A stretch of DNA of 64,000 nt from Rhodopirellula sp. SM50. GTDB taxonomy: Bacteria > Planctomycetota > Planctomycetia > Pirellulales > Pirellulaceae. Position 1 is the stretch's first letter; every line of letters starts with the position of its first letter. The stretch is taken from the NCBI RefSeq assembly GCF_002289565.1, contig NZ_NTFY01000005.1, forward strand, positions 1 to 64,000, written 5' to 3'. This document shows positions 1-64,000 of the stretch, piece after piece. A program made the position numbers and the translations under genes. The notes beneath the pieces are model-generated. The model was not told where the DNA came from. It did no database searches and worked only from the letters and a program-made list of their open reading frames with translations.

Positions 1-177
1 GTAGCCTTGATGCTTGCTTAGGCTCTCTGCGGCAGCGTCGGACAAGGAGCTTAGGCTATCGAAATTAAGATCACCTTGATGCTTGCTTAGGCTCTCTGCG
101 GCAGCGTCGGACAAGGAGCTTAGGCTATCGAAATTAAGATCACATTGATGCTTGCTTAGGCTCTCTGCGGCAGCGTC
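1..177 (-). repeat. Near-perfect 69-bp tandem repeat inside the LRR-like gene
   Basis: Units begin at 6, 75 and 144, exactly 69 bp apart (23 codons). The first two are identical over the full unit and the third is identical for its first ~34 bp apart from one base at its start. The spacing keeps the reading frame, so this is a coding repeat and not a CRISPR array. Confidence 0.9.
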
Positions 178-339
178 CGAGAGAGTTAGCAATCCATAAA
201 GATGCAACGCTCCGTCGTGCTTACTAAGCACTGCTGCCGCATCATCCTCAATCGCAGTGAACCCAGTGAGGTCCACTGAAAACTCATCAACCAAGAACTG
301 TTCGGCGTTCTCTTTCGTCAGCACTTTCTCGTCGCTCAC
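1..339 (-). CDS. LRR-like 23-residue repeat protein, 3' part cut by window edge
   Basis: Reads leftward from a GTG at 337-339 and runs off the window. Upstream in gene sense is AGGAGA about 10 nt before the GTG, a good ribosome site. After an N-terminal stretch of roughly 35 residues it becomes a chain of 23-residue units of the form LSDAAAESLSKHQGDLNFDS, the leucine/alanine-rich repeat that planctomycetes carry in many paralogues. The GTG overlaps the TGA of the preceding zinc-ribbon gene (GTGA), so the two are probably translationally coupled. Such repeats are thought to bind protein partners, but no partner is visible. The DNA of the repeats is almost identical from unit to unit, which indicates recent expansion. 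Function unknown. Confidence 0.7.
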   Translation of the reverse strand, partial: MSDEKVLTKENAEQFLVDEFSVDLTGFTAIEDDAAAVLSKHDGALHLYGLLTLSDAAAESLSKHQCDLNFDSLSSLSDAAAESLSKHQGDLNFDSLSSLSDAAAESLSKHQGY

Positions 340-563
340 TGTTCGCTATCTCCTATTTCCCGAAAGAAGCTCACCGCCCCCTCTCCCCAGTCCACAACAA
401 AATCACCACCACATTCGCAGCACTGATACGACTCCGTGCCCATCGGATCATCGACTGGCACGGTCAGCAGTTCACCGCAGTTAGGGCACTCGACCTCTGC
501 GGAGCCGCTGACGGCTCCCGGAAAGGAGAGTTCGTAGTTGATGAGATCATCGAAGAAAGACAT
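336..563 (-). CDS. CPXCG-type zinc-ribbon protein (75 aa)
   Basis: The ATG at 561-563 is preferred over the longer upstream reading because it lies 1 nt after the stop of the upstream gene and its product starts directly with the compact domain. Residues ~24-50 hold CPNCG and CCECGGDF, two CxxC knuckles of a zinc ribbon, matching the CPXCG cysteine-rich family (Pfam Cys_rich_CPXG). The stop codon overlaps the GTG of the next gene. It is the middle gene of a three-gene minus-strand operon with two LRR-like proteins. The metal site is seen in the sequence; the biological role is unknown, possibly an adaptor. Confidence 0.75.
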   Translation of the reverse strand: MSFFDDLINYELSFPGAVSGSAEVECPNCGELLTVPVDDPMGTESYQCCECGGDFVVDWGEGAVSFFREIGDSEQ

Positions 564-564
564 T

Positions 565-1767
565 TCACTTCTCGTTTTGCTCGAAGATGGTGGCGACTTC
601 TTCCGAAAAGTTATCGGGATCCAAATTGAGTTCTCCTTGAAACTCACACAGGTTTTCTGCAGCAACGGGCGACAATCGGTTCAGATCCTCAAATTCGATC
701 GAATTTCCTTTGTATTTCGCAAGGTTTTTAGCTGCGAGAGGCGACAGTGTCTTGAGTCCGCGAAGGGAGATGCCCCCGCCTTTGAACGTAGCGATGGCCT
801 GGGCGATGGAAGCCGGCAATGATCGCAGCGAGCTGAGATTCAGATTGTACTCGTCGAACTTCCTCAAAGCGTCACTGCAAGTTTTTGCATCGGCGTCCGT
901 CAGTGACTTGATGAGTTTGTGCTCTTCAAGGCGAAATGCGGCAGCAACAGAGAGGTTTCTTAGACCCCCGAGCTCCAGGTTGGGCCGAAGCCTGCTTAGG
1001 CTTTCTGCTGCCACATCGGTCAGTGTCCGAATGCCGTTGAGGTTGACGGTTGGTTGGCTACGACGCCTCCCTAGTTTGCCCAGGCTTGCCGCGATGTCAT
1101 CAGGGAGGGATCTCAATCCGTTTAGCGAAAGCGAATAACCCCTGAATTTCCCGAGATTCTCCGCGGCTGCCGGAGTGAGATTTCTTAGACCATCAAGAAA
1201 CAGATCCCATCTGAATTTCGCGAGGCCCGACGCGGCAGAAGCTGACAATTCTTTCAAATTGTTAAGTTCCAAGGCCAGGCCGTCGAACTTGCTGAGGCTT
1301 TGGGCCGCGGCATCGGAGAGCTGGGTTACACCAGTAAGATAAAGACCCTCTCCGTCGTATTTCTGTAGTGTTTCCGCTGCCTCATCATCGATCGACTTAA
1401 ATCTAAAAAGATTCCACCAATCACGATCCCGCAAGAAGTCATCGGCAATCTCTTTTGATAGAACTGTTCCGCGCGGGTGATAACGCGACTTCTTCTTACT
1501 GTTTCGGTCAGCCGGATTGTGCGAGATCTCACCGGATAGCCAGCGTTTTTCAAATTCGGCAGTGAGTTTCCTTAATCTATCGTCATCACAGAGTCGTGGG
1601 TCACCTTGACTGCTTCTAAAACGTGAAGCGAGAAAGTCAGAAAAGGCACTGTAGACGTACTGCTGTTCTTCGGTAGCGACCACAAAGACCCTCGGGTCCA
1701 ACCTCGGTCCTAAATGCTCGTCGACTGTGTTGCAAAAGAAACGGTTCTGATCGATTTCCCAGCCCAT
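565..1767 (-). CDS. LRR-like repeat protein (400 aa) with unique N-terminal domain
   Basis: Starts at ATG 1765-1767 behind GGGAGGTGG, a strong ribosome site. Residues 1 to ~125 are a non-repeat domain of unknown type. From there to the end the protein is a chain of degenerate 22-24-residue units with the pattern LxxLxxxAAxxLxKFxG, the same family as the gene at the left edge but much more diverged. No signal peptide, so probably cytoplasmic. First gene of the three-gene operon; its stop lies 1 nt before the next ATG. The role is probably protein binding; no enzyme motif is visible. Confidence 0.7.
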   Translation of the reverse strand: MGWEIDQNRFFCNTVDEHLGPRLDPRVFVVATEEQQYVYSAFSDFLASRFRSSQGDPRLCDDDRLRKLTAEFEKRWLSGEISHNPADRNSKKKSRYHPRGTVLSKEIADDFLRDRDWWNLFRFKSIDDEAAETLQKYDGEGLYLTGVTQLSDAAAQSLSKFDGLALELNNLKELSASAASGLAKFRWDLFLDGLRNLTPAAAENLGKFRGYSLSLNGLRSLPDDIAASLGKLGRRRSQPTVNLNGIRTLTDVAAESLSRLRPNLELGGLRNLSVAAAFRLEEHKLIKSLTDADAKTCSDALRKFDEYNLNLSSLRSLPASIAQAIATFKGGGISLRGLKTLSPLAAKNLAKYKGNSIEFEDLNRLSPVAAENLCEFQGELNLDPDNFSEEVATIFEQNEK

Positions 1768-2040
1768 CGTTCCCCACCTCCCTTGTTAACTGCATGCACC
1801 GCTCGGTGACCTGCTCCGCTCGCCGTAGCAAACGCTTTTGATTTTGTCGGAGATTTGCACGATGCGAGAGTAATAGGATTCAAATCGATATCGTATCGGT
1901 TGCCCATCGCGGTGCAAGTAGCTTCCTGTGCAGGACCGAATGGCACGGGCATAATCCTAAGCTGCTGTGGCGTAACGGTTTCGGTTAGGGTTGCGTCTCG
2001 TTTTCATGAGCTTGTAGTTTTTTTGCCTGCGTTTTTGCTC

Positions 2041-2220
2041 GCGTTTTTCTTGGCGACCAGGTCGATTGCCAACTATCAATTCGGATACACCCAAATTCTG
2101 GGTGAACTAAAGAAACTCGGCGTCGGGCCCGTCACCCGCAACACGGTGAAGAACATTTTGAAACGCAACGGCTACGAGACCGGCCCGAAACGCGGCCCTG
2201 GCACGTGGGATGAGTTCATC
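2041..2220 (+). pseudogene. Integrase/transposase (rve type), 5' fragment
   Basis: The frame reads a hydrophobic stretch, then [29 protein letters not shown] and GTWDEFI. This is the helix-turn-helix region just before the catalytic core of a planctomycete integrase-type transposase. The DNA-binding N-terminus seems internally deleted, because the hydrophobic leader joins directly to the HTH. The gene is interrupted at 2220 by the IS66 element and continues at 5205. Deleting the element plus one CATC copy rejoins the frame as DEFI-KRHAK. Start is approximate. Confidence 0.6.
2217..2220. repeat. Left copy of 4-bp target duplication (CATC) flanking IS66
   Basis: CATC directly precedes the left inverted repeat and is repeated at 5201-5204 after the right one. 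Removing one copy together with the element restores an in-frame integrase. IS66 elements usually duplicate 8 bp, and no 8-bp match is present here. Confidence 0.6.
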
Positions 2221-2241
2221 GTAAGCGTCCAGGAGCACCAT
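2221..2241 (+). repeat. IS66 left terminal inverted repeat
   Basis: Begins GTAAGCGTCC and ends ACCAT. It matches the reverse complement of 5180-5200 at about 15 of 21 positions, including the first seven bases and the last five. Confidence 0.8.
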
Positions 2242-2542
2242 GGGTTACGTGGGCCAGCGGGGCGACGCCGTGGCCAGGTTTCAGGGAAGAGGCTATCGCC
2301 CGATTCTCGGATCCACTGGCTGTAGATGATCCGCGATCCGCCGGGAAAAACGTCTTGAGCTCCTCGGGCCCAACGCGAGCTGAGCAGGCGCGTGACTCCC
2401 CCGTGACGCGCGAGGTGTGTTCTACGTCGGTTTTCCTTTTATCGAAAGGCAGTTCCGAATGCTGCCTCGCAGTGCCAAACACTGATCCAGGCGGGCGAGG
2501 CGGCGGCGAAGCCGATCTCGCTCTCGACGGATGTTGTCAGCT

Positions 2543-4324
2543 TCACGCTCCTTTTGCCGGTGGGCCCGGATCGACTCCGGATGCGCTGTCCCCCCATGCG
2601 TCAGGACGCAGCGCGGCATAGTCGCGACTGCCTGCGAGAAGCTGGTCGAGTACGTCTTCCAAGTACGCCGCCACATCCAGGTCGTTTCGTATCGCGCTGC
2701 TGACGACCGTCATCAATGTCGCCGTACGATAACCCGATGCAAGACTGCCAAGAAAAAGCCAGTTCTTGCGACCCAGTGCTACTTGCTTCATCAGCTGCTC
2801 GCATGAGTTGTTGTCGATCGGGGTTTCCCCGTCTTCAAGGTGAGCCGTCAGTCCTTGCCATTGATTCAAGATGTAACTTCGCGCATCGCTGATCTTGTCA
2901 CTACTCAGCACGTCCATCATCTTCATCTGGAGGTACTCGCGCATCTGGCCCCAAAGGGGAGCCGATTGCTTTCGGCGAAGTGTCAAGCGTTCTGCTGGCG
3001 ACAACTCTCGAGCTTCGTCTTCGACATCATAAATCAATCGAAACAATCCAAGTAAATGCTTTGCATGCTCCGCGTGATTGTCTAGCGCAGCTTCCACCTT
3101 TCGACGCGCATGGGCCGCGCAAGCGGCATGAACGATCAATCCGTTTGATCGTATGTAAATCCCCGTGTTCGCTCCGTAGCAGTCTCCCAATAGAGTTCCC
3201 GTATACTCGCAATCGACTAAAAATTGGTCCGGCCCATCACGGTGACGACTGACCGTAAAGTCAAACACGTTGATTGGAATTTGAACGCCTCGGTAGGTCC
3301 ACATCTTTGCCGTGATGCTTTTGAGCCCTTTCGACTTGGCTGCTGCAAAAACTTCCGCAGCACGCCGACCCTTCGGGTCGTCCTCGCGTGCTTCGGGAAT
3401 GTCTTGCGGCAACAGTAGGCGGATCGACGTGTCGTCACTTCCGATGCAGCTGTCGGTGCGAACCATGTCAGCAAGCCACTGCACGAACGGCCGGAGCACG
3501 CGTTCGGCAGCTTCTTGAAGGTTCAGTAGCGTACTGCGTGAAAGGTAAAGGCCGCACTCGGCGAACATGTCTTCTTGACGATAGATCGGCAGATGGTAGC
3601 CAAGTCGATTGGCAATGACCGAGGCAGCGAATGAGGTGTCGTAGCGATCGCCTTGAATCAGCGCCGCGGGGCGTGGGGCCTGCAAAATACCGGCGCGGGG
3701 ATCCTCCGGGTGAACGTACTTGGGGAAGATCTTTCGAATGATATAGGCCGCACCCCGGGTGAAGTGTGCCGATTCGACCACGTCTTCTCCGATCCGCACC
3801 AAGCCTTCTTTTTCTTCGTCGCTTAAGTCGACAATCACTTCCTTGCGCGGCAGGCTGTCGGGAAAACGCTCTTCACGCTTGCGTCGCTTGGGCGGCTTGT
3901 TGCGTTTGCCAGCTCGATCATTTTCTTCGATCGCCTGCTTGATGCCTTCACGAGCGTCGTCGAATTCTGCTTGACTGGCGAATTCGAACTTCAGCTGGTC
4001 GTCATCTTCAAAGCGTTCGCTCTGACGGCCAAAGATGCGACGGATCAAAGCGTCGAGTTCGTCTTGCTTTTTGGAGAGTTGCTTTCGTAAGTCCTCGTTC
4101 TTCGATTCAAGGTCCTCTTTGGCCGCAGCGAGTGATTTGGCGTCTTGGACGAGAGACTCGTTGGTGGTAGCAAGTGATTGGTTGTTTATAGCGAGTGAAT
4201 CGACCTTGTTGGTGAGTGACGCATTGGTGGCAGCAAGCGATTCATTGACGGACTCAAGCGTGCTGTTTTTCGCACGCAGGGCTTCGATTTCGCGTTGAAG
4301 TTGCTTGAGCTTGTCCATGTGCAA
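2543..4324 (-). CDS. tnpC: IS66 family transposase TnpC (593 aa)
   Basis: The catalytic transposase of the element. Residues ~1-85 form a heptad coiled coil with repeated SLAxTNxSL units, the leucine-zipper typical of IS66 TnpC. Next come the zinc-binding and DDE regions (for example TVSRHRDGP and LLGDCYGANTG), then the C-terminal signature TPIDNNSCEQLMKQVALGRK. Two ATGs are possible, at 4324 and 4318, both with weak upstream sites. Length is somewhat above the family norm because of the long coiled coil. It lies 126 nt after tnpB, behind a strong terminator-like hairpin, so its expression may be limited. Confidence 0.92.
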   Translation of the reverse strand: MHMDKLKQLQREIEALRAKNSTLESVNESLAATNASLTNKVDSLAINNQSLATTNESLVQDAKSLAAAKEDLESKNEDLRKQLSKKQDELDALIRRIFGRQSERFEDDDQLKFEFASQAEFDDAREGIKQAIEENDRAGKRNKPPKRRKREERFPDSLPRKEVIVDLSDEEKEGLVRIGEDVVESAHFTRGAAYIIRKIFPKYVHPEDPRAGILQAPRPAALIQGDRYDTSFAASVIANRLGYHLPIYRQEDMFAECGLYLSRSTLLNLQEAAERVLRPFVQWLADMVRTDSCIGSDDTSIRLLLPQDIPEAREDDPKGRRAAEVFAAAKSKGLKSITAKMWTYRGVQIPINVFDFTVSRHRDGPDQFLVDCEYTGTLLGDCYGANTGIYIRSNGLIVHAACAAHARRKVEAALDNHAEHAKHLLGLFRLIYDVEDEARELSPAERLTLRRKQSAPLWGQMREYLQMKMMDVLSSDKISDARSYILNQWQGLTAHLEDGETPIDNNSCEQLMKQVALGRKNWLFLGSLASGYRTATLMTVVSSAIRNDLDVAAYLEDVLDQLLAGSRDYAALRPDAWGDSASGVDPGPPAKGA

Positions 4325-4376
4325 AAGGCTAAGAGCTTCTCGAAATCGCGCAATAGCAAATCACCGTCTGGCCAAG

Positions 4377-4413
4377 AAAAAAAGCAAGTTTTCTTCGTCG
4401 AAGAAAACTTGCT
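4377..4413 (-). terminator. Perfect intrinsic terminator between tnpB and tnpC
   Basis: Arms 4383-4397 and 4399-4413 are a perfect 15-bp inverted repeat. Read on the minus strand the hairpin is followed by seven T. It lies between the tnpB stop and the tnpC start, in the sense that would stop transcription before the transposase gene. Confidence 0.75.
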
Positions 4414-4450
4414 CCCAAGTATGGCCCGTCGTCACTGCTCCCGCGACAGC

Positions 4451-4798
4451 TTACGCTGCCTTGAGCCGTTTACGTCTCTTGGCATTTTCGATTGAGATTC
4501 CACCAAGCAGCATCGCCAAGTCGGCTGCGTCGAGCTTGACGCTCGCCTCGCCATCTTGACTGATTCTTTCAAAGGTGCCTTGCTCCAGACTTTTGTACCA
4601 CACCGCCATTCCATCGCGGTCCCAATAGAGAGCTTTGAGTTTGTCCTGGCGTCGATTGATAAACAGGAACAAGCTTCCGTCGTTTGGCGTTTTGCCTAGC
4701 TCGTTTCGCACGATGCCGGCCAGGCCCGAAAAACTCTTTCGCATGTCGGTCGGCTTGGCGTAGAGAAAAATGCCGCCAGTGGTTGGTAGTGCGATCAT
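4451..4798 (-). CDS. tnpB: IS66 accessory protein TnpB (115 aa)
   Basis: The start is set at the ATG 4796-4798 because it overlaps the tnpA stop as ATGA and gives the usual N-terminus MIALPTTGGIFLYAKPTDMR. The Orf2-type motifs are present: a KPTDMRKSFSGL start and KLKALYWDRDGMAVWYKSLE in the middle. TnpB is required for transposition in studied IS66 members but its biochemical role is not settled. Intact and of normal length. It is followed by the intrinsic terminator that precedes tnpC. Confidence 0.92.
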   Translation of the reverse strand: MIALPTTGGIFLYAKPTDMRKSFSGLAGIVRNELGKTPNDGSLFLFINRRQDKLKALYWDRDGMAVWYKSLEQGTFERISQDGEASVKLDAADLAMLLGGISIENAKRRKRLKAA

Positions 4799-5124
4799 TG
4801 CTGCAACTCGCTTGGTTGTGGTGCCAACCGGTCGACGATGATCATCAAGCTGTTGGTGTCGCAGCAATCAAGCTCGATCTGCGTGCCACAGGGAAAGCGG
4901 ACAGTGGTGCCGCCGATTTGGGGACGCGGCTGCTCGATCTGCACGGCAAGAAACGCGTCGCTCTGATCGGCGTCGTCCTGCAGCCTTTGTCGCCACCGAT
5001 AGAACGATGCGGTGGAGACTTCGTGCAAATCGCAAAAGTCGGAGATGGCGAGATCGGACTGCTCGTGAAGTTGGATCAGCCGCGACCAACGTTGGCGAAC
5101 GGCGGGGTCTGGCAAGCGAACCAT
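4795..5124 (-). CDS. tnpA: IS66 accessory protein TnpA, HTH (109 aa)
   Basis: The ATG at 5122-5124 is chosen because AGGAGG lies 6 nt upstream; the longer upstream reading lacks support. The N-terminal half holds a Tnp8-type helix-turn-helix (residues ~18-45, ISDFCDLHEVSTASFYRWR), so it probably binds the element ends. The C-terminal part is variable, as usual in this family. Translationally coupled to tnpB by ATGA. Confidence 0.9.
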   Translation of the reverse strand: MVRLPDPAVRQRWSRLIQLHEQSDLAISDFCDLHEVSTASFYRWRQRLQDDADQSDAFLAVQIEQPRPQIGGTTVRFPCGTQIELDCCDTNSLMIIVDRLAPQPSELQQ

Positions 5125-5179
5125 GGAAACCTCCTGGTTACGTGAGTGAAAACCCACCAGCCTACGCCACGCGCCAAGA

Positions 5180-5200
5180 ATGGTTTCCTCGGGCGCTTAC
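5180..5200 (-). repeat. IS66 right terminal inverted repeat
   Basis: Read on the minus strand it starts GTAAGCGCCC and ends ACCAT, matching the left end at 2221-2241. The last base of the element is 5200. Confidence 0.8.
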
Positions 5201-5360
5201 CATCAAACGCCACGCAAAAACCATGTGGCAATGCGATCTATTGTCCAAGAAGATCGTATCAAAAACCGGCCTCCCCGACGTATTTGTCCTCGTGCTCCTG
5301 CACGTCGAAACGCGGCGTGTCTACATTTCGCGGGCCACCTACAAACCCGACCAGGCATGA
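5201..5360 (+). pseudogene. Integrase/transposase (rve type), fragment right of IS66
   Basis: Continues the frame broken at 2220: after the duplicated CATC it reads KRHAKTMWQCDLLSKKIVSK and then LHVETRRVYIS. The first catalytic Asp of the rve/DDE domain lies in WQCD. The frame stops at TGA 5358-5360, long before the second Asp and the Glu, so the gene was already truncated at its 3' end independently of the IS66 insertion. Confidence 0.7.
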
Positions 5361-5428
5361 AGCTTTTCGAAGCGGAACGCAGACTGATTATATCCGGAAG
5401 CGTTTCAGCCACCTTCGTGTCGAGAATA

Positions 5429-5677
5429 ATGAGCAAGCACCGATGGATTATTTCAAATTTTTGTCGGTCGATTGACGATTCTGTGGCGAAGGAACTTGTC
5501 AAATATGACGGCAATCTACACCTGTTTGCGGTGGAGGAACTCTCTGACTCTGCGGCAAGATGCCTGAGCCAGCACGAGGAAGAAGTCGAAGTACCTCTTG
5601 CGAATCTCCCTAGATCCGCTGCCGAGATTCTTCGTCGTCATCCGTCATTCTGGGATATCGGAGACACTGCAGTTTGA
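5429..5677 (+). pseudogene. Remnant of LRR-like repeat protein (82 codons)
   Basis: Reads IDDSVAKELVKYDGNLHLF, then EELSDSAARCLSQHEEEV: about two and a half units of the same 23-residue repeat as the genes at 1-1767. It has no N-terminal domain and no clear ribosome site, and it lies directly after the integrase relic. Best seen as a broken paralogue of the nearby family, perhaps left behind by the mobile elements. It could be a very short expressed protein. Confidence 0.45.
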
Positions 5678-6404
5678 ACTGATTGTCATCAGCGTTTTGC
5701 TTTTCCGAAACTGGGGCAGCATCTTGAAGATTGTTCACGACAGCCTGATTCTGTCGGCGAGCGACGTAGCTCATATTCTAGCCCGCCAACGTGCTGTCAA
5801 CTTGCGACCAAGCAGTACCAGCGATTTGCGTCTGAAACGGTACCAATTGATTTGACCGATCGAACTGGCTTGCATGGTGGGTTTTCTGCTTCGAAAACCT
5901 CCTCGGAAATCAGCTCGTGGCGAATCGTTTAGGTATGGATAAATCACTTGCAATTGTCACGGGCGATCAAAAGCACTGTCATTGCCGAATTTAAGATTTG
6001 TTGTGCGCGCATATTTCTAACGGCACTACCTCACGGTAGCTTTCCTCGAACGCGATGTCCACATGCTTGTTCGCTGCCGGGCACTTCTCAATCAGCATTT
6101 GGTGGTTCAGTCTCGCCACCCTGGTAGATATCCGAAGCTCGGGGAGCCACGCACTGTCTAATCCGGCGCTTAAACCGCTGACAGAGCGTCACGCTTTTGC
6201 CACGGGCTTGTTCAGTGAAGCATTCACCTCACCGATACCCTCTGCCAGCTCGCATCGTTGAGGAAGGAAGACTCGACGTCACGGCATAGTCGTTCAAGCT
6301 GGTGGCAATTCTATCGGCCATTTCCAGTGACAGAACGTCTCACGCGCCGTTTTGGTATCCTAGCGGTCTTCAATGAGCCTGCCATCTGACACCCTGTGAC
6401 GTAA
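5678..6404. other. 727-bp stretch without a recognisable gene
   Basis: Short open frames exist on both strands but none has a family motif, a ribosome site or conserved neighbours. It probably holds the promoter of the PLD-addB-addA operon. Possible upstream remains of the PLD-like gene were looked for in all plus frames and not found. Confidence 0.5.
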
Positions 6405-7166
6405 ATGCAAATCGATTTTTCGTGGCGTGATCTCGACGAGCTTGCACCCAGGCGAGTTTTCGTTCATTTTGGGGCGCAGGCACCAAGAGAAATTCGAGCC
6501 GGTCGCCCTCTGATGCATTCAAAGGTCTTTTATGCCCGATCTGATGAAGAATGTCGCGTTTGGCTGGGAAGCAATAACCTGACAGTTGCGGCAACCCAAG
6601 GACTTAATTACGAGGCTGCGGTGCGACTTGCGGGTAAAGCCTATGAAGACCCAATGATGGATGCGTTTTATCACCTGATGGCGTGTAAGGAATGGGCAAT
6701 TCCCTACCGACCGGACATGGTGGATGACGATGACGACGGAACCGAGCGATCCAATACTCTGATTGTTCACGCTGAATCTGCCGACCGGTCGCTTTCGACG
6801 CTACCGACATTCGTTCATTTGTGTTTGCCCACACACAGGCACGATAAGGAATTGAACCCCGGCGAACGTGTCGTTCTATTTATCTATCCGGTTGGAACAC
6901 TGGAGGAAAGTGCACTGGATTTAAGAATGTGCACCGCGGTTTATAAAGTAGGGCAAACTGCAAAGAACTTTACCGCAGATCATTCGATAACCGGTGGCAT
7001 TCCCGCGGAATGGCGAGAGGCTGCGTACGTCATCGAGGAATCAATCTTCGAGGATCTTGAGCATAGATTCGAGGGTTCGGGCCAAGCAAAGTGCGCCCAA
7101 TACCGATTGATGAGAATCCCTCTGTCACGTCCCAAGAATTCTCAAGTTGTGTTCGTAGGAAACTGA
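6405..7166 (+). CDS. Phospholipase D-like domain protein (253 aa)
   Basis: Residues 38-58 read HSK followed after a few residues by D47, then WLGSNNLT. This matches the second half of a PLD/HKD nuclease-like active site (HxK...D...GS-N), although the HxK-to-D spacing is longer than the canonical four residues. Only one HKD half is visible, so it acts as a dimer, is N-terminally truncated, or is degenerate. The in-frame stop just before the ATG and the weak ribosome site leave truncation open. The rest has no known domain. It lies 3 nt before the AddB-like gene and is clearly in one operon with it. Role: probably nucleic-acid cleavage or binding alongside the helicase-nuclease pair. Confidence 0.65.
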   Translation: MQIDFSWRDLDELAPRRVFVHFGAQAPREIRAGRPLMHSKVFYARSDEECRVWLGSNNLTVAATQGLNYEAAVRLAGKAYEDPMMDAFYHLMACKEWAIPYRPDMVDDDDDGTERSNTLIVHAESADRSLSTLPTFVHLCLPTHRHDKELNPGERVVLFIYPVGTLEESALDLRMCTAVYKVGQTAKNFTADHSITGGIPAEWREAAYVIEESIFEDLEHRFEGSGQAKCAQYRLMRIPLSRPKNSQVVFVGN

Positions 7167-7169
7167 CAA

Positions 7170-9896
7170 ATGCTTAGCATCGCAAATCTGAATATCCGAC
7201 TAACTCCGGGGCGCGCCGTTTCAAGGGCCGGCGTCGCATCATTTGACCGAATGGTCGGTGGACCGGTGGTGTTGCTGGAATGGCTGGAGACGCAGTTGGG
7301 CCTGCCACAAGTCGATGTGCATCGCGCGTCGCGTGTGATGCAGTATGCTGACGCACTGCGGAAGGTGCAGGACGCTTGCTTCTCACAAAGTCTTGAGGCC
7401 GACGGTTGGGAAACGGCATCGGAGCTGCTCAAGCGACGCGATGAGTTGATATTGTGTGGTTGGGATGGAATCAAGAGCGACGGCTGTCCTCAGATCACAC
7501 GCGACCTGGCAGCTGCCGAAAAGGAATACCGTGGTTCGTTTCCCAGCGAAGCCGAACGATTGACAGCGGTGATGGAGTCGCTCGATGCGGGCCAAGTTTT
7601 GCCACCTCATGAGCTTAAGCTTTACGAGGGCACCGACGTTTGGCCGGCGGCTTGGCAGAGGGTGCTAAACCGCATGAACGTTTTCCCGGCGGAGGCAGTG
7701 CTGCCATTGGCTGGAGAGGGTGGTTCGTTACAGGCGGCCGGTTGTGTCGTGCGTGGACGTCAAGCGGCAGCGTTCGCTTGCGACGAGAGCTTGCGGGTGA
7801 CGAAGGCACGTAGTGAGACGGCGGCAACCGAGTTGGTCAGTTCGGTTTTGGCGGAAGATTTTGCAAGCCATCCACACAAGGTCGCTCGTACGGTTGTGCT
7901 GTGCGAAGACGATTCGTTGGCAGTCCGACTGGACGCTAGCTTGCAGCGTCGCGGGGTGCCGACAATGGGCACGTCGGTGCAGACGAAGGCCCATCCGGTT
8001 TTGCAGGTGTTGCCGCTGGCTTTGGAGCTGTGCTGGGATCCCGTCGATCCGCAATGCCTACTCGATCTTTTGACGCTGCCCGTGATTCCATTTCCGCGTC
8101 CGATCGCGTCGCGACTGGCGCGGGCACTGGGCGAAGAACCGGGGATTGGTAGCGCGGCATGGGACCGTACGTTTGATGAGATTTGCGCTGAGTCGGATCA
8201 AGATCCTGACCAGCCCGGGAAGATGGCAGAGCGGCTTCGCGATTGGCTCTGTACCGAGCGATCACCGGCCAACCTACCGATCGCGACGGCGATGATGGCC
8301 GGTCAATGTCGCAAAGTCGCGACGTGGGCGATCGGACGCGCGACCTTGATTTGGAATGACGAAAGCCGCAGCGATTCGGATGAACAAGTTGCGATCGCTC
8401 TTCGTGAAGCAGCTCGCCAGGCTTCACTGCTTGGTAAACTTGTTGAATTGACGGGCAAAACCATCACACAGCCACAATTGGGCCGATTGCTGGATGAGGT
8501 GATGGACCGCGGTGTCGAATCGCGACCTTGCCCGGTCGCTGATGGTGGGCCTACTTGGGTGCGATCGCTTGCCGAAATCGCTAATTGCTACGATCGTTTG
8601 ATTTGGTTGGGAACCACAACGGCCGATGCACCCGGTAGTTGCTGGTCGGTCAAGCAACTCAGCGACTTTGCCGCAGCCGGTATCCAGCTGGATGACGGAA
8701 CGAACAACCTGCGGTCTCTGCGAGCGGCTGAGGCGAGAGGGCTTTGTTTAGCAAAAGAGTCGCTCCTGGTGGTTGCATTGCCGGCCAGCGAGGAACAGCG
8801 AGTGCATCCGTTGTGGTTGGCGATCGAGCAGAAGATTGCCCAGCATCATCAACCCAATGAATGGAGTCCGCCCGCGATCGAGGACTTGGTAGCTGGCAAT
8901 GATTGTGAAGCACTTTCGCCGTTTGAATTTCGGTGTGAATCAGTAACGGCTCAGCCAGCTCAACCACAACGTCCTGCCTGGGAGATACCGGCAAGCCTGC
9001 TAAAGGATCGCGAGACGGTTTCAGCCTCGGAACTGGAAGATCGATTGGCTTGTCCGCTGAAATGGACGTTTCGGTATCAAGCGGGTTTGCGACCGAGCGG
9101 GATCGCGAGCTTGCCCGATGAGTTTCAACTTCGTGGGAATCTGTTTCACAAGATTCTCGAACGCGTCTTTGGTGGCGACGGAGCACTGCCTGACGCAGCA
9201 GAGGCAGTCCGTTTGGTCGAGACCACGTTCGACGAACGTTTGCCGCTCGATGCCGCTCCGTTGGCTCAACCGGAGAAACGTGTTGAAAGCCAGAGACTGA
9301 AGAACGAGTTGGTGAAGGCGACTCGTTTGTTTGTTGAGACGCTATCGGATGGTGGCTATACGAGCGTGAGAATCGAAGTACCGATCGAGGGAACCGCCTT
9401 CGGGAAAGAGATGCGAGGTTCCATTGACTGCGTGGCGTCGGCCAAAGACGGTCGTGAAGCGGTTGTTGATTTCAAGTACGCCGGTCGTGCGAAGTTCTAT
9501 GACATGATTACCGAGGGGCGATCGGTACAGCTTGCCACGTACGCGTACAGTCGCTGTCAGACCGGTGGGGATTTTCCAGCGGTGGCGTATTTGGTGCTCT
9601 CTGACGGAAAGTTCTTCACGCCATTGGGTAGTCCGCTCGCGGGTGTCGATCCGGCTCAGGTTCTTGACGGTCCATCCATCGAGCGAGTGTGGAACAACTT
9701 TTCACGAGCGATCGTTGACGCGGAGGAGTGGCTTTCAACTGACGCAGCAGTTCCGGCCCGGCCGCTTCAAGTGTTTGATGATTGGCCCCATGGGGCGAAC
9801 ATCGTATTGAAAGAGAAACTGAAGCGGGATGAATCGCAGGGCGTGTGCCGCTACTGCGAGTACACGAAGTTATGCGGCAAGGAGGCGGTCCAATGA
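7170..9896 (+). CDS. AddB-like PD-(D/E)XK nuclease with Fe-S cysteines (908 aa)
   Basis: Begins 3 nt after the PLD-like gene, with AGGA upstream. The C-terminal nuclease domain shows D753 and D767-F-K769 in the GSIDC...VVDFKYAG region, the PD-(D/E)XK core. The four cysteines that hold a 4Fe-4S cluster in AddB nucleases are present as C628 (LACPLKW) and C893-x2-C896-x5-C902. The N-terminal half resembles a helicase-like scaffold without a Walker A motif. Shorter than Bacillus AddB (about 1160 aa). It should partner the downstream AddA-like protein in resecting DNA ends. The stop overlaps the next start as ATGA. Confidence 0.85.
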   Translation: MLSIANLNIRLTPGRAVSRAGVASFDRMVGGPVVLLEWLETQLGLPQVDVHRASRVMQYADALRKVQDACFSQSLEADGWETASELLKRRDELILCGWDGIKSDGCPQITRDLAAAEKEYRGSFPSEAERLTAVMESLDAGQVLPPHELKLYEGTDVWPAAWQRVLNRMNVFPAEAVLPLAGEGGSLQAAGCVVRGRQAAAFACDESLRVTKARSETAATELVSSVLAEDFASHPHKVARTVVLCEDDSLAVRLDASLQRRGVPTMGTSVQTKAHPVLQVLPLALELCWDPVDPQCLLDLLTLPVIPFPRPIASRLARALGEEPGIGSAAWDRTFDEICAESDQDPDQPGKMAERLRDWLCTERSPANLPIATAMMAGQCRKVATWAIGRATLIWNDESRSDSDEQVAIALREAARQASLLGKLVELTGKTITQPQLGRLLDEVMDRGVESRPCPVADGGPTWVRSLAEIANCYDRLIWLGTTTADAPGSCWSVKQLSDFAAAGIQLDDGTNNLRSLRAAEARGLCLAKESLLVVALPASEEQRVHPLWLAIEQKIAQHHQPNEWSPPAIEDLVAGNDCEALSPFEFRCESVTAQPAQPQRPAWEIPASLLKDRETVSASELEDRLACPLKWTFRYQAGLRPSGIASLPDEFQLRGNLFHKILERVFGGDGALPDAAEAVRLVETTFDERLPLDAAPLAQPEKRVESQRLKNELVKATRLFVETLSDGGYTSVRIEVPIEGTAFGKEMRGSIDCVASAKDGREAVVDFKYAGRAKFYDMITEGRSVQLATYAYSRCQTGGDFPAVAYLVLSDGKFFTPLGSPLAGVDPAQVLDGPSIERVWNNFSRAIVDAEEWLSTDAAVPARPLQVFDDWPHGANIVLKEKLKRDESQGVCRYCEYTKLCGKEAVQ

Positions 9897-12800
9897 GCGT
9901 GTCAAACAACACAGTATCGACTCTTGAGCTGATCCGAGCCGGTGCCGGAAGTGGCAAGACATACAACCTTTGCGAAACCGTTGCCGCGGCCGTCCGCGAT
10001 GGCTTGGATCCGGCCCGAATCATGGCGACGACGTTCACTAAGAAAGCGGCGGCGGAACTGAAGGGGCGCATCCAGGCAAAATTGCTTTTGTGGACCGACG
10101 ATCCCGAAGCGAATCAACTGGCCGCGGATCGTTTGGAATTGGCTGCAATTGGAACGGTCCACGGCGTCGCCCATCGCGTGCTGTCACGCTATGCCGTCCA
10201 ACTCGGGCTTTCGACGCGGTTGGAGGTGATGTCGGAACGTGCGGCGGAGCGATTGGTTTCCGAGCAGTTGAACATCCTGCCGCTGGACGGTTGGGAGCAA
10301 CTGGTTTCGTGTGCTCATCGTCTTGGTGTGAAGGACCTGCAGCAGCAACTCTTGAAACTTCTCGACGCGAAACGTAGCAACCAAATCAGCGACGACGGCG
10401 TGCGTCAGCATTTGAAGGATTCTGCGACGAGGGTTTGCCAATTGTTGTCGTCCAGAGAGCCTCTTATGGTCGCATCCTTCGATGACTTTCTGGAGCTGAT
10501 TCAGGAGACGCTACGCGATCCCGCAGTGCAGACATGCACAACGAAGGATTCGATTGCGATTCGCCGAAAGCTGGTGGATCTTCAGTCAATGCGACATGGA
10601 AAATGGGAAGCCTATGCGGAAGTTTTGACACGCGGGTTCAAAGCCGGCAAACGCTCAGGTGCCGACGCTGCACTGGACAATCTGCGCAGCAATGCGGCAG
10701 AAGTCTGCAATCACCGAGATCTCCACGATGATGTTTGCAAATTCTCGGACTTGCTGGCCGAACACGCGATCCTAATCGAAACGGGATGCCGTCAATACAA
10801 GATCGAACGAGGACTGGTCGACTTCACCGACTTGGAAACACTTTTCTTGGAGGCTTTGCTGGGTGATCAATTACCAGCGTTGATCGAGAACGATTTTTCA
10901 TTGGTCATGGTTGATGAATTCCAGGATACGAACCCATTGCAGCTGGCAATCTTCCAAGCCGTCCGTCGGATATCACCACGGCATCGCTGGGTTGGTGATC
11001 CGAAGCAAGCGATTTTTGGCTTTCGAGGCACTGATCCTGGGTTGGTCCGCAAAGTTTGGGAGCAGTTTCGCGATTCCGAGTTGCCGCCGCTGCCCGATAA
11101 CCGACGTAGCCAGAAAGGCTTGGTCCAGTTTGTCGGCACAATCTTTGAACCGATCTTCGGCGAGGACGCAAAGCAGAATCCGGTGAACGAAGAATCGGAT
11201 CGCAACATCGAACGTTGGCTGTTCAAAACGAAGAACCAAAACGACGACGCCAAGGCGCTGGTTGCTGGCATACGCGAGTTGCAAGACGAAGGCTATCGAC
11301 TTGGTGATATCGTCGTCCTCGAGCGGGCCAACGCGGGCGTTGAGAAGCTCGCTATCGAGCTGGAACGCAACGGCATCGACTACTTATTTGAGAATGCCGG
11401 ATTGCTGTCGACCCGTGAGGGCGTATTGACGATGGCTGGTATGCGGTTGGTACTGGACCGGAACGATTCATTAGCCGCCGCGACCATCAAACACTTGCTT
11501 TCCTCGCCAGATGCAACCACTCCCGACTGGATAATCGACCGACTGACTCAACGCTTGGCCGACCGAGAGGCCAACGAAGATTCCAGCAGCGAGACGCGTG
11601 TTTGGAGACAACCATGGGAGGGAGATGCGGATCTGACCAACCTGGAACAAATCGACCGCAAGACTTCTTCGCCCCATTCGGTTTGCAAGCTGGTTTTGGA
11701 AGCTTTGGATTTGCCCAATCGGATTGCAACCTGGGGCGACGTCGCGCAGCGTGCTTGCAATCTAGATTCCATCTTGAAGCACGTTGCCAATTACGAAGAT
11801 CAAATGCTCGGTTCGGGGCAAGCCGCGACGTTGGGCGGAGCAGTTCTGTACCTGGAGCAATTGGCAAAGGAAGGTGAAGACATCAAGTATCCGCCGCTGG
11901 GTCATAACGCAGTGACGATCATGACCTACCACAAGTCAAAGGGCCTGCAGTGGCCAGTCGTGATCCTGAGCGGCCTAAATAGCGATCGCGGGCCGAATAT
12001 GTGGCAGCCATCTGTCAGTGGCGGTGGCGAAGATGTGAACAAGCCGTTGGACGGAAGAGCCATTCGTGCCTGGGCCTGGCCGTTTGGCATGAACGACGCC
12101 CAGCCGCCCCAACGCCGCTCCGGTACAACTCTGGACGATGATGCGGTCGCTTCCCCGGAAGGCGCCGAGCAAGCCGATATCGAAACCGCCGAGAATTTGC
12201 GTCTGCTTTATGTTGGCTGCACACGAGCCGAATCCAAACTGGTTTTCGCGCACCGACGCGGTACTGACAAGTGGCTGCAGCGTTTGCCGAATATCGATGA
12301 GATTCTTCCCGTCGATAGTGATCCCGGCGAGCATTCACTGGCGGGTATAAGTACCAGCTACGTCTTGCGGCATCTTGAAGCGAGCGATCCGTCCGATGCA
12401 GTCCGTGACCAGCCGATCCATTGGTTCGCGCAGGCAAGGGATACTCCAGCGGTTGCGACACCACGATTTCATTCCCCCAGTCAGATTGACGTCGACGAAG
12501 CGGATGATCGTGAACTTGACACCCATGAATTGCCCGGTGGCTCGCATTTCCCAGAAGGCCTCGACCAAGAGCATTATTCCGCCTTCGGCGACGCAGTTCA
12601 CGCCTATTTGGCTGCGTTACCTTCACTGGTGAACGTTGACGACGACCGCAAAATGGTGATAGCCCGGCTATGTTTGTCTGCGTACTCGATGGATGGAAAG
12701 CTTGCTCCGAGTGTTCTGGTTGAAATCGGAGGACGGTTTGCCGACTGGGTGAAAGTGACCTTTCCGGACGCAATATGGCGTGCAGAAGTCCCCGCCGTTG

Positions 12801-13045
12801 CTGAGCGCGACGCAGGTGGTTCGTATCATGGCACGCTGGATTTGATCTTGGAAATGCCCGACGGGGCAGTTGTCGTAATCGACCACAAAAGCGCGCCCAT
12901 TCGTCGGACCAATTGTGAAGCCAAGGCCAGACAATACATCGCACAAGTGGATGCCTACAACGAAATGCTCAGCCAGCAAGGATGTCAGATTGCTTCAACC
13001 TGGATCCACTTCCCGCTAGCAGGTGTTGTGGTGAATATTCGGTAG
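9893..13045 (+). CDS. AddA-like UvrD helicase-nuclease (1050 aa)
   Basis: The start is set at ATG 9893-9895, overlapping the AddB-like stop. Superfamily 1A helicase motifs are in order: Walker A GAGSGKT (K22), motif Ia TFTKKAAAELK, motif II VDEFQDT, motif III VGDPKQAIFGFRG, motif V TYHKSKGLQWPVV and motif VI LLYVGCTRA. The C-terminus carries a second nuclease site, D983 (GTLDLIL) and D997-H-K999. With two nucleases and one active helicase the pair matches AddAB architecture: unwinding and degrading double-strand ends in repair or against foreign DNA. The unusual point is the operon partner, a PLD-like protein. Confidence 0.9.
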   Translation: MSVSNNTVSTLELIRAGAGSGKTYNLCETVAAAVRDGLDPARIMATTFTKKAAAELKGRIQAKLLLWTDDPEANQLAADRLELAAIGTVHGVAHRVLSRYAVQLGLSTRLEVMSERAAERLVSEQLNILPLDGWEQLVSCAHRLGVKDLQQQLLKLLDAKRSNQISDDGVRQHLKDSATRVCQLLSSREPLMVASFDDFLELIQETLRDPAVQTCTTKDSIAIRRKLVDLQSMRHGKWEAYAEVLTRGFKAGKRSGADAALDNLRSNAAEVCNHRDLHDDVCKFSDLLAEHAILIETGCRQYKIERGLVDFTDLETLFLEALLGDQLPALIENDFSLVMVDEFQDTNPLQLAIFQAVRRISPRHRWVGDPKQAIFGFRGTDPGLVRKVWEQFRDSELPPLPDNRRSQKGLVQFVGTIFEPIFGEDAKQNPVNEESDRNIERWLFKTKNQNDDAKALVAGIRELQDEGYRLGDIVVLERANAGVEKLAIELERNGIDYLFENAGLLSTREGVLTMAGMRLVLDRNDSLAAATIKHLLSSPDATTPDWIIDRLTQRLADREANEDSSSETRVWRQPWEGDADLTNLEQIDRKTSSPHSVCKLVLEALDLPNRIATWGDVAQRACNLDSILKHVANYEDQMLGSGQAATLGGAVLYLEQLAKEGEDIKYPPLGHNAVTIMTYHKSKGLQWPVVILSGLNSDRGPNMWQPSVSGGGEDVNKPLDGRAIRAWAWPFGMNDAQPPQRRSGTTLDDDAVASPEGAEQADIETAENLRLLYVGCTRAESKLVFAHRRGTDKWLQRLPNIDEILPVDSDPGEHSLAGISTSYVLRHLEASDPSDAVRDQPIHWFAQARDTPAVATPRFHSPSQIDVDEADDRELDTHELPGGSHFPEGLDQEHYSAFGDAVHAYLAALPSLVNVDDDRKMVIARLCLSAYSMDGKLAPSVLVEIGGRFADWVKVTFPDAIWRAEVPAVAERDAGGSYHGTLDLILEMPDGAVVVIDHKSAPIRRTNCEAKARQYIAQVDAYNEMLSQQGCQIASTWIHFPLAGVVVNIR

Positions 13046-13171
13046 TCGATCCTGCCAGCACTGCAACACTTTCCGTTTGGAAACTGTGCGGATTTGGGGT
13101 CTAGCAGTGATGCATTGGAGAGAGGTGCAAGGGCCGTAACCGTACACCAGAACCAGTTAGCGGCGCCCGGT

Positions 13172-13950
13172 TTACTTGTTCAGCAGACGACGGCGGGCTC
13201 GGCGGGTTCTCTTGCGGTCGGCGGCTTGGCGATGCTCGTCCGCTCGGTACTCGCGAATCGATTCGGGATGCTCTGCTTTCCACGCCTGGGGAGTCATCGC
13301 TGATCAGTTCGTCTCGCCAGCGAGCGCTCTTCGTAAGACATCGTCCAAGTACGCTCGCACGTCCAAGTCGTTGCGTATCGCGCTGCCGGTAATCGTAAGT
13401 AAGTTCGCCGCACGCTCGCCCTCAGCCACCGAACCTTTGAACATCCAGTTCTTCCTTCCCGTGGCAACTCGCCTCATCAGCTGCTCGCAGTCGTTGTTGT
13501 CGATCGGAATCGTCGCGTCCTCGGTGAATCGGCGCAACGCTTCCCAGTGACGACGTACGTAACCCGTCGCCACGCCGAGATTATTTTTGGCGAGAACCGA
13601 CGGCGACTGTATCGATTCGCTGTCGAGGTACTCCGCGATCAAGTCAAGAACGTGACGCGATAAACTCTGGCGTCATGCGAGGCGCTCGGCATCGTCAAGG
13701 TCCTTGATCTGGTCCTCCACCTCGTAAAGCATCCGTATCAATGACTCTAGCTTGGCCACTTGCACAGGGAATGCACTGCGGCACTCGTCGATCTTGCGGC
13801 GCGCATGCGCCCAACATGCCGCGAACGTGACTCGCGAGTCACATCGGATATCAACCTTTTGAAAACCTGACCAACAGTCTCCTACCAAGTTGCCTTTGAA
13901 ATCGTCGAGCACGTCATCCGGGCCGTCGCGATGACGACTGGCCGACACCG
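13172..13950 (-). pseudogene. Decayed IS66 TnpC transposase, C-terminal half
   Basis: In one frame (13673 to about 13950) it reads SRHRDGP, NLVGDCWSGF and CWAHARRKIDE. After a frameshift near 13650 it continues as IAEYLDSES and TIPIDNNDCEQLMRRVATGRK. A TGA near 13303 then interrupts it before the tail TPQAWKAEHPESIREYRADE. So it has at least one frameshift and one stop, and lacks the N-terminal half and tnpA/tnpB. It is not the same subtype as the complete element at 2221-5200. It lies between the nuclease-helicase operon and the ubiquitin-like cluster. Confidence 0.8.
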
Positions 13951-14099
13951 GTGCAGGCCATGGACAGCCCGGGCAGGAGGAAACTGAACGCAATTTCGGC
14001 GTTCCGAGACGCCCCAATCTGTTTCGTACTCGGCACGGACCGATAAAGCTGATTCACAACGACCAGATTCATTGAAGCGTCGGATCGCCGACGGTTGTG

Positions 14100-14255
14100 A
14101 TGCTGTCCATTTATCGACCGAGTGATGCGAATCCGCCTGAAATACAACATCCGTTGGACCAGTGGGAATGCTGGACCGAGAATCCAAACTCGTTTCGGCT
14201 GCACGATCGACGCGCCGGACGGAATGTGACGATCGGCTGGGGGCTAAAAAATTGA
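14100..14255 (+). CDS. Possible small protein, 51 aa, unknown
   Basis: An ATG-to-TGA frame with plausible composition (several Trp, Pro and charged residues; ends TIGWGLKN). No ribosome site is clear and no family is recognised. It is convergent with the lipoprotein gene at 14343 and is followed by a strong hairpin, which could terminate both. It may equally be a chance frame. Confidence 0.2.
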   Translation: MLSIYRPSDANPPEIQHPLDQWECWTENPNSFRLHDRRAGRNVTIGWGLKN

Positions 14256-14287
14256 CCTGCGTCGCCCGAATGATTCAGCTGCCGTCC

Positions 14288-14321
14288 ACACACCCTGCCG
14301 GACGAATCCGGCGGGGTGTGT
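14288..14321. terminator. Strong hairpin closing the minus-strand cluster
   Basis: Arms 14288-14302 and 14307-14321 pair over 15 bp with one wobble and a 4-nt loop (TTCG on the minus strand). It lies 22 nt past the stop of the last cluster gene (14343). The T-run is short, so termination efficiency is uncertain. Confidence 0.55.
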
Positions 14322-14342
14322 TTGAATCGTCGTGACAAGGGG

Positions 14343-14768
14343 CTAATGCCCCGGTAGGTTCGCTGGATCTGAGCGAGGCGAAGCCTGGGGAAGCCGCTTG
14401 GATTGGGTCGAGAGCATCTCGACGAGTACCGGATCGGCCTTGGCTTCTTCGATCTGCTCGACCTTGCCTTTGGCGAGCAGCAACAGGATCAACGCAAGTG
14501 GCAGGCAGCACGCGAATAGGATGCCTGTTGCTTCGATGGAATTGGCGATGATTGGGTCGCTACGTTCGCGTTCGGACCAGTGCCGGCGGTCCGATTCGAG
14601 ATCGTCTCGGCCCTGGCTGAGGATTTCCTGCTGATCAAGCACCCGTTGTTGGGCGTCGAAGACTTGCTCAACCTGCTGGTCGGTTAGGACCGGTGGTTCG
14701 CGTTTACATCCGCCGAGTATCAGCGGCATAAGCATCATCGTCGCGATTGTTATGAACTTTGCTTTCAT
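14343..14768 (-). CDS. Small lipoprotein with second membrane segment (141 aa)
   Basis: The start at ATG 14766-14768 is fixed by GAGGAGG a few bases upstream. The N-terminus is a lipoprotein signal with lipobox LGGC (Cys ~20). A charged, coiled-coil-prone stretch follows (residues ~30-72), then a hydrophobic segment GILFACCLPLALILLLLA (~83-100) and a polar tail. Its first 65 nt overlap the end of the upstream small membrane gene, so the two are probably coupled. Last gene of the ubiquitin-like cluster and a candidate membrane anchor or effector. No family recognised. Confidence 0.65.
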   Translation of the reverse strand: MKAKFITIATMMLMPLILGGCKREPPVLTDQQVEQVFDAQQRVLDQQEILSQGRDDLESDRRHWSERERSDPIIANSIEATGILFACCLPLALILLLLAKGKVEQIEEAKADPVLVEMLSTQSKRLPQASPRSDPANLPGH

Positions 14769-14919
14769 CGTCCTCCTCTTGGTTTTGGGGTTGGTTGTGG
14801 AGTAGATGATTCAGGATTTGACGCAATCCTCGAATCTGTGTTCTCGACTGGATCACCAGCAAGGCCGTGAAGGTCAATGCCAGTGCCAGAGTGAAAACGA
14901 CAAGATGGACAGGCTGCAT
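14704..14919 (-). CDS. Small single-pass membrane protein (71 aa)
   Basis: The ATG at 14917-14919 is chosen because GAGAGGA lies about 9 nt upstream; an upstream ATG at 14943 lacks one. A hydrophobic N-terminal segment (residues ~5-24, VVFTLALALTFTALLVIQ) precedes an acidic, Asn/Gln-rich tail. The 3' end overlaps the lipoprotein gene by 65 nt in another frame. No family recognised. Position suggests it works with the lipoprotein at the membrane. Confidence 0.55.
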   Translation of the reverse strand: MQPVHLVVFTLALALTFTALLVIQSRTQIRGLRQILNHLLHNQPQNQEEDDESKVHNNRDDDAYAADTRRM

Positions 14920-14964
14920 GTTTGTTTTCCTCTCCGCGAACAAATGGGGCGCGGGTCGAAGCCG

Positions 14965-15375
14965 TTATGCGGCGTCCCGGGATTCTTTGAGCTCGCCGAT
15001 CAGGCTGGACGCTTGACGAATCGTGAGTGCCGAAACGTCGGCGGCACCGTAACGGTCTTGAAGCAGGTGATCGAGATCCACGCTTTTGCGCCGCGCAATC
15101 GCCCTGATGGCGGCGACTTGCTTTTCGGTTGCCAAGCGTGGCCTGCTGTCACCGTTGTGGGATCCATCTTGTGGGCGCGATTGTCCCACGGCTTGTCGTT
15201 TAACTGGAGAGGAGGAATTCGCTCGCCCAGAGACTGCGTCGACGCAGCGTCTGACAGCCTGATGAAGCCGTGACTCGGCATCGGCGTCAAAATTGTCCAG
15301 CTGGAGTTCAGCCAGACAAGTCGTCGTGGTTCCGTCCCGGCAGGGCGAGCCGGAAACACTGATTGAGAGTTTCAT
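14965..15375 (-). CDS. Small protein with C-terminal helical domain (136 aa)
   Basis: Starts at ATG 15373-15375 with GGAG 5 nt upstream, 45 nt after the E1-like gene. Residues 1-45 look like a small beta-rich domain, residues ~45-80 are a low-complexity linker, and the end (from ATEKQVAAIRAIARRKSVD to the last 10 residues) is a compact helical module. I recall a similar module at the C-terminus of phage recombination and single-strand-binding-type proteins, but that link is not certain. It could be a substrate or DNA-recruiting factor of the cluster. Confidence 0.6.
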   Translation of the reverse strand: MKLSISVSGSPCRDGTTTTCLAELQLDNFDADAESRLHQAVRRCVDAVSGRANSSSPVKRQAVGQSRPQDGSHNGDSRPRLATEKQVAAIRAIARRKSVDLDHLLQDRYGAADVSALTIRQASSLIGELKESRDAA

Positions 15376-15420
15376 GGAGTCTCCATGGTTAGAGTAAACG
15401 AATTGGCGATGGGTTTATCG

Positions 15421-16077
15421 CTAAGTAGGCATCATTTCGGATGCGAGCAGGTTGACGCTCAGGTCGCGTTCGACGGGAATGCTCCTCAGCCAGCGTGTCA
15501 GCTGGTGGACCATCAACGAAGCCGCGAGACTTGCGGCGTAGACGGTGCTGGCCGTGGTGCAACTGCCCGTGAGGGCTTCCGACGCCGCGAACAGCGTCGT
15601 TTCGTAGTGCTCGTCGTGTTTCGGATCATCCGAGGCGAGCACCCTGACAACTTCGCCACGCATCCGACCGTCGATCCACAAGTCGCACTGAGATTTCATG
15701 CGTCGCCAGATGGCGGCCCGTGATGAAATCGAATCGACACAGGAAAAGACGATCTCGCCGTGATCCTGCCGTGGCCGGAAGCGGTCCTTCACAACAGCGA
15801 CGTCGATCGACGAATCAATCAGACGGACATCGCCAGCCGTCGCCTCCACTTTTGGCTGGCCGATCTGGTCGTGTCGGTAACCTTGGGTAGTGACGTTGGT
15901 CAGCTCAACGTGGTCGAAATCGATCAACTGCAACCGTGGTACGCCGATCGAGGCCAGTTGCAATGCGACCTGTCGGCCGACGGCACCGACGCCGATGATT
16001 GTGACCCTTTGGCCTGCGAGACCTTCTCGGCGTACCAGCCCGGATTGCCGCGTAAAGCGATCTGCCGGCCCGGTCAT
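15421..16077 (-). CDS. ThiF/E1-like ubiquitin-activating family enzyme (218 aa)
   Basis: The ATG 16075-16077 overlaps the JAB stop (ATGA), so this start is preferred over the upstream one. Residues 27-34 (IIGVGAVG) form the Rossmann nucleotide loop, with acidic and Asn/Gln residues [10 protein letters not shown] at 52-61, as in E1/ThiF/MoeB enzymes that adenylate a ubiquitin-like C-terminus. C173 in GSCTTAST is the likely catalytic cysteine. No MoeB-type zinc cysteines are visible, and it is short, a minimal adenylation domain. It sits behind Ubl, E2-RING and JAB genes with overlapping ends. Expected role: activate the Ubl encoded at 17769 and hand it to the E2-like protein. Confidence 0.85.
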
Positions 16078-16784
16078 GACGCAACCCACTCGCTGGCTTC
16101 CCACGGGTTGTCCTCCCAGGATGATCCTGGGGCGGGCGAATCCGAGCGGAGGTCACTGTCACGCTGGTTACTGACCGGGAACATGTCGTGTCGCATCGCA
16201 AACGGATCCAACACGGTCACACGGCGTGCGTATTCAGCCTCCCACAGGTCGTGATCAGCCGCTTCAAAGGGCATTGAATAGTCGATCATCCGCCGCAGTC
16301 GCGTGTTGGCACCAGGGCCGGTATTGAATCTCAGCCGCCCGTACGTGGCTCCGTGCTTGGCCAAGATGAACATCACTGCCCAGTCCGCCGAGCCGAAACA
16401 ACGCTGGAATGTTTCTTCGTCGGTGCCACTGGGGGACGGACAGCTGCCTGGATGGGTGTGAATCCAGACACGAGCAAATTGCTCTGGGGAGCGTCCCGCA
16501 TCGACTTGATCGTCGAAGAAATCCGCCACCGACGCGTCGTCGAACTCGACAGAAACCGGTGTGCAGACCTGATCGATCATCACGATGTCCTCGATCAGCA
16601 ACAGGTCGTGTTCGTTGCTGATCCCGAACCCGCCGACTTCGGTTCCACCGAAATCACGCAAGAACTTCAGTTTCGCCCACGCGTAGGGGCTGAATCGAAG
16701 GGCAGGTCTCTTGCTGCGTCTCCGGCTGGGCCTCGGATAGCGTTTCTGTCTGCTCTTCGTTCGTTTCCTGGTCAAGGCAATCAT
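16074..16784 (-). CDS. JAB/JAMM metalloprotease, deubiquitinase-like (236 aa)
   Basis: The full JAMM signature is present: E49 (GTEVGGF), H109-x-H111, S119 and D122, that is HxHx7SxxD with upstream Glu, the zinc site of isopeptidases that remove ubiquitin-like proteins. The first ~28 residues are strongly basic ([18 protein letters not shown]). The start at ATG 16784 has GGAG about 10 nt upstream and overlaps the end of the E2-RING gene by 131 nt; a later start would leave the domain intact but lose the ribosome site. Expected role: trim the Ubl precursor and/or reverse conjugation. The stop overlaps the E1 start. Confidence 0.88.
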
Positions 16785-17772
16785 CGCATTGGTTCTCCGT
16801 TAAACAGTCTTTGCAAAAAGTTTTGTCGCAGCGGTCGCATGATTCCATGCAGCCGTTGCAGTAGTAGGATCTGCAGCCTTCACACATCGATGTGCAGTTG
16901 TGACAGAACGACTCGTCGCAACCATCACAGCCGCAGCTACAGTCGCTGCACGTTCGGCGACCGCAGCGGTCGCAAACGCACGTGTCGTCTTCGTCGACGT
17001 TGGCACCACAATCGCCACATTCGACGCCGGACCAGTCATTGAGGCTGATGTAGGCACTGCCGGGGTTGTAGGTCTGCAGGATCTGGCGAACGATCAGGAA
17101 GAAGTCGTACAGACGGCCGTCGGCGAGCGCGTGTTTGATCGGCTGATGACCGTCACCCTCGCAGAGCGTTTCCGATTGCACGTGAGGGTGCGTGGTTGCG
17201 TCACAGCTGACTGCCGGCTGCGGATCTTTGGCGATCACACGGTAGGGAGTGGATTGACCGAGGTAGCGAAGTTCCAGTTCGATCTCGAAAGGCCCCAACA
17301 GAACCCCTTCCAGTTCGATCGGTTCGGTGGTCACGCTGATGGTGCCGCCCTTCACATTCAGCTCAACGGATTCAAAGTTGTCTTCTAATCCCGCCAAGTC
17401 GCAGATGATGTCCGTCAGACGCCATCGAACGCTGGGCTCAGCATTCTCGGCCAACGCGTCAAGTGATCGGTAAACCGATTCACGGAGGGTTTTCAGCGTC
17501 TTCACGAGATCACGATGGATCCGATCGGCCGCGAGCTTCCATCCGCGTGAGACGGCAGCGGGTTCCAGCCGCTGTAAACGCTGGAGTTTTTGCAGGGTCG
17601 CGTCGGGGACTGGCGTCACTTGTCGCCGGGGCGAATCTCTGCGTACCGCCGCCAGAATCGTCTCCGCCATCCGATACCGCTTCCGAGCAAGTTTGTGAGC
17701 GAGTCTGCGAGCTTGAATCTGAGCAGAGCGATCCGCCGTCTTGTCCTGTGTCCGTCCTTGTGAGGAGTTCAC
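16654..17772 (-). CDS. E2-like conjugating domain fused to RING-like zinc domain (372 aa)
   Basis: Starts at GTG 17770-17772, overlapping the Ubl stop (GTGA). Residues 1-115 are helical and basic. Residues ~120-245 fit a UBC/E2 core: beta strands ending [11 protein letters not shown], a partly conserved TPYRVI, then HPHV at 195-198 followed six residues later by C204 (ETLCEG), as in the E2 pattern HPN...C, and a helix with a [13 protein letters not shown] turn. Residues 252-332 hold over twenty cysteines in CxxC pairs, a RING-like or binuclear treble-clef region. The last 40 residues are acidic and lie over the JAB start. The E2 call rests on pattern reading, not a search. Such a fusion would join E2 and E3 roles. 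Confidence 0.7.
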
Positions 17773-17990
17773 GATGCTCCCTCGATCTTGGTCGGCGTGA
17801 TCGAGATGCGGTCGCCTTCCTGCAAGACTTGGTCGCGGGGCACCGGCAGACGATTCACCCGGATCAGATAGTTCGATTCCTGGGCAGCGCCGATACGTTG
17901 GTTGAACAGGTCTTGGACAGAAGTCTCGTCCTGAACGTCGATGTAGTCGGCGAAACCGGCACCGTCGTTGTTGATCAGTAGAACTTTCAT
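17769..17990 (-). CDS. Ubiquitin-like beta-grasp protein (73 aa)
   Basis: The ATG at 17988-17990 has AGGAAAA upstream. The small acidic protein alternates strands and one helix as in the ThiS/MoaD/ubiquitin fold: MKVLLINN strand, [10 protein letters not shown] helix, [10 protein letters not shown] strand, [14 protein letters not shown] end. The C-terminus is G71-A-S rather than a terminal Gly-Gly, so removal of two residues by the JAB protease would expose a terminal glycine. It opens a block of overlapping genes (Ubl, E2-RING, JAB, E1), which is strong context for a protein modifier. It could instead be a sulphur carrier, but nearby genes do not suggest that. Confidence 0.78.
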
Positions 17991-18076
17991 GGGTTGGTTT
18001 TCCTGTGAGTTGGAGTGGGGTTTGTCACCGCCCTCGACCAGGCCCGCGTCTTGCGAACCCGGCGACGACCACGACG

Positions 18077-18122
18077 AAAGAAACGATGACCGGCGGCACG
18101 CTCGGTGCAGCGCCGGTCATCG
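18077..18122 (-). terminator. 12-bp perfect hairpin before the Ubl gene
   Basis: Arms 18084-18095 and 18111-18122 pair perfectly (CGATGACCGGCG), and on the minus strand a TTTCTTTC tract follows. It lies 51 nt after the 68-aa gene stop and about 90 nt before the Ubl start, so the Ubl block probably has its own promoter or is attenuated. Confidence 0.65.
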
Positions 18123-18173
18123 CGTAGCGTGCTGATTTGTGGTTGCGATCGATGGCAACCAGTTTGCCAGCAC

Positions 18174-18380
18174 CTAGAACTCGAAAGACAACTCCGCATT
18201 GATGTCATCCTGTGCGGCATGAAATGCGTCCCAGTCGATGACGTGGGGACCGAGGTCTTCGGCTTCCGGGTCGCTGATCGAGATGTCGGGATCGGCGATC
18301 AGAAAGCCGAGACGCTTGATGGTGGCGACGGTCTCACCCGTCGCGCGAGAAACGCTGCGATAAAGGTCTGCTTGAAGCAT
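18174..18380 (-). CDS. Small acidic protein (68 aa), unknown
   Basis: The ATG at 18378-18380 is preceded by GGAG about 11 nt upstream. The N-terminal third (SRATGETVATIKRLGF) could form a short helix-turn-helix; the rest is acidic and ends ELSFEF. Flanked by two terminator-like hairpins, so it may be transcribed alone. No family is recognised; a small regulator or Ubl target is possible. Confidence 0.5.
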   Translation of the reverse strand: MLQADLYRSVSRATGETVATIKRLGFLIADPDISISDPEAEDLGPHVIDWDAFHAAQDDINAELSFEF

Positions 18381-18417
18381 CGAAAGGGTTCTCCGAAAAA
18401 GTGGGGAGCTAGAAACG

Positions 18418-18464
18418 AAAAAAGCCCTCGCCGGTCAGCTGGTAGCGCTGACCCGAAAGGGCTT
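18418..18464 (-). terminator. Nested hairpin with T-run after the 88-aa gene
   Basis: Outer arms 18422-18428/18458-18464 and inner arms 18433-18439/18447-18453. On the minus strand it is followed by a run of six T. It lies 23 nt past the stop at 18487: a good intrinsic terminator. Confidence 0.7.
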
Positions 18465-18486
18465 CTGGAAGCAGGTAACAAAAGAC

Positions 18487-18753
18487 TCAGTCAATCTGGA
18501 AGGCTTCGCCGGGTTCCGGCAGAAGCCAATACTCGTGCAGCCATGCGACTTCTGCTCGCAAGGCGTAACTGCGGTTTGCGAACGGTCCCAGCTTGGGTCC
18601 GCCGACAGGTGATAGATCGGCCGTCCACTGGCCGTTCTGGTCGGGCTCCACGTGGGAGCCGCGTTGGATCTGCAACGTGCCCATGACGGACAGGTCCACT
18701 TCTTCGCCGTAGACGCAGCGGCAGTTGCCGGCGGGAGTGATGATCAGCTCCAT
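18487..18753 (-). CDS. Conserved-looking small protein (88 aa), unknown
   Basis: Starts 6 nt after the stop of the DUF3150-like gene, so the two are cotranscribed. The middle part reads RGSHVEPDQNGQWTADLSPV followed by a GPFANRSYALRAE segment, a compact beta-strand-rich layout; the end is acidic. I recognise the HVEP...W.ADLSPV...GPF style from small planctomycete hypothetical proteins but can name no function. Followed by an intrinsic terminator. Confidence 0.6.
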   Translation of the reverse strand: MELIITPAGNCRCVYGEEVDLSVMGTLQIQRGSHVEPDQNGQWTADLSPVGGPKLGPFANRSYALRAEVAWLHEYWLLPEPGEAFQID

Positions 18754-18759
18754 GCCGAT

Positions 18760-19701
18760 TCACTTCGTACGCCGCAAAATGTTGCGGCGGGGGCGATCGA
18801 CCATCAGGCCATCCAGGGACGACTGCACGGCGGCCAGCTGTCCGGTGATACGTTGACGCAGTGACTCGCTGTCACGCAGGCTTTGCGGCGCGACACCGTC
18901 CACGACGCGGCGAGCTCGATCCACAACCTGATCCAGCTCTTCGTTGGAGCGGATATTGAGCCGCTGGAAGCGATCAAAGAATTCTGCAAAGTTTTCGATC
19001 GCAGAATCTCGGAACACCTTGGGCTTGCCGTCATCGTTGCCGGTCAGCCGTTCGGAGAGGTGCTCGACCATCTTGTTGAGTTCTTCGATGAACGCCGCCT
19101 CGGCCAATTGCACCGCTTCGTCGAATCGGCTTTTGACGCGATCACATTCCTGCTGGTACAGCTCCGGATTGAGCCGGCGCAGGTAGTCGGGCGGCTCCAC
19201 GCTGGGGAAGTCCCAGCCGATCTCGAATAAGCCCCGCAGCGTGTCCGGGTAATCGCTTTCGCAATACAAATCTCCCAGCCGATCGCGGGCTTCGTATTTC
19301 AGCTCGTCGAAGCGGGCGTCCAGGACTGCGACGGCCTCGGCCAGTTCGTCCCGAAAACCCTGCATCCGGGCATCGATCTGATCGAGCGACGCTTGGGGCA
19401 CCAGCCGAATCCCCGGTTCGGGGAACGGCAACGTCGTGCCCTTAAAATACGCCGTCGCTTGGGTGCGAACCGACGTGACGGCGCGAAAGCTCGCGTCGCC
19501 GGTGTCGATCAGTTTCTTGCCGGCGCTGATGTACTTGCCTTCGGCGTGGAACGTGTCCGCCGCCAACGCCTTTTGTTCGGACGACAGCGACTTGCGTGTC
19601 CCGAACCAGGTGAACGACAACCGCATCGCAGCCATCGTGGTTCGAAGTTTACCGCCGTGGTCGCTGACCGACGCGGGCGCGTCTTCCAGTGTTTGTGGCA
19701 T
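18760..19701 (-). CDS. DUF3150-like coiled-coil protein (313 aa)
   Basis: The ATG at 19699-19701 has AAGGA upstream; the longer upstream frame has none. The N-terminus (MRLSFTWFGTRKSL, then ATAYFKGTTLPF and GIRLVPQASLDQID) resembles DUF3150 proteins, which often sit beside AAA ATPases. The rest is mostly helical and charged (residues ~140-290) and likely forms coiled coils. No catalytic motif is seen. It follows the Ycf46-like ATPase gene after a terminator-like hairpin and is coupled to the 88-aa gene. It may be a structural partner of the ATPase. The family assignment is from memory of the pattern. Confidence 0.55.
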   Translation of the reverse strand: MPQTLEDAPASVSDHGGKLRTTMAAMRLSFTWFGTRKSLSSEQKALAADTFHAEGKYISAGKKLIDTGDASFRAVTSVRTQATAYFKGTTLPFPEPGIRLVPQASLDQIDARMQGFRDELAEAVAVLDARFDELKYEARDRLGDLYCESDYPDTLRGLFEIGWDFPSVEPPDYLRRLNPELYQQECDRVKSRFDEAVQLAEAAFIEELNKMVEHLSERLTGNDDGKPKVFRDSAIENFAEFFDRFQRLNIRSNEELDQVVDRARRVVDGVAPQSLRDSESLRQRITGQLAAVQSSLDGLMVDRPRRNILRRTK

Positions 19702-19731
19702 GGCATGATTTCCTTGGGTGATGGGTAGAAA

Positions 19732-19764
19732 CGAAAACAGCCCTCCGCGATGACGGGGGCTGTT
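19732..19764 (-). terminator. Hairpin with TTTT between AAA ATPase and DUF3150-like genes
   Basis: Arms 19736-19743 and 19757-19764 pair as AACAGCCC/GGGCTGTT and are followed on the minus strand by TTTTCGTTTC. It lies 27 nt past the ATPase stop. Terminator or attenuator. Confidence 0.6.
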
Positions 19765-19790
19765 GGAAAAACAAAGTGTTGTAGAACGCG

Positions 19791-21281
19791 TCAGTTTTCT
19801 GACGGTTCGCTGCGAGAGACGCTCCGTCGGGACGTACGGCGTTTGGGGCGATGCTGATAGATGCCGGACTGATCCGCATCCAAACAGCGTCCCGAAGCCC
19901 ACTTTCGAAGCCTGTCGATCGACTCCGCGGATGTCACCGCCACGGGGACGACGTTGCCTGCTGCCTGGATCACCGGGACATCGAGCAATGCCGCCAGGCG
20001 GCAGCACGCCCGAATTTCAGCTCCGGTCCAGTTGTCGTCGTCAGGTTTTCGCTGGTCGGGCTCCAATGAGAACAATTCCAGGTACAGCGACCAGATCGTG
20101 TCCTTCTGTTGGCGGCCCGGTAGATCGACGAAAAAGACACCGTCGAATCGTTCGCTACGGCTGAATTCCGGCGGCAGCTTGGAGGCGTCGTTGCTGGTGC
20201 AGACCACGAACACGTCGGACTCGTGATCATTGAGCCAGCTCAAGAACGTGCCAAACATCCGCGATGAGACGCCGCTGTCGTTGCTGCCTGAGCCGCCGAC
20301 GCCCGAGAACGCCTTTTCGGCTTCGTCGATCATCAGCACACAGGGAGCCATCGCATCGATAATCTGCAGTGCTTGACGCGTGCGTTCTTCCGACTGGCCC
20401 ACGAGCGAACCCATCAGGCTGCCGACGTCCAGCTGCAAGACCGGCCGACCGACTTCTTTCCCGAGGGCCTTGCAGAACTCGCTCTTGCCGCAGCCCGGTG
20501 GGGACAACAGCAGCACACCACGCGGACGAACCAGCTTGTTGGTCTGGTTCGCACGCAGCAGTGAACGCCGTGTGAAGGCTTTCAGCGACGACAGGCCACC
20601 GAGGGCACTGAAGTCCGCACTGCCGCGATACAGCTGCAGTGTGCCGGCCTTGGTCAGCATCTGAGACTTCTGCTGCCACAGCGTTTCGGCCGTCAGCTGA
20701 TTGTCTCGCACCAGCGACAGCGCAAACGCGTTCTCGGCTTCAAACCGTGTCAGTCCGGTCGCGGCGTCCAAGACGCGTTCGAACAGGGCTTCTTCGGGCT
20801 GTTCACCGGGCTCGGTGGCGATTGCCGTGGCGATTTCACGCAACTGCTCACGCGTCGGGAGTTCGTGGTCGATCACGACGAACAGTTTTTCGAGTTCCAC
20901 TGGCAGCTGCACGACCGGCGCCAAAACGACCAGAATCGTCCGGGTTTGCTTGCCGGTGATGACCTGATGGGCGATCGCCTGGATGATCTCCGCGGACTGC
21001 AGGAACCGGTGGAAATTCTCCAGGACGACGACTGTCGTGTCGTCCCCATCGGACAGCAGACTGGCAACACCGACGGCAGCGAGCGGGTCACTGACGTCCT
21101 GTTCGACGGTTTGGCCGCCACAGCGCAATCCGGCGGCGATATTCCAGCTGGCCATTTTCCAGCCCTCTCGCTGGCACAGCTGGCTGATTTCATTGATCGC
21201 ATCGACATGCTCGTGTGATGTGATCCAGATGCCGGAGAAGCACGCGCGGACGTACTCCTCCATTCGCTTCGATAGCGACAT
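19791..21281 (-). CDS. Ycf46-like AAA+ ATPase (496 aa)
   Basis: AGGAGG lies just before the ATG at 21279-21281. The N-terminal ~230 residues match the degenerate ATPase-like half of Ycf46 proteins (VVVLENFHRFL, ILVVLAPVVQLPVELEKLF, VIDHELP). The C-terminal AAA domain has Walker A PPGCGKS (K266), Walker B CVLMIDE (E320), sensor 1 CTSND (361-365) and arginine-finger candidates R374/R378. The last 70 residues are basic. The AAA half suggests remodelling of protein complexes. Its neighbours DUF1257 (Ycf35-like) and DUF2997 are the usual companions. Here the set precedes a ubiquitin-like cassette, hinting at an unfoldase linked to modified proteins; that is inference. Confidence 0.85.
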   Translation of the reverse strand: MSLSKRMEEYVRACFSGIWITSHEHVDAINEISQLCQREGWKMASWNIAAGLRCGGQTVEQDVSDPLAAVGVASLLSDGDDTTVVVLENFHRFLQSAEIIQAIAHQVITGKQTRTILVVLAPVVQLPVELEKLFVVIDHELPTREQLREIATAIATEPGEQPEEALFERVLDAATGLTRFEAENAFALSLVRDNQLTAETLWQQKSQMLTKAGTLQLYRGSADFSALGGLSSLKAFTRRSLLRANQTNKLVRPRGVLLLSPPGCGKSEFCKALGKEVGRPVLQLDVGSLMGSLVGQSEERTRQALQIIDAMAPCVLMIDEAEKAFSGVGGSGSNDSGVSSRMFGTFLSWLNDHESDVFVVCTSNDASKLPPEFSRSERFDGVFFVDLPGRQQKDTIWSLYLELFSLEPDQRKPDDDNWTGAEIRACCRLAALLDVPVIQAAGNVVPVAVTSAESIDRLRKWASGRCLDADQSGIYQHRPKRRTSRRSVSRSEPSEN

Positions 21282-21351
21282 GGTTTCCTCCTGGGATAGT
21301 TTGGTGACGTTGGCGGCAGAATGCGGCCAAGAAGACGACTCAAGGTTGCGA

Positions 21352-21540
21352 TTACTCGCTGGCCCGCTGTTGCTGCTCGGTGGCAGCCTGATGAAACTCG
21401 GGTTTCAGTTGTTCGCTGGACTGCTGGCCCAGAGCCTGCAAGAGGGCCCGACTTGCCTGGCGGCAGTCGCTTCCGGTGTAGCCGTTGGTTTCCACGCGGG
21501 TTTTGCCGTCGGGTGCGACGATGACTTCGATGGTCTTCAC
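21352..21540 (-). CDS. DUF2997 family protein (62 aa)
   Basis: Starts at GTG 21538-21540, overlapping the DUF1257 stop as GTGA. The fold signature is short: IEVIVAPDGKTRVETNGYTG, then a Cys (SDC) and a helix ending in LLQALG, as in DUF2997 proteins; the C-terminal 20 residues are a polar tail. Such proteins are commonly encoded beside DUF1257 in bacteria and cyanobacteria. Function unknown. Coupled translation suggests a complex with the DUF1257 protein. Confidence 0.8.
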   Translation of the reverse strand: MKTIEVIVAPDGKTRVETNGYTGSDCRQASRALLQALGQQSSEQLKPEFHQAATEQQQRASE

Positions 21541-21905
21541 GCTGCACCTCCGACGTTGACGGTGACTTTGATGGAGCCATCGGCCAACTGCTGTTCGGTG
21601 ACCGAATGGCCCTGTTTCCGGGCCTCCAGCTTGGCCCGTTCAACTGCGTAGGCCTGGATGAACTCATCGAGCCGTTTCGGGTCTCCCCAGTGGCCCTGGT
21701 AGTTGTCGTACCGGAGGTTTCCGCTGGGCAGATCACAGACGACCGGGTACCGCCACTCACGTAGCCGGACGCCCAGGCCTGACACTGTCTGGCTAAACAG
21801 TTTGAAGGTGCCCTCAACGGGCGGCTGAAGCCCCAGACGATTGCAGCCGGCCCGGACGGCCGACGCATCGCGGACTTCGGTCTTGATTTCGACGATGTGC
21901 GACAT
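21537..21905 (-). CDS. DUF1257 / Ycf35-like protein (122 aa)
   Basis: First gene of the cluster; ATG 21903-21905 with GGAG 8 nt upstream. The sequence MSHIVEIKTEVRDASAVRAG with a later WRYPVVCDLPSG and YDNYQGHWGD matches the DUF1257 family, the bacterial relatives of plastid Ycf35. The end (VTEQQLADGSIKVTVNVGG) is a typical closing strand pair. Function unknown; in many genomes it is linked to DUF2997 and Ycf46-like ATPases, as here. Confidence 0.85.
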   Translation of the reverse strand: MSHIVEIKTEVRDASAVRAGCNRLGLQPPVEGTFKLFSQTVSGLGVRLREWRYPVVCDLPSGNLRYDNYQGHWGDPKRLDEFIQAYAVERAKLEARKQGHSVTEQQLADGSIKVTVNVGGAA

Positions 21906-22831
21906 CGTAAGTGCTCCGAAAGCGAAAGAATTCAGGTTTTCGGGGGCAACGTGCTCCCGTCACCAGTACGTAGCGCGTTTTGGGGCAGAATTAACCCTGA
22001 ATGTGTCTGCACCGATGTGGACCAGACGGTAGACAGCACGCGTGTCGATGTTATCAGTGAGATCCGTCTTCCATGGGCGGCTGGTCATGCTTGTGACAAA
22101 TGTCGAGCTTTGTTTTTGCAACGAAATATCAAAAACGGCCATGCCCTCCTGTTCATACACAGTTTCCGGGTGAATAAGCGACTGTCACCTAGGACGATCC
22201 CGCGAGCACCTACGAATCACGATGAACTCCATGAACAGATGGAATCGAAAAAACCGGACGCCAAACGACGGGAGTTGTTGCAGGTTAACGCCCATCACAT
22301 CCACGAGCGCGATCGCACTGCGACACGGGGGGGATTGCATTGCAAGAGCACGTCAGAAACCTTTTCTTGCAAGTTTCAGGTGGCTCTTGAGGATGCGTTG
22401 CTGAACGGAACGCCTCAGTATCAGCGAACGCTCGATCCTTCCTTGGACGGCCACGTCACCCTACTATCTCGCGCTATACCACGTCGTAACATCGATGAAG
22501 GCCTCTGAGACGTCGCGTATCGCGAGTTGAATGCGACTCAATAAAGATGTCATTGTCGCATGCGAATCTCGCGAGACGACGCTTGGTGAGCCGTGAAACG
22601 ATCGCTAACGACATTGTCGAAGCCAGCCCCTAATTTCGCTTTCTAATTGTTCCGGGGCGCGTCGCAATGCAACCACAGAGGCAACCACCGAGAGGCCCTC
22701 GATTGATTTGGCCCCGTGATTTGCGGCGTTTTCGCCGTTTAATTCGGGGCCAGTATCGCCCATTTTCTTTTCGAGCGTTCTGCTCGGTGTGGGCTGATGC
22801 GGTGGGTGTTTGGCAGCTGCGAACGATCGCT
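21906..22831. other. About 0.9 kb without a supported gene
   Basis: Probably contains the promoter of the minus-strand cluster. A 203-codon plus-strand frame (21897-22508) crosses it but has no family motif and starts inside the DUF1257 gene, so I do not call it. Nothing else recognised. Confidence 0.5.
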
Positions 22832-22835
22832 CGAG

Positions 22836-22995
22836 TTTCTTGTCACCCATTTTCCTGTCGTCCTTCCAGGGCTTCCCTCGAGTGGTGGCGGCTGGATGGG
22901 AATACGGGCGAGAGAGGGCAGGAAAAGGGCCGGCAGAAAAATGTGAGAGGCCGTTGGGAGAACGGAAGATAAGAAAATGGGGGACAAGAAAATAG
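22836..22995. repeat. Family A intergenic repeat, inverted pair
   Basis: A plus-oriented piece at 22836-22866 (TTTCTTGTCACCCATTTTCC) faces a minus-oriented copy at 22932-22995, whose reverse complement reads TATTTTCTTGTCCCCCATTT and ends near TTTTTCTGCC. Same family as the copies at 26281, 27702, 30527, 34715 and 35846. Confidence 0.7.
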
Positions 22996-22998
22996 GAC

Positions 22999-23184
22999 TC
23001 ACTCGTCTTCCCAGTCCGCCAGTTCGGCTTCGATTTGTTTGATGCTGGGGATAGATGGTCGGAATTGTTTGGGGAGGTTTTCGGTGATTTGGTATTCGCT
23101 GACGCCAATGGGCTTGGTCAGGTGCTCGATCAGGCCGTCTTCCAAATCCCGTTCGTTGTGCCGCTCGGTCAGCGTCAGAGGCAG
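22999..23184 (-). pseudogene. DUF1016 (YhcG-type PDDEXK nuclease) remnant
   Basis: The C-terminal end reads PIGVSEYQITENLPKQF, then LPSIEQIEAEL-like SIPSIKQIEAELADWEDE, which is the DUF1016 C-terminus. Just before it stands ERHNERDLEDGLIEHL, which belongs near the start of the nuclease domain. Most of the protein between is missing, so this is an internally deleted relic. Its upstream side overlaps a LamG relic on the other strand. Confidence 0.6.
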
Positions 23185-23227
23185 CGATTCCGGTCCGGTC
23201 TGGTTCGGAACGGATGCCACAACGACG

Positions 23228-23341
23228 CAGGTGTGGGACGGCCGGATCGATAAGGTGGCTTTGTTCGACCGAGCACTCAACGAAGAAGTAGTCGCGGCGC
23301 AATATCGCAATGCTCAAGCGGAGATCGCCAGGTCAGAATGA
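23228..23341 (+). pseudogene. LamG/concanavalin-like domain, C-terminal scrap
   Basis: Reads [20 protein letters not shown] and [10 protein letters not shown], the closing strands of a LamG-type domain common in planctomycete secreted proteins. Everything upstream is missing. Ends at a TGA. Confidence 0.5.
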
Positions 23342-23403
23342 CGGCAGCAGCACCTTTACGTCCAGCCAGTAGATCGCAATCAATGCTTCCCCTAAAGAAC
23401 CGC

Positions 23404-23763
23404 ATGAATATGCCGACGCGTTACCTTTTCAGTTTCGTTGTAGTCCTCGCAAGCTGTTCCGGCCATCTGTTCGCGGACGATACACGAGCCAATGTCGTGT
23501 TCCTGGCGGTCGACGACATGAACGACTTCGTCGGCTGTCTCGAGTCGCGCCCCAATGCGATCACACCCCACATCGATCGGCTTGCCGCTGGTGGCGTGTG
23601 CTTTACGGGCGCTCACACCGCTGGCGTGTTCCGTGCGCCCAGTCGCGCGTCGATCTTTTCGGGGCAGTATCTGGGTCAAAAGATAAAGTGGTCAATACAT
23701 GAGTTTATCCCTGAGCCGAAGTTCCTTCACTCGCATTCATTTTTTGACCAACCAATGTTTTGA
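23404..23763 (+). pseudogene. Sulfatase N-terminal fragment with lost catalytic Cys
   Basis: Very close to the first ~105 residues of the intact sulfatase at 33019-34602: signal peptide, [20 protein letters not shown], then [16 protein letters not shown]. The formylglycine cysteine of the C-x-P-S-R motif is Arg here, and the frame turns into unrelated sequence right after SGQY and stops at 23763. Dead gene copy. Confidence 0.8.
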
Positions 23764-24001
23764 CCAGCTGCTCGGTTCCTTGCTCCAGGATTACAGCTGG
23801 TCGGTGGCACCATTGAGCAGGTGGCACCATTGAGCAGGCAGCGAAGCGAAAGCCGATCGTCGTCTCTCATCCACCCGCTCCACCAAAATCGACTTTCGGG
23901 CGATGCCGGTATTCGCTAGGCTGGCTTTCAACCAATCGAGGCAAGACGTGGCTCCGAGCGGCGGAGGGAATCGTTTCAGGATGCTAGCCAGGGGTATCGG
24001 T

Positions 24002-24559
24002 ATGGCGAGGGAGAGTCGGTTGTTGTGGTGTTTATTGGGCTGTTTGCTCGTCGTGTTGGGGTGTCGATCGACCGCGAAACGCAGTCCGGACATCGCTTCA
24101 GAGCTCGCAACTTCGGATCTCTCACCGTCCGATGGATCGGCAGCCCCGTGGGACACCCTTACTTTTTTCCACAAGCCTGAGTTTCAACAGGGAACCGGGC
24201 CGATCGATGCCGGTGACGTCCCTGAATTTACCGCGACCGATTCCGGATTGAGGTATCGCATTCTGAGAAGTTCCGGCGGCAAGAAACCCACTGCTGAGAA
24301 CACCGTGGCGGTCAACTATCGCGGGTGGCTCAATAGCGGCAAAGTCTTCGACAGCTCTTACGAGCGAGGTGAACCGACGACTTTTCCTTTGCGAAATGTC
24401 ATCGCCGGTTGGACCGAAGGACTGCAACTCGTCGGCGAGGGGGGGATGATCGAATTGTGGATTCCTTCAAAGCTGGGGTACGGCAAAGGCGGTTCCCCTG
24501 GCTCTATCCCTCCTCATTCACACCTTCATTTCGTCGTCGAACTCATTCACATTCAATAG
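24002..24559 (+). CDS. FKBP-type peptidyl-prolyl isomerase, lipoprotein (185 aa)
   Basis: The ATG at 24002 gives a short lipoprotein signal (MARESRLLWCLLGCLLVVLG, then Cys21) and has AGGGG upstream; an ATG at 23981 is an alternative. After a ~50-residue linker comes an FKBP domain: SGLRYRILRSSGGKKPTAEN, VAVNYRGWLNSGKVFDSSY, FPLRNVIAGWTEGLQLVGEG, then LGYGKGG and a closing FVVELIHI strand. These are the conserved isomerase/rapamycin-pocket elements. It likely assists protein folding outside the cytoplasm. Stands alone between pseudogenes and a convergent gene. Confidence 0.85.
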   Translation: MARESRLLWCLLGCLLVVLGCRSTAKRSPDIASELATSDLSPSDGSAAPWDTLTFFHKPEFQQGTGPIDAGDVPEFTATDSGLRYRILRSSGGKKPTAENTVAVNYRGWLNSGKVFDSSYERGEPTTFPLRNVIAGWTEGLQLVGEGGMIELWIPSKLGYGKGGSPGSIPPHSHLHFVVELIHIQ

Positions 24560-24645
24560 TCACTGGATGCCTCTGTCGATAGCTTGTAAACGCCGAGCCC
24601 AACGGCAACGACACCACGCAGCATCGAAAGAGACTCCAGCGATTG

Positions 24646-25203
24646 CTACATCTGTTCGTACATGGCGTCGACATCCACCATCGTCGCCTCGGCGATGATG
24701 GTCGCGTAGACCGCCATCGCTGCCGTGGCGATCACTTCCAATGTCTGTTCGTTGTCGAGACCGTGGCGTGTGAGGCTGGCGAAATCTTCGTGGTTTAGTC
24801 GCTCGGGTGCGTCGCCACATTTGATGGCGAATAGAAGAATGTCGCGCGTGTGATCGGGGATCTCGAGAACGTCGTCGGTGAGCCCTTCCATCACGGCCCG
24901 AATCGTGTTGTCATCGACTCCCAAGATTCGGCAACACGCGGCATGTGCCTCCTTGCAATACTCGCACTCCCGCTTCACAGCGATGGCCACGAAGATCAGT
25001 TCCTTCGTGGACCTCGGAAGGCGACCCTGCAGAAGAACGTGCTTCAGTAGGCCCCAGGTGCCGGCCAGCATCGAGTGTGACGCGCCCAGCATGCGGACGA
25101 AGTTGGGGACGCCGGGAAACCGCATCTCCCGCTGAAAGTCGCGATAGATCTCCGTCACTTCGTCCGGCGCGTCGGTCTCATGGATCAGCGGGAAGCGTGG
25201 CAT
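24646..25203 (-). CDS. AhpD/carboxymuconolactone decarboxylase-like protein (185 aa)
   Basis: The ATG 25201-25203 has GGAGAGAG upstream and gives MPRFPLIHETDAPDEVTEIY, a usual start of peroxidase-related AhpD-like enzymes. The redox motif CEYCKEAH (CxxCxxxH) sits in the helical core with AVKRE before it and AACCRILG after, which is the proton-relay and disulfide site of AhpD. Expected to act in peroxide defence, using a thiol cofactor. Length fits the family. No operon partner. Confidence 0.8.
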   Translation of the reverse strand: MPRFPLIHETDAPDEVTEIYRDFQREMRFPGVPNFVRMLGASHSMLAGTWGLLKHVLLQGRLPRSTKELIFVAIAVKRECEYCKEAHAACCRILGVDDNTIRAVMEGLTDDVLEIPDHTRDILLFAIKCGDAPERLNHEDFASLTRHGLDNEQTLEVIATAAMAVYATIIAEATMVDVDAMYEQM

Positions 25204-25465
25204 CGCTCTCTCTCTCCGTGCTCGAACAGAAAATGGTCTCAAGGCTCGCAATCGGTTAAGGTGCCCGAGACTTACCGTGGTTCTGCATTGTACCGCCGCC
25301 GCCCCAGGCATACAGCCTGCACCGACCCAGAGGGAGAGCCCCGAATTCAGGATTCCTTTTATTCGCCCCCCACAGTCGGAAAGACGACAACGCGGTGGTT
25401 CGCAAAGCAAGCATCACGAGCGAATCAAATCGAAACGGTTCAATGCCACGCCGATCAGTTCGGAG

Positions 25466-26098
25466 CTACTCCTGTGGCCGCTGCCGAACGAAGGAGCGTT
25501 GATAGACCGTCGGATCCTTCCAGCCCGGCCACTCGATGGATTCTGTCCACGAATCATCGCTTACCGTCACGATGAACGTCATTCCGGCGAACAGGGTTTT
25601 CTTTCCTTCAATGGGAATCTCCAGCCGATTTCCGTCAATCAGTTTCGCGCGGAAGACGCGTTTGTCGCCGGTGGAGTCTGTGTGAGTCAGCAAGTAACCG
25701 TGTGACTGAAGGTCGTACACGATGTGGATGGGGGGGCCTTTTCCGAGGACCGATTTGATTGACACTGTCAGCGACAGTCCGTCAGGTTGCCTGGAGATCG
25801 TCCGTGTTTCCGGAGCCGGTGGAGCATTTTCGGGATCGATGGACTTCCAGCTGCCAACGAGGAACTCAAGCATCTTGATCGCTTCGCCTTGCAGTTTGTC
25901 AGACACTTCCTTCTGCGTTTTAATTTCCTCCATGGCGTTGTTTGTCGTCTGGCACAGAAACGGGCTGCTACTCTTGTTCTCGATGAGATCAATGTCGGTC
26001 GTCTCGACGGACTCCAGCAAAACTGGATCGGCTGGGTACGTGCAGTCCGATAACCAGAGGAGAGACAGTAAACAGGGGAGGAGCGGTTGGCATTTCAT
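25466..26098 (-). CDS. Secreted protein, possible lipocalin-like (DUF1579-type) fold (210 aa)
   Basis: The ATG at 26096-26098 begins a signal peptide (MKCQPLLPCLLSLLWLSDC). After ~50 residues the mature part starts MLEFLVGSWKS and proceeds as a series of beta strands (LTVSIKSVLG, HIVYDLQSHGYLLTHTD, RLEIPIEGKK, FIVTVSDDSWTE). This resembles secreted proteins that estimate as small beta barrels of the DUF1579/heme-binding-like class. The ribosome site is weak. Role unknown. Confidence 0.55.
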   Translation of the reverse strand: MKCQPLLPCLLSLLWLSDCTYPADPVLLESVETTDIDLIENKSSSPFLCQTTNNAMEEIKTQKEVSDKLQGEAIKMLEFLVGSWKSIDPENAPPAPETRTISRQPDGLSLTVSIKSVLGKGPPIHIVYDLQSHGYLLTHTDSTGDKRVFRAKLIDGNRLEIPIEGKKTLFAGMTFIVTVSDDSWTESIEWPGWKDPTVYQRSFVRQRPQE

Positions 26099-26280
26099 TT
26101 GATCGATTGGAGCAGAGCAATTGTCTCGGTGCAAATGTTGGGGTGCTACCCACCGACAAATTCTCTCGAGACGCCCCTTGTGCTATCTGTGCCGATCTCT
26201 GCCGACCGCAGTGTTTGAGATGTGTTCGTCGCAATGGACAGATGGTACGAGACGCAGGGTCCAATCACCGGCGCGCAACC

Positions 26281-26362
26281 TTTTCTTGTCACCCATTTTC
26301 CTGTCGCCCATTTTCGTCGCCGCCCCTCTCCGTTTTTCTGCCCCTCATTTTTCTGCCATCTG
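26281..26362 (+). repeat. Family A intergenic repeat, full copy
   Basis: Starts TTTTCTTGTCACCCATTTTC, continues through a CTGTCGCCC block and a C-rich centre, and ends TTTTTCTGCC...TTTTTCTGCCATCT. One of four long copies (also 30527, 34715, 35846). It occupies most of the gap 26099-26420, which has no gene. Confidence 0.85.
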
Positions 26363-26420
26363 CGGGCGCTGGTCCTGGGTGCCGATTCTGGATCACTCGC
26401 TAACGATTTTACTCGACACA

Positions 26421-26675
26421 CTAAATCAACCCTGCCGCGATTCGGGCCGCACCCACGGCGGCTACTGACGAGTCGGCATTCAACACGGCTACAGCCAGGA
26501 CGCGTGTGCGGATCTGCCTCCAGACATCGTTGGCTGCACCGCCTCCGGCGGTCGAAATCTGGTGCGCCGCCGGTGCGCCCAGTTCTTGCAACGCGGCGTA
26601 GCCGGCACGCTCGATCTCGGCGATGCTTTCGAACATTCCTTGCAAAATGACGGCGTCGTCTCGGGAATGCGGTGT
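26421..26675 (-). pseudogene. Duplicated C-terminal fragment of FGGY kinase
   Basis: Nearly identical to the last ~85 codons of the intact kinase at 28034-29347: ESIAEIERAGYAALQELGAP, then ISTAGGGAANDVW and VGAARIAAGLI. Homology fades near 26675. The DNA identity extends slightly past the stop (CTAAATCAACCCTGCCGCG), so a recent partial duplication is likely. Not functional alone. Confidence 0.85.
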
Positions 26676-26859
26676 AAACGCCGGTCCGAACGCTATTGCT
26701 GCTGATCCATTTTTTTCCGCTCACCAAGCGACGGAACGCGAAATTCTGGTTGAATTCACACGAATCACCAATCGATGGCGGATTTCGTTGGCCCGCAGTC
26801 ATTAGACGGTTGTCACTCTAGCAATCGTAGCGTTAGTAACCCTTCAGGTCTCCAAACTC

Positions 26860-27603
26860 ATGCATCTCCGCTTCTCGCTTTGTGCCGCCTTGCTTTGCAC
26901 GCTCTCAGGATCCACCGCCATGGTCGCCAATGTTTCCGCAGACGATCCGTCAACTCTGTCTTCCCAACTCCAGGAGACGGCAGCCAACGCTTCCAAACGC
27001 TATCCTGCCGAAGTCCTTCAAACCTTCCAAGCCGGCATCGAAAGCGTGCGGGCCACCGGCATCGAAAAATCGGCCAAACAAGTCGGTGACAAGGCTGCCG
27101 ATGCGACGCTGAAAGGCTGGGACGCCCAGCCGGTCACGCTCAGTGAGGTGTGGGGAAAGGATCCCGTCATTTTGATGTGGTATCGCGGAGGGTGGTGCCC
27201 TTACTGCAATCTGCAATTGCGAGCGATGCAGAAACAGCTCGCTGCGATTGAGGGGGCGGGGGCCAAACTGGTGGTGCTGACGCCGGAGCTTCCGGAAAAC
27301 GCCAAGGAGACCGCCGAGGCCAATGAACTGGATATGCTTGTCCTGCATGATGCCAACAATCAGTTGGCCAAGAAGTTCGGCATTGTGTTTCAGTTGCCCG
27401 ACGCCATCTTGCCGGTCTACCGAGACAAGCTGCAGCTTGCCAAACGCAACGGCAGCGATGCGATGGAGCTTCCGTTGGCCGCCACCTATGTCATCAACAC
27501 CGAAGGCAAGATCACCTACGCATTTCTCGACGCAGACTACAAGAAGCGAGCCGAGCCTGCGGACGTGGTCGCCGCAGTCAAGCGACTGCGATCGTTCGAG
27601 TGA
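26860..27603 (+). CDS. Secreted AhpC/TSA-like redoxin (247 aa)
   Basis: Signal peptide in residues 1-27 (LRFSLCAALLCTLSGSTAM...ANVSA). A helical spacer follows to residue ~80, then a thioredoxin-fold redoxin: TLKGWDAQPVTLSEVWGKDP, and the active site WYRGGWCPYCNLQLRA with CPYC. Downstream LVVLTPELPENAKETAE, and near the end a cis-Pro region and TYVINTEGKITYAFLDADY. Members act as thiol peroxidases or disulfide reductases in the periplasm. Clear complete gene; start well defined by the signal. Confidence 0.85.
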   Translation: MHLRFSLCAALLCTLSGSTAMVANVSADDPSTLSSQLQETAANASKRYPAEVLQTFQAGIESVRATGIEKSAKQVGDKAADATLKGWDAQPVTLSEVWGKDPVILMWYRGGWCPYCNLQLRAMQKQLAAIEGAGAKLVVLTPELPENAKETAEANELDMLVLHDANNQLAKKFGIVFQLPDAILPVYRDKLQLAKRNGSDAMELPLAATYVINTEGKITYAFLDADYKKRAEPADVVAAVKRLRSFE

Positions 27604-27701
27604 TCAATCGTGCCACCCGGAAGATCCGCCGGGCATCGATCGGCAATGCGACCGCTGGCCAATCAGCCGAAGGCTGGCGGCAAGTGAATACGACTGACCG
27701 G

Positions 27702-27883
27702 GATGGCAGAAAAATGGTGGCCAAAAAGATCGGAGAGCCGGGAGAGGGAATGACAAGGAAATGGGTGACAAGAAGATGGCATACCCGAAGCGGGCATAAA
27801 TAGGGCGAATCAGTCGCACGCAGTCGCGGTTCAGCTTCCAAGCCTCCGCCCGCCTATTTTCCTGTCACCCATTTTCTTGTCAG
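27702..27883. repeat. Family A repeats: minus copy and partial plus copy
   Basis: 27702-27777 is a minus-oriented copy (contains GGCAGAAAAATGG and TGACAAGGAAATGGGTGACA); 27855-27883 is a plus-oriented piece (CTATTTTCCTGTCACCCATT). The inter-gene stretch 27604-28033 contains nothing else recognisable. Confidence 0.75.
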
Positions 27884-28033
27884 ACTACTTCACCCCTCCG
27901 TCCTAGCCTACTGTTCTGCTATCTCAGGTGCCCCAAGCAGATCCGCCTCCCCATTCAACTCCTCCAGATGGGTGAACCAGGTGGGTGGCACCAATTGGCG
28001 ATCCGCCCGTCCCCTTTGAACGTCTCCGACGCA

Positions 28034-29347
28034 CTAAATCAACCCTGCCGCGATTCGCGCCGCACCCACGGCGGCTTCTGACGAGTCGGCGTTTAACACG
28101 GGCACAGCCAGGACGCGCGTGCGGATCTGGGTCCAGGCATCGTTGGCTGCACCGCCCCCGGCGGTCGAAATCTGGTGCACCTTCGGTGCGCCCAGTTCTT
28201 GCAACGCGGCGTAGCCGACACGCTCGATCTCGGCGATGCTTTCGAGCATTCCTTGCAAAAAGACGGCGTCGTCTTGGGGACGCGGTGTCAGTCGGGGGAC
28301 GAGATTGGGGTCGGCGATCGGGAAGCGTTCGCCAGGCTTCGACAACGGATAGTAGTCCAAGCCGGTGGGCGTCGATGGATCAAGGTTGGATTGAAGCTCA
28401 CTGAGTTGATCCGGGGTGAAGAAGTCCAAAAGCACGCCGCCCCCGCTGTTGGAGGCGCCGCCTGGTAGCCACATGTCCCCGATTCGATGGCTGTAAATAC
28501 CGCGACTTGGATCAAAGACCGGTTGATCCGACAATAATTTGATGGCGAGCGTCGTGCCGAGCGACGTAACGCCTTCGCCTCGCTGGCAGGCACCGGATGC
28601 TAAGAACGCCGCATTGCTGTCTGTAGTGCCAGCGACAACGCTTACGTCGTGTGCGAATCCGAATTGTTTGCACACCGCATCGGAAATGGTGCCAAAACGA
28701 TCGCCGACGGGATGGACATGCGGAAGTGAACGGGTGGGGATACCGCAATCAGCGATCCAATCGGGCCACCTGCGATGGACCACGTCGTAACCCATCTTCA
28801 ACACGTTCGTTTCATCCGATAGCCCACCGCCTTGAACTTGACTGCCGCCCAAAAATTTTGCCGCGATCCAGTCGGCTTGGTGAAAGATGAAACGGGCGGG
28901 CCGGAATGTGTTCAGCTTCTGCAGAAACATCAGTCGTGCCAACGCCGATCCTGGCCCATTGGCGATCGAGTCCGGCGGAGCGTGCGCGGCGATGATCTTC
29001 GCTTCCCGATTGAATCCGGCGGAGTTGTAGAGATATCCGGGAGACACGGGGGTGAGGCTTTCGTCAGCAAGCAACAAGGTGCCTGATGTTCCAGCGACGC
29101 TCAACGCGCGAACGTCTCCGAGGTTTCTGTCACCCAGTTTCAATCGTTTCGCGAGATCGGAAAGGCAATCGCACGCCGCGATCCACCAGAGGTCAGGATC
29201 CTGACAGGGACGTGAATCGATTTCGATAGGCTTTGGCAGGCCAGCGATGGCGGTCGCGATTGGTTCACCCCTTTGGGTGATCACCGTCGATCGCACACCG
29301 GACGTCCCGATGTCGATACCGAGAAAAAGATCATCATTGGTTGGCAT
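28034..29347 (-). CDS. FGGY-family carbohydrate kinase, xylulokinase-like (437 aa)
   Basis: The ATG at 29345-29347 has AGGAG 7 nt upstream; upstream ATGs at 29374 and 29353 lack this. The phosphate-binding start FLGIDIGTSGVRSTVI, the middle VAGTTDSNAAFLASGA with SLGTTLAIKLLS, and the ISTAGGGAAND adenosine motif near the C-terminus mark the FGGY sugar kinases. Substrate unknown; some shortening compared with xylulokinase (about 500 aa). It phosphorylates a sugar or polyol in the cytoplasm, which fits the sulfatase-rich surroundings. Its 3' end has been copied to 26421. Confidence 0.85.
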   Translation of the reverse strand: MPTNDDLFLGIDIGTSGVRSTVITQRGEPIATAIAGLPKPIEIDSRPCQDPDLWWIAACDCLSDLAKRLKLGDRNLGDVRALSVAGTSGTLLLADESLTPVSPGYLYNSAGFNREAKIIAAHAPPDSIANGPGSALARLMFLQKLNTFRPARFIFHQADWIAAKFLGGSQVQGGGLSDETNVLKMGYDVVHRRWPDWIADCGIPTRSLPHVHPVGDRFGTISDAVCKQFGFAHDVSVVAGTTDSNAAFLASGACQRGEGVTSLGTTLAIKLLSDQPVFDPSRGIYSHRIGDMWLPGGASNSGGGVLLDFFTPDQLSELQSNLDPSTPTGLDYYPLSKPGERFPIADPNLVPRLTPRPQDDAVFLQGMLESIAEIERVGYAALQELGAPKVHQISTAGGGAANDAWTQIRTRVLAVPVLNADSSEAAVGAARIAAGLI

Positions 29348-29498
29348 GGGCATCTCCTGCTGTCGATTCGCCAATACCGGGCGATACGTTTCTCGCGTCC
29401 CGAGTATAACAACTCGGCGTCGGTGCCTTGCTCAATTGGATCGAAGGCAGACTCCGTTCAAACACACGGCAAGGCTGGGAAGTCCGATAGCGGTTTCC

Positions 29499-30377
29499 TC
29501 AAGCGAGGCACTCAAGACAAAACGTAGGCGGGTTGACTCCCGCGCGTGCAGAGAGCCTGTCGAGGACTCGCTGCCGTTCATGATCTTCGCTGGCTTCGCC
29601 AAAATCGTTTCGGTGAACACCGCTGCGAACAAGTGCCGACCCGAATCCAATATTTTGTGCGCCACCGATATCATGTTCCAGGCTATCGCCGACCATCAAA
29701 AAACGATGGGGTTGGACGTCGGGGTACGCCCGTTGGACTGCGTTGTAGATCGCGACGTGTGGCTTCCCATACCAGATGACTTCTCCGCCCATCGCGCTAA
29801 ACCGATCGGCCAGATGCCCCGGCGAAATAATCAATCCACCGGCGCGCGGCGATGACTTGTCGGGGTTGGAGCAGACCACGGGAATTCCGTCCGCGATCGC
29901 TCTGTCAAACACATCGTCATAATCATCTTCTCGGGCGTCCTCGGAAAGTCCCATCAGCAAGATTGCATCGACGCTGTCATCCAAGGTGTCTCGCAACTCA
30001 ATCGAGTCACATCCGGCACTCCAGTCGATCGCATCCTGGAACGTCGCGCAAATCGGGAACCACGTCTTGGGGACCAAGCCGTGCACCGTCAGGCGGCCAT
30101 GTTGGAGGTCGTCCCACAGCGCTTCGCCGGACGTCGCCACTTCGCCAATGCAACGCATCGGCAAGCCGATTCGCTGCATGCGGGCACGGTTCAATTCAGA
30201 GCGTTTTCCTGAATTCGAGACGACAATCATCTGCTTGCCGTGATCGGCCAGCATCCCGATCGCTTCGATCGCGTGTGGATAAGGCGTCGTGCCATCATGC
30301 AACACGCCCCATTGATCGAGGACGGCGACATCGAAATCGGCCAAGACTTCCTGGAGTGAGTTAATGAATCGCGTCAT
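29499..30377 (-). CDS. HAD-superfamily class IIA hydrolase (292 aa)
   Basis: Motif I is VLDQWGVLHDG (nucleophile Asp, with Gln in place of Met/Val), motif II VVSNSGKR, and the C-terminal YGKPHVAIYNA with MVGDSLEHDIGGAQNIG gives motifs III/IV. This is the NagD/TIGR01459-type phosphatase arrangement with a C2a cap (residues ~80-190). The ATG at 30377 is chosen; 30389 is an alternative with no better ribosome site. Likely a small-molecule phosphatase, perhaps of a sugar phosphate, next to the sugar kinase in the same direction with a 150-nt gap. Confidence 0.85.
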   Translation of the reverse strand: MTRFINSLQEVLADFDVAVLDQWGVLHDGTTPYPHAIEAIGMLADHGKQMIVVSNSGKRSELNRARMQRIGLPMRCIGEVATSGEALWDDLQHGRLTVHGLVPKTWFPICATFQDAIDWSAGCDSIELRDTLDDSVDAILLMGLSEDAREDDYDDVFDRAIADGIPVVCSNPDKSSPRAGGLIISPGHLADRFSAMGGEVIWYGKPHVAIYNAVQRAYPDVQPHRFLMVGDSLEHDIGGAQNIGFGSALVRSGVHRNDFGEASEDHERQRVLDRLSARAGVNPPTFCLECLA

Positions 30378-31086
30378 GTGCGATGCCAATCAGGTGGAGA
30401 GTTCGGAGCAATGATCAACTCACCAGCTCGGACGCACAAGCCCCCGCAGAGGCCGGGTTTCGATTTGGTGCCACCCACCGTCCACGCCGTACGGGGACGC
30501 AGGATCGGACCACCTGAGCACAACAGTTTCTTGTCACCCATTTTCCTGTCGCCCCTTCTCGCCGCCGCTCCCTCTCGTCTTTCTGCCCCCCCTTTTTCTG
30601 CCATCTGCAGGGCGCAAGATCTGAATATGGTGCCGTTTCGGTGTCACCCACCAACAAACCGACCCACCAACAAACGGAGCGTGCAGTGCAGCCTGGATCC
30701 AGGTCGACAAAATGGCCGCTGACAGCGAATATTCAAATGCTCGTCCTCACGCGGAAAGCGGCTGCGAAAAATTTGATTGACCTGTGCGGGGGTCCAGCGT
30801 AGATTGGTAAATAGAGTACTCGTTTCCTGTGATTCTTCCTCGACTGATGAGGTAGCTAATGCAGAACATCCATCCATATTTGTGAGTGCGCCAGTCTCCG
30901 ATTCTTCAGGAGGCATGTGGTGTCCAGGCAACGATTCGACTTTGACTTCGTTCTGCGTTGTTGTGACTCTGTATCCCGCTCGACTTCCTGAAGCGGCGGT
31001 GATGCGGGTTCCGCCCGGAAGGGCATGGCATCAACGAACCAGAGTGATTTGTGGTCGTGGGCATTGCGGTGTGCTCAAAGCTCTTC
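30378..31086. other. Gene-free stretch with one repeat copy
   Basis: Contains the family A repeat at 30527. Minus-strand frames at 30644-30931 show no family. A plus-strand hairpin terminator follows at 31087, so an unannotated plus-strand transcript may lie here. Confidence 0.4.
30527..30606 (+). repeat. Family A intergenic repeat, full copy
   Basis: TTTCTTGTCACCCATTTTCC at the start, a C/T-rich centre, and CCTTTTTCTGCCATCTGC at the end. Same layout as 26281-26362. Confidence 0.85.
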
Positions 31087-31124
31087 GAGGCTCTCGCCCT
31101 CTGTCTGCGGCGAGGGCCTCTTTT
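31087..31124 (+). terminator. Orphan intrinsic terminator (plus strand)
   Basis: Arms 31087-31098 and 31109-31120 pair over 12 bp with one wobble, loop of 10 nt, then TTTT. No plus-strand gene precedes it within 700 bp except repeats. Confidence 0.6.
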
Positions 31125-31379
31125 AGTTTGGCTGGTTCGTAAAGCTCGGTCGATCCAGGGGGGGATCACCGGCTGCGGTCAAGACCGCGGGGCAAGCCAG
31201 CACCTGAGCGTGCCAAGATGTTTGGGTACGCGGAGACGCATTCCCAGGGCTGACGAGGCGACTGACATTGTTGCGATGACGACACGTTACGTTCCCGGCA
31301 GGGGAGAATCTTCTGCGTCGAAGGATCCTGCTCAAGAAAGGATGTCGTAGACAACGTGTCCGTGGACATCGGTTAGCCT

Positions 31380-31448
31380 GTAGTGGACGAGGTCACGAGT
31401 CCTTTGCCGCGGTTTTTCGCAACAGGGACTCGTAACCTCGTCCACTAC
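31380..31448. repeat. Family B inverted repeat (23-bp arms)
   Basis: Arm 31380-31402 (GTAGTGGACGAGGTCACGAG...) is the inverse of 31426-31448 with one mismatch. Single copies of the same sequence occur at 32942 and 32969. The hairpin lies 60 bp past the stop of the sulfatase at 31509 and may serve as a terminator. Confidence 0.8.
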
Positions 31449-31508
31449 GGCGGGTACAGACTTATCGGCCGCTCGTTTTCATGTGAGTGTTCGTTTTCCT
31501 GGCTTGCA

Positions 31509-32864
31509 TCAATCTTGTTTGTCTTTGGTTTTGGTGTATTCCGTTGGCAGCGTGGCGACCCAGGCTTTGACCTTCGCGGACAACTGTTTCACGATCTCAG
31601 GATATTCCGTGGCGACGTTGTTGCTTTCGCTGGGGTCGATCGACAGGTCGTAGAGTTCCGGTTCGCCGCGTTGTTTGCGGGGCAGATGGAGTTTCCATTT
31701 CCCATCTCGGATGGCAGGCGTGCTGCCGGTGGAACTGGTTTTCCAGAACAGTGGCATTGTTCGCTGGCGTTTTCCGCCCAGCCAGATATCGGACATGTCC
31801 TCGCCATCAAGTTGAACGGGCAGTTCCTCCACACCCACAATCGAACTCAGAGTCGGCAACCAGTCGATGAAGGAACCGACGTTGGTCGAATCCACTCGGC
31901 CCGCTTGAATATTTTCCGGCCAACGGATGATGAACGGCACACGCGTTCCGCCCTCGTATTGCTCGTGCTTGCCACCACGAAACTGGCCCGCGTAACCGAG
32001 CATGTTGTTCGAATACTCGCGGGCGCCGTTCTTGCCCAGTATCACGGGTGCCGGCCCGTGGTCACTGGAAAACACGACGATGGTTTTGTCCCGCAACCCA
32101 AGTTCGTCCAGCGTCTTCAACAGACGATCCACGTTGCGATCGATCTGGTAGACGTCGCCGAGGTATTGCTGCATGGATTCATCGAGGTCGCCACCGATTT
32201 TCACGCACTCATCGAACTTGTGCTGCATGGTCGGCGAGAAGTCGTTCCGGTCGACGCTGACATCGTTGAACTCAGCGGCCAGTCCGTCAGCTGTATTGAC
32301 AGGGAAGTGTGTCGCGTGTCCCCAAACGTTGACGTAGAAGGGCCCGTCCTTGTTTTCGCGAATGAAGTCGATCGCGGCCGCATACACGTCGTCATCACGC
32401 CCGGTGTCACCGGTGGTCTTGTCGCGGCTCTTGCCGATGACTTGTACTGTGTCGATGCCGTACGTGCCGTCCGCATCATCCGGACCCATATGCCACTTGC
32501 CGAAGTGGCCTGTCCGATAGCCGCGTTTCTTCAGCAATTCGGTGATCGTCACACGTTCGCCGAAGCCAAAATCGGCTGCATACTTCGGGAATCGAGCCGG
32601 GAACAGCCCCGTCATGAGTCCGGTGCGGCTAGGGTTACAGGTCACGCCCGTCACATAGAACTGCGTGAACCGCGTTCCTTCTTTAGCCAGTTGATCAAGC
32701 GCGGGCGTCTTCGCGTAAGGATGCCCGTAGCAGCCGAGGTCGCCGTAACCAAGATCATCAGCGAACATGAAGACGATGTTCGGCGGCCGCTGGGCCGTTG
32801 ACTGGCCGTGCGATAGGATGACGGTCACGCAAAAGATAGTCACTGCGAGAAATGTTGGTTTCAT
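31509..32864 (-). CDS. Sulfatase, formylglycine-dependent, secreted (451 aa)
   Basis: Signal peptide MKPTFLAVTIFCVTVILSHG. Metal site in NIVFMFADDLGYGDLGCYG; the active-site motif is VTCNPSRTGLMTG, whose Cys becomes formylglycine (C-x-P-S-R). Later conserved segments: GHFGKWHMG (Lys/His substrate and sulfate binding), VVFSSDHGPAP (metal-binding DH) and GGKHEQYEGGTRVPF. A type I sulfatase acting on sulfated glycans or sugars outside the cytoplasm, a family greatly expanded in marine planctomycetes. Substrate unknown. Same direction as the next sulfatase. Confidence 0.92.
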   Translation of the reverse strand: MKPTFLAVTIFCVTVILSHGQSTAQRPPNIVFMFADDLGYGDLGCYGHPYAKTPALDQLAKEGTRFTQFYVTGVTCNPSRTGLMTGLFPARFPKYAADFGFGERVTITELLKKRGYRTGHFGKWHMGPDDADGTYGIDTVQVIGKSRDKTTGDTGRDDDVYAAAIDFIRENKDGPFYVNVWGHATHFPVNTADGLAAEFNDVSVDRNDFSPTMQHKFDECVKIGGDLDESMQQYLGDVYQIDRNVDRLLKTLDELGLRDKTIVVFSSDHGPAPVILGKNGAREYSNNMLGYAGQFRGGKHEQYEGGTRVPFIIRWPENIQAGRVDSTNVGSFIDWLPTLSSIVGVEELPVQLDGEDMSDIWLGGKRQRTMPLFWKTSSTGSTPAIRDGKWKLHLPRKQRGEPELYDLSIDPSESNNVATEYPEIVKQLSAKVKAWVATLPTEYTKTKDKQD

Positions 32865-32941
32865 TTGTTGCTCAATCTCTCTTCGGCTGTACCTGCATAG
32901 GCTCCGCAGCGCAGGATCGTCGGTATCTGGAAGGTTAGTTC

Positions 32942-33002
32942 TTGTCCACTACGGATTGAATGAGAACAGGACTCGTGACCTCGTCCACTACGGATTGAAT
33001 GT
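32942..33002 (+). repeat. Two family B repeat copies between sulfatase genes
   Basis: CTTGTCCACTACGGATTGAATG at 32942-32962 and AGGACTCGTGACCTCGTCCA...GGATTGAATG at 32969-33002. Direct copies, the first truncated. Confidence 0.7.
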
Positions 33003-33018
33003 CATCTGTCGCACGCCT

Positions 33019-34602
33019 TTAACGTCCTTTTTTCGTTTGCGGTTGCTTCGTTGCGGGGTCGGTGTAAGGCAAGTACTTCGGATGAGGAACGTAATTACCG
33101 GCACCTTTCTCCCAGCGGAACGTTTCGCCCTCGACGACCAGATCACGCCTCGCGTTCAGCTTGGGTTCTGGATCGGCGAATTCAGTTGGTGCTGAAGTTC
33201 GAAGCGTGACGATGACGTCTGCGTACTTCGGGTCGGACGCCAGGTTGTTCCACTCGTGCGGATCGTCTTTGACGTTGTACAGTTCCTGGTTCTGGTCGTC
33301 GTAATGGATGTAACGCCAGTCACTATTCATGACCGCGTATTCACCTGGGTCCATGTAGGGCAGATACACCGTTCGGTCGTCGGCTTCGGCGGGCTGCTTG
33401 AGTGTCGCTGCCAGCGAAACGCCTTCCAGCTTCTGATGCGGTGTCGGCAAGTTGCATTTTTCAATCAGCGTCGGATAGATGTCGATCAGGCTGGCCGTCA
33501 CGTCCGTTCGAGCACCTTTGGCCACGCCGGGGCCGGCCCACACAAACGGCACATTGGAAGTCCGTTCCCACAACGTGTGTTTGCCCCACTGGCCTTTTTC
33601 GCCGAGGTGGTAACCGTGATCGCTCCACAGCACGACGATGGTATTGTCGGCATAGGGGCTCGCTTTGAGTGCATCCAAAATCCGTCCCACCATCGCGTCG
33701 GCGTAGCTGGTGCAGGCAAGGTATCCGTGCAGAGCGTCTTTCCAGGCACCCATCGCCACGAGCTTGTCGTAGTGAAAGGCTTTGCGATTCTGGCGTTGCT
33801 TACGAATCTTGTCCGGCAGGTCGTCCAGGTCATCTTCTTTGAACGCCGGAGTCTCGATGGCATCTCGCTCGTGCAAATCAAAATACTTTTGCGGGCAGTA
33901 GTTGGGGTAATGAGGAGCATAGAAGCCGCAGGCTAGAAAGAACGGCTTGTCGTGCTTTCGTCCCAGTTGTTCGACGGCCCAGTTGGCACGTATCGTGTCG
34001 GCCATCTCCTCTTCCTGGTCGTCCGGAATTGCTCCCCATTCCAGGAACAGTCCGCCTGTGATCTCTTTGCCTTGGTTGTAGATGCTGGCCGGAAAGGGCT
34101 GTGGCACCGGCGTGTCGCTGCTCCACGATTCCAATGCCCAACCGCCTTCACGCTGGAACTGATTTCGCAGAAAAAACTTTGTCCACCCACGCTGGTCGAT
34201 CGCTCCAGCGGGATGATGAAACAGCTTGCCGGCCCCAAGGGTCGAATAACCCGCGTTGGCGAAGCTCATTTGCAGTGATTCTATCTCCGGATGATGCACA
34301 AAGTAATTCGGAGTCTCGTAGCATCCGGTCGTCGACGCGTACTGGCCGGAAAAGATTGCCGCCCGACTGGGAGCACAAAATACGCCGGCGGTGTGTGCAT
34401 TGGTAAAGCACACGCCACGAGCGGCAAGCCGATCGATGTTGGGTGTGATCGCACCCGGACGCGACTCAAGACAGCCGACGAAATCGTTCATGTCGTCAAC
34501 AGCCAGGAACACGACATTGGGTCGGGTGTCAGCTGCAGGCAGATGGGCAACGTAGCTTGCGAGAAAAACGATGCTGAAAAGGAATCGCGTCGGTCGGTTC
34601 AT
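33019..34602 (-). CDS. Sulfatase, iduronate-2-sulfatase-like (527 aa)
   Basis: Signal peptide [20 protein letters not shown]. Metal site [20 protein letters not shown]; formylglycine motif [16 protein letters not shown] (C-x-P-S-R intact). Further motifs: [33 protein letters not shown] and [12 protein letters not shown], which are the idursulfase-type signatures. A truncated copy with the Cys lost lies at 23404-23763. Secreted hydrolase for sulfated polysaccharides; exact substrate unknown. The C-terminal tail is basic. Confidence 0.92.
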
Positions 34603-34714
34603 GCGTTTTCTTTGTGTGGAGGGGATTGAACTTTTAGTAGTGGAAGAGCAAAAAGGGGAAAGGGGTGTTATTGATCAAGGGGTGTTATGATCCAGGTTTC
34701 GTGTCCCGCACTTC

Positions 34715-34792
34715 ATTTTCTTGTCATCAATTTTCTTGTCGCCCCACTACCCACCGCTCCCATTTTTCTGCCCTCGATTTTTCTGCCATCTC
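34715..34792 (+). repeat. Family A intergenic repeat, full copy
   Basis: ATTTTCTTGTCATCAATTTT then CTTGTCGCCCC, a C-rich centre, and TTTTTCTGCCATCT at the end. Lies between the sulfatase and Uma2 genes. Confidence 0.85.
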
Positions 34793-34857
34793 TGCCGTTC
34801 CCTGGCGTCGGATCACCCGGTTCCAAGATCCCGATGGAAACCGGCCAGCGTGTTACG

Positions 34858-35409
34858 CTACGGGAGTTCGCGACCCAAGCATCGTCGAAAGTCGATCGTG
34901 AATCTGCAGTCGCCGCAAATCGCCAACTCCACACTCTCTTCGATCGATATCGAGACATACCTGCCCTGGTCATTGAGTTTCAGCAGATCGACCGACGCGT
35001 TGTCCGGATCGGCGATCAGATACCAGGGAACTCCTTCGTTCTCGTAAAGATCCCGCTTGTGATTCAAGTCTCGCTCTCGGGTTGTCGCCGAGAGGACTTC
35101 GACCACGATCGCCGGTGCGGATTCGATGTGGCCATCTGGAGGCTCGCCACAGATGACGGATGCGTCGGGGCGAACGACCGTGTCTTCGGCAACAATCCAG
35201 TCTATTTCGGCGAGTACCGATGCGTTGCAACCGGCCGAATCAATCCCGTTGGTCAGCGCCGTCACCAACCGCGCCAGCATGCCACCGTGTCGACCAAAGG
35301 GACTGGGCGTCATCGCCACCGCAGTTCCACTCCACAACTCCCAGTCACCTTCCCAATGACGGTAGTCATCAACGGTGTAGTGCGGGGTGTAACGGGGGAC
35401 GGAACTCAT
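34858..35409 (-). CDS. Uma2 family (DUF820) restriction-endonuclease-fold protein (183 aa)
   Basis: The pattern YTVDDYRHWEGDWELWSGTA, then VRPDASVICGEPP, PAIVVEVLSATTRERD and HKRDLYENEGVPWYLIADP is the Uma2/DUF820 family: a PD-(D/E)XK fold with Asp in RPD and E-V-L in the core strand followed by the K of the KRDLYE helix. Members are widespread in cyanobacteria and planctomycetes, often in mobile regions, and their function is poorly known. Complete; about the usual length. Confidence 0.85.
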   Translation of the reverse strand: MSSVPRYTPHYTVDDYRHWEGDWELWSGTAVAMTPSPFGRHGGMLARLVTALTNGIDSAGCNASVLAEIDWIVAEDTVVRPDASVICGEPPDGHIESAPAIVVEVLSATTRERDLNHKRDLYENEGVPWYLIADPDNASVDLLKLNDQGRYVSISIEESVELAICGDCRFTIDFRRCLGRELP

Positions 35410-35669
35410 GCGTCAGCGCTCGGGGCAGCGGTCGATCATTGGGAAATCGTGGGAGGTGTCTCTCAACGATTGTAACACCGCCGGACTCGAAACATTTTCG
35501 GTGGTGCGCTATCGCGACGACCGGCTACTGGCTTTCACCCCTTCTGGGGTGATGCAAGCAACTGAGGAGCCTTGCCGGTTATTCCGATTGATCCGCTCGT
35601 TCGGAATATTCTTGCCCGGCAGGCCGGACAAGGAGTTGCAGGAAGCGGCCGCAGAAACCGGTGACGAGA

Positions 35670-35798
35670 ATGTCTGAATACGTCTACGTCGAAAAGCCCT
35701 TCCTGGATCAATTGGCGGCGCTGGACTGGGACGTGCCCGACCAGGGGCCGGCATCCCGCTGGATCCCACCACAAGCGGTCGCACCGGTTTTCGATTGA
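35670..35798 (+). pseudogene. Type I restriction HsdR N-terminal remnant (42 codons)
   Basis: Reads MSEYVYVEKPFLDQLAALDW and then DQGP, the usual start of type I restriction R subunits, and then degenerates to a stop. The ATG overlaps the end of an open frame from 35408 that may be another remnant of the same locus. Only the first ~30 codons of the gene survive. Confidence 0.6.
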
Positions 35799-35845
35799 GT
35801 CGCACGCGGCCGCGGAGCAGATTCCTGGCATCCAGCTCTCCCCAT

Positions 35846-35895
35846 ATTTTCTTGTCACCCCTTCTTCCACAGCCCCACTCATTTTTCTGCCATCT
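35846..35895 (+). repeat. Family A intergenic repeat, short copy
   Basis: ATTTTCTTGTCACCCCTTC then a shortened centre and ATTTTTCTGCCATCT. The centre is about 30 bp shorter than in the full copies. Confidence 0.8.
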
Positions 35896-35995
35896 ACAGG
35901 AGCCCCACGCAGACACGCCTCCCCATTCAGGTTCTCTATAGCGCGTGTCGTCGAAACTGACGCGGACGCATCGAACGGGACCAGACACACAACGA

Positions 35996-36030
35996 CAAAA
36001 CCCCGTCAAGCACTAGGTCTGACGGGGTTT
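35996..36030 (-). terminator. Terminator downstream of tRNA-Pro
   Basis: Arms CCCCGTCA (36001-36008) and TGACGGGG (36020-36027) with T-runs on both strands. It lies 9 nt past the tRNA 3' end. Confidence 0.8.
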
Positions 36031-36039
36031 TCGGGTAGT

Positions 36040-36113
36040 CGGGATGACAAGATTCGAACTTGCGACCTCTGCACCCCCAGTGCAGCGCTCTAACCAGGCT
36101 GAGCCACATCCCG
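36040..36113 (-). tRNA. tRNA-Pro(GGG)
   Basis: The minus strand folds as a cloverleaf of 74 nt: acceptor CGGGATG/CATCCCG, D-loop with AGCCTGGTTAGAG, anticodon stem CTGCA/TGCAG with loop CTGGGGG (anticodon GGG), and T-arm with GTTCGAATC. CCA is not encoded. Downstream is a strong terminator. Confidence 0.95.
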
Positions 36114-36248
36114 CTTCGGTGCGATAGGGTAACGAAGACTGTTTTTGTTTTCTAGTCCGGAAAGAACGGCTGCGGGGGCACTTTTTCTTGTGCGGTCGAC
36201 CCCATAGGCATCAAGTGAAGCGATCCGTTCAGCAACGAAGTTGTAGTC

Positions 36249-36267
36249 ACCCTCCCTCTGGGAGGGT
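36249..36267. repeat. Family C palindrome (left of IS110)
   Basis: ACCCTCCCTCTGGGAGGGT, a variant of the palindrome found at 37984, 63551 and 63661. Confidence 0.7.
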
Positions 36268-36378
36268 CGTGGAGGAGTGTGCGCTCGGAGCGGGGAGGGT
36301 TGTTGCAACGCCAAAGTTGCTAGCCACGATGGAGCATCAATGCCGGAAGCCCTCCCCTTATAGCATCTCCCCTGTGCT

Positions 36379-36451
36379 CGGCGTTGAGCGTCTTTGCCAC
36401 GGCGCAGCCCTCCCCCCAGCGCAGCTGTGGCAATGCGGAATCTCAACGCCG
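36379..36451. repeat. Long nested stem-loop upstream of IS110
   Basis: Outer arms 36379-36388/36442-36451 (CGGCGTTGAG), middle arms 36394-36400/36427-36433 (TTGCCAC) and inner GCGC pairs. It lies in the gene-free stretch 36114-36478 together with purine-rich repeat sequence. Could be a repeat-encoded structure or part of the IS110 left flank. Confidence 0.5.
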
Positions 36452-36478
36452 CGCAATTATTATTTGAAGCGGTAGCCA

Positions 36479-36661
36479 GCGGAGTGCTACGGATTCCTCC
36501 CCTCGCCGTGTGACGGCTTAGCGAGACTTCCGAGCACTCCGCTTCGCTTCATCCCAAAACGGATCACTCAGATGCAGCTTAGCGGGCTCTCTATAAGGTT
36601 TCCGCCGGGATGAGGCTTGACTACCAATCACGCAAGCTTTTCAACTCGGTGAGACTCCAGC
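36479..36661 (+). ncRNA. Candidate IS110 bridge RNA region
   Basis: Directly upstream of the transposase. A stem of 10 bp (36479-36488 with 36533-36542, GCGGAGTGCT) encloses a smaller GCCGT/ACGGC hairpin, followed by ~120 nt that could form further loops. In the IS110 group the recombination-guiding bridge RNA is made from the left end in this position. Assignment is by position and folding by eye only. Confidence 0.45.
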
Positions 36662-37933
36662 ATGAATGACAAACCAACCACACTCAACCAACCTACCGCA
36701 CTTTTCATCGGAATCGATTGGGCCGATCAGAAGCACGATTGCCACATTATCGATCCGGCCGGAAAAGAAATGGCAATGGAGCTACCCCATACCCCCGAAT
36801 CGATCAACGAATGGATTGCCAAAATGACCGAAAAGGCGGGGGGCGGAAAAATCGCGATCATGCTCGAGCAGTCCAAGGGGCCTCTGATCCATGCATTGAT
36901 GTTCCACGCAAATATCGCTCTCTACCCGATTAATCCGAAGCAACTCGCTCGCTATCGAGAAAGCTATCCTGGTGGCGACGGCAAGTCTGATCCTACCGAT
37001 GCGATGTATTTGGCCAGGATGCTTGGCGAGCGAATTGATACGCTGAAGGCCTGGCTTGCCGATGATGAGCAGACACGCCTGTTGAACCGACTTTGTGAGC
37101 AACGACGATTCATCGTTGGCAATCAAACGAAACAGCGGCAGCAGCTCATCGCGGCGTTAAAGCAGTATTTCCCGCTCGTTTTGGCACTATTTGGCAAGTC
37201 TCACGAGCTTCACTTGCTTTTGGCGATTGTGCAGCGGTGGCCTGACCCACGACAGCTTCGCCGTGCCGACCGCAGGTTGATCGATCGAGTTCTGCGTGAA
37301 CACGGCATACGAAACCAGGAGCGACGGACAGAACTTCTCGCTGCGATACGCAGCTCAACGTTGCTTTGTGACGATTCGGCTTTGATTACCCCAATGGCAA
37401 TGACTGTCAAGCATTTGGCTGCGCAAATCGATCAGTGCGTCAAGACAATTGAGCAGTTTGATCAACAGATTAGCGAGTCGTTCAAGGCGCACGCCGATTC
37501 CCATCTGTTCGCATCGCTTCGAGGAGCTGGCCCGGCGCTCGCACCGCGGCTACTTTGCGCTTTTGGCTCGCAACGTGATCGTTGGCGCGATGCCGACGAG
37601 TTGGCTTCTTTTAGCGGAATCGCACCGATCACGCGACAGAGCGGAAAGCAGCGACAAGTCCAGCGTCGCTATGCATGTCCGAAATACCTTCGACAAACAT
37701 TCCACGAGTTTGTCTCCGCGGCCCGAACGTGGTGTCCCTGGACCAAAGCTCGCTACCAGATGCTTCGAGCCCAAGGAATGAAGCACCACGCGGCGATACG
37801 CAAGCTGGCGCGAAGTTGGATCCGGATCCTCTACCGAGTCTGGCAAACCCGAATCCCGTTCGACTGCGATCGCTACATCGAAACTCTTAAACACCGACTC
37901 CCCGGAATCATCCCCTACCTCGAAAATCCCTGA
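36662..37933 (+). CDS. IS110 family transposase (423 aa)
   Basis: N-terminal DEDD/RuvC-like catalytic domain: FIGIDWADQKHDCHII (first Asp), IMLEQSKGPL (Glu) and GDGKSDPTDAMYLARML (two Asp). C-terminal Transposase_20 domain with LRGAGPALAPRLLCAFG and FSGIAPITRQSGK and its serine. These recombinases use an RNA-guided, site-specific mechanism in studied relatives. The frame is full-length (family about 320-430 aa) and uninterrupted, so it may be active. Start ATG 36662; no neighbouring genes belong to the element. Confidence 0.92.
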   Translation: MNDKPTTLNQPTALFIGIDWADQKHDCHIIDPAGKEMAMELPHTPESINEWIAKMTEKAGGGKIAIMLEQSKGPLIHALMFHANIALYPINPKQLARYRESYPGGDGKSDPTDAMYLARMLGERIDTLKAWLADDEQTRLLNRLCEQRRFIVGNQTKQRQQLIAALKQYFPLVLALFGKSHELHLLLAIVQRWPDPRQLRRADRRLIDRVLREHGIRNQERRTELLAAIRSSTLLCDDSALITPMAMTVKHLAAQIDQCVKTIEQFDQQISESFKAHADSHLFASLRGAGPALAPRLLCAFGSQRDRWRDADELASFSGIAPITRQSGKQRQVQRRYACPKYLRQTFHEFVSAARTWCPWTKARYQMLRAQGMKHHAAIRKLARSWIRILYRVWQTRIPFDCDRYIETLKHRLPGIIPYLENP

Positions 37934-37983
37934 AAAAACCGGAGAAACCACTTGTCCAGAGCTCAGATGTCTCGCTGCGCTCG

Positions 37984-38004
37984 ACCCTCCCTGCCAGGGA
38001 GGGT
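37984..38004. repeat. Family C palindrome (right of IS110)
   Basis: ACCCTCCCTGCCAGGGAGGG plus T, with GCTGCGCTCG just before it. The same 30-bp sequence occurs at 63651-63681. Confidence 0.8.
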
Positions 38005-38073
38005 GGCCTCTAGCAAGCGTGTTCTTCAGGTTTCAAGCAGAAACCGGGACCTCGATGCGTCGCGTGTTGGGGG

Positions 38074-39252
38074 TCACTCGATCCAGCCGCCTCCGAGGAC
38101 TCGGCTGCCGTGGTAGACGACGGCGGCTTGGCCGGGCGCGACGGCGTCGACGGGGGCGTCGAAGTGAACGGTGAATCGATCCGGCGATCCCGGGTCGACT
38201 TCGACCGAGGCCGGTTGGGGGGATCCGTTGTAGCGGATTTGGACCGCCAGCCCCTCGGCCCCAGGTTCGGACGTGGCCAGGCGGCTGAGCGATTCCGGCG
38301 AGACCAACCAGTTTGCGTCCCCGGCCGACAGCTGCCCGCACGCCAGCGATTCCTTCTCGCCGAGCACCACTTGATTGGTTTTGGGGTCGATCCGGATCAC
38401 GAAGTGGGGTGTGCCCAGGGCGATCCCGAGGCCTTTTCGTTGGCCGACGGTAAACGCTTCGTAGCCGTCGTGCGAGCCGACGACCCGGCCGTCGGTGGTG
38501 ACGAAGTCGCCGGCCGTGGTGCCGACCAGTTCGGGGCGACGCGCTTTGACAAAATCGCTGTGATGGCCTTGGGTGACAAAACAGATTTCCTGGCTATCGC
38601 GTTTCCCGGCGACGCCCAGCTGGAGGCTTTCGGCGATCTTGCGGATTTCGGTTTTTTCGTAATCGCCGACCGGCAACAACATTCGTGGTAAACGGCTCTT
38701 GCCAATTCCGAACAGCGCGTAAGACTGATCTTTGTGGCCGTCCAATCCGCGGTGCAACTGGCCGTCGATCATCCGGGCGTAGTGCCCGGTGGCGAGAAAG
38801 TCAGCTTCGACACCTGCGGCGTAGTCGAACAGGCGGCCGAACTTGATCCAATGATTGCATTTCACGCAAGGATTTGGTGTGCGTCCATTCAAGTAGTCAT
38901 CGACAAAGTAATCGACGATGCGTCGGAAATCGGCTTGCAGATCCAATGCGTAGAAGGGGATGCCGAATTTAGCGGCGACGCGTTTCGCGTCGGCGGCGTC
39001 ACTGGCGGTGCAGCAGCCCTGTTTGTGGTCGGCACGCCCGCTCGCCAGGCCCCCCAAGACGGGCAGCGACGGGGCTGAAGCCTGGCCCGCCGGGGCGGAT
39101 GGCTCCGCGCCGCGTTCCACCTTGCAGACTTCGCTGGACTCCTCGCCGTGGCGCATGAACACGCCGATCACCTCGTGTCCGGCCTCAAGCAACAGATGCG
39201 CCGCCACACTCGAATCGACTCCCCCACTCATCGCCAGGACCACGCGTGCCAT
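38074..39252 (-). CDS. mnmA: tRNA-specific 2-thiouridylase MnmA (392 aa)
   Basis: Adds sulphur to U34 of tRNA-Lys, -Glu and -Gln in the cytoplasm. PP-loop VVLAMSGGVDSSVAAHLL (residues 4-21), the tRNA-binding/catalytic NGRTPNPCVKCNHWIKF with its first catalytic Cys, and the second catalytic Cys in KRDSQEICFV. Compared with other bacteria there is an extra ~25-residue Ala/Pro/Ser-rich insertion between VCKVERG and the conserved GCCTASDAADAKRVA block. Divergent from prfB, with 78 nt between the starts holding the promoters. Confidence 0.95.
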   Translation of the reverse strand: MARVVLAMSGGVDSSVAAHLLLEAGHEVIGVFMRHGEESSEVCKVERGAEPSAPAGQASAPSLPVLGGLASGRADHKQGCCTASDAADAKRVAAKFGIPFYALDLQADFRRIVDYFVDDYLNGRTPNPCVKCNHWIKFGRLFDYAAGVEADFLATGHYARMIDGQLHRGLDGHKDQSYALFGIGKSRLPRMLLPVGDYEKTEIRKIAESLQLGVAGKRDSQEICFVTQGHHSDFVKARRPELVGTTAGDFVTTDGRVVGSHDGYEAFTVGQRKGLGIALGTPHFVIRIDPKTNQVVLGEKESLACGQLSAGDANWLVSPESLSRLATSEPGAEGLAVQIRYNGSPQPASVEVDPGSPDRFTVHFDAPVDAVAPGQAAVVYHGSRVLGGGWIE

Positions 39253-39330
39253 GTATAGTTTTCAACCTCTCTGGAAAGTCTTCTCAATGTCAAGTATTCG
39301 TCGTGATCGGCGAAAAGGATGTGATCACTG

Positions 39331-40455
39331 ATGGACGCGGAACTGGTTCAGCGCAGTGAAAAAATCGAAAAACGCCTGAAACTGCTCGCCGAGTCTTTGG
39401 ACCATCGCGGCAAGGCGGGGCAGATCAAAAAAATCGAAGCCAAGATGGGCCAGCCGGACTTTTGGGACGACAACGAGTCGGCTCAGAAAACGGTCGGCGA
39501 GCTCAAGGCCCTTAAAGCCATTGTCGGCCCGATGAACGAATTGTCCAGCAGCGTCGAGGACTTAAGTGTCTTGATGGAGATGGCGGACGAGGACGAATCG
39601 GTTGCCGCCGAGGTCGGCCAGGAGCTTTCTCGCTTGGAAAATATTCTGGATGATTTGGAGCTGAAAGCCCTGCTCGATGGTCCCAACGACAGCGCCGGAG
39701 CGATTCTGACGATCAACGCCCGCGACGGTGGGACCGATGCCAACGATTGGGCCGACATCATGTTGCGGATGTACTCCGCCTGGGCGGTCAATCAAGACTA
39801 CAAGATCCAATTGCTTGACCGGCACGAAAACGAAGAAGCCGGCATCAACAGCGCCTCGATCGCCATCCGTGGGCCGATGGCCTACGGCTACCTGAAAGGC
39901 GAGGAGGGCATGCACCGCTTGGTTCGCATCAGCCCCTTCAACAGTGAAGGCAAGCGGCAGACGAGTTTCGCTGCGGTCAGTGTCGCGCCCGAAATCGATG
40001 ATTCCATTGAGGTCGAAATCGAAGAGAAGGACGTTCGGACCGACACCTTTCGCGCCAGCGGTGCCGGTGGCCAGCACGTCAACAAAACCGACAGCGCCAT
40101 TCGTCTCACTCACATCCCCACCAATACGGTGGTGCAGTGCCAAAGCGAACGCAGTCAGCACCAGAACAAGGCCAACGCTTGGAAGATGCTCCGCGCCAAA
40201 ATGGCCCGATTGGAAGAGGAGCGACGCGAAGCGGAAACGGCGGCGAAGTATGGCACCCAGGCGAGGACCGGTTTCGGCAGCCAGATTCGCAACTATTTCT
40301 TGCACCCCGACCAACGCGTCAAGGATGCCAGGACCGGACACTACGTCGGCAATTTCAACAGCGTCATCGACGGCAGCGAACTCCAAGGTTTCCTGGACGC
40401 CTTCTTGCGTTTGCGGGCGGGGGGAAAGACCGCGGTCACCGCCGATGAGGATTGA
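39331..40455 (+). CDS. prfB: Peptide chain release factor 2 (374 aa), no frameshift
   Basis: Recognises UGA/UAA stop codons. The SPF tripeptide of the codon-recognition loop (RISPFNSEGKRQTSF) and the peptidyl-hydrolysis GGQ motif (ASGAGGQHVNKTDSA) are present. Most bacteria need a programmed +1 frameshift at CTTTGAC near codon 25. Here the same position, 18 residues before the QPDFW motif, reads TCTTTGGAC in frame, so the protein is made without frameshifting. Start ATG 39331 with AAGGA ~12 nt upstream. Confidence 0.95.
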   Translation: MDAELVQRSEKIEKRLKLLAESLDHRGKAGQIKKIEAKMGQPDFWDDNESAQKTVGELKALKAIVGPMNELSSSVEDLSVLMEMADEDESVAAEVGQELSRLENILDDLELKALLDGPNDSAGAILTINARDGGTDANDWADIMLRMYSAWAVNQDYKIQLLDRHENEEAGINSASIAIRGPMAYGYLKGEEGMHRLVRISPFNSEGKRQTSFAAVSVAPEIDDSIEVEIEEKDVRTDTFRASGAGGQHVNKTDSAIRLTHIPTNTVVQCQSERSQHQNKANAWKMLRAKMARLEEERREAETAAKYGTQARTGFGSQIRNYFLHPDQRVKDARTGHYVGNFNSVIDGSELQGFLDAFLRLRAGGKTAVTADED

Positions 40456-40777
40456 GTGATCGCCCGCGCGCCGTCAGCTTCATGACAGAACCCCACCAGG
40501 ATGGTGTGGTCTTGTTCATCAAATTGATGGCTCGTCGGATCTAGGCTGTGAATTGATTGATGTTCCCCGCTGAATTTGCTCGACAGTCGGTGCCGGCCGG
40601 CTATAACGGAGTTGCAGACATCGTCAGCAGGGAGAACAGATCGAATCAATGAGCGGATGATCCCTCTCACTCTTTTGTTCATCATGAAGCAGCTCGCGAC
40701 CGAAGGTTGCCATGGCAAGGAGCTTCATGACGAGGGGATCGACCGCCCAGTCTTATAAGAACTGGAGCTTGGCTATC
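40456..40777. other. Intergenic stretch after prfB
   Basis: Contains a weak hairpin (CCCCACCA/TGGTGTGG near 40490-40510) that may end prfB transcription, and an inverted TCATGAAGC/GCTTCATGA pair around 40682-40730. No gene seen. Confidence 0.4.
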
Positions 40778-41695
40778 ATGGGCATGATTAGTCAAACCGA
40801 GCGGGCGGGTGACCTCGACAGGTCCGGCGGCGTTGAAGCCGACCCCCAAGTGATCAGCAGGGACGCATCGACAGAGGTCCACGGTAAACCGCTGGCGGTG
40901 TCCGAATCAGGCGCGGTGTCGGCTGCAGTCGCGGCGTTCGAGGCATCGCATCAGTTGCGGCTGGTGATCCGCGGGACGATCGCCGTCTTGTGTGTCGCGG
41001 CGGTGTTCTTGTTTCTCTACTTCCCGGATCACTCGGGTGTGGCGACGTTTCCGCTTCCGATGTTGGTGATCGCATTTGCCTTGCTGCGATTCGTTGCAAA
41101 GGTGCTTCATCTATTCATCGACACGGCCAGCCAGTCGGCGCGGGCTGGGTCATCGGCTGGGGCATCGCAGACCAAAGCGTCTCGTGCAACATCGCGAGCA
41201 ACGGCATCGCACTGGACGGTTGCGCTGGCGGCGTCGGCATCGGACTATTTGTTCAAAGCTCTGTTCGCGTTCGTGTTGTCGATCACGGTCGTTGTGGGGG
41301 CGACCTATGAAATTCCGCTGCTCGGGATCGTGGCTGCACTGACGTTGCTGGTGGCGACTCTGGTGAACCGTCCGTGCCGCGGTTTGTTTCCCGATGCGTC
41401 GCAGGAAGAACGGCGCGAGCGAGTGAGACGTCAGACCCGCGAGTCCTTGGCCTGCGCGGCGCTGGAGTCGCAATACGTCCCGATGGCTACCTCTCGAAGA
41501 CGCGAAATGCGGCGCGTCGACGGGCCGGCGGCCGCGCCGCAAAAGCCTCCGATTCAAGAGGCGGCAGAGGAAGAGGTCTACGTTGAATTCGATGAGATCG
41601 ACGACGACGAGGATGCGTTTGAAGGAACCTATCAAGACGCATCTCTCGACGACGCTGCGGCACAACTGCGCGTGATCGCCGAACGAGTCGGTTGA
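40778..41695 (+). CDS. Membrane protein with acidic tail (305 aa), unknown
   Basis: The ATG at 40778 has GGAG nine bases upstream; the earlier ATG at 40712 lacks one. Two hydrophobic pairs are seen: LRLVIRGTIAVLCVAAVFLFLYF with LPMLVIAFALLRFVAKVLHL (residues ~60-115), and YLFKALFAFVLSITVVVGAT with LLGIVAALTLLVATLVN (~160-200). Between them is an Ala/Ser-rich loop. The last 100 residues are charged and end in a strongly acidic stretch (EFDEIDDDEDAFEG). No family recognised. Confidence 0.6.
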   Translation: MGMISQTERAGDLDRSGGVEADPQVISRDASTEVHGKPLAVSESGAVSAAVAAFEASHQLRLVIRGTIAVLCVAAVFLFLYFPDHSGVATFPLPMLVIAFALLRFVAKVLHLFIDTASQSARAGSSAGASQTKASRATSRATASHWTVALAASASDYLFKALFAFVLSITVVVGATYEIPLLGIVAALTLLVATLVNRPCRGLFPDASQEERRERVRRQTRESLACAALESQYVPMATSRRREMRRVDGPAAAPQKPPIQEAAEEEVYVEFDEIDDDEDAFEGTYQDASLDDAAAQLRVIAERVG

Positions 41696-41703
41696 CGGCA
41701 TGC

Positions 41704-42036
41704 TCACGCCGCCATGGCACCTTCGTGCAGCATCCGTTGCAAGCGATCCAGCGCCGCAAACATCTCATTCCATTGGCGGACGATATCCATCGTGGAGAGC
41801 ACCGGCGCGTCCTCACGGTCGAAACCGAGTTCACTGACGCGGACGATCTCATCCATCACGCGAATCCCGCCGGTTACCGCCGACTCGGTTTTCGATTGAG
41901 CCGATTTACCGTCGGTGTCGTCGACCGGCAAAACTTGCTGCATGGCTTGATGGACCGCCCACAGCGCCGCCTTGCGAGACGATTCGGCTTGGACGGTGGT
42001 GCGAAGCGTTCCTGATTGGACGAAGTACTTGGTCAT
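41704..42036 (-). CDS. Small conserved-type cytoplasmic protein (110 aa)
   Basis: Starts MTKYFVQSGTLRTTVQAESS, then a helix KAALWAVHQAMQQVLPVDD, a linker, and a beta-helix end (GGIRVMDEIVRVSELGFDRE, WNEMFAALDRLQRMLHEGA). Composition and regular structure indicate a real gene, and it faces the membrane-protein gene end to end with 8 bp between stops. No known domain. Its upstream region is shared with the riboswitch-controlled genes that run the other way. Confidence 0.6.
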   Translation of the reverse strand: MTKYFVQSGTLRTTVQAESSRKAALWAVHQAMQQVLPVDDTDGKSAQSKTESAVTGGIRVMDEIVRVSELGFDREDAPVLSTMDIVRQWNEMFAALDRLQRMLHEGAMAA

Positions 42037-42312
42037 GGCGGTGTCTCCCGTTCGGCGGTGGTGGAAATCGGCCGAGTGACTGGTTTTGCTCGGCTACACC
42101 TTTCATCGCAGTTCCACTGACACATTCGGTCCGTCCGGCGACAGCGAGTTTTCGGACTGGTTGAGGTTCTCGCTTCTCGGCCGTCTGGCTGCTTCTGCGC
42201 GAGGGAGATCCCTAACATTGCCCTCTTCGCGTCCCCGGGACAACTTTGGATTTGCGTCCGTCCGGTGATGACATAGGGTTCGATCAGTTTACCAGTCCAA
42301 TTCGCCGTAATT

Positions 42313-42407
42313 CCAGTCGCAGATAAAGGCAAACCGGTCGTGAGGCCGGGACGCAAAGCTATGGATCTCTTGAACGAAGAGACCGCCAAGCTACCCGTGA
42401 TGCTGGG
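42313..42407 (+). promoter_or_regulatory. Cyclic di-GMP-I (GEMM-I) riboswitch
   Basis: Conserved core GGCAAACC, a stem CCGGTC/GGCCGG capped by the GNRA loop GTGA, then GGGACGCAAAGC. The tetraloop receptor strand TATGG lies at 42360-42364 and its partner CCAAG at 42386-42390, within a second stem closed by TCTCT/AGAGA. The closing stem CCAG (42313-42316) pairs with CTGG (42403-42406). It ends ~29 nt before the ATG of the TadG-like gene, so c-di-GMP probably controls its translation or transcription. Confidence 0.88.
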
Positions 42408-42435
42408 GCGTCAAGTGTGCTCCGAGTGTCAAATT

Positions 42436-43572
42436 ATGAAATCCAATCAAATCGGGCGTCGGCGTGGTGCCGTCGCCGTACTTGTCGCGGTGTTGCTCGT
42501 CGTCGTCCTAGGGATGGTTGCGTGCGCCGTTGACCTGGGCGTACTGATGGTGGCGCAATCGGACCTCCAGCGGGCGGCCGACGCTGCCGCGCACGCTGCC
42601 GTCTTGGAATATCGCAGTGACGGCAATGCATATCGCATCATCACCGACACGCGACGCACTGCCAAGCAATACGTCGAGGACAATCCGGTGCTTGATCGCC
42701 AGGTGACCGTCCACCGGAACACGTTCAACGCCGATTTGGACGGTGACATCGTCGTGGGCAGGATCGATTTCAGTAATCCACGCGGCCCGATGACGTTTGA
42801 CGATCCCGAACAATACAACGCGGTGCGTGTCAAAGTGAGCCAAACGGCGGACCGGAACGGGGAGGTCGGTCTATTCTTTGCAAATATCTTCGGCTATTCG
42901 AGCATGATGCTGCGTGCCGAGGCCACGGCAGCAATCATCAAGAACGTTGGCGGATTCAAGGTCCCTGGATCCGGTGCCAATGTCCCATTTCTGCCGATTA
43001 CGATTGACGAAGACTATTGGGAGCGACAAGTACGTCAGGGGGCTGACCGATGGGGATACGACGCGATTAGCCAATCGATCGACGCCACACCCGACGGTAT
43101 CCCAGAAGTCGTCTTGTTCCCGACGAGGACTTCCAGTTCGGGGAACTTTGGAACAGTCAACGTCGGTCAGTCCTCCAATTCCACCAAACATCTCGCCGGG
43201 CAAATTCGTGACGGACTTTCAAAATCCGACCTCGACTATCACGGCGGTTCGCTGGCGCTGGATGATTCCGGAGAATTGACCCTAAGCGGTGATCCCGGCT
43301 TGAGTGCCAGCGTGAAGGATGATCTCGAGTCCATTGCCGGGAAACCGGTCATCATTCCCATCTATCGTGACGTCTCGGGCAATGGCAACAATGCGAAGTT
43401 CGTGATCGTGAAGTTTGTCGGTGTCCGGATTGTCGCCGTCAATCTGACCGGCGGAAACAAGTATGTCAGCGTTCAGCCGGCCAACGTGACGTTCAAAGGC
43501 GTTGTTCAAGCGGCCCCCGGCGTCAGTGGGACCAGCCAAAACATTTACTCTCCGCCAGTGATCGTGCAATAA
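42436..43572 (+). CDS. TadG-like pilus/surface protein (378 aa)
   Basis: The ATG at 42436 gives a short basic leader (MKSNQIGRRRGAVAVLVAVL) and one transmembrane segment, then MVACAVDLGVLMVAQSDLQR and AADAAAHAAVLE, the signature of TadG/Flp-pilus pseudopilin-like proteins. The remaining ~300 residues are extracytoplasmic and beta-rich. The c-di-GMP riboswitch just upstream ties it to the switch between motile and attached life. The next gene, tadE-like, follows after 11 nt and is cotranscribed. Likely a minor pilin or adhesion component of a tad-like system. Confidence 0.8.
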   Translation: MKSNQIGRRRGAVAVLVAVLLVVVLGMVACAVDLGVLMVAQSDLQRAADAAAHAAVLEYRSDGNAYRIITDTRRTAKQYVEDNPVLDRQVTVHRNTFNADLDGDIVVGRIDFSNPRGPMTFDDPEQYNAVRVKVSQTADRNGEVGLFFANIFGYSSMMLRAEATAAIIKNVGGFKVPGSGANVPFLPITIDEDYWERQVRQGADRWGYDAISQSIDATPDGIPEVVLFPTRTSSSGNFGTVNVGQSSNSTKHLAGQIRDGLSKSDLDYHGGSLALDDSGELTLSGDPGLSASVKDDLESIAGKPVIIPIYRDVSGNGNNAKFVIVKFVGVRIVAVNLTGGNKYVSVQPANVTFKGVVQAAPGVSGTSQNIYSPPVIVQ

Positions 43573-43583
43573 GGTTTGATTGA

Positions 43584-43991
43584 ATGAACGCAATTCGAAG
43601 CAAACGAAAGGGGGCCGCCGCGGTGGAGTTCGCGTTGGTGGCGCCATTCTTGATCCTCTTGGTGTTAGGTATCATCGAGTTCGGTCGTGGGATGATGGTC
43701 CAGCAACTGCTGACCAACGCGTCGCGCGAGGGCGCTCGGGAGGCGGCCCTGCCCGATGCGACCGCCGATTCGGTCAAGCAAAAGGTCGTTGATTTTTTGT
43801 CCGATGCATCAGTCAGCGTCTCGCCGTCAGATGTGACGGTGGATCCAGACCCCAGTGCCGCGTTTGACAATGAGCAGATCACGGTGAAAGTGGAGGTCGG
43901 TTACAACGAGATCGGCTGGATCAACGGCTCGTTTTTAAACGGAGTGACACTCAGCGCAACGACCAGGATGCGGTCCGAGCGGTTGGATTGA
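43584..43991 (+). CDS. TadE-like pseudopilin (135 aa)
   Basis: Starts 11 nt after the TadG-like gene. Basic leader with KRKGAAAVEFALVAPFLILL, the TadE signature (G-A-A-V-E-F), and a single membrane helix to ~residue 36 (LVLGIIEFGRGMMVQQLLT). The short extracytoplasmic domain ends TLSATTRMRSE. The Glu in the leader is the conserved position after the prepilin-peptidase site. Expected to work with the TadG-like protein under c-di-GMP control. Confidence 0.85.
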   Translation: MNAIRSKRKGAAAVEFALVAPFLILLVLGIIEFGRGMMVQQLLTNASREGAREAALPDATADSVKQKVVDFLSDASVSVSPSDVTVDPDPSAAFDNEQITVKVEVGYNEIGWINGSFLNGVTLSATTRMRSERLD

Positions 43992-44368
43992 GCAACGCAA
44001 TTTCTTGCCCGTCGGATTGGTCCCGCGTGGCGTCTTTGGTGCAGTCAGTCAGGTTGGTGTGTGCGATATGGCGCACACGCTATTGAACTGCGCTTCTGTG
44101 GAGCACATTGTCTGCAGCGGGTGACAAGGGGGCGACTGGACAGATCTGCCGGCATTCTTCACATCGGTCGCGTCCGTTTGACTGTGAGCGTGACCGTTTC
44201 GGGAAACCAACGTCAGCAGCAGGCATGGTATTTGCGGCAGCTGAGCGGCACGCAGCACGAGTCGTGCTTGCACGAAAGACCGCCGTTCATCGGATCAGGT
44301 CTTTCCAACTCACGTGCCGGCGGCCGATCCGCCCAGCGTGCAGGGTCGCACCCCACATCATGCCCGCC
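43992..44368. other. Intergenic stretch before the flavoprotein pair
   Basis: No gene found. Open frames that cross it are extensions upstream of the flavoprotein start and lack conserved residues. It probably holds the promoter of the NfnA/NfnB-like genes. Confidence 0.4.
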
Positions 44369-45268
44369 ATGTTTCCCATCAAAGAATCTCGCTTTCTCTC
44401 TGGCGATGTCAAGTTATTCCGTGTCGAAGCGCCTCGGATTGCCCGCAAGCGGCAGGCGGGGCAGTTTGTGATCGTCCGCATCCACGAGCACGGCGAGCGA
44501 ATCCCGTTGACGATTGCCGACTCGGACGTCGAGCAGGGGACGATCACGATCATCGTTCAGGGTGTCGGCAAGACGACGCGACTGCTCAATCAGCTCGAAG
44601 CCGGCGATTCGATCTTGGACGTCGTCGGCCCCTTGGGCGAGCCGTCGGAGATCAAGGCGTTCGGCACGGTCGTCGTCATCGGGGGGGGCGTGGGGACAGC
44701 CATCGCCTACCCAACCGCGGTCGCGATGAAACAGGCCGGCAACCACGTGATCACGATCGTCGGTGCCCGCAATCAGTCGTTGTTGATTTTGGAAGAGGAG
44801 GTTCGAGCGACCAGCGACGAACTTTATTTGATGACCGACGACGGCAGTTACGGTGAACACGGCTTCGTCACACAAAAGTTGCAAGCGTTGATCGATCAGG
44901 GACGAACGATCGATCACGTGTTGGCGATCGGTCCGATCCCGATGATGCGGGCGGTCGCCGAGGTCACTCGCCCGCATCAGATTCCGACCATCGTCAGTTT
45001 GAATCCGATCATGGTCGATGGCACCGGCATGTGCGGCGGTTGTCGGGTGTACGTCGGCAAGGAATGCAAATTCGCCTGTGTCGATGGCCCGGAGTTTGAC
45101 GCGCATCAAGTCGATTTCACCAATCTGATCCAGCGCAACAAGATGTACCGTGATCGCGAGCAGGAATCGTTGGAAGCATTCGAGGCCGATCCGACTGACG
45201 ACCTGGAGGAAGCTCACCATTGCCACATGGAACAGAAGTTTCCGGAAGTCGGTCCACGGACGGTTTGA
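44369..45268 (+). CDS. NfnA-like FAD/NAD(P) oxidoreductase subunit with 2Fe-2S site (299 aa)
   Basis: The start MFPIKESRFLSGDVKLFRVE at 44369 is typical; ATG 44360 is an alternative. FAD-binding beta-barrel: RKRQAGQFVIVRIHEHGERIPLTI as two runs. NAD-binding domain: VVVIGGGVGTAIAYPTA. The C-terminal cysteines CGGCRVY plus CKFACVDGPEFDAH form the 2Fe-2S site of sulfide dehydrogenase/NfnA. The following gene is the matching NfnB/GltA-like subunit. In studied organisms this pair transfers electrons between NADH, NADPH and ferredoxin by flavin bifurcation. Confidence 0.85.
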   Translation: MFPIKESRFLSGDVKLFRVEAPRIARKRQAGQFVIVRIHEHGERIPLTIADSDVEQGTITIIVQGVGKTTRLLNQLEAGDSILDVVGPLGEPSEIKAFGTVVVIGGGVGTAIAYPTAVAMKQAGNHVITIVGARNQSLLILEEEVRATSDELYLMTDDGSYGEHGFVTQKLQALIDQGRTIDHVLAIGPIPMMRAVAEVTRPHQIPTIVSLNPIMVDGTGMCGGCRVYVGKECKFACVDGPEFDAHQVDFTNLIQRNKMYRDREQESLEAFEADPTDDLEEAHHCHMEQKFPEVGPRTV

Positions 45269-45321
45269 AGGTCAAAGGTCACACGTCAGACGTCATCCAC
45301 GTACCATACAGATTCTGATCC

Positions 45322-46752
45322 ATGGTTGATAAACTTCCTCCCAAGCAGCGCACCAAAATTCCTCGTCAGGCGATGCCCGAACAGGACGCTTGCCAACGGG
45401 CCCACAACTTCGAAGAAGTCAACTTGGGTTTGACCGAAGCGATCGCCCAGCGCGAGTCGCAGCGTTGTTTGACCTGTGCCGATCCGAAGTGCACGCACGG
45501 CTGTCCGGTGGGCGTGCAGATCCGTGAAGTCGTCGATTTGGTGCGCGAGGGTGAGTACCTGTCCGCAGCCGCCAAGCTGCGGGAGGACAACGTGTTGCCG
45601 GCGGTCACGGGCCGTGTTTGTCCCCAGGAGAACCAATGCGAAGGCGCTTGCGTGTTGGCCAGGCGTTTTAATTCGCTGGCGATCGGGCACATCGAACGAT
45701 TTGTAGCCGATTACGAACGCCAGACGGGGCAAGTGGGACTTCCCGAACGCGCACTGCTGACGGGCAAGAAAGTTGCGATCGTCGGCAGCGGGCCGGCGGG
45801 ATTGAGCTGCGCCGGCGACCTGTCGTTGAAAGGCCATGAGGTGACCGTGTTCGAGGCGCTTCACGAAATCGGCGGCGTGTTGATCTATGGCATCCCGGAG
45901 TTTCGTTTGCCCAAGGAGATTGTTCGGCAAGAAGTCGAGAACATGCGGGCGATGGGCATCGACTTTCAAACCAACGTCGTTATCGGCAAGACGGTCACCA
46001 TCGACGAGCTGTTCAACGAAGAAGGCTACGATGCGGTGTTCATCGCCACCGGGGCGGGGCTGCCGAAGTTCATGAACATTCCCGGTGAGCAGTTGGCCGG
46101 CGTCTACTCGGCAAACGAGTTTTTGACGCGGGTGAACCTGATGAAGGCCTACGATCCCGATCAATACGATTCACCCATTTATGATTGTCGCGGCCGCAAC
46201 GTGGCGATCGTCGGCGGCGGGAATACGGCGATGGATTCGGTTCGGTCGGCGTTGCGTCTGGGCGCAAAGAACGCCTACATCATCTATCGCCGCAGCGAGG
46301 AGGAGATGCCGGCCCGCGGCGAAGAGGTGCATCATGCCAAGGACGAAGGCGTGCAGTTCATGAACCTGCACAACCCGCTGGAGTTCGTCGGCAACGAGGA
46401 AGGCAACTTGACCGGAGTCAAGTTGGTCAAGATGGAACTCGGCGAAGCGGACGAATCGGGGCGTCGGCGTCCGGTCCCGATCGAAGGTTCTGAATTTGTG
46501 ATGCCGATCGACATGGCGGTCGTCGCCATTGGCACCGGCGCCAATCCGTTGGTGCAGTCGACCACACCGGACATGGCGACCAACAAATGGGGCTACATCG
46601 TTGCCGATGAAGAGACGTTGCGGACCAACAAACGCGGCGTGTTCGCCGGCGGCGACATCGTCAGCGGTGCCGCCACGGTGATCTTGGCGATGGGGGCCGG
46701 TCGGGTGGCGGCGCGGTCGATGCACGAGTATTTGGAAACGGGACAGTGGTAG
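45322..46752 (+). CDS. NfnB/GltA-like NADPH oxidoreductase subunit (476 aa)
   Basis: The N-terminal ~120 residues hold two 4Fe-4S motifs (CLTCADPKCTHGCPVG and CPQENQCEGACVLA). Two nucleotide-binding Rossmann folds follow: VAIVGSGPAGLSCAGDL for FAD and VAIVGGGNTAMDSVRSAL for NADPH, then the closing FAD loop GVFAGGDIVSGAATVILAMG. This is the small-subunit glutamate synthase/NfnB type. No large glutamate-synthase subunit lies nearby, and the partner at 44369 argues for the Nfn (ferredoxin:NADP transhydrogenase) role. It may feed or receive electrons linked to the complex I encoded next. Confidence 0.88.
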   Translation: MVDKLPPKQRTKIPRQAMPEQDACQRAHNFEEVNLGLTEAIAQRESQRCLTCADPKCTHGCPVGVQIREVVDLVREGEYLSAAAKLREDNVLPAVTGRVCPQENQCEGACVLARRFNSLAIGHIERFVADYERQTGQVGLPERALLTGKKVAIVGSGPAGLSCAGDLSLKGHEVTVFEALHEIGGVLIYGIPEFRLPKEIVRQEVENMRAMGIDFQTNVVIGKTVTIDELFNEEGYDAVFIATGAGLPKFMNIPGEQLAGVYSANEFLTRVNLMKAYDPDQYDSPIYDCRGRNVAIVGGGNTAMDSVRSALRLGAKNAYIIYRRSEEEMPARGEEVHHAKDEGVQFMNLHNPLEFVGNEEGNLTGVKLVKMELGEADESGRRRPVPIEGSEFVMPIDMAVVAIGTGANPLVQSTTPDMATNKWGYIVADEETLRTNKRGVFAGGDIVSGAATVILAMGAGRVAARSMHEYLETGQW

Positions 46753-46840
46753 TCGTTTGGCACGCCGCGAGTACGATGGCCCTTCCGGGCCGTCGTTCGT
46801 TGGTCTCCCGACGACGACCTAGAAAGGACGTCGTCAACTC

Positions 46841-46953
46841 GTTCCAAGGCTCCGCCTTGGAACGCAAGGTCGGTGTGGCTCTGCCACACGTCGATGGCCG
46901 GTAGGAGGCGGGAGCCTCCGTAAGCATTGTGTTCCCAGGCGGAGCCCGGGAAC
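46841..46953. repeat. Family D palindromic repeats (two copies)
   Basis: 46841-46896: GTTCCAAGGCTCCGCCTTGG palindrome followed by GGTGTGGCTCTGCCACAC. 46931-46953: variant GTTCCCAGGCGGAGCCCGGG. Same composite in reverse at 57862-57916. The rest of 46753-47237 contains no gene. Confidence 0.8.
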
Positions 46954-47237
46954 AAGGAAAGGACGTCGTACACCGCAGCATTGAGGCGGTGCCCGGTCGC
47001 TGCGAAGCAGCGACTGGGCGCGGCTGAAGCCTGCACACCAACAATCAGACCCGTGCCATTGACACTCCTCCCTGGGAACACACGGTCGTCGATAGCGGTA
47101 CGTCTGTAGATTGTCCCGATGGGAAAGGGTAAGATGACGGCGGGCGTCACTTCACTGAGAGCCGTCCAACGGCTGGGATGCGGACATCGTCGGTCTTGTT
47201 GTCGTTCCACTTTGGTTGCCGAGTGCAATTACCAGAC

Positions 47238-47591
47238 ATGGACTATCTATTTGTCTTTCTGTTCGTCGTGCTGGGGATCGCGATGGTACTTGGCGGTATC
47301 TTTGCGTCCTACCTGTTGGCACCGCGAAACCCGACCAAGGTGAAGCAGTCACCGTATGAATGTGGTGAGGAAACGATCGGATCGTCTTCGATCAATTTCA
47401 ACGTCGCCTACTACTTGTTTGCGATCCTGTTTTTGGTGTTCGACGTTGAAGCGGCGTTCTTGTTTCCTTGGGCCGTGGTGCTTCGCGAACTCGGATTGAT
47501 CGGGCTGATCGAGGTCGTGATGTTTGTGCTTGTTCTGGTCGTCGGCCTGGCATATGCCTGGAAAAAGGGGGTTCTGGAATGGGAATCGTAA
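47238..47591 (+). CDS. nuoA: NADH-quinone oxidoreductase subunit A (117 aa)
   Basis: Membrane-arm subunit at the junction with the peripheral arm. Three membrane helices: [39 protein letters not shown] and [16 protein letters not shown]. The loop has the conserved [10 protein letters not shown] with the quinone-channel Cys. Start ATG 47238, giving [10 protein letters not shown]; longer upstream reading is not conserved. First of eleven nuo genes in one direction; overlaps nuoB by 13 nt. Confidence 0.93.
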
Positions 47592-48313
47592 CGGACAAGC
47601 TTCCCGGTGCATTGGAAAAGGTGCCCGGCGGCAACGTCTTGGTGACCCGGTTTGACGAGATCATCAACTGGGCCCGAGCCAGCAGCCTGTGGCCATTGAC
47701 GTTTGGCACCAGTTGCTGTGCGATCGAGATGTTGATGGCCACGGGAGGACCGCGACACGATTTGGCTCGATTTGGTGCCGAGGTCGCGCGGCCGTCTCCG
47801 CGTCAGGCCGACTTGTTGATTCTGGCGGGCACGATCGTCAAACGGATGGCTCCGCGGCTGCGGACGTTGTACGAGCAGATGGCGGAGCCGAGGTACGTGA
47901 TCGCGACGGGCGCCTGCACGATTTCCGGCGGCCCGTTCATCTATCATTCCTACACGACCGTGCGGGGGGCCGACGAGATCATTCCCGTCGACGTTTACGT
48001 TCCCGGTTGTCCCCCGCGTCCCGAGCAATTGTTCCATGGCTTGTTGACATTGCAGAAAATGATCAAGGAAGGCGAAACGATTCGCGAGCCCGGGGTTCGC
48101 CGCAAACCCGTCATCAGCGCGCTGCCCGAGGGGATCACGTTGGAAGATATCCAAGGGGAGATGAAGGAATTACTCGTCAAGGAGAACGAGGTCGACGTCC
48201 AGCATGCCGTCGACAAGCTCAAATGGCCGAGCGGATTGAACGAACGCAGTTCCGGCAACAGCGAGGCGAGCGAAAGCGGGGCTGGCAAAAGCGGGGCGGA
48301 TGATGGAACGTGA
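47579..48313 (+). CDS. nuoB: NADH-quinone oxidoreductase subunit B (244 aa)
   Basis: Carries the N2 4Fe-4S cluster next to the quinone site: [15 protein letters not shown] with two adjacent cysteines, then [10 protein letters not shown] and [11 protein letters not shown]. Start ATG 47579 within the nuoA end. The C-terminal ~60 residues (Ser/Gly/Glu-rich) extend beyond the usual ~160-180 residues of NuoB. Overlaps nuoC by 14 nt. Confidence 0.95.
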
Positions 48314-48770
48314 AGCCCTGCAAGCGGCCGTTTGTGAACTCGACTCGGCCGTCAGCCCCTTGGACGCCAACGCCGACCGTGCGGCAGTCGTGGTCGAGGC
48401 GAGTGCCCTGCCCGCGATCGTTCGCCGTCTCCGCGACGAGCCCCGGTTTGCGTTTGCCCAATTGCTCGATCACGTGGCGGTCGATTGGATCGACCGGGGG
48501 CAGTTCGAGCTGATCTATCAACTCTACTCTTTCAAGCACAAACATTTCCTTTCCGTCAGCGTGTTTGTCCCGCGGGAGGATCCCCGCGTGCCGACGCTCT
48601 GTCGCGTGCACCCGGTGGCGGAGTGGCAGGAACGGGAAGTCTACGACCTGTTCGGCGTGTTGTACGACGATCATCCGGATCTCAGAAGGCTGTTCCTGGA
48701 AGATGATTGGGTCGGATTTCCCTTGCGCAAGGACTACCAAGACGACTTTATGCTCGACAGGCCAAGATGA
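48300..48770 (+). CDS. nuoC: NADH-quinone oxidoreductase subunit C (156 aa)
   Basis: The 30-kDa subunit of the peripheral arm. Contains the family signature [20 protein letters not shown] (as [10 protein letters not shown]) and ends [11 protein letters not shown]. Separate from NuoD, not fused as in E. coli. Stop overlaps the nuoD start (ATGA). Confidence 0.93.
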
Positions 48771-49927
48771 CCGTAGAAGTTTCGTCACTGAAGGAACTCG
48801 TGGAGCAGGCCAGCGGCGACGACCGTTCGCCGGACACCCAAGAGTATTTCGTCAACATGGGCCCCCAGCACCCGTCGACCCACGGCGTGTTGCGGCTGGT
48901 GTTGAAGTTGGACGGCGAAAGGGTGCTTCGATGTATCCCCGTGCTCGGTTACATCCACCGCAGCATCGAGAAGATCTCCGAGCACATGAACTACATGAAC
49001 TGTGTCCATCTGACCGACCGGATGGATTACCTGTCGTCGATCATGAACAACTGGGCGGTGTCCAAGGCGGTTGAAGAAGCGGCGGGGATCGAGGTCAATT
49101 CACGGATTCAAACCATCCGCACGATCTTCGCCGAGCTGGAACGGATTCAGAGCCATCAATTGTGGTGGGGCGTGTTGGGGATGGATCTGGGGGCGTTCAC
49201 GCCGTTCCTGTACGGGATCCGCGATCGCGAGGTCCTCAACGATGTGATGGAAGAGACGGTCGGTGCCCGGCTGACGATGAACTATGTGCTACCGGGCGGG
49301 TTGATGGCGGACATTCACCCGAATTTTGTCCATCGCGTCAAGGAATTTATCAAGTACTTCCGCCCCAAGTTGGACGAATACGATGACCTGTTGACCAACA
49401 ACGTCATCATCCAAGAACGTCTTCGCAACGTCGGGATTCTATCGGCACAGACGGCGGTCCAATACGGGGCCACCGGACCGGTTCTGCGCGGGTCGGGCGT
49501 CGCGTTCGATTTGCGGAAAGACCACCCCTACGGCGTCTACGATCAGGCGGACTTTGAAGTTCCCGTCGGCACAATCGGTGACAGTTGGGACCGCTATTGG
49601 GTGCGGGTGGAGGAGATGCGCCAGTCGCTGAACATCGTCGAGCAGCTGCTTGACAACATTCCGCCGGGCGACTTTCTGGTCAAGAAATTGAATTCCAAGA
49701 TCAAGATTCCGGAAGGTCGCTACTATAGCCAACTGGAAACGGCGCGAGGGGTCTTGGGCGTGTTCATCGCGTCGGACAAGAAGGACGAGCCGTATCGGTT
49801 GCACTATCGCTCTCCGAACTTCAACAACCTGTGGTGCCTGGAACCCATGATCAAGGGCGACTACATCGCTTCGTTGATCGGGGCCATGTCCTCTCTGGAT
49901 CTGGTCATCCCAGACATCGATCGATAA
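48767..49927 (+). CDS. nuoD: NADH-quinone oxidoreductase subunit D (386 aa)
   Basis: The 49-kDa subunit forming the quinone pocket with NuoB. Start at ATG 48767 overlapping nuoC. Motifs: NMGPQHPSTHGVLRLVLKL, GYIHRSIEK, the C-terminal RSPNFNNLWC and the closing DIDR. Full length. Confidence 0.95.
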   Translation: MTVEVSSLKELVEQASGDDRSPDTQEYFVNMGPQHPSTHGVLRLVLKLDGERVLRCIPVLGYIHRSIEKISEHMNYMNCVHLTDRMDYLSSIMNNWAVSKAVEEAAGIEVNSRIQTIRTIFAELERIQSHQLWWGVLGMDLGAFTPFLYGIRDREVLNDVMEETVGARLTMNYVLPGGLMADIHPNFVHRVKEFIKYFRPKLDEYDDLLTNNVIIQERLRNVGILSAQTAVQYGATGPVLRGSGVAFDLRKDHPYGVYDQADFEVPVGTIGDSWDRYWVRVEEMRQSLNIVEQLLDNIPPGDFLVKKLNSKIKIPEGRYYSQLETARGVLGVFIASDKKDEPYRLHYRSPNFNNLWCLEPMIKGDYIASLIGAMSSLDLVIPDIDR

Positions 49928-49943
49928 GGAGAAACCCATCGCC

Positions 49944-51101
49944 GTGGCAGATGCTTTGTTGAATCCACTTTCGCTGACGCTGTCCGTTCAAACGAGCGAG
50001 GCGTTTGCCGCGCCGGCGATGTCGTTGGCCGACCGTGCCAGTCGGGCGTTGGAGTCGGGCGTCTGGGGCGCGGTGATGTACATCGTGATCGGGTTGGTCG
50101 CCGTGCTCACCGCGGTTTCCGTGTTGGGATTGGTGATGAGCTACATCGAGCGCAAGGTCGCCGGTCACTTTCAGTGTCGATTGGGGCCGATGCGGGTTGG
50201 TCCGCACGGCGTGCTTCAGTCGCTGGCCGATGGTATCAAGCTGTTGTTCAAAGAGGGGATCGAGCCCGGCGACGGCGACAAGGTGATCTTCATCGGCGCA
50301 CCGATCTTCAGCATCACGGCGACGATCTTATTGTTGGCGATCGTCCCGCTGGCGCCGGGCATTCAGGTCGTCGACATGAATGTGGGGGTGGTCTACATCG
50401 CGGCGGTCAGCGGTTTGGGCGTGATGGGGATTTTGATGGGCGGCTGGAGCAGCAACAACAAGTGGTCGCTGTTGGGGGCGATGCGAGCGGGCGCGCAGAT
50501 GATTTCCTACGAGGTCTCGCTGACGATCGCGCTGTTGGTGGTGGTGCTGTTTTCGGGCACCTTGAAGGTTTCGGAGATCATTGAAAGCCAACAACAAGGG
50601 TGGTGGATTTGGAGGGGCCATGGTGTCGCGATCGTCGCGTTTTGCCTGTACGTGATCGCGTCCACCGCGGAACTCAATCGGACGCCCTTCGATTTGCCCG
50701 AAGGCGAGAGCGAATTGACCGGCGGCTACCACACCGAATACAGCGGCTTGCGATTTTCGTTTTTCTTTCTCGCCGAATTCGCCAACCTGTTTGTTTTCTC
50801 GGCGCTGGCGGTGACCTTTTTCTTCGGCGGTTGGTTGCCGTTCCATGTCGGGAACTACGAGGGTTTCAACGCTGTGATGGATCTGTTGCCTCCGGTGATC
50901 TCGCCGATGTTTTGGTTCGGCAGCAAATGCGCGTTGTTGATTTTTGTCTTGATGTGGTTTCGCTGGACCTTTCCGCGACTTCGGATGGATCAATTGATGC
51001 GATTGGAGTGGAAGGTGCTGCTGCCGATCGGCTTTGTCAACCTGATCGTGGCGGCAACGATTGTGCTGACCGGATTGTATTTTTTCCCCTCCGCGACATG
51101 A
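49944..51101 (+). CDS. nuoH: NADH-quinone oxidoreductase subunit H (385 aa)
   Basis: Membrane subunit at the arm junction. Starts at GTG 49944 with AAGGAGA upstream. About eight helices; conserved VMSYIERKVAGHFQCRLGPM, the RVGPHGVLQSLADGIKLLFK loop and the FDLPEGESELTGGYHTEYSG acidic loop that gates the quinone tunnel. Followed by nuoI after 13 nt. Confidence 0.95.
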   Translation: MADALLNPLSLTLSVQTSEAFAAPAMSLADRASRALESGVWGAVMYIVIGLVAVLTAVSVLGLVMSYIERKVAGHFQCRLGPMRVGPHGVLQSLADGIKLLFKEGIEPGDGDKVIFIGAPIFSITATILLLAIVPLAPGIQVVDMNVGVVYIAAVSGLGVMGILMGGWSSNNKWSLLGAMRAGAQMISYEVSLTIALLVVVLFSGTLKVSEIIESQQQGWWIWRGHGVAIVAFCLYVIASTAELNRTPFDLPEGESELTGGYHTEYSGLRFSFFFLAEFANLFVFSALAVTFFFGGWLPFHVGNYEGFNAVMDLLPPVISPMFWFGSKCALLIFVLMWFRWTFPRLRMDQLMRLEWKVLLPIGFVNLIVAATIVLTGLYFFPSAT

Positions 51102-51114
51102 ATGACGTATAGCC

Positions 51115-51813
51115 ATGGCGACGACGACACCGGACCCGACGGAAACCGACTGCCCACCGATGGATTTCGGCGATTTGAAATCCGAGTGTGTCGCACCGCG
51201 CCCGTCGATCATGGGGCAGAAACGTAGTCTGCGTTCGATTTTGTGGTTGTCGTTCAAGGGCATCTTGCGGGGCTTGCTGACCACGCTCAGCTATTTCCGT
51301 CGACCGTCAACGGTGGTCACGCAGCAGTACCCCGAGAACCGTGAGACACTGGAGATGTTCGAGCGATATCGTGGTCGACTGTCGTTGATCCACAACGAGG
51401 AAGGCGAGCACGGTTGCACCGCGTGCCAGATCTGTGAACGCCTTTGCCCGAACGCATCGATTATCATCACCAAGGACAAGAAGAACGAGGCGACCGGCAA
51501 GCCGGCGTTGGATCAATTTATCTGGCGACAGGACACGTGCACGTTCTGCAATATTTGTGTTCTCGTTTGTCCGTTCGACACGCTGGAAATGACCGGCGAC
51601 TTTGAGTCGTCGGTGTACGACCGGCGTCTGCTGGTGTTCAACTTGAACGAATACGCCGGCCCGACCGCCGGACAACTTGACAAGCTCGAGGACGAAGAAC
51701 TGGCCAAGGCGCAGATGAAGCCGATGAAAAAGTATCAGGGGCCGGTTCCGATGTGCGGCGGCGAAATGGATGGAATTCCCAAGTTGGACGTAGAGAAATC
51801 AACTGATGTATGA
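51115..51813 (+). CDS. nuoI: NADH-quinone oxidoreductase subunit I (232 aa)
   Basis: Ferredoxin-like subunit with two 4Fe-4S clusters, CTACQICERLCP and CTFCNICVLVCP (CxxCxxCxxxCP), wiring electrons to N2. The N-terminal ~70 and C-terminal ~60 residues are longer than in E. coli (180 aa). A further Cys lies in PVPMCGGEM. Overlaps nuoJ by 8 nt. Confidence 0.95.
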   Translation: MATTTPDPTETDCPPMDFGDLKSECVAPRPSIMGQKRSLRSILWLSFKGILRGLLTTLSYFRRPSTVVTQQYPENRETLEMFERYRGRLSLIHNEEGEHGCTACQICERLCPNASIIITKDKKNEATGKPALDQFIWRQDTCTFCNICVLVCPFDTLEMTGDFESSVYDRRLLVFNLNEYAGPTAGQLDKLEDEELAKAQMKPMKKYQGPVPMCGGEMDGIPKLDVEKSTDV

Positions 51814-52342
51814 CGGGACAGTCGCGACCCTTTTCTTCTACCTCTTTGCGGTCGCATCAATTGCGTTGGCGCTGGGGGTCGTGCTCGGACGGCGTCTGCT
51901 GCGATCGGCGGTTTGCCTGATCGGTGTGCTGGGATCGAGCGCCGGGCTGATCCTGGTGTTGGGATTCGAGTTTATCGCCGGGATTCAAGTGTTGGTCTTT
52001 ATCGGGGGCATCGTCGTGCTGCTGCTGTTCGCGATCATGATGACCAGCGAAGGGCATACGTTTGAACAACGGCCCAACGCCGCCCGCCGTGTGATGGGAG
52101 GAATCGTGGCGACGGCGTTTTTTGTCGTCACGCTGTCGGTCTATTGGAACACGGACTTTCCGCTGGTTTCTAAGGAGGGTCTGGCCGTGTCCCATGAAGA
52201 TGTCCACGCCATCGGCCGCAAGTTATTGAGCAATGAACGCGACGGATACATCGTGCCGTTCGAAGTGATTTCGTTGTTGCTGTTGGCCGCACTGATCGGC
52301 GGCATCGTGATCGCTCGCAAACATGATCCGGAAGATACCTAA
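51806..52342 (+). CDS. nuoJ: NADH-quinone oxidoreductase subunit J (178 aa)
   Basis: Five membrane helices, starting LFFYLFAVASIALALGVVLG. Helix 3 holds the conserved IAGIQVLVFIGGIVVLLLFA, including the pi-bulge region that moves during proton transfer. The end is LLLLAALIGGIVIARK. Normal length. Confidence 0.92.
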   Translation: MYDGTVATLFFYLFAVASIALALGVVLGRRLLRSAVCLIGVLGSSAGLILVLGFEFIAGIQVLVFIGGIVVLLLFAIMMTSEGHTFEQRPNAARRVMGGIVATAFFVVTLSVYWNTDFPLVSKEGLAVSHEDVHAIGRKLLSNERDGYIVPFEVISLLLLAALIGGIVIARKHDPEDT

Positions 52343-52384
52343 CAACGATTGCCGCTCAAAAACCTCCGCCGTCGGGCTTTCCCT

Positions 52385-52720
52385 ATGTTTCCAACTCCAA
52401 CGATCACGCATTGGCTGACGCTTTCGGCGCTGCTGTTTTCGATCGGTCTGTACGGCATTTTCACGCGACGCAATGCCGTCGGTGTGTTGTTGTCGATCGA
52501 ATTGACGTTGAATTCGGCGATCCTCAATATCCTGATTTTTAATCGATTTGTCGCTTCGGACGATGTCGATGGTCAGGTGTTGGTGTTGTTCATCATTGCC
52601 GCCGCGGCGGCCGAGGCGGTGGTCGCGTTGGCGATCTTTGTGTCGTTCTACCGACACCGGCATACGTTGGACGTGACGCAGGCTAACCACATCTATGATC
52701 AGGGGAACCGTACGTCGTGA
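52385..52720 (+). CDS. nuoK: NADH-quinone oxidoreductase subunit K (111 aa)
   Basis: Three-helix antiporter-like subunit. The key Glu residues are in LLSIELTLNSAILN and AAAAAEAVVALAIF. Start ATG 52385. The GTG of nuoL overlaps its stop. Confidence 0.93.
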   Translation: MFPTPTITHWLTLSALLFSIGLYGIFTRRNAVGVLLSIELTLNSAILNILIFNRFVASDDVDGQVLVLFIIAAAAAEAVVALAIFVSFYRHRHTLDVTQANHIYDQGNRTS

Positions 52721-54681
52721 CCGGATTTCTATTCGAAAACGCGTGGATGATCCCGGCCTTGCCGTTGATCTCCATCCTGTTGATCGGTTTGTTTGCCACC
52801 GGTTCGAACGCTCGTGCCGCAGGGATCATCGGTTCGGTCGCGATCGGTACGGCATTTCTGTTGACATGTGGGCTGGGGCTCTCGTACCTGAGTTCGGCCG
52901 CAGCGGGCGCTTCCGCGGTGACGTGGAGCATCGAGTGGCTGCGGTACCAAGATCATTTGGTCGTTTCAATGGGGACGCTGATCGATCCGATCTCGCTGTT
53001 GTTGCTGTTCGTCGTGACGAGCGTCAGCTTGCTGGTCCACGTTTATTCGATCGGTTACATGGCGGGCGACGAGGGGTATTCGAGGTACTTCGTGTTCCTC
53101 AGTCTGTTCACGTTCAGCATGTTGGGGTTGGTGCTGGCGCCGAATCTGTTGCAGATGTATGTGTTCTGGGAACTGGTCGGTGTGAGTTCCTTTTTGCTGA
53201 TCGGGTTTTATTACACATTGCCGGAAGCGATCGCGGCGTCGAAGAAGGCGTTCATCGTCACCCGGTTTGCGGATCTATTTTTTCTGGCCGGGATTTTGGT
53301 GCTCGGTTTTTTCGTCCATCAGTTGGTCGTCGATCCGGCATGGGGCGGTGTCTCTGGCACCGCGGACCAATCGGCTGCCGCGACGCAGGCGTTGGATTTC
53401 GCGACGATCAATTCGGAGCGGGTGTTGGAGAATCTGAAGGGGCAGGCGGGGATTTTTGGGCTGGATCTGTTGACCGTCGCGATGTTGTTGGTGTTTATCG
53501 GTGCGGCGGGAAAAAGCGCGATGTTTCCGCTGCATGTTTGGTTGCCCGATGCGATGGCGGGGCCGACGCCCGTTTCGGCGCTGATTCATGCGGCGACGAT
53601 GGTGGTCGCCGGCGTCTATCTGGTGGCCAGACTGTTTCCCGGATTTGCGGCTTCGGGAGATGCGCTCGACGTCGTCGCCGCCGTCGGTTGCTTCACGTGC
53701 CTGTTTGCCGCTTTGATCGCGTGCACGCAGAGGGACATCAAACGGGTGCTCGCGTTTTCGACCCTCAGCCAGATCGGTTACATGATGCTGGCGTTGGGCG
53801 TCGCGTCGGCGGAACACCCTGCCGGGCTGGGCGCAGCGATGTTTCACTTGTTCACGCACGCGTTCTTCAAGGCGCTGTTGTTCTTGGGGGCCGGTTCGGT
53901 GATTCACGCCGTCCACAGCAATGACGTGGCCGATCTGGGCGGGCTGCGAAAGAAGATGCCGTTGACCCATGCGACGTTCTTGATTGCCACGATCGCGATT
54001 GCCGGCGTGCCGCCGCTGGCCGGGTTCTTTTCCAAGGATGAAATCTTGGGTGCCGCCTTGGACGGGGAGCACCGTCTGGTTTTTGGAGTGGGCCTGTTCG
54101 TGGCTGCGTTGACCGCGTTTTACATGTTTCGTCTGTACATTTTGACGTTCCTGGGTGGACACAAATCCGACGGCGCGGCGAAGGCCCACGAATCTCCGCC
54201 GATCATGACGATTCCGCTGGTGGTGCTCGGGGTGATGTCCGTTTGCGGCGGCTGGATTGCCGTCTCGCAGTTCGTGTTGCCCGGCGTCGAACTCCACGCT
54301 CACCTGTTGGTGATGGGGTTATCGGTGGCGGCCGCGGTGGTCGGGATCGGGGCCGCATTTTGGCTATACGGTGGGCAGTCGAATCGGGCACAGACGATGG
54401 CTGAATCGATGGGCGGCATTTATCGTCTGGTGCAAAACAAGTTCTACATCGATGAAGTCTATCTGTTGGTGACGAAGATGATCTTTCGATTCATCGCGGC
54501 GCCGGCGGCTTGGTTCGATCGCCATGTGGTCGATGCGGCGATGAATTTGTCAGCGACGGTGGTGCGTTGGTTGGGGGCTCGGTTGAACGTTCTGCAAACC
54601 GGGCAGGTTCAGACATACGGGATTTGGATGATCAACGGGACGATTTTGGTCCTGTTGTTTTTGTGGCTCGTTCAACGATAG
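52717..54681 (+). CDS. nuoL: NADH-quinone oxidoreductase subunit L (654 aa)
   Basis: Terminal proton-pumping subunit, related to Mrp antiporters. Start GTG 52717. Conserved features: VFWELVGVSSFLLIGFYY, FPLHVWLPDAMAGPTPVSAL, IKRVLAFSTLSQIGYMM and FHLFTHAFFKALLFLGAGS. The long C-terminal lateral helix is present (last ~120 residues). Full length. Confidence 0.95.
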   Translation: MTGFLFENAWMIPALPLISILLIGLFATGSNARAAGIIGSVAIGTAFLLTCGLGLSYLSSAAAGASAVTWSIEWLRYQDHLVVSMGTLIDPISLLLLFVVTSVSLLVHVYSIGYMAGDEGYSRYFVFLSLFTFSMLGLVLAPNLLQMYVFWELVGVSSFLLIGFYYTLPEAIAASKKAFIVTRFADLFFLAGILVLGFFVHQLVVDPAWGGVSGTADQSAAATQALDFATINSERVLENLKGQAGIFGLDLLTVAMLLVFIGAAGKSAMFPLHVWLPDAMAGPTPVSALIHAATMVVAGVYLVARLFPGFAASGDALDVVAAVGCFTCLFAALIACTQRDIKRVLAFSTLSQIGYMMLALGVASAEHPAGLGAAMFHLFTHAFFKALLFLGAGSVIHAVHSNDVADLGGLRKKMPLTHATFLIATIAIAGVPPLAGFFSKDEILGAALDGEHRLVFGVGLFVAALTAFYMFRLYILTFLGGHKSDGAAKAHESPPIMTIPLVVLGVMSVCGGWIAVSQFVLPGVELHAHLLVMGLSVAAAVVGIGAAFWLYGGQSNRAQTMAESMGGIYRLVQNKFYIDEVYLLVTKMIFRFIAAPAAWFDRHVVDAAMNLSATVVRWLGARLNVLQTGQVQTYGIWMINGTILVLLFLWLVQR

Positions 54682-54708
54682 CGCTGTTGAGCAAGGAAAA
54701 AGGCTCGG

Positions 54709-56223
54709 ATGAGTTGGTTAAGTCTGCTGATCTTGATTCCGTTTGCGACGGCGCTGGCCGTCGTGGCGACCCCCGATTCCAAATGGTATGTGCGCCGTTG
54801 GGTTGCGTTATTTGGCACGGGGGTGGTCCTGGCGCTGTCATTGGTGATGAGCCTGTCGTACATGCAGGCGGTGCAGCAGCGCGGCGGCGATGCATCGGTG
54901 TTGACGATTTCGCAGATGGAATTCGAGCAATCGATCCCCTGGTTCAAGAGCATGGGGATTGAGTACCACGTCGGCGTGGACGGGATCGCGATGGCGATGA
55001 TCGTGTTGACGGCGATCATCATCTTCACCGGCGTGCTGGCCAGCTGGGAGGTCAAGGATCGGTCGCGTGAGTTTTACGCGTTTCTGTTGGTGTTGGTCAC
55101 CGGCGTCTTCGGCGTGTTCATCAGCGTCGATCTGTTCCTGTTCTTTCTGTTCTACGAAGTCGCCGTGTTGCCGATGTATCTGTTGATCGGCGTGTGGGGG
55201 ACGGGGCGGAAAGAGTATTCAGCGATGAAGTTGACGTTGATGTTGATGGTCGGCTCGGCGTTGGTCTTGGTTGGCATGCTGGCGCTGTACCACGCGGCCG
55301 GATCGCAGACGTTTGACTTGAACAAGTTGGCGATGGTCGATTATTCGCGTGACCTACAGCAGTGGGTGTTTCCCTGTGTATTTGTGGGGTTCGGCGTGTT
55401 GGGCGCGCTGTTCCCGTTTCACACTTGGTCGCCGGACGGCCATGCATCGGCGCCGACGGCTGTTTCGATGTTGCACGCCGGGGTACTGATGAAGTTAGGC
55501 GGATACGGCGTGTTGCGAGTCGCCGTGTACCTGATGCCCGAGGGGGCCAAACAGTGGGCGCTGTTCTTTTTGGTGCTGACGACGATCAACATCGTGTACG
55601 GTGCGTATGCGGCGGTCCGGCAAACCGATTTGAAGTATTTCACGGCCTATTCGTCGGTCAGCCATTGCGGCTTCGTCTTGTTCGGCCTTTGTTCCTTGAA
55701 TTTGATGGGATTCAAAGGCGCCGTGATCCAGATGTTTAGCCACGGCATCATGACGGGGTTGTTTTTCGGGCTGATCGGAATGGTCTACGGCCGTTCCAAG
55801 ACGCGAGACTTGACGAAGATGGGAGGGCTTTCCAAGCGGATCCCCTGGTTGGCGACCAGTTTTTACATCGCCGGGTTGGCGTCGCTGGGGCTGCCGGGGT
55901 TGTCCGGGTTTGTCGCCGAGTCGACCGTTTTTCTGGGAGGATTTTTCGGCAACCGCTGGGGCGATGCGACAACGATGCGGATCTGCACGTTGCTCGCCAC
56001 GTCCTCGATTGTCGTCACGGCCGTTTACGTGTTGCGCGGCCTGAGCCGTGTGTTTCAAGGGCCGATGACCAAGTCAGAGTTCAACCAGATGCAGGATGCA
56101 ACGATCCCCGAGAAACTGTGCACCGGCATTCTGGTCGCAACGCTGGCGATCGTTGGGATGTACCCGCCCGTGCTGATCGATCTGATTGAGCATGCGATCC
56201 TTCCGATCGCGAATCGTTTTTAA
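54709..56223 (+). CDS. nuoM: NADH-quinone oxidoreductase subunit M (504 aa)
   Basis: Antiporter-like proton pump subunit. Conserved LFYEVAVLPMYLLIGVWG, FPFHTWSPDGHASAPTAVSM, LKYFTAYSSVSHCGFVLFGL and MFSHGIMTGLFFGLIG. The pump Glu and Lys positions are in EVAVLP and helix 7/8. Starts 27 nt after nuoL. Confidence 0.95.
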   Translation: MSWLSLLILIPFATALAVVATPDSKWYVRRWVALFGTGVVLALSLVMSLSYMQAVQQRGGDASVLTISQMEFEQSIPWFKSMGIEYHVGVDGIAMAMIVLTAIIIFTGVLASWEVKDRSREFYAFLLVLVTGVFGVFISVDLFLFFLFYEVAVLPMYLLIGVWGTGRKEYSAMKLTLMLMVGSALVLVGMLALYHAAGSQTFDLNKLAMVDYSRDLQQWVFPCVFVGFGVLGALFPFHTWSPDGHASAPTAVSMLHAGVLMKLGGYGVLRVAVYLMPEGAKQWALFFLVLTTINIVYGAYAAVRQTDLKYFTAYSSVSHCGFVLFGLCSLNLMGFKGAVIQMFSHGIMTGLFFGLIGMVYGRSKTRDLTKMGGLSKRIPWLATSFYIAGLASLGLPGLSGFVAESTVFLGGFFGNRWGDATTMRICTLLATSSIVVTAVYVLRGLSRVFQGPMTKSEFNQMQDATIPEKLCTGILVATLAIVGMYPPVLIDLIEHAILPIANRF

Positions 56224-56254
56224 GACCTCCGGCGACACCACTCCACTTGATCCC

Positions 56255-57703
56255 ATGTATATCCAACCGGAAATCATTGTCGTCGTCACAGCGTTCGCGG
56301 TGCTCGGCATGGAAATGTTTCTGCCGCCGCGGCATCGAGTCCTGGAGACGCCGGTGTGTTTGTTGGGGCTGAGCACCGCGCTGGCCGCTGTCGTTTATCT
56401 GATGATTCAAGGCGATGGCCAATTCCTGGACGGCCAGTTTCTCTTTGATGGCGTGGCCGGATGGTTCAAGGTCTCGTTCTTGTTGGCGGGGCTGTTGACG
56501 GTGTTGCTGTCGGCCGATCTGCTCAACGGACGGTTCAAGATTGTGGCGGGGCAGGAGCGTGTGTTGATTCATCGAGGCGAGTTTTACACGGTGGTTTTGT
56601 TCAATCTGGTCGGATCGATGTTTCTGATTTCGGCGACCAATCTGATCAATCTGTATGTCTGTCTGGAACTGGCGACGATTCCGCTGTTCGCCCTGGTCGC
56701 CTGGCGTCGCAACGACCCGTTGTCGTGCGAAGCCGGATTGAAGTATATCATTTTGGGCGCGACCTCGTCTGCGGTGGTGCTGTTCGGACTCGGTCTGCTG
56801 TACGGGCTATCCGGCTCGGTGGACCTGTTTACCATGGGCGACAACTTGATTTTTGGTCCGGCAACGAAGCTGGCGATTGCGATGGTGGTGGTCGGGGTCG
56901 GATTCAAGCTGACGCTCGTGCCGTTTCACATGTGGGCGGCCGACGTGTATCGCGGCGCGCCGCTGCCGGTGGCGGCGTACTTGTCGGTGGCATCCAAGGC
57001 GGCCGGATTGGCGTTCATGTTCCAGTTGTTCTACCGCGTGCTGGGGAATGTTCTGTTGGACGTCTCGATGGCGCTTGCGGTGTTGGCGGCGGTGACGATG
57101 ACCTTGGGCAATCTGGTGGCCGTGGTGCAAACCAACGTCAAACGCTTCATGGCGTTTAGTGCGATTTCGCAGGCGGGTTATCTGATCATGGGGTTCTTGG
57201 CCCCCAGCGGCGCCCCGAGCATGGTGTATTACATGTTGGTCTACGTGGTCACCAACATGGTCGTGTTTGGTGTGTTGGTGTTCTATTTGAACGAAACCGG
57301 CCGCGAGGAAATCGAGGACTATCGCGGGTTGGCGGGAACGAATCCGTGGATCGCGTTGGTGATGATGCTGGGGCTGTTCAGCTTGGCCGGGATCCCGCCG
57401 CTGTCCGGGTTCGTCGGCAAGTTCTTTTTGTTCAGCGTGGCATCCAAGGCGGGGTTCCATTGGTTGGTCGCCGTGGCCGCGGTCAATTCGACCATTTCGC
57501 TGTACTATTACCTGCGGATCGTGCGGCAGATGTACATCGAACCGGGGTTTGGTGACGATCCACCGATTCGTGCGTCGGCGTCGATCGTCACGGCGCTAGC
57601 TGTTTCCACCGTGCTGATGGTGGTGCTGGGGATTGTGCCGTTTTTCTACGAAACGATTTACGAACAGACTCGCGATTGGATAGCAGTTGCGGAAGTCAGG
57701 TAA
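56255..57703 (+). CDS. nuoN: NADH-quinone oxidoreductase subunit N (482 aa)
   Basis: Third antiporter-like subunit. The start ATG 56255 (MYIQPEIIVVVTAFAVLGME) fits the family and lies 31 nt after nuoM; longer reading overlaps nuoM. Conserved LVPFHMWAADVYRGAPLPVA and VKRFMAFSAISQAGYLIMG. Last nuo gene here; nuoE, nuoF and nuoG are absent. Followed by a long inverted repeat that may end transcription. Confidence 0.95.
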   Translation: MYIQPEIIVVVTAFAVLGMEMFLPPRHRVLETPVCLLGLSTALAAVVYLMIQGDGQFLDGQFLFDGVAGWFKVSFLLAGLLTVLLSADLLNGRFKIVAGQERVLIHRGEFYTVVLFNLVGSMFLISATNLINLYVCLELATIPLFALVAWRRNDPLSCEAGLKYIILGATSSAVVLFGLGLLYGLSGSVDLFTMGDNLIFGPATKLAIAMVVVGVGFKLTLVPFHMWAADVYRGAPLPVAAYLSVASKAAGLAFMFQLFYRVLGNVLLDVSMALAVLAAVTMTLGNLVAVVQTNVKRFMAFSAISQAGYLIMGFLAPSGAPSMVYYMLVYVVTNMVVFGVLVFYLNETGREEIEDYRGLAGTNPWIALVMMLGLFSLAGIPPLSGFVGKFFLFSVASKAGFHWLVAVAAVNSTISLYYYLRIVRQMYIEPGFGDDPPIRASASIVTALAVSTVLMVVLGIVPFFYETIYEQTRDWIAVAEVR

Positions 57704-57738
57704 GGGCATTTCGGAACAATAAGTATCGGGAATTGAGT

Positions 57739-57796
57739 GTGGGATAGGCTTCCAGGCTCGTCGTTTTCGCCATGACAGGCTGGAAGCCTATCCCAC
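57739..57796. repeat. Family E inverted repeat (17-bp arms) after nuoN
   Basis: GTGGGATAGGCTTCCAG (57739-57755) and CTGGAAGCCTATCCCAC (57780-57796) are perfect inverse copies around a 24-nt centre. It could fold as a terminator for the nuo operon, though no T-run follows. Confidence 0.8.
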
Positions 57797-57861
57797 TTCC
57801 TGTTCCGACGATCCTTAGGGGCGGGATGGCAGAATGATTCGGGGCAGAATGATGGGTTTCG

Positions 57862-57916
57862 CATCGCGTGCGGCAGAGCCGCACCGGCATGCGTTCCAAG
57901 GCGGAGCCTTGGAACG
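57862..57916 (-). repeat. Family D composite palindromic repeat
   Basis: Reverse complement starts CGTTCCAAGGCTCCGCCTTG and continues to GGTGCGGCTCTGCCGCAC, matching 46841-46896 almost base for base. A small stretch at 57817-57846 also recalls the end of family A (CATTCTGCC repeats). Confidence 0.75.
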
Positions 57917-57940
57917 AGGGGGAACTGTTCTGTGATCCGT

Positions 57941-59254
57941 TTAGAACTTGGTTCCGTTGAGAACGGATCCGTTCTTGATGACGATCGAGATTCCGTCGCG
58001 GACTTGCAAGGGTTCGTCCTCGCCGAGTGAATCGACGTTTTCGGCATTCGTAATCGAGACGTCGGTTCCGACACGCGAGTTTTTGTCCAGGATTGCGCCG
58101 CTGATGACGCTGTTGTCGCCGATTCCGACGGGGATCTGGCCTGGGGGCAAGGTGTCGGGGTCTTCGATGTAATCGGCGCCCATGACGACGCTGTTTTTGA
58201 TCGTGACGTTGTCCCCGATTTTGGTGCGAAGGCCGATCACGCTGTGCTCGATGGTGACGTTGTGTCCGATGTGGCACCCGTCGGCGATCAGGCTGCCACG
58301 GATGGTGACGTTGTCGCCGACGACCGTGGGCGGCAGAAAACGCGGGCGGCTGTAGATCGGGGCGTCGACGCTGCCGAGTTGGAATGGCGGCGACTTGCTG
58401 GCCAGCGAAAGGTTGGCTTCATAAAACGCGCGGATCGTTCCGATGTCTTCCCAGTAGCCGTCAAACAGGTGCACTTGGACTTTGCGATTGTCGATTGCCG
58501 CGGGAAAGACTTCTTTGCCGAAGTCCGAGTGGTCGTTGCCGTGCAACAGGTCCACCATGACCTCTTTCTTGAAGATATACAGGCCCATGCTGGCCAGGCA
58601 ATCGCGTCCTTTGCTGGGAATTCCGCGGGCGTCAATCCAGGCGGGATCCATACGGACCTTGGCCAGTTCTTCTTCGGTTTGCGGTTTTTCGACGAACCCG
58701 GTCACGCGACCGTCGTCGTCGAGTTGCATGATCCCCAGTGCGGCGGCGTCTTTGCGGTCGACCGGGATTCCGGCGATGGTCGCGTCGGCTCCCGAATCGA
58801 TGTGCGACTTCATCATGTCGCGAAAATCCATCCGATACAGTTGGTCGCCGGACAGGATCAGGATGTGTTCGATCTCGGGCTGGTCAATGTAACGCAGATT
58901 CTTACGAACGGCGTCGGCGGTTCCCTGGTACCAGTCGGTTCCGGCATCGACGGTTTGCTGTGCGGCCAACAGTTCAACGAAACCGCCGGTGAATTGATCG
59001 AAGCGATAGGTTTGACGGAGGTGGCGGTGCAGGCTGACCGAGAGGAATTGGGTCAACACGAAAACGCGCCGCAGTCCGCTGTTGATGCAGTTGGAAATCG
59101 GGATGTCGATCAGCCGGTACTTACCTGCCAGCGGGACCGCGGGTTTGGCACGAATCTTGGTCAGCGGAAAGAGTCGCGTTCCGCGACCACCGCCAAGAAT
59201 CAGTGCGATCGTATTTTTTGACAGGTCCATCGGGTAGTCGGAGTGAGAAGTCAT
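57941..59254 (-). CDS. glgC: Glucose-1-phosphate adenylyltransferase (437 aa)
   Basis: Makes ADP-glucose for glycogen. N-terminal nucleotidyltransferase with [39 protein letters not shown], and [11 protein letters not shown]; substrate segment [11 protein letters not shown] and later [17 protein letters not shown]. The C-terminal left-handed beta helix shows hexapeptide repeats ([23 protein letters not shown]). Start could be 59254 or ATG 59230; neither has a strong ribosome site. Full length. It converges with the nuo operon. Confidence 0.95.
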
Positions 59255-59350
59255 GACGATTGGGGAATAGGAAAGGGGGATGGGGTTCGACTGCAGATCA
59301 TTGTTCCACCGTTCTAACGCACGCGACGGACGCGGGAAAGGTTCCAGCGG

Positions 59351-60283
59351 CTACCAATATTTTTCGAAATGAATCCTGCCGGGACCTTGGCCGTGGATTT
59401 CGTGACGAAAACCCGCCGCTTCGAGCAACGGCAACATGCCCGGCTTTTCGGGTGTGGGGGCTCCCGGCGGAACGTAACCGATCATGTCCGGGTTGCCACA
59501 CAAAAAGACATGCGTGTTGGTTGGCGAAATGGGGTCGTCGGCGGCCGCGGCAAGTTGACCGCTGGTAAAAAATTCTTGGATGTATTGCTTGCCGACATAG
59601 CCGGGCAAACTGGGATCCAGGTTAATGTCTTCGCGAGTGGTGCAGGGCAGGTAGCGATAATTGGGAAATTGATCCATCAATGAACGATGTTGAGCGTGGT
59701 ACGCCAAGTCGTGTCGGTAGCGGACACAGCAGGCATTGATGATGCGGCCGTGGTGTCCGGCATCGAGCAACGCCGCGGTCATGGCGTTGTGCGGGGCCTC
59801 TCCGGTTCCGGTCGACAGCATCAGGACGGTGGCGTCGGGCCGAATCTGACCGAGCGTGTACGTGCCGACAATTTTTTTTCCGATCGCGATCCGATCCCCC
59901 TTGCCCAGACAGAAAAGTCGTGGCGTCAGCGCCGGTGGGGCTTTGTCGGGGCTGTCCGCCGCCCGGACCAGGACGACGTAGAATTCCATGTAGTCGACCG
60001 CATCGATCGGTGCCAGCTGATTGTCGTCATCGAGCAGCGGGCAGGAGATCGAATAGGCGCGTTTGACCACACGGGTGAGTTTTTTTTCGGGCAGGTTTTC
60101 GTCCTGGGTGCCTTCCAGACGCGGTTCCCAGTTGCCGAGCCCGAGCGTGACGTATTGACCGGCTTGGAAAGACGGGACGCCGTCGTCGGGGCGGATTCGA
60201 AATCGAGTCAGATTCTCGTGGCAATCGATTCGATCGACGATGGTCGCGTTGTAATGCCGCTTTCGCAGCGCGTCGAAGTCCAT
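59351..60283 (-). CDS. Ferredoxin--NADP reductase family protein (310 aa)
   Basis: The ATG at 60281-60283 gives MDFDALRKRHYNATIVDRID; the longer frame upstream is antisense to the next gene. FAD-binding motif RAYSISCP (RxYS) at residues ~75-82 with FQAGQYVTLGLG before it, NADP-binding STGTGEAPHNAMTAAL, then VFLCGNPDMIGY and the C-terminal FEKYW aromatic that stacks on FAD. It reduces NADP with ferredoxin/flavodoxin or the reverse. Two inserts make it longer than the usual ~260 residues. Divergent from the secreted-protein gene. Confidence 0.9.
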   Translation of the reverse strand: MDFDALRKRHYNATIVDRIDCHENLTRFRIRPDDGVPSFQAGQYVTLGLGNWEPRLEGTQDENLPEKKLTRVVKRAYSISCPLLDDDNQLAPIDAVDYMEFYVVLVRAADSPDKAPPALTPRLFCLGKGDRIAIGKKIVGTYTLGQIRPDATVLMLSTGTGEAPHNAMTAALLDAGHHGRIINACCVRYRHDLAYHAQHRSLMDQFPNYRYLPCTTREDINLDPSLPGYVGKQYIQEFFTSGQLAAAADDPISPTNTHVFLCGNPDMIGYVPPGAPTPEKPGMLPLLEAAGFRHEIHGQGPGRIHFEKYW

Positions 60284-60472
60284 TTCTGATGAGTTTCCCG
60301 AGTCCGGCACGTGTTTCTCCGAGGGTGCGATGCAGGGGCTGCAAATTCGCAAACCCTGAAAAAATGCCGCAGTATTCAAACCGCTCTCGCAATATACTGA
60401 ACTCTTGGGCCCTGCGTCGCCCAGCGCCCCGCGTTCCTGTTTCGCCTCCTCAAAGTCGTGAGACTTTTCAAA

Positions 60473-61825
60473 ATGCCACTCAGCATCGATTTTCGCCGCC
60501 ACGCCAAGGTTGCGCCCCGACGCGCGATCGTTTGGCCCGGAATCGCAGCCCTTTTCACCGTCTCCAGCGGATTGATCGGTTCCACCAGCCCCGGCATCGC
60601 AGCCGAACGCTGGACCAGCTTGGACGGCTCCAGCACGGTTGAGGCGGAATTCATCGGGCTGTGGGGCAACAATGTCGTGTTGGAATTGCCCGGTCCGCGG
60701 CGGGTCACCGTCAGCGTCGATAACCTGATCGCCGACAGCCGCATCCAGGCACGGCGGTTGGGGGAAGAGCAGAACCGTCGTCGGGCCGAGTTGCGACAAC
60801 AGATTTTGGCCGATGCCAAAGAGGCAGCCGCACCGGCGCCGACGCCGCTGCCCGCCCCGCCGACCCCGCCGCCCTACCAACGACTCAACTCCTCGGGTGG
60901 ACTGCTCGCCCAGCTCGAATGGCTGGACCAACAGAATAAAAACGGCCACGGGCTGATCGCCGCGTTCGACTCGCTGCCGCTAAATTATCAGAATGACCTG
61001 GAACGTCTGTTGCGTGCCAGCGTCGCCAAGCTGGACATGCAAGGCATGCGTCAGATCCTCGGTTCGGTTCACTCGGTCGGGGATCTCGTGGTGACGCGGC
61101 AACGCTGGTTCTTTTCGCATCCGCGGCTGCAGGCGATCGATGCCGACGCGCGCGACACGCTGAAATCGGTGCTGCTGTCGATCGGCGGACTGATCCGCGA
61201 CGGGCTGGATCCCGACCAATTGAAACTCGACGAACTTGCCACCACGCCCTTGCGGACCTGGCTGGTCGGTTTGGATACGCGGCTGGCTCCGCACATCGCC
61301 GCGATGAACGAACAGATGCAGATGTTGGGAATCGAGCCGTCCTCGTATGAAGTCAAAGAGGAGAAGGACGGGAAAGCGACCGTGGAAATCACCAATGGTG
61401 AGAACAAGCAGACGGTGAACTTCATCACCGTCGATGGGATGTGGTTGCCGGCCGATTCAGAGGCCGAAAAATGGGCCGAAGCGATGAAGACGTGGGAAGA
61501 CGCGTTGGCGGGAACCGCCGATGGGTCGCTGCTGGCCGGCGGTCCCGCACAGATGGTGCCGATGATGTTGGATCCGATCCTGCAACCCGCGCTGGCGGCC
61601 GAGTCGGCACGGGAGTTTCACTCGGCGATGGATGGCTGGTTCGCCATGGCCGCTCCCCTGGTCGCCCAGATGCAGTCCTTCGGCATCGGAAATCGTCGCG
61701 GGATGAACCCCTATGGAGGCGGCTACAACGAGTACGGCAGCGACTACGACATGGAGATGGAAATGGAAATGGAAATGGAAATGGACATGGACATGGAAAT
61801 GGAGATGGAGATGGATGAATTCTAA
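60473..61825 (+). CDS. Secreted protein with SHD1-like domain and Met-Glu tail (450 aa)
   Basis: ATG 60473 is preferred to GTG 60458. A long basic leader then signal segment GIAALFTVSSGLIG, ending near IAA. Residues ~45-95 (AERWTSLDGSSTVEAEFIGL, VVLELPGPRRVTVSVDNL) match the SHD1-like beta domain frequent in planctomycete secreted proteins. A Pro/Ala linker and a helical domain of unknown type follow. The last 25 residues alternate Met with Glu or Asp; the DNA is a run of ATGGAAATGGA-like units. The tail might bind metal or be simple-repeat slippage. Function unknown. Confidence 0.7.
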   Translation: MPLSIDFRRHAKVAPRRAIVWPGIAALFTVSSGLIGSTSPGIAAERWTSLDGSSTVEAEFIGLWGNNVVLELPGPRRVTVSVDNLIADSRIQARRLGEEQNRRRAELRQQILADAKEAAAPAPTPLPAPPTPPPYQRLNSSGGLLAQLEWLDQQNKNGHGLIAAFDSLPLNYQNDLERLLRASVAKLDMQGMRQILGSVHSVGDLVVTRQRWFFSHPRLQAIDADARDTLKSVLLSIGGLIRDGLDPDQLKLDELATTPLRTWLVGLDTRLAPHIAAMNEQMQMLGIEPSSYEVKEEKDGKATVEITNGENKQTVNFITVDGMWLPADSEAEKWAEAMKTWEDALAGTADGSLLAGGPAQMVPMMLDPILQPALAAESAREFHSAMDGWFAMAAPLVAQMQSFGIGNRRGMNPYGGGYNEYGSDYDMEMEMEMEMEMDMDMEMEMEMDEF

Positions 61826-61962
61826 ACGCCTCATCACGGGTTTTGCCGGCGATCGAGCCGTCGGCGTAAGCCATGTGGGAACCCGATCGGGGCGTTTGGC
61901 GCGCGTCATGACACCGCAACTTCGCTCGTGTGCTTCGGAACTGATGATGGAACGGGACGGTG

Positions 61963-63471
61963 ATGGAAGATAAGTCGGAGCCGAGGTCACGCTCGACGCC
62001 TCAACGGATTGCGGTGATCGGCGGTGGCCTCTCCGGACTCGCCACCGCGTATTATTTAAAACGTTTCTCGCCGGACGCGATCGTCAAGCTTTACGAGTCG
62101 TCGTCGCGGCTTGGCGGAGTGATCGACACCGAGCGGATCGAAACGGACCAGCACGGCTGTTTTGTGATCGATCACGGCGCCGACATGTTTGCCACTGAGC
62201 CGCCGGCCGCCATCGAGCTGTGTCGGGATCTGGGTGTCGAAGACCAGTTGATCGTTCCCGACACCACCCGAGCCGGCGCGATGATCGTGCACCGCGGCAA
62301 GCTGGTGCCGATCCCTGATGGCTTTGTCTTGATGCGGGCGACCAAGCTTTGGCAAATGGTCACCACGCCCTTGTTGTCGGTCCCCGGGAAGCTGCGTTTT
62401 TTGGCCGAACGTTTTGTCAACCGTCAGCCGGGCGTGGACGATGCGACCGATGACATCAGCGTCGCGGAATTCGTCCGCCATCGCATGGGCGCCGAGGTGC
62501 TCGATCGGCTGGTCGGCCCGCTGGTCGCCGGGATCTATACCGCCGACATCGAAAAATTGAGCATGAAGGCGACGATGGCTCCGATGGTCGCGATGGTTCA
62601 AAAACACGGCTCATTGGCCCAGGCGACGCTCGCCCGTCGTCGTGAAAACAAAGATCGGACCGAACGGAATAGCGCCGGGGCAAGGTACGAGAAATTCCGT
62701 GGCTTTCCCAACGGGATGAAGCAGTTGATCGACACGCTTGCAGTGGCGATCGGAGAGCAATCGATTCAGACCGAAACGCCGATCAACGCCTTGCATTGGA
62801 ACGCCGATCAAACCAGCCACGCTCAAGCGAGCAGTTGGGAGATTGATTCCGACCAGGGCACCGAATCCTTTGACGAAGTCGTCTTGGCCACGCCCGCGGC
62901 CGTGTCGGCGCGGCTGCTCCGCACCGTGACTGGGAAAGCCATCCAGGCGTCCAGCGAAACCGCCGCCGCGACGTTGTCGTCGATCGAGTCGGCGTCGACG
63001 GCGATCGTCGTCCTGTGTGTGCCGAAGTCCCAGATCGCTCGACTGCCCCAGCAGTTCGGTTTTGTGGTTCCCAAACTCGAAAACCGAAAGATCTTGGCGG
63101 TCAGCTTCGCCAGTCATAAGTATCCGATCCGCTGCCCCGACGATCATACGATCATTCGCGTGTTTGTCGGCGGGGCACTGCAGCCGGAACTGCTGGAGCA
63201 ATCCGACGACGAGATCGTCGAAATGGTTCGCGGTGAGCTTGCCGATCTGATCGGCATGACGGGAACGGAAACGCTCGCCCGCGTCGTGCGTTGGAACAAC
63301 GCGATGCCCCAGTATCATGTCGGCCATCTCAAACGTGTCGAAACGATCGGGCGGGCCGTCGACCAGATCCCAAACCTGCACTTGGTCAGCAACGCGCTGC
63401 GGGGCGTCGGGATCGCCCCGGTGATCGCGGCGGGGAAAGCGATGGCGAGAAAAATCAGTGGGGCCAGTTGA
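61963..63471 (+). CDS. hemG: Protoporphyrinogen oxidase, HemG/HemY type (502 aa)
   Basis: Oxidises protoporphyrinogen or coproporphyrinogen in haem synthesis. FAD-binding start IAVIGGGLSGLATAYYLKRF, then ESSSRLGGVIDTERI and DHGADMFATEPPAAIELCRD; middle GPLVAGIYTADIEKLSMKAT; end SNALRGVGIAPVIAAGKAMA, the C-terminal FAD loop. GTG 61960 directly precedes the ATG at 61963; ATG is chosen. Length normal. Oxygen-dependent family member. Confidence 0.93.
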   Translation: MEDKSEPRSRSTPQRIAVIGGGLSGLATAYYLKRFSPDAIVKLYESSSRLGGVIDTERIETDQHGCFVIDHGADMFATEPPAAIELCRDLGVEDQLIVPDTTRAGAMIVHRGKLVPIPDGFVLMRATKLWQMVTTPLLSVPGKLRFLAERFVNRQPGVDDATDDISVAEFVRHRMGAEVLDRLVGPLVAGIYTADIEKLSMKATMAPMVAMVQKHGSLAQATLARRRENKDRTERNSAGARYEKFRGFPNGMKQLIDTLAVAIGEQSIQTETPINALHWNADQTSHAQASSWEIDSDQGTESFDEVVLATPAAVSARLLRTVTGKAIQASSETAAATLSSIESASTAIVVLCVPKSQIARLPQQFGFVVPKLENRKILAVSFASHKYPIRCPDDHTIIRVFVGGALQPELLEQSDDEIVEMVRGELADLIGMTGTETLARVVRWNNAMPQYHVGHLKRVETIGRAVDQIPNLHLVSNALRGVGIAPVIAAGKAMARKISGAS

Positions 63472-63788
63472 GTTCGGCGGGATTGCGGTACACTGTTTGA
63501 TGACCTGTAACCCACCTCCCCTCCGTGAAGGTCGTGCAGTGTTTGAAGTCACCCTCACTGCCAGAGAGGGTCGGACGCGAGGTACGAGCGGCCGGGGAGC
63601 GTTCGTTGTGGCTCGAAATCACTCCGTCACGACCAATCGACCCTCCCCTCGCTGCGCTCGACCCTCCCTGCCAGGGAGGGTTTCTCAAGTTGTGTTGGCA
63701 CGAATGCCGAGGGGGAGTGTGATAAAAACTCTGTACCATCCACGACCTACAAACTGCCCCACGCCTTTTTTTGGACGATTGTGATTCC
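63472..63788. other. Intergenic with family C repeats
   Basis: No gene. Holds ACCCTCACTGCCAGAGAGGG at 63551-63571 and ACCCTCCCTGCCAGGGAGGG at 63661-63681, with GCTGCGCTCG just before the second, plus related CCTCCCCT-rich sequence between. Same repeat as around the IS110. Confidence 0.75.
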
Positions 63789-64000
63789 ATGATCCGTCTG
63801 TTACTCACCGGCCTAATCGGTCTGGCCGCGATCCCGGTAGTTGCTGACGATCGTGTGGATTTCGCGCATCAGATCCAACCTCTGTTTCAGCGGCACTGCA
63901 TCGAATGCCATGGACCGGAGGAGCAAAACGGCGGGCTGCGACTGGATCGATCCAGCGACGCGCTGGCCGAAGCGGATTCGGGCACGGCAGCGGTTGTTCC
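63789..64000 (+). CDS. PSCyt1-type planctomycete cytochrome protein, 5' part
   Basis: Signal peptide MIRLLLTGLIGLAAIPVVA, then DFAHQIQPLFQRHCIECHGP with the haem-binding CxxCH, and QNGGLRLDRSSDAL. This is the PSCyt1 domain that starts the very large planctomycete proteins usually continuing with DUF1549 and DUF1553. Cut by the window end. Expected secreted or periplasmic redox protein. Confidence 0.9.
   Translation, partial: MIRLLLTGLIGLAAIPVVADDRVDFAHQIQPLFQRHCIECHGPEEQNGGLRLDRSSDALAEADSGTAAVV

Follow-up and report, generated by a model that had tools for sequence, protein, structure and literature searches.

A probable ubiquitin-like conjugation cassette in which an E2-like protein is joined to a cysteine array, from Rhodopirellula sp. 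SM50, other planctomycetes and viral contigs

Known bacterial ubiquitin-like systems, such as CBASS Cap2 and Bil, act against phages. In eukaryotes, RWD-RING and E2-E3 hybrid proteins carry a UBC fold beside a zinc domain on one chain, RWD domains having no catalytic cysteine. Prokaryotic operons that combine a ubiquitin-like protein (Ubl) with E1, E2 and JAB proteins were described as types 6a-6e by Iyer et al. 2006 (PMC1779556), a report that places many of them on mobile elements, and RING-containing operons in Planctomycetes, Actinobacteria and Acidobacteria are mentioned in PMC4197634, citing Burroughs et al. 2011. Here we describe a ten-gene minus-strand cassette spanning 15421-21905 of the window, which is the whole 64,000-nucleotide stretch of Rhodopirellula sp. 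SM50 DNA that was analysed. It is probably a complete unit for both ubiquitin-like conjugation and de-conjugation, and mobile elements and phages would be its carriers.

The cassette runs in the order DUF1257/Ycf35-like, DUF2997, Ycf46-type AAA+ ATPase, three uncharacterised proteins, Ubl, E2 with cysteine array, JAMM peptidase and ThiF-type E1. A preliminary description of this DNA had placed the four core genes, with overlapping ends, at 15421-17990; their positions are correct and the overlaps are confirmed by the ORF coordinates and junctions (GTGA at Ubl/E2, 131 nt at E2/JAB by ORF coordinates, ATGA at JAB/E1), but these genes are only the end of a conserved unit that extends to 21905. 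The Ycf35/Ycf46 neighbours recorded there are indeed present and, together with DUF2997, belong to the cassette in many relatives. The features are as follows.

21537..21905, minus strand: DUF1257/Ycf35-like protein, 122 aa (PF06868, below cut-off)
21352..21540, minus strand: DUF2997 protein, 62 aa (PF11211)
19791..21281, minus strand: Ycf46-type AAA+ ATPase, 496 aa (PF00004)
18760..19701 (ATG at 19701), minus strand: H protein, 313 aa, helical (weak DUF3150 match)
18487..18753, minus strand: p88, small uncharacterised protein (found in other loci; no Pfam family)
18174..18380, minus strand: p68, small uncharacterised protein (HMM in other loci; no Pfam family)
17769..17990, minus strand: Ubl, 73 aa, ThiS-type beta-grasp by sequence, C-terminus ...TPTKIEGAS
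16654..17772, minus strand: E2-like protein, 372 aa, GTG start, helical in its N-terminal part and ending in a cysteine array
17038..17418, minus strand: predicted UBC-like (E2) domain, residues about 119-245 (AlphaFold2 model)
17161..17190, minus strand: putative E2 active-site stretch, H195-P196-H197 to C204 (alignment conservation)
16777..17019, minus strand: putative zinc-binding array, residues 252-332, ten CxxC pairs (cysteine conservation)
16074..16784, minus strand: JAMM/JAB metallopeptidase, 236 aa (active-site residues; Rpn11-like PDB matches)
15421..16077 (ATG at 16077; longer GTG ORF to 16104), minus strand: minimal ThiF-type E1 (PF00899)

Like the eukaryotic hybrids, the 372-aa protein would unite a UBC fold and a zinc domain on one chain and, unlike RWD, it has an invariant cysteine. 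Type 6d as presented in PMC1779556 is similar in encoding Ubl, E1, E2-like and JAB proteins as four separate genes, but its E2 is described without a histidine before the cysteine, whereas HPH is invariant in the chromosomal rows here; the E2 cysteine array, the Ycf46/DUF2997 partner and the planctomycete host of the present cassette are likewise not features of types 6a-6e in that report's account. The PRTRC system (type 6d) was rejected as an identification, TIGR03736 scoring 28.4 bits against a cut-off of 144.75. The Caldiarchaeum subterraneum operon reported in PMC5654768 also combines a tailed Ubl precursor, cut by an Rpn11-type JAMM, with E1, E2 and a zinc protein; that account has the RING on a protein of its own and a Ubl with Gly-Gly and a nine-residue tail, whereas here the putative zinc part lies on the E2 and the Ubl has a Gly-Ala end. 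CBASS Cap2/Cap3, Bil and Bub share the E1, E2 and JAB chemistry according to PMC10097602, PMC11354881 and PMC13373217, and the conjugation of cGAS by Cap2 through a C-terminal Gly or Ala, reported in the same sources, is a precedent for an end other than Gly-Gly. In their descriptions Cap2 is a single E1-E2 chain whose tag is the cGAS enzyme, BilA carries a pair of beta-grasp domains and BilB shows a CEHH motif; in the present cassette the minimal E1 is free-standing, the Ubl has one domain and the E2-like protein has HPH-Cys. Both assignments were rejected, Bil requiring the two-domain BilA and a large two-domain BilD E1 (here a single 73-aa Ubl and an E1 of 218-227 aa) and CBASS type II or Bub a fused E1-E2 in place of the separate genes of the window. 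The cyanobacterial DUF2997-DUF1257(ycf35)-fed7 cluster has the same pair of small proteins, and the account in PMC4284462 names no Ubl genes in it. The fused form had at first been regarded as new in a planctomycete: it is present, but its family spans viral contigs as well as chromosomes of planctomycetes, and operons of E1/E2/RING type were reported from planctomycetes earlier, as PMC4197634 relays from Burroughs 2011. The present cassette may be that planctomycete family and hence previously reported.

The 73-aa Ubl had been read as a beta-grasp protein, and its sequence agrees with a ThiS-type assignment; the contrary outcome, a Ubl without that fold, did not arise. PF02597 (ThiS) matched the window Ubl with an E-value of 2.8e-4, just short of the cut-off, and 34 of 37 relatives at E <= 0.1 (best 1.3e-6), while hhalign gave 86% against ThiS and a search of the Ubl profile against the PDB gave no convincing match. 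ThiS ends in Gly-Gly. The C-terminal Gly-Gly of ThiS/MoaD-type Ubls is absent from the window Ubl, which has Gly-Ala and a variable tail instead. The motif [KR][IV][ED]G stands near the C-terminus in all 91 chromosomal rows and is followed by Ala in 85 and by Gly in three; beyond Gly-Ala the tail ranges from 0 to tens of residues among relatives. Two loci (L137 and L139) hold two Ubl copies within one ORF, and these tandem ORFs, with the variable tail, point to trimming. The usual Gly-Ala end was not found in the Ubls of L167 and L168, and a regular Gly end is missing from 5 of 49 viral rows by the pattern used, a few of whose viral matches with very long tails may be false.

All five residues previously assigned to the JAMM site (E49, H109, H111, S119 and D122) are present in the protein read from 16784 to 16074. 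The corresponding pattern (E ... H-x-H-x7-S-x2-D) is kept in 53/53 viral and 77-78/79 chromosomal rows, the chromosomal misses being one gapped row and one X. PF14464 stayed below its cut-off, and the nine PDB sequences matched by JAB at E <= 0.1 were all Rpn11 or N11-like (best 7.6e-4). The minimal ThiF/E1 and its C173, counted from the ATG at 16077 and equal to C182 of the longer ORF, were likewise confirmed. PF00899 matches the E1 at 2.4e-26, and the nucleotide-binding glycine G38, K85, D124 and the catalytic C182 are conserved, as in ThiF/E1 proteins; the cysteine occurs in 73 of 75 chromosomal and 51 of 52 viral rows, the exceptions being two gaps and one gap respectively, and PaaA, ThiF, MoeB, UBA5 and BubCD are its PDB relatives. 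The four-gene features go beyond chance, because the catalytic residues are kept across chromosomal and viral alignment rows.

The middle of the 372-aa protein had been read as an E2 core, with HPHV at 195-198 and C204. These residues are in place, and HPH with the cysteine is found in 84/84 chromosomal rows that reach the site. HP[HN]-x-C-x-G is present in 51 of 57 viral E2 ORFs (HPN in four) and missing from the other six; a catalytic cysteine after an HPN-like motif, a trait of the E2/UBC superfamily, is thus a feature of the E2-like protein. An AlphaFold2 model with 62 sequences (pLDDT 87.8, pTM 0.70; mostly > 90 in the E2 part) predicts a UBC-like layout at residues 119-245, with a helix at 119-132, strands at 135-181, a strand at 193-195 and helices at 206-217 and 221-233, which is the UBC order of helix, four-strand meander, active-site strand and helices. 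Foldseek against the PDB gave 45 E2s by title among the 50 matches listed, the two top rows being chain e of yeast RQC complexes; no E2 match among these 50 reached E <= 0.001 (best 0.052). In hhalign, a first E2 profile gave a probability of only 0.1% against human UBE2D2, and a profile with viral relatives aligned HPH/HPN and the cysteine in register (score 26.1, P 8.9e-4), a score reached by none of 150 shuffles and none of 250 unrelated fragments. Pfam, NCBIfam and PADLOC gave no match in the window E2 protein, and PDB profile searches with the E2 alignments returned no E2. Motif conservation and the predicted layout support an E2-like identity, and neither of the outcomes named beforehand as contrary to it, the lack of a UBC fold or an unconserved C204, arose.

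Eleven further copies of the cassette occur in five other planctomycete genomes; p68 was recovered by HMM in all eleven (two weakly), p88, with conserved G, W and E columns, is also present in all eleven, and the DUF1257/Ycf35-like protein (PF06868, E 0.0019) in nine. Neither p68 nor p88 has a family in Pfam. The DUF2997 protein matches PF11211 (E 1e-15). The ATPase, which from its N-terminal part we take to be Ycf46, matches PF00004 (E 3.6e-26); AFG2 and Cdc48/p97 head its PDB profile, and the Walker and arginine-finger columns are invariant in 22 rows. The H protein matches DUF3150 at E 0.012, and its helical model (pLDDT 80) has no fold match in the PDB. ATPase and H are missing from 16 of 42 well-flanked chromosomal loci and are therefore optional.

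Relatives of the Ubl lie at 126 places in genome contigs, a survey confined to close relatives because the Ubl alignment was the query; divergent chromosomal versions may exist in other phyla, and a search with the E2 profile brought up one divergent version, L112 in G386. The core order Ubl-E2-JAB-E1 is kept in 39 of 42 chromosomal loci with sufficient flank. Genes for serine recombinases, tyrosine integrases or Tni proteins were recorded in 33/91 loci, and three of six such recombinases in seven genomes lie <= 10 kb from a cassette. Within one genus the cassette is present in five of nine listed genomes and missing from four. Two apparently non-planctomycete loci, L027 (Chloroflexota MAG) and L043 (Emcibacter MAG), were rejected as such, their rows falling among planctomycete rows; they are probably misbinned. 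Against plasmids, the Ubl gave only matches of <= 60% identity and E > 0.1 among those listed, and the E1 only partial, distant ThiF-type matches. Searches with Ubl, JAB or E1 yielded 66 IMG/VR contigs, of which 45, several of them > 160 kb, hold all four core genes (with three near-duplicates: L120/L121, L134/L135 and L177/L178); the 54-contig viral set leaves out 12 loci (L150-L160 and L194) with a distant E1 alone or E1 and JAB. In an E1+JAB tree, with midpoint root and uneven sampling, 74 chromosomal and nine viral rows form one supported group and 43 viral rows fall outside it.

It is unlikely that most of the viral contigs are wrongly assigned DNA of bacteria or plasmids and the cassette an ordinary bacterial system. 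A terminase-family match (PF03237 or phrog_2) is present in 22 of the 48 contigs tested, several of them > 160 kb, with 9/29 above the Pfam cut-off, and genes of SbcC-like, helicase, primase and UvsX-like phage families lie around L134. Such misassignment would fit the 26 records in which no terminase-family match was found, phrog_2 also matching 11/14 control genomes, as well as the isolated phages of INPHARED, which hold only a distant E1, and L115, where the cassette is complete and of planctomycete type and the DNA may be that of a host. It would also fit the empty Terminase_6C, Gp23 and T4 portal searches, of which the Gp23 and portal ones carry little weight because their controls were silent too. 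A 631-aa ORF of L111 was rejected as a terminase after PHROGs found nothing in it. Still less probable is a sulfur-carrier or cofactor pathway, in which a ThiS/MoaD-like Ubl would be activated by the ThiF-type E1 and trimmed by JAB, with the E2-like protein a mere scaffold. ThiS and ThiF/MoeB are indeed the closest sequences of Ubl and E1, but an E2-like gene with invariant HPH and cysteine stands in the block in most loci that extend far enough (74 of 80), the ten cassette genes include neither a sulfurtransferase nor a biosynthetic gene, and the Ubl ends in Gly-Ala, unlike ThiS.

The cysteine array bears on a closer contest. The 372-aa protein has 26 cysteines and ten CxxC; 20 of the cysteines lie at 252-332, where the model has small hairpins. 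The preliminary description saw E2 and RING/E3 parts in one chain, of which the E2-like part and the more than twenty cysteines in CxxC pairs stand; RING/E3 is a possible reading of those cysteines rather than something observed. Pfam detects a RING in none of 62 family members and the array is gone in some viral relatives. Classical RINGs have eight ligands, a histidine included; against the eight-ligand cross-brace (C3HC4 or C4C4), the array has 20 cysteines and no histidine ligand pattern. We give almost even chances to a real conjugation cassette in which E2 acts alone and the array, not being E3-like, binds target, nucleic acid or metal. Viral relatives carry anything from 0 to 21 CxxC: L144 and L145 have no array, and others have a very long one. 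Other planctomycete proteins contain the array but no E2, with 18 of 32 genome matches covering mainly the array, and phage proteins of other kinds are among its structural matches. Against this, all 20 array cysteines are kept in 71/86 rows and at least 18 in 79/86 chromosomal rows, and RING, B-box and FYVE chains are what its profile matches weakly, with the Midline-1 B-box best (E 0.0043) and p44 also matched (E 0.0089).

The analysis shows the genes and their order, the conservation of the active sites, a predicted E2 layout and occurrence on viral contigs; the chemistry of the cycle, its targets and its role are our inference throughout. The JAMM peptidase would trim the Ubl precursor at its conserved K-[IV]-[ED]-Gly-Ala end, and the ThiF-type E1 would adenylate the Ubl and hold it on C182 (C173), from which it would move to the E2 at C204. 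In the same polypeptide as this E2, the zinc array could hold the target or stimulate transfer, an E3-like task in cis, and the JAMM peptidase would also take the tag off; where present, the Cdc48-like Ycf46 ATPase and protein H may remodel tagged targets. The likeliest use would be in conflict among mobile elements, phages and hosts, through tagging of host proteins, rival-phage proteins or the element's own. More tentatively, and with somewhat less than even confidence, we propose that large tailed phages possess, as an accessory module, a full Ubl pathway (Ubl, E1, E2 with zinc array, Rpn11-like JAMM and often a Cdc48-like AAA+), that planctomycete chromosomes and their mobile elements drew on this pool, and that the tag is joined via its Gly-Ala end or via a Gly bared by removal of Ala.

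The Ycf46 family is best known from plastid and cyanobacterial genomes, and its place as a partner here offers a testable function for it. The joined E2 and zinc array would offer a minimal example from nature of the way in which E2 and E3-like parts united, and the Gly-Ala end raises the question whether Ubl conjugation needs Gly-Gly. The cassette may be a tagging toolkit common to phages and bacteria; if it works, phages themselves use ubiquitin-like tagging.

The four genes and the residues named in the preliminary description of this region were all present in the window sequence, where they form the end of a ten-gene set on the minus strand. The Ycf35/Ycf46 genes were likewise found beside this core of four, on the same strand and upstream in transcription order, at 21905-21537 and 21281-19791. 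We refer to the whole set as the cassette.

Genes of the cassette in transcription order, first to tenth and last
21905-21537, minus, ycf35/DUF1257-like gene
21540-21352, minus, DUF2997 gene
21281-19791, minus, Ycf46-type AAA+ ATPase (AAA)
19701-18760, minus, helical protein H
18753-18487, minus, p88
18380-18174, minus, p68
17990-17769, minus, ubiquitin-like protein (Ubl)
17772-16654, minus, E2 protein
16784-16074, minus, JAMM peptidase (JAB)
16077-15421, minus, E1

Where the E2 gene ends and the JAB gene begins, the two overlap by 131 nt in different frames (16654-16784); the E2 end encodes an acidic tail and the JAB start a basic N-terminus. With the starts chosen, this overlap is positive in 76 of 78 related loci and mostly 60-150 nt, the largest values being possible wrong starts. 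A hairpin followed by a T run, terminator-like by eye, lies between AAA and H (19701-19800). Behind E1 are a 136-aa ORF (14965-15375) with a weak GemA match and relatives near the Phycisphaerae-type cassettes L106 and L093, and a lipoprotein-like gene (14343-14943) with relatives in cassette loci L017, L018, L040, L047, L072, L084 and L091; in several loci these relatives stand before ycf35. On the plus strand (6405-13045) a PD-(D/E)XK nuclease gene adjoins a UvrD-type helicase gene, an AddAB-like pair, and a small ORF upstream of it has a weak ZacB likeness.

A UBC fold around C204 had been proposed for the E2 protein. The AlphaFold2 model (62 sequences; pLDDT 87.8) predicts long N-terminal helices, then a helix at 119-132 and strands as far as 181; the HPH strand follows at 193-195, and after two more helices (206-217 and 221-233) come short cysteine-bearing hairpins. 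In a Foldseek comparison of this model with the PDB, E2 entries by title were 45 of the 50 best rows listed, the best at E 0.052 and probability 0.94, with no row at E 0.001 or better; the two top rows were chain e of yeast RQC complexes. The predicted layout resembles the proposed fold. Searches by sequence alone did not reach E2, and two PDB profile searches with E2 alignments returned none. Pfam, NCBIfam and PADLOC assigned no family to the window protein, and the only E2 family among the 62 members was one weak FANCL UBC-like match. A profile including viral relatives aligned with human UBE2D2 at P 8.9e-4 and 23% probability, pairing HPH with HPN, the two Cys residues with each other and TYNxxSPY with PNPDDPL, a score that none of 150 shuffles and none of 250 unrelated fragments reached; the profile without viral relatives gave a probability of 0.1%. 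HPN itself occurs in four viral E2 ORFs, one of which has a sub-threshold UQ_con match at the active-site stretch, and H195, P196, H197 and C204 are invariant wherever alignable. Two or three E2-type ORFs stand within one cassette on viral contigs L141, L125 and L188.

Residues 252-332 of the E2 protein carry ten CxxC pairs, with weak profile matches to the Midline-1 B-box (E 0.0043), TFIIH p44 (0.0089) and FYVE or RING chains. After the active site, viral relatives have from 0 (L144, L145) up to 21 CxxC, and at loci L177/L178 the match is divided between two ORFs. What was described previously as an "E2-RING fusion" is therefore better called an E2 that carries a variable zinc array of treble-clef character. 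The array may have an E3-like role. The same CxxC pattern was seen in planctomycete proteins without an E2 part (genomes G050, G131, G149 and others).

At E <= 0.1, 34 of the 37 Ubl members matched the ThiS family; hhalign of the Ubl to E. coli ThiS gave 86%, and the Ubl profile matched the PDB weakly. All 91 chromosomal rows have the end [KR][IV][ED]G, followed by Ala in 85 and Gly in 3; 13 end one residue past the Gly, and the others extend from 1 to several tens of residues. At each of the viral loci L137 and L139, a single ORF carries two Ubl copies head to tail, each ending Gly-Ala. PMC10097602 describes conjugation by Cap2 of CBASS via a terminal Gly or Ala, and PMC5654768 describes an archaeal Rpn11 cutting a ubiquitin precursor to length. 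The nine PDB sequences matched by the JAB profile at E <= 0.1 were all Rpn11 or N11-like. Among the best 60 of 76 matches, E1 relatives included PaaA, ThiF, MoeB, UBA5 and BubCD, and among the best 60 of 266 for AAA, AFG2 and Cdc48/p97 led via the AAA domain.

When 246 genomes of the phylum were searched with the window E2 protein, 8 gave a match at E <= 0.001; the E2 profile matched in 32 of 392 genomes (14 full-length, E < 1e-80; 18 weak, mainly on the cysteine array). The same gene order, to the extent that each reaches, was found in eleven loci of five other planctomycete genomes, one of which has six copies. E2, JAB, E1, Ubl, p68, p88, H and AAA were each counted in 11/11 loci and ycf35 with DUF2997 in 9/11; these counts take in locus L025, which begins within AAA, the split AAA of L024 and weak p68 matches in L025 and L026. 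When genome contigs were scanned with the Ubl alignment, 126 relatives were obtained; the best 80 were retained and their titles are nearly all Planctomycetota. For 42 chromosomal loci the sequence extends at least 7 kb upstream and at least 3.2 kb downstream; among them, all four core genes were present in 39, AAA and H stood alongside them in 23, and both were absent from 16. Phycisphaerae-type loci, scanned by one member per cluster, have other upstream genes replacing AAA/H, including a GHKL-type ATPase and a DUF2958 protein. These two stand upstream of Ubl in L045, L061, L068, L073, L098 and others. The E2 profile also reached L112, a divergent E2-JAB-E1 row in planctomycete genome G386.

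IMG/VR was scanned with the Ubl, E1 and JAB alignments; the successive scans yielded 1, 46, 34 and 5 loci on 66 distinct contigs, twelve of which (distant E1 alone, or E1 and JAB) were put aside. All four core genes were present in 45 of the remaining 54 viral contigs (AAA in 17 and H in 14 of these 45), and E2, JAB and E1 in 49. JAMM residues were found in 53/53 viral rows, and viral E1 rows have the Lys in 52/52 and the Cys in 51/52, with one gap. Terminase_6N was matched in 11 of 29 viral records at E <= 0.001, with 9 above the cut-off; phrog_2, which we take to be the terminase large subunit, was matched in 18 of 48 and in 11 of 14 control genomes, the two combined giving 22/48. Phrog_12, presumably the portal, was found in 2/48 and Terminase_6C in 0/24, while Gp23 (0/29) and the T4 portal (0/27) gave no match in searches in which the controls were also silent. 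L134 is surrounded by SbcC-like, helicase, primase and UvsX-like phage families. Annotated phages (crAss001 and Flavobacterium, Xanthomonas and Erwinia phages) gave distant E1 relatives only, with no E2 or JAB matches. In crAss001 (L201, 6247-8645) the E1 relative adjoins a gene annotated as metalloprotease, where the JAB and E2 profiles have no match.

The E1+JAB tree, built from 126 rows by a quick method, has one group of 83 rows that holds all 74 chromosomal and 9 viral rows (SH-aLRT 98), and 43 viral rows fall outside it under uneven sampling. Because the root is a midpoint and the chromosomal and viral sets were sampled by different patterns, transfer between phage and chromosome may have run in either direction. 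Recombinase genes, identified by one member per cluster, occur at 33 of 91 chromosomal loci (serine 26, tyrosine integrase 9, Tni transposition 5). Six recombinases like that of cassette locus L028 were found in seven genomes, three of them less than 10 kb from a cassette (2.2, 5.0 and 8.8 kb); this is far above chance, because by our arithmetic 16 cassettes in ~48.8 Mb place roughly 0.7% of the sequence that close. Among the nine genomes listed of one genus (g6), five have a full-length E2 match and four none. In the window no recombinase was identified beside the cassette, only IS66 pieces downstream. These transposase pieces, in two frames, adjoin the cassette at 13304-14017, and a longer IS66 transposase ORF lies farther away at 2543-4324.

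The five operon types in Iyer 2006 (PMC1779556) include none with the E2 architecture seen here. Planctomycetes have operons related to the Caldiarchaeum one, according to PMC4197634, citing Burroughs 2011. A term search of limited open-access literature found no published description of the cassette or its viral copies, and the words looked for do not occur in two jumbo-phage reviews. The cassette is probably a conjugation system, and its location supports a role in the service of phages and mobile elements. Its distribution is unusual, and the system is worth bench work.
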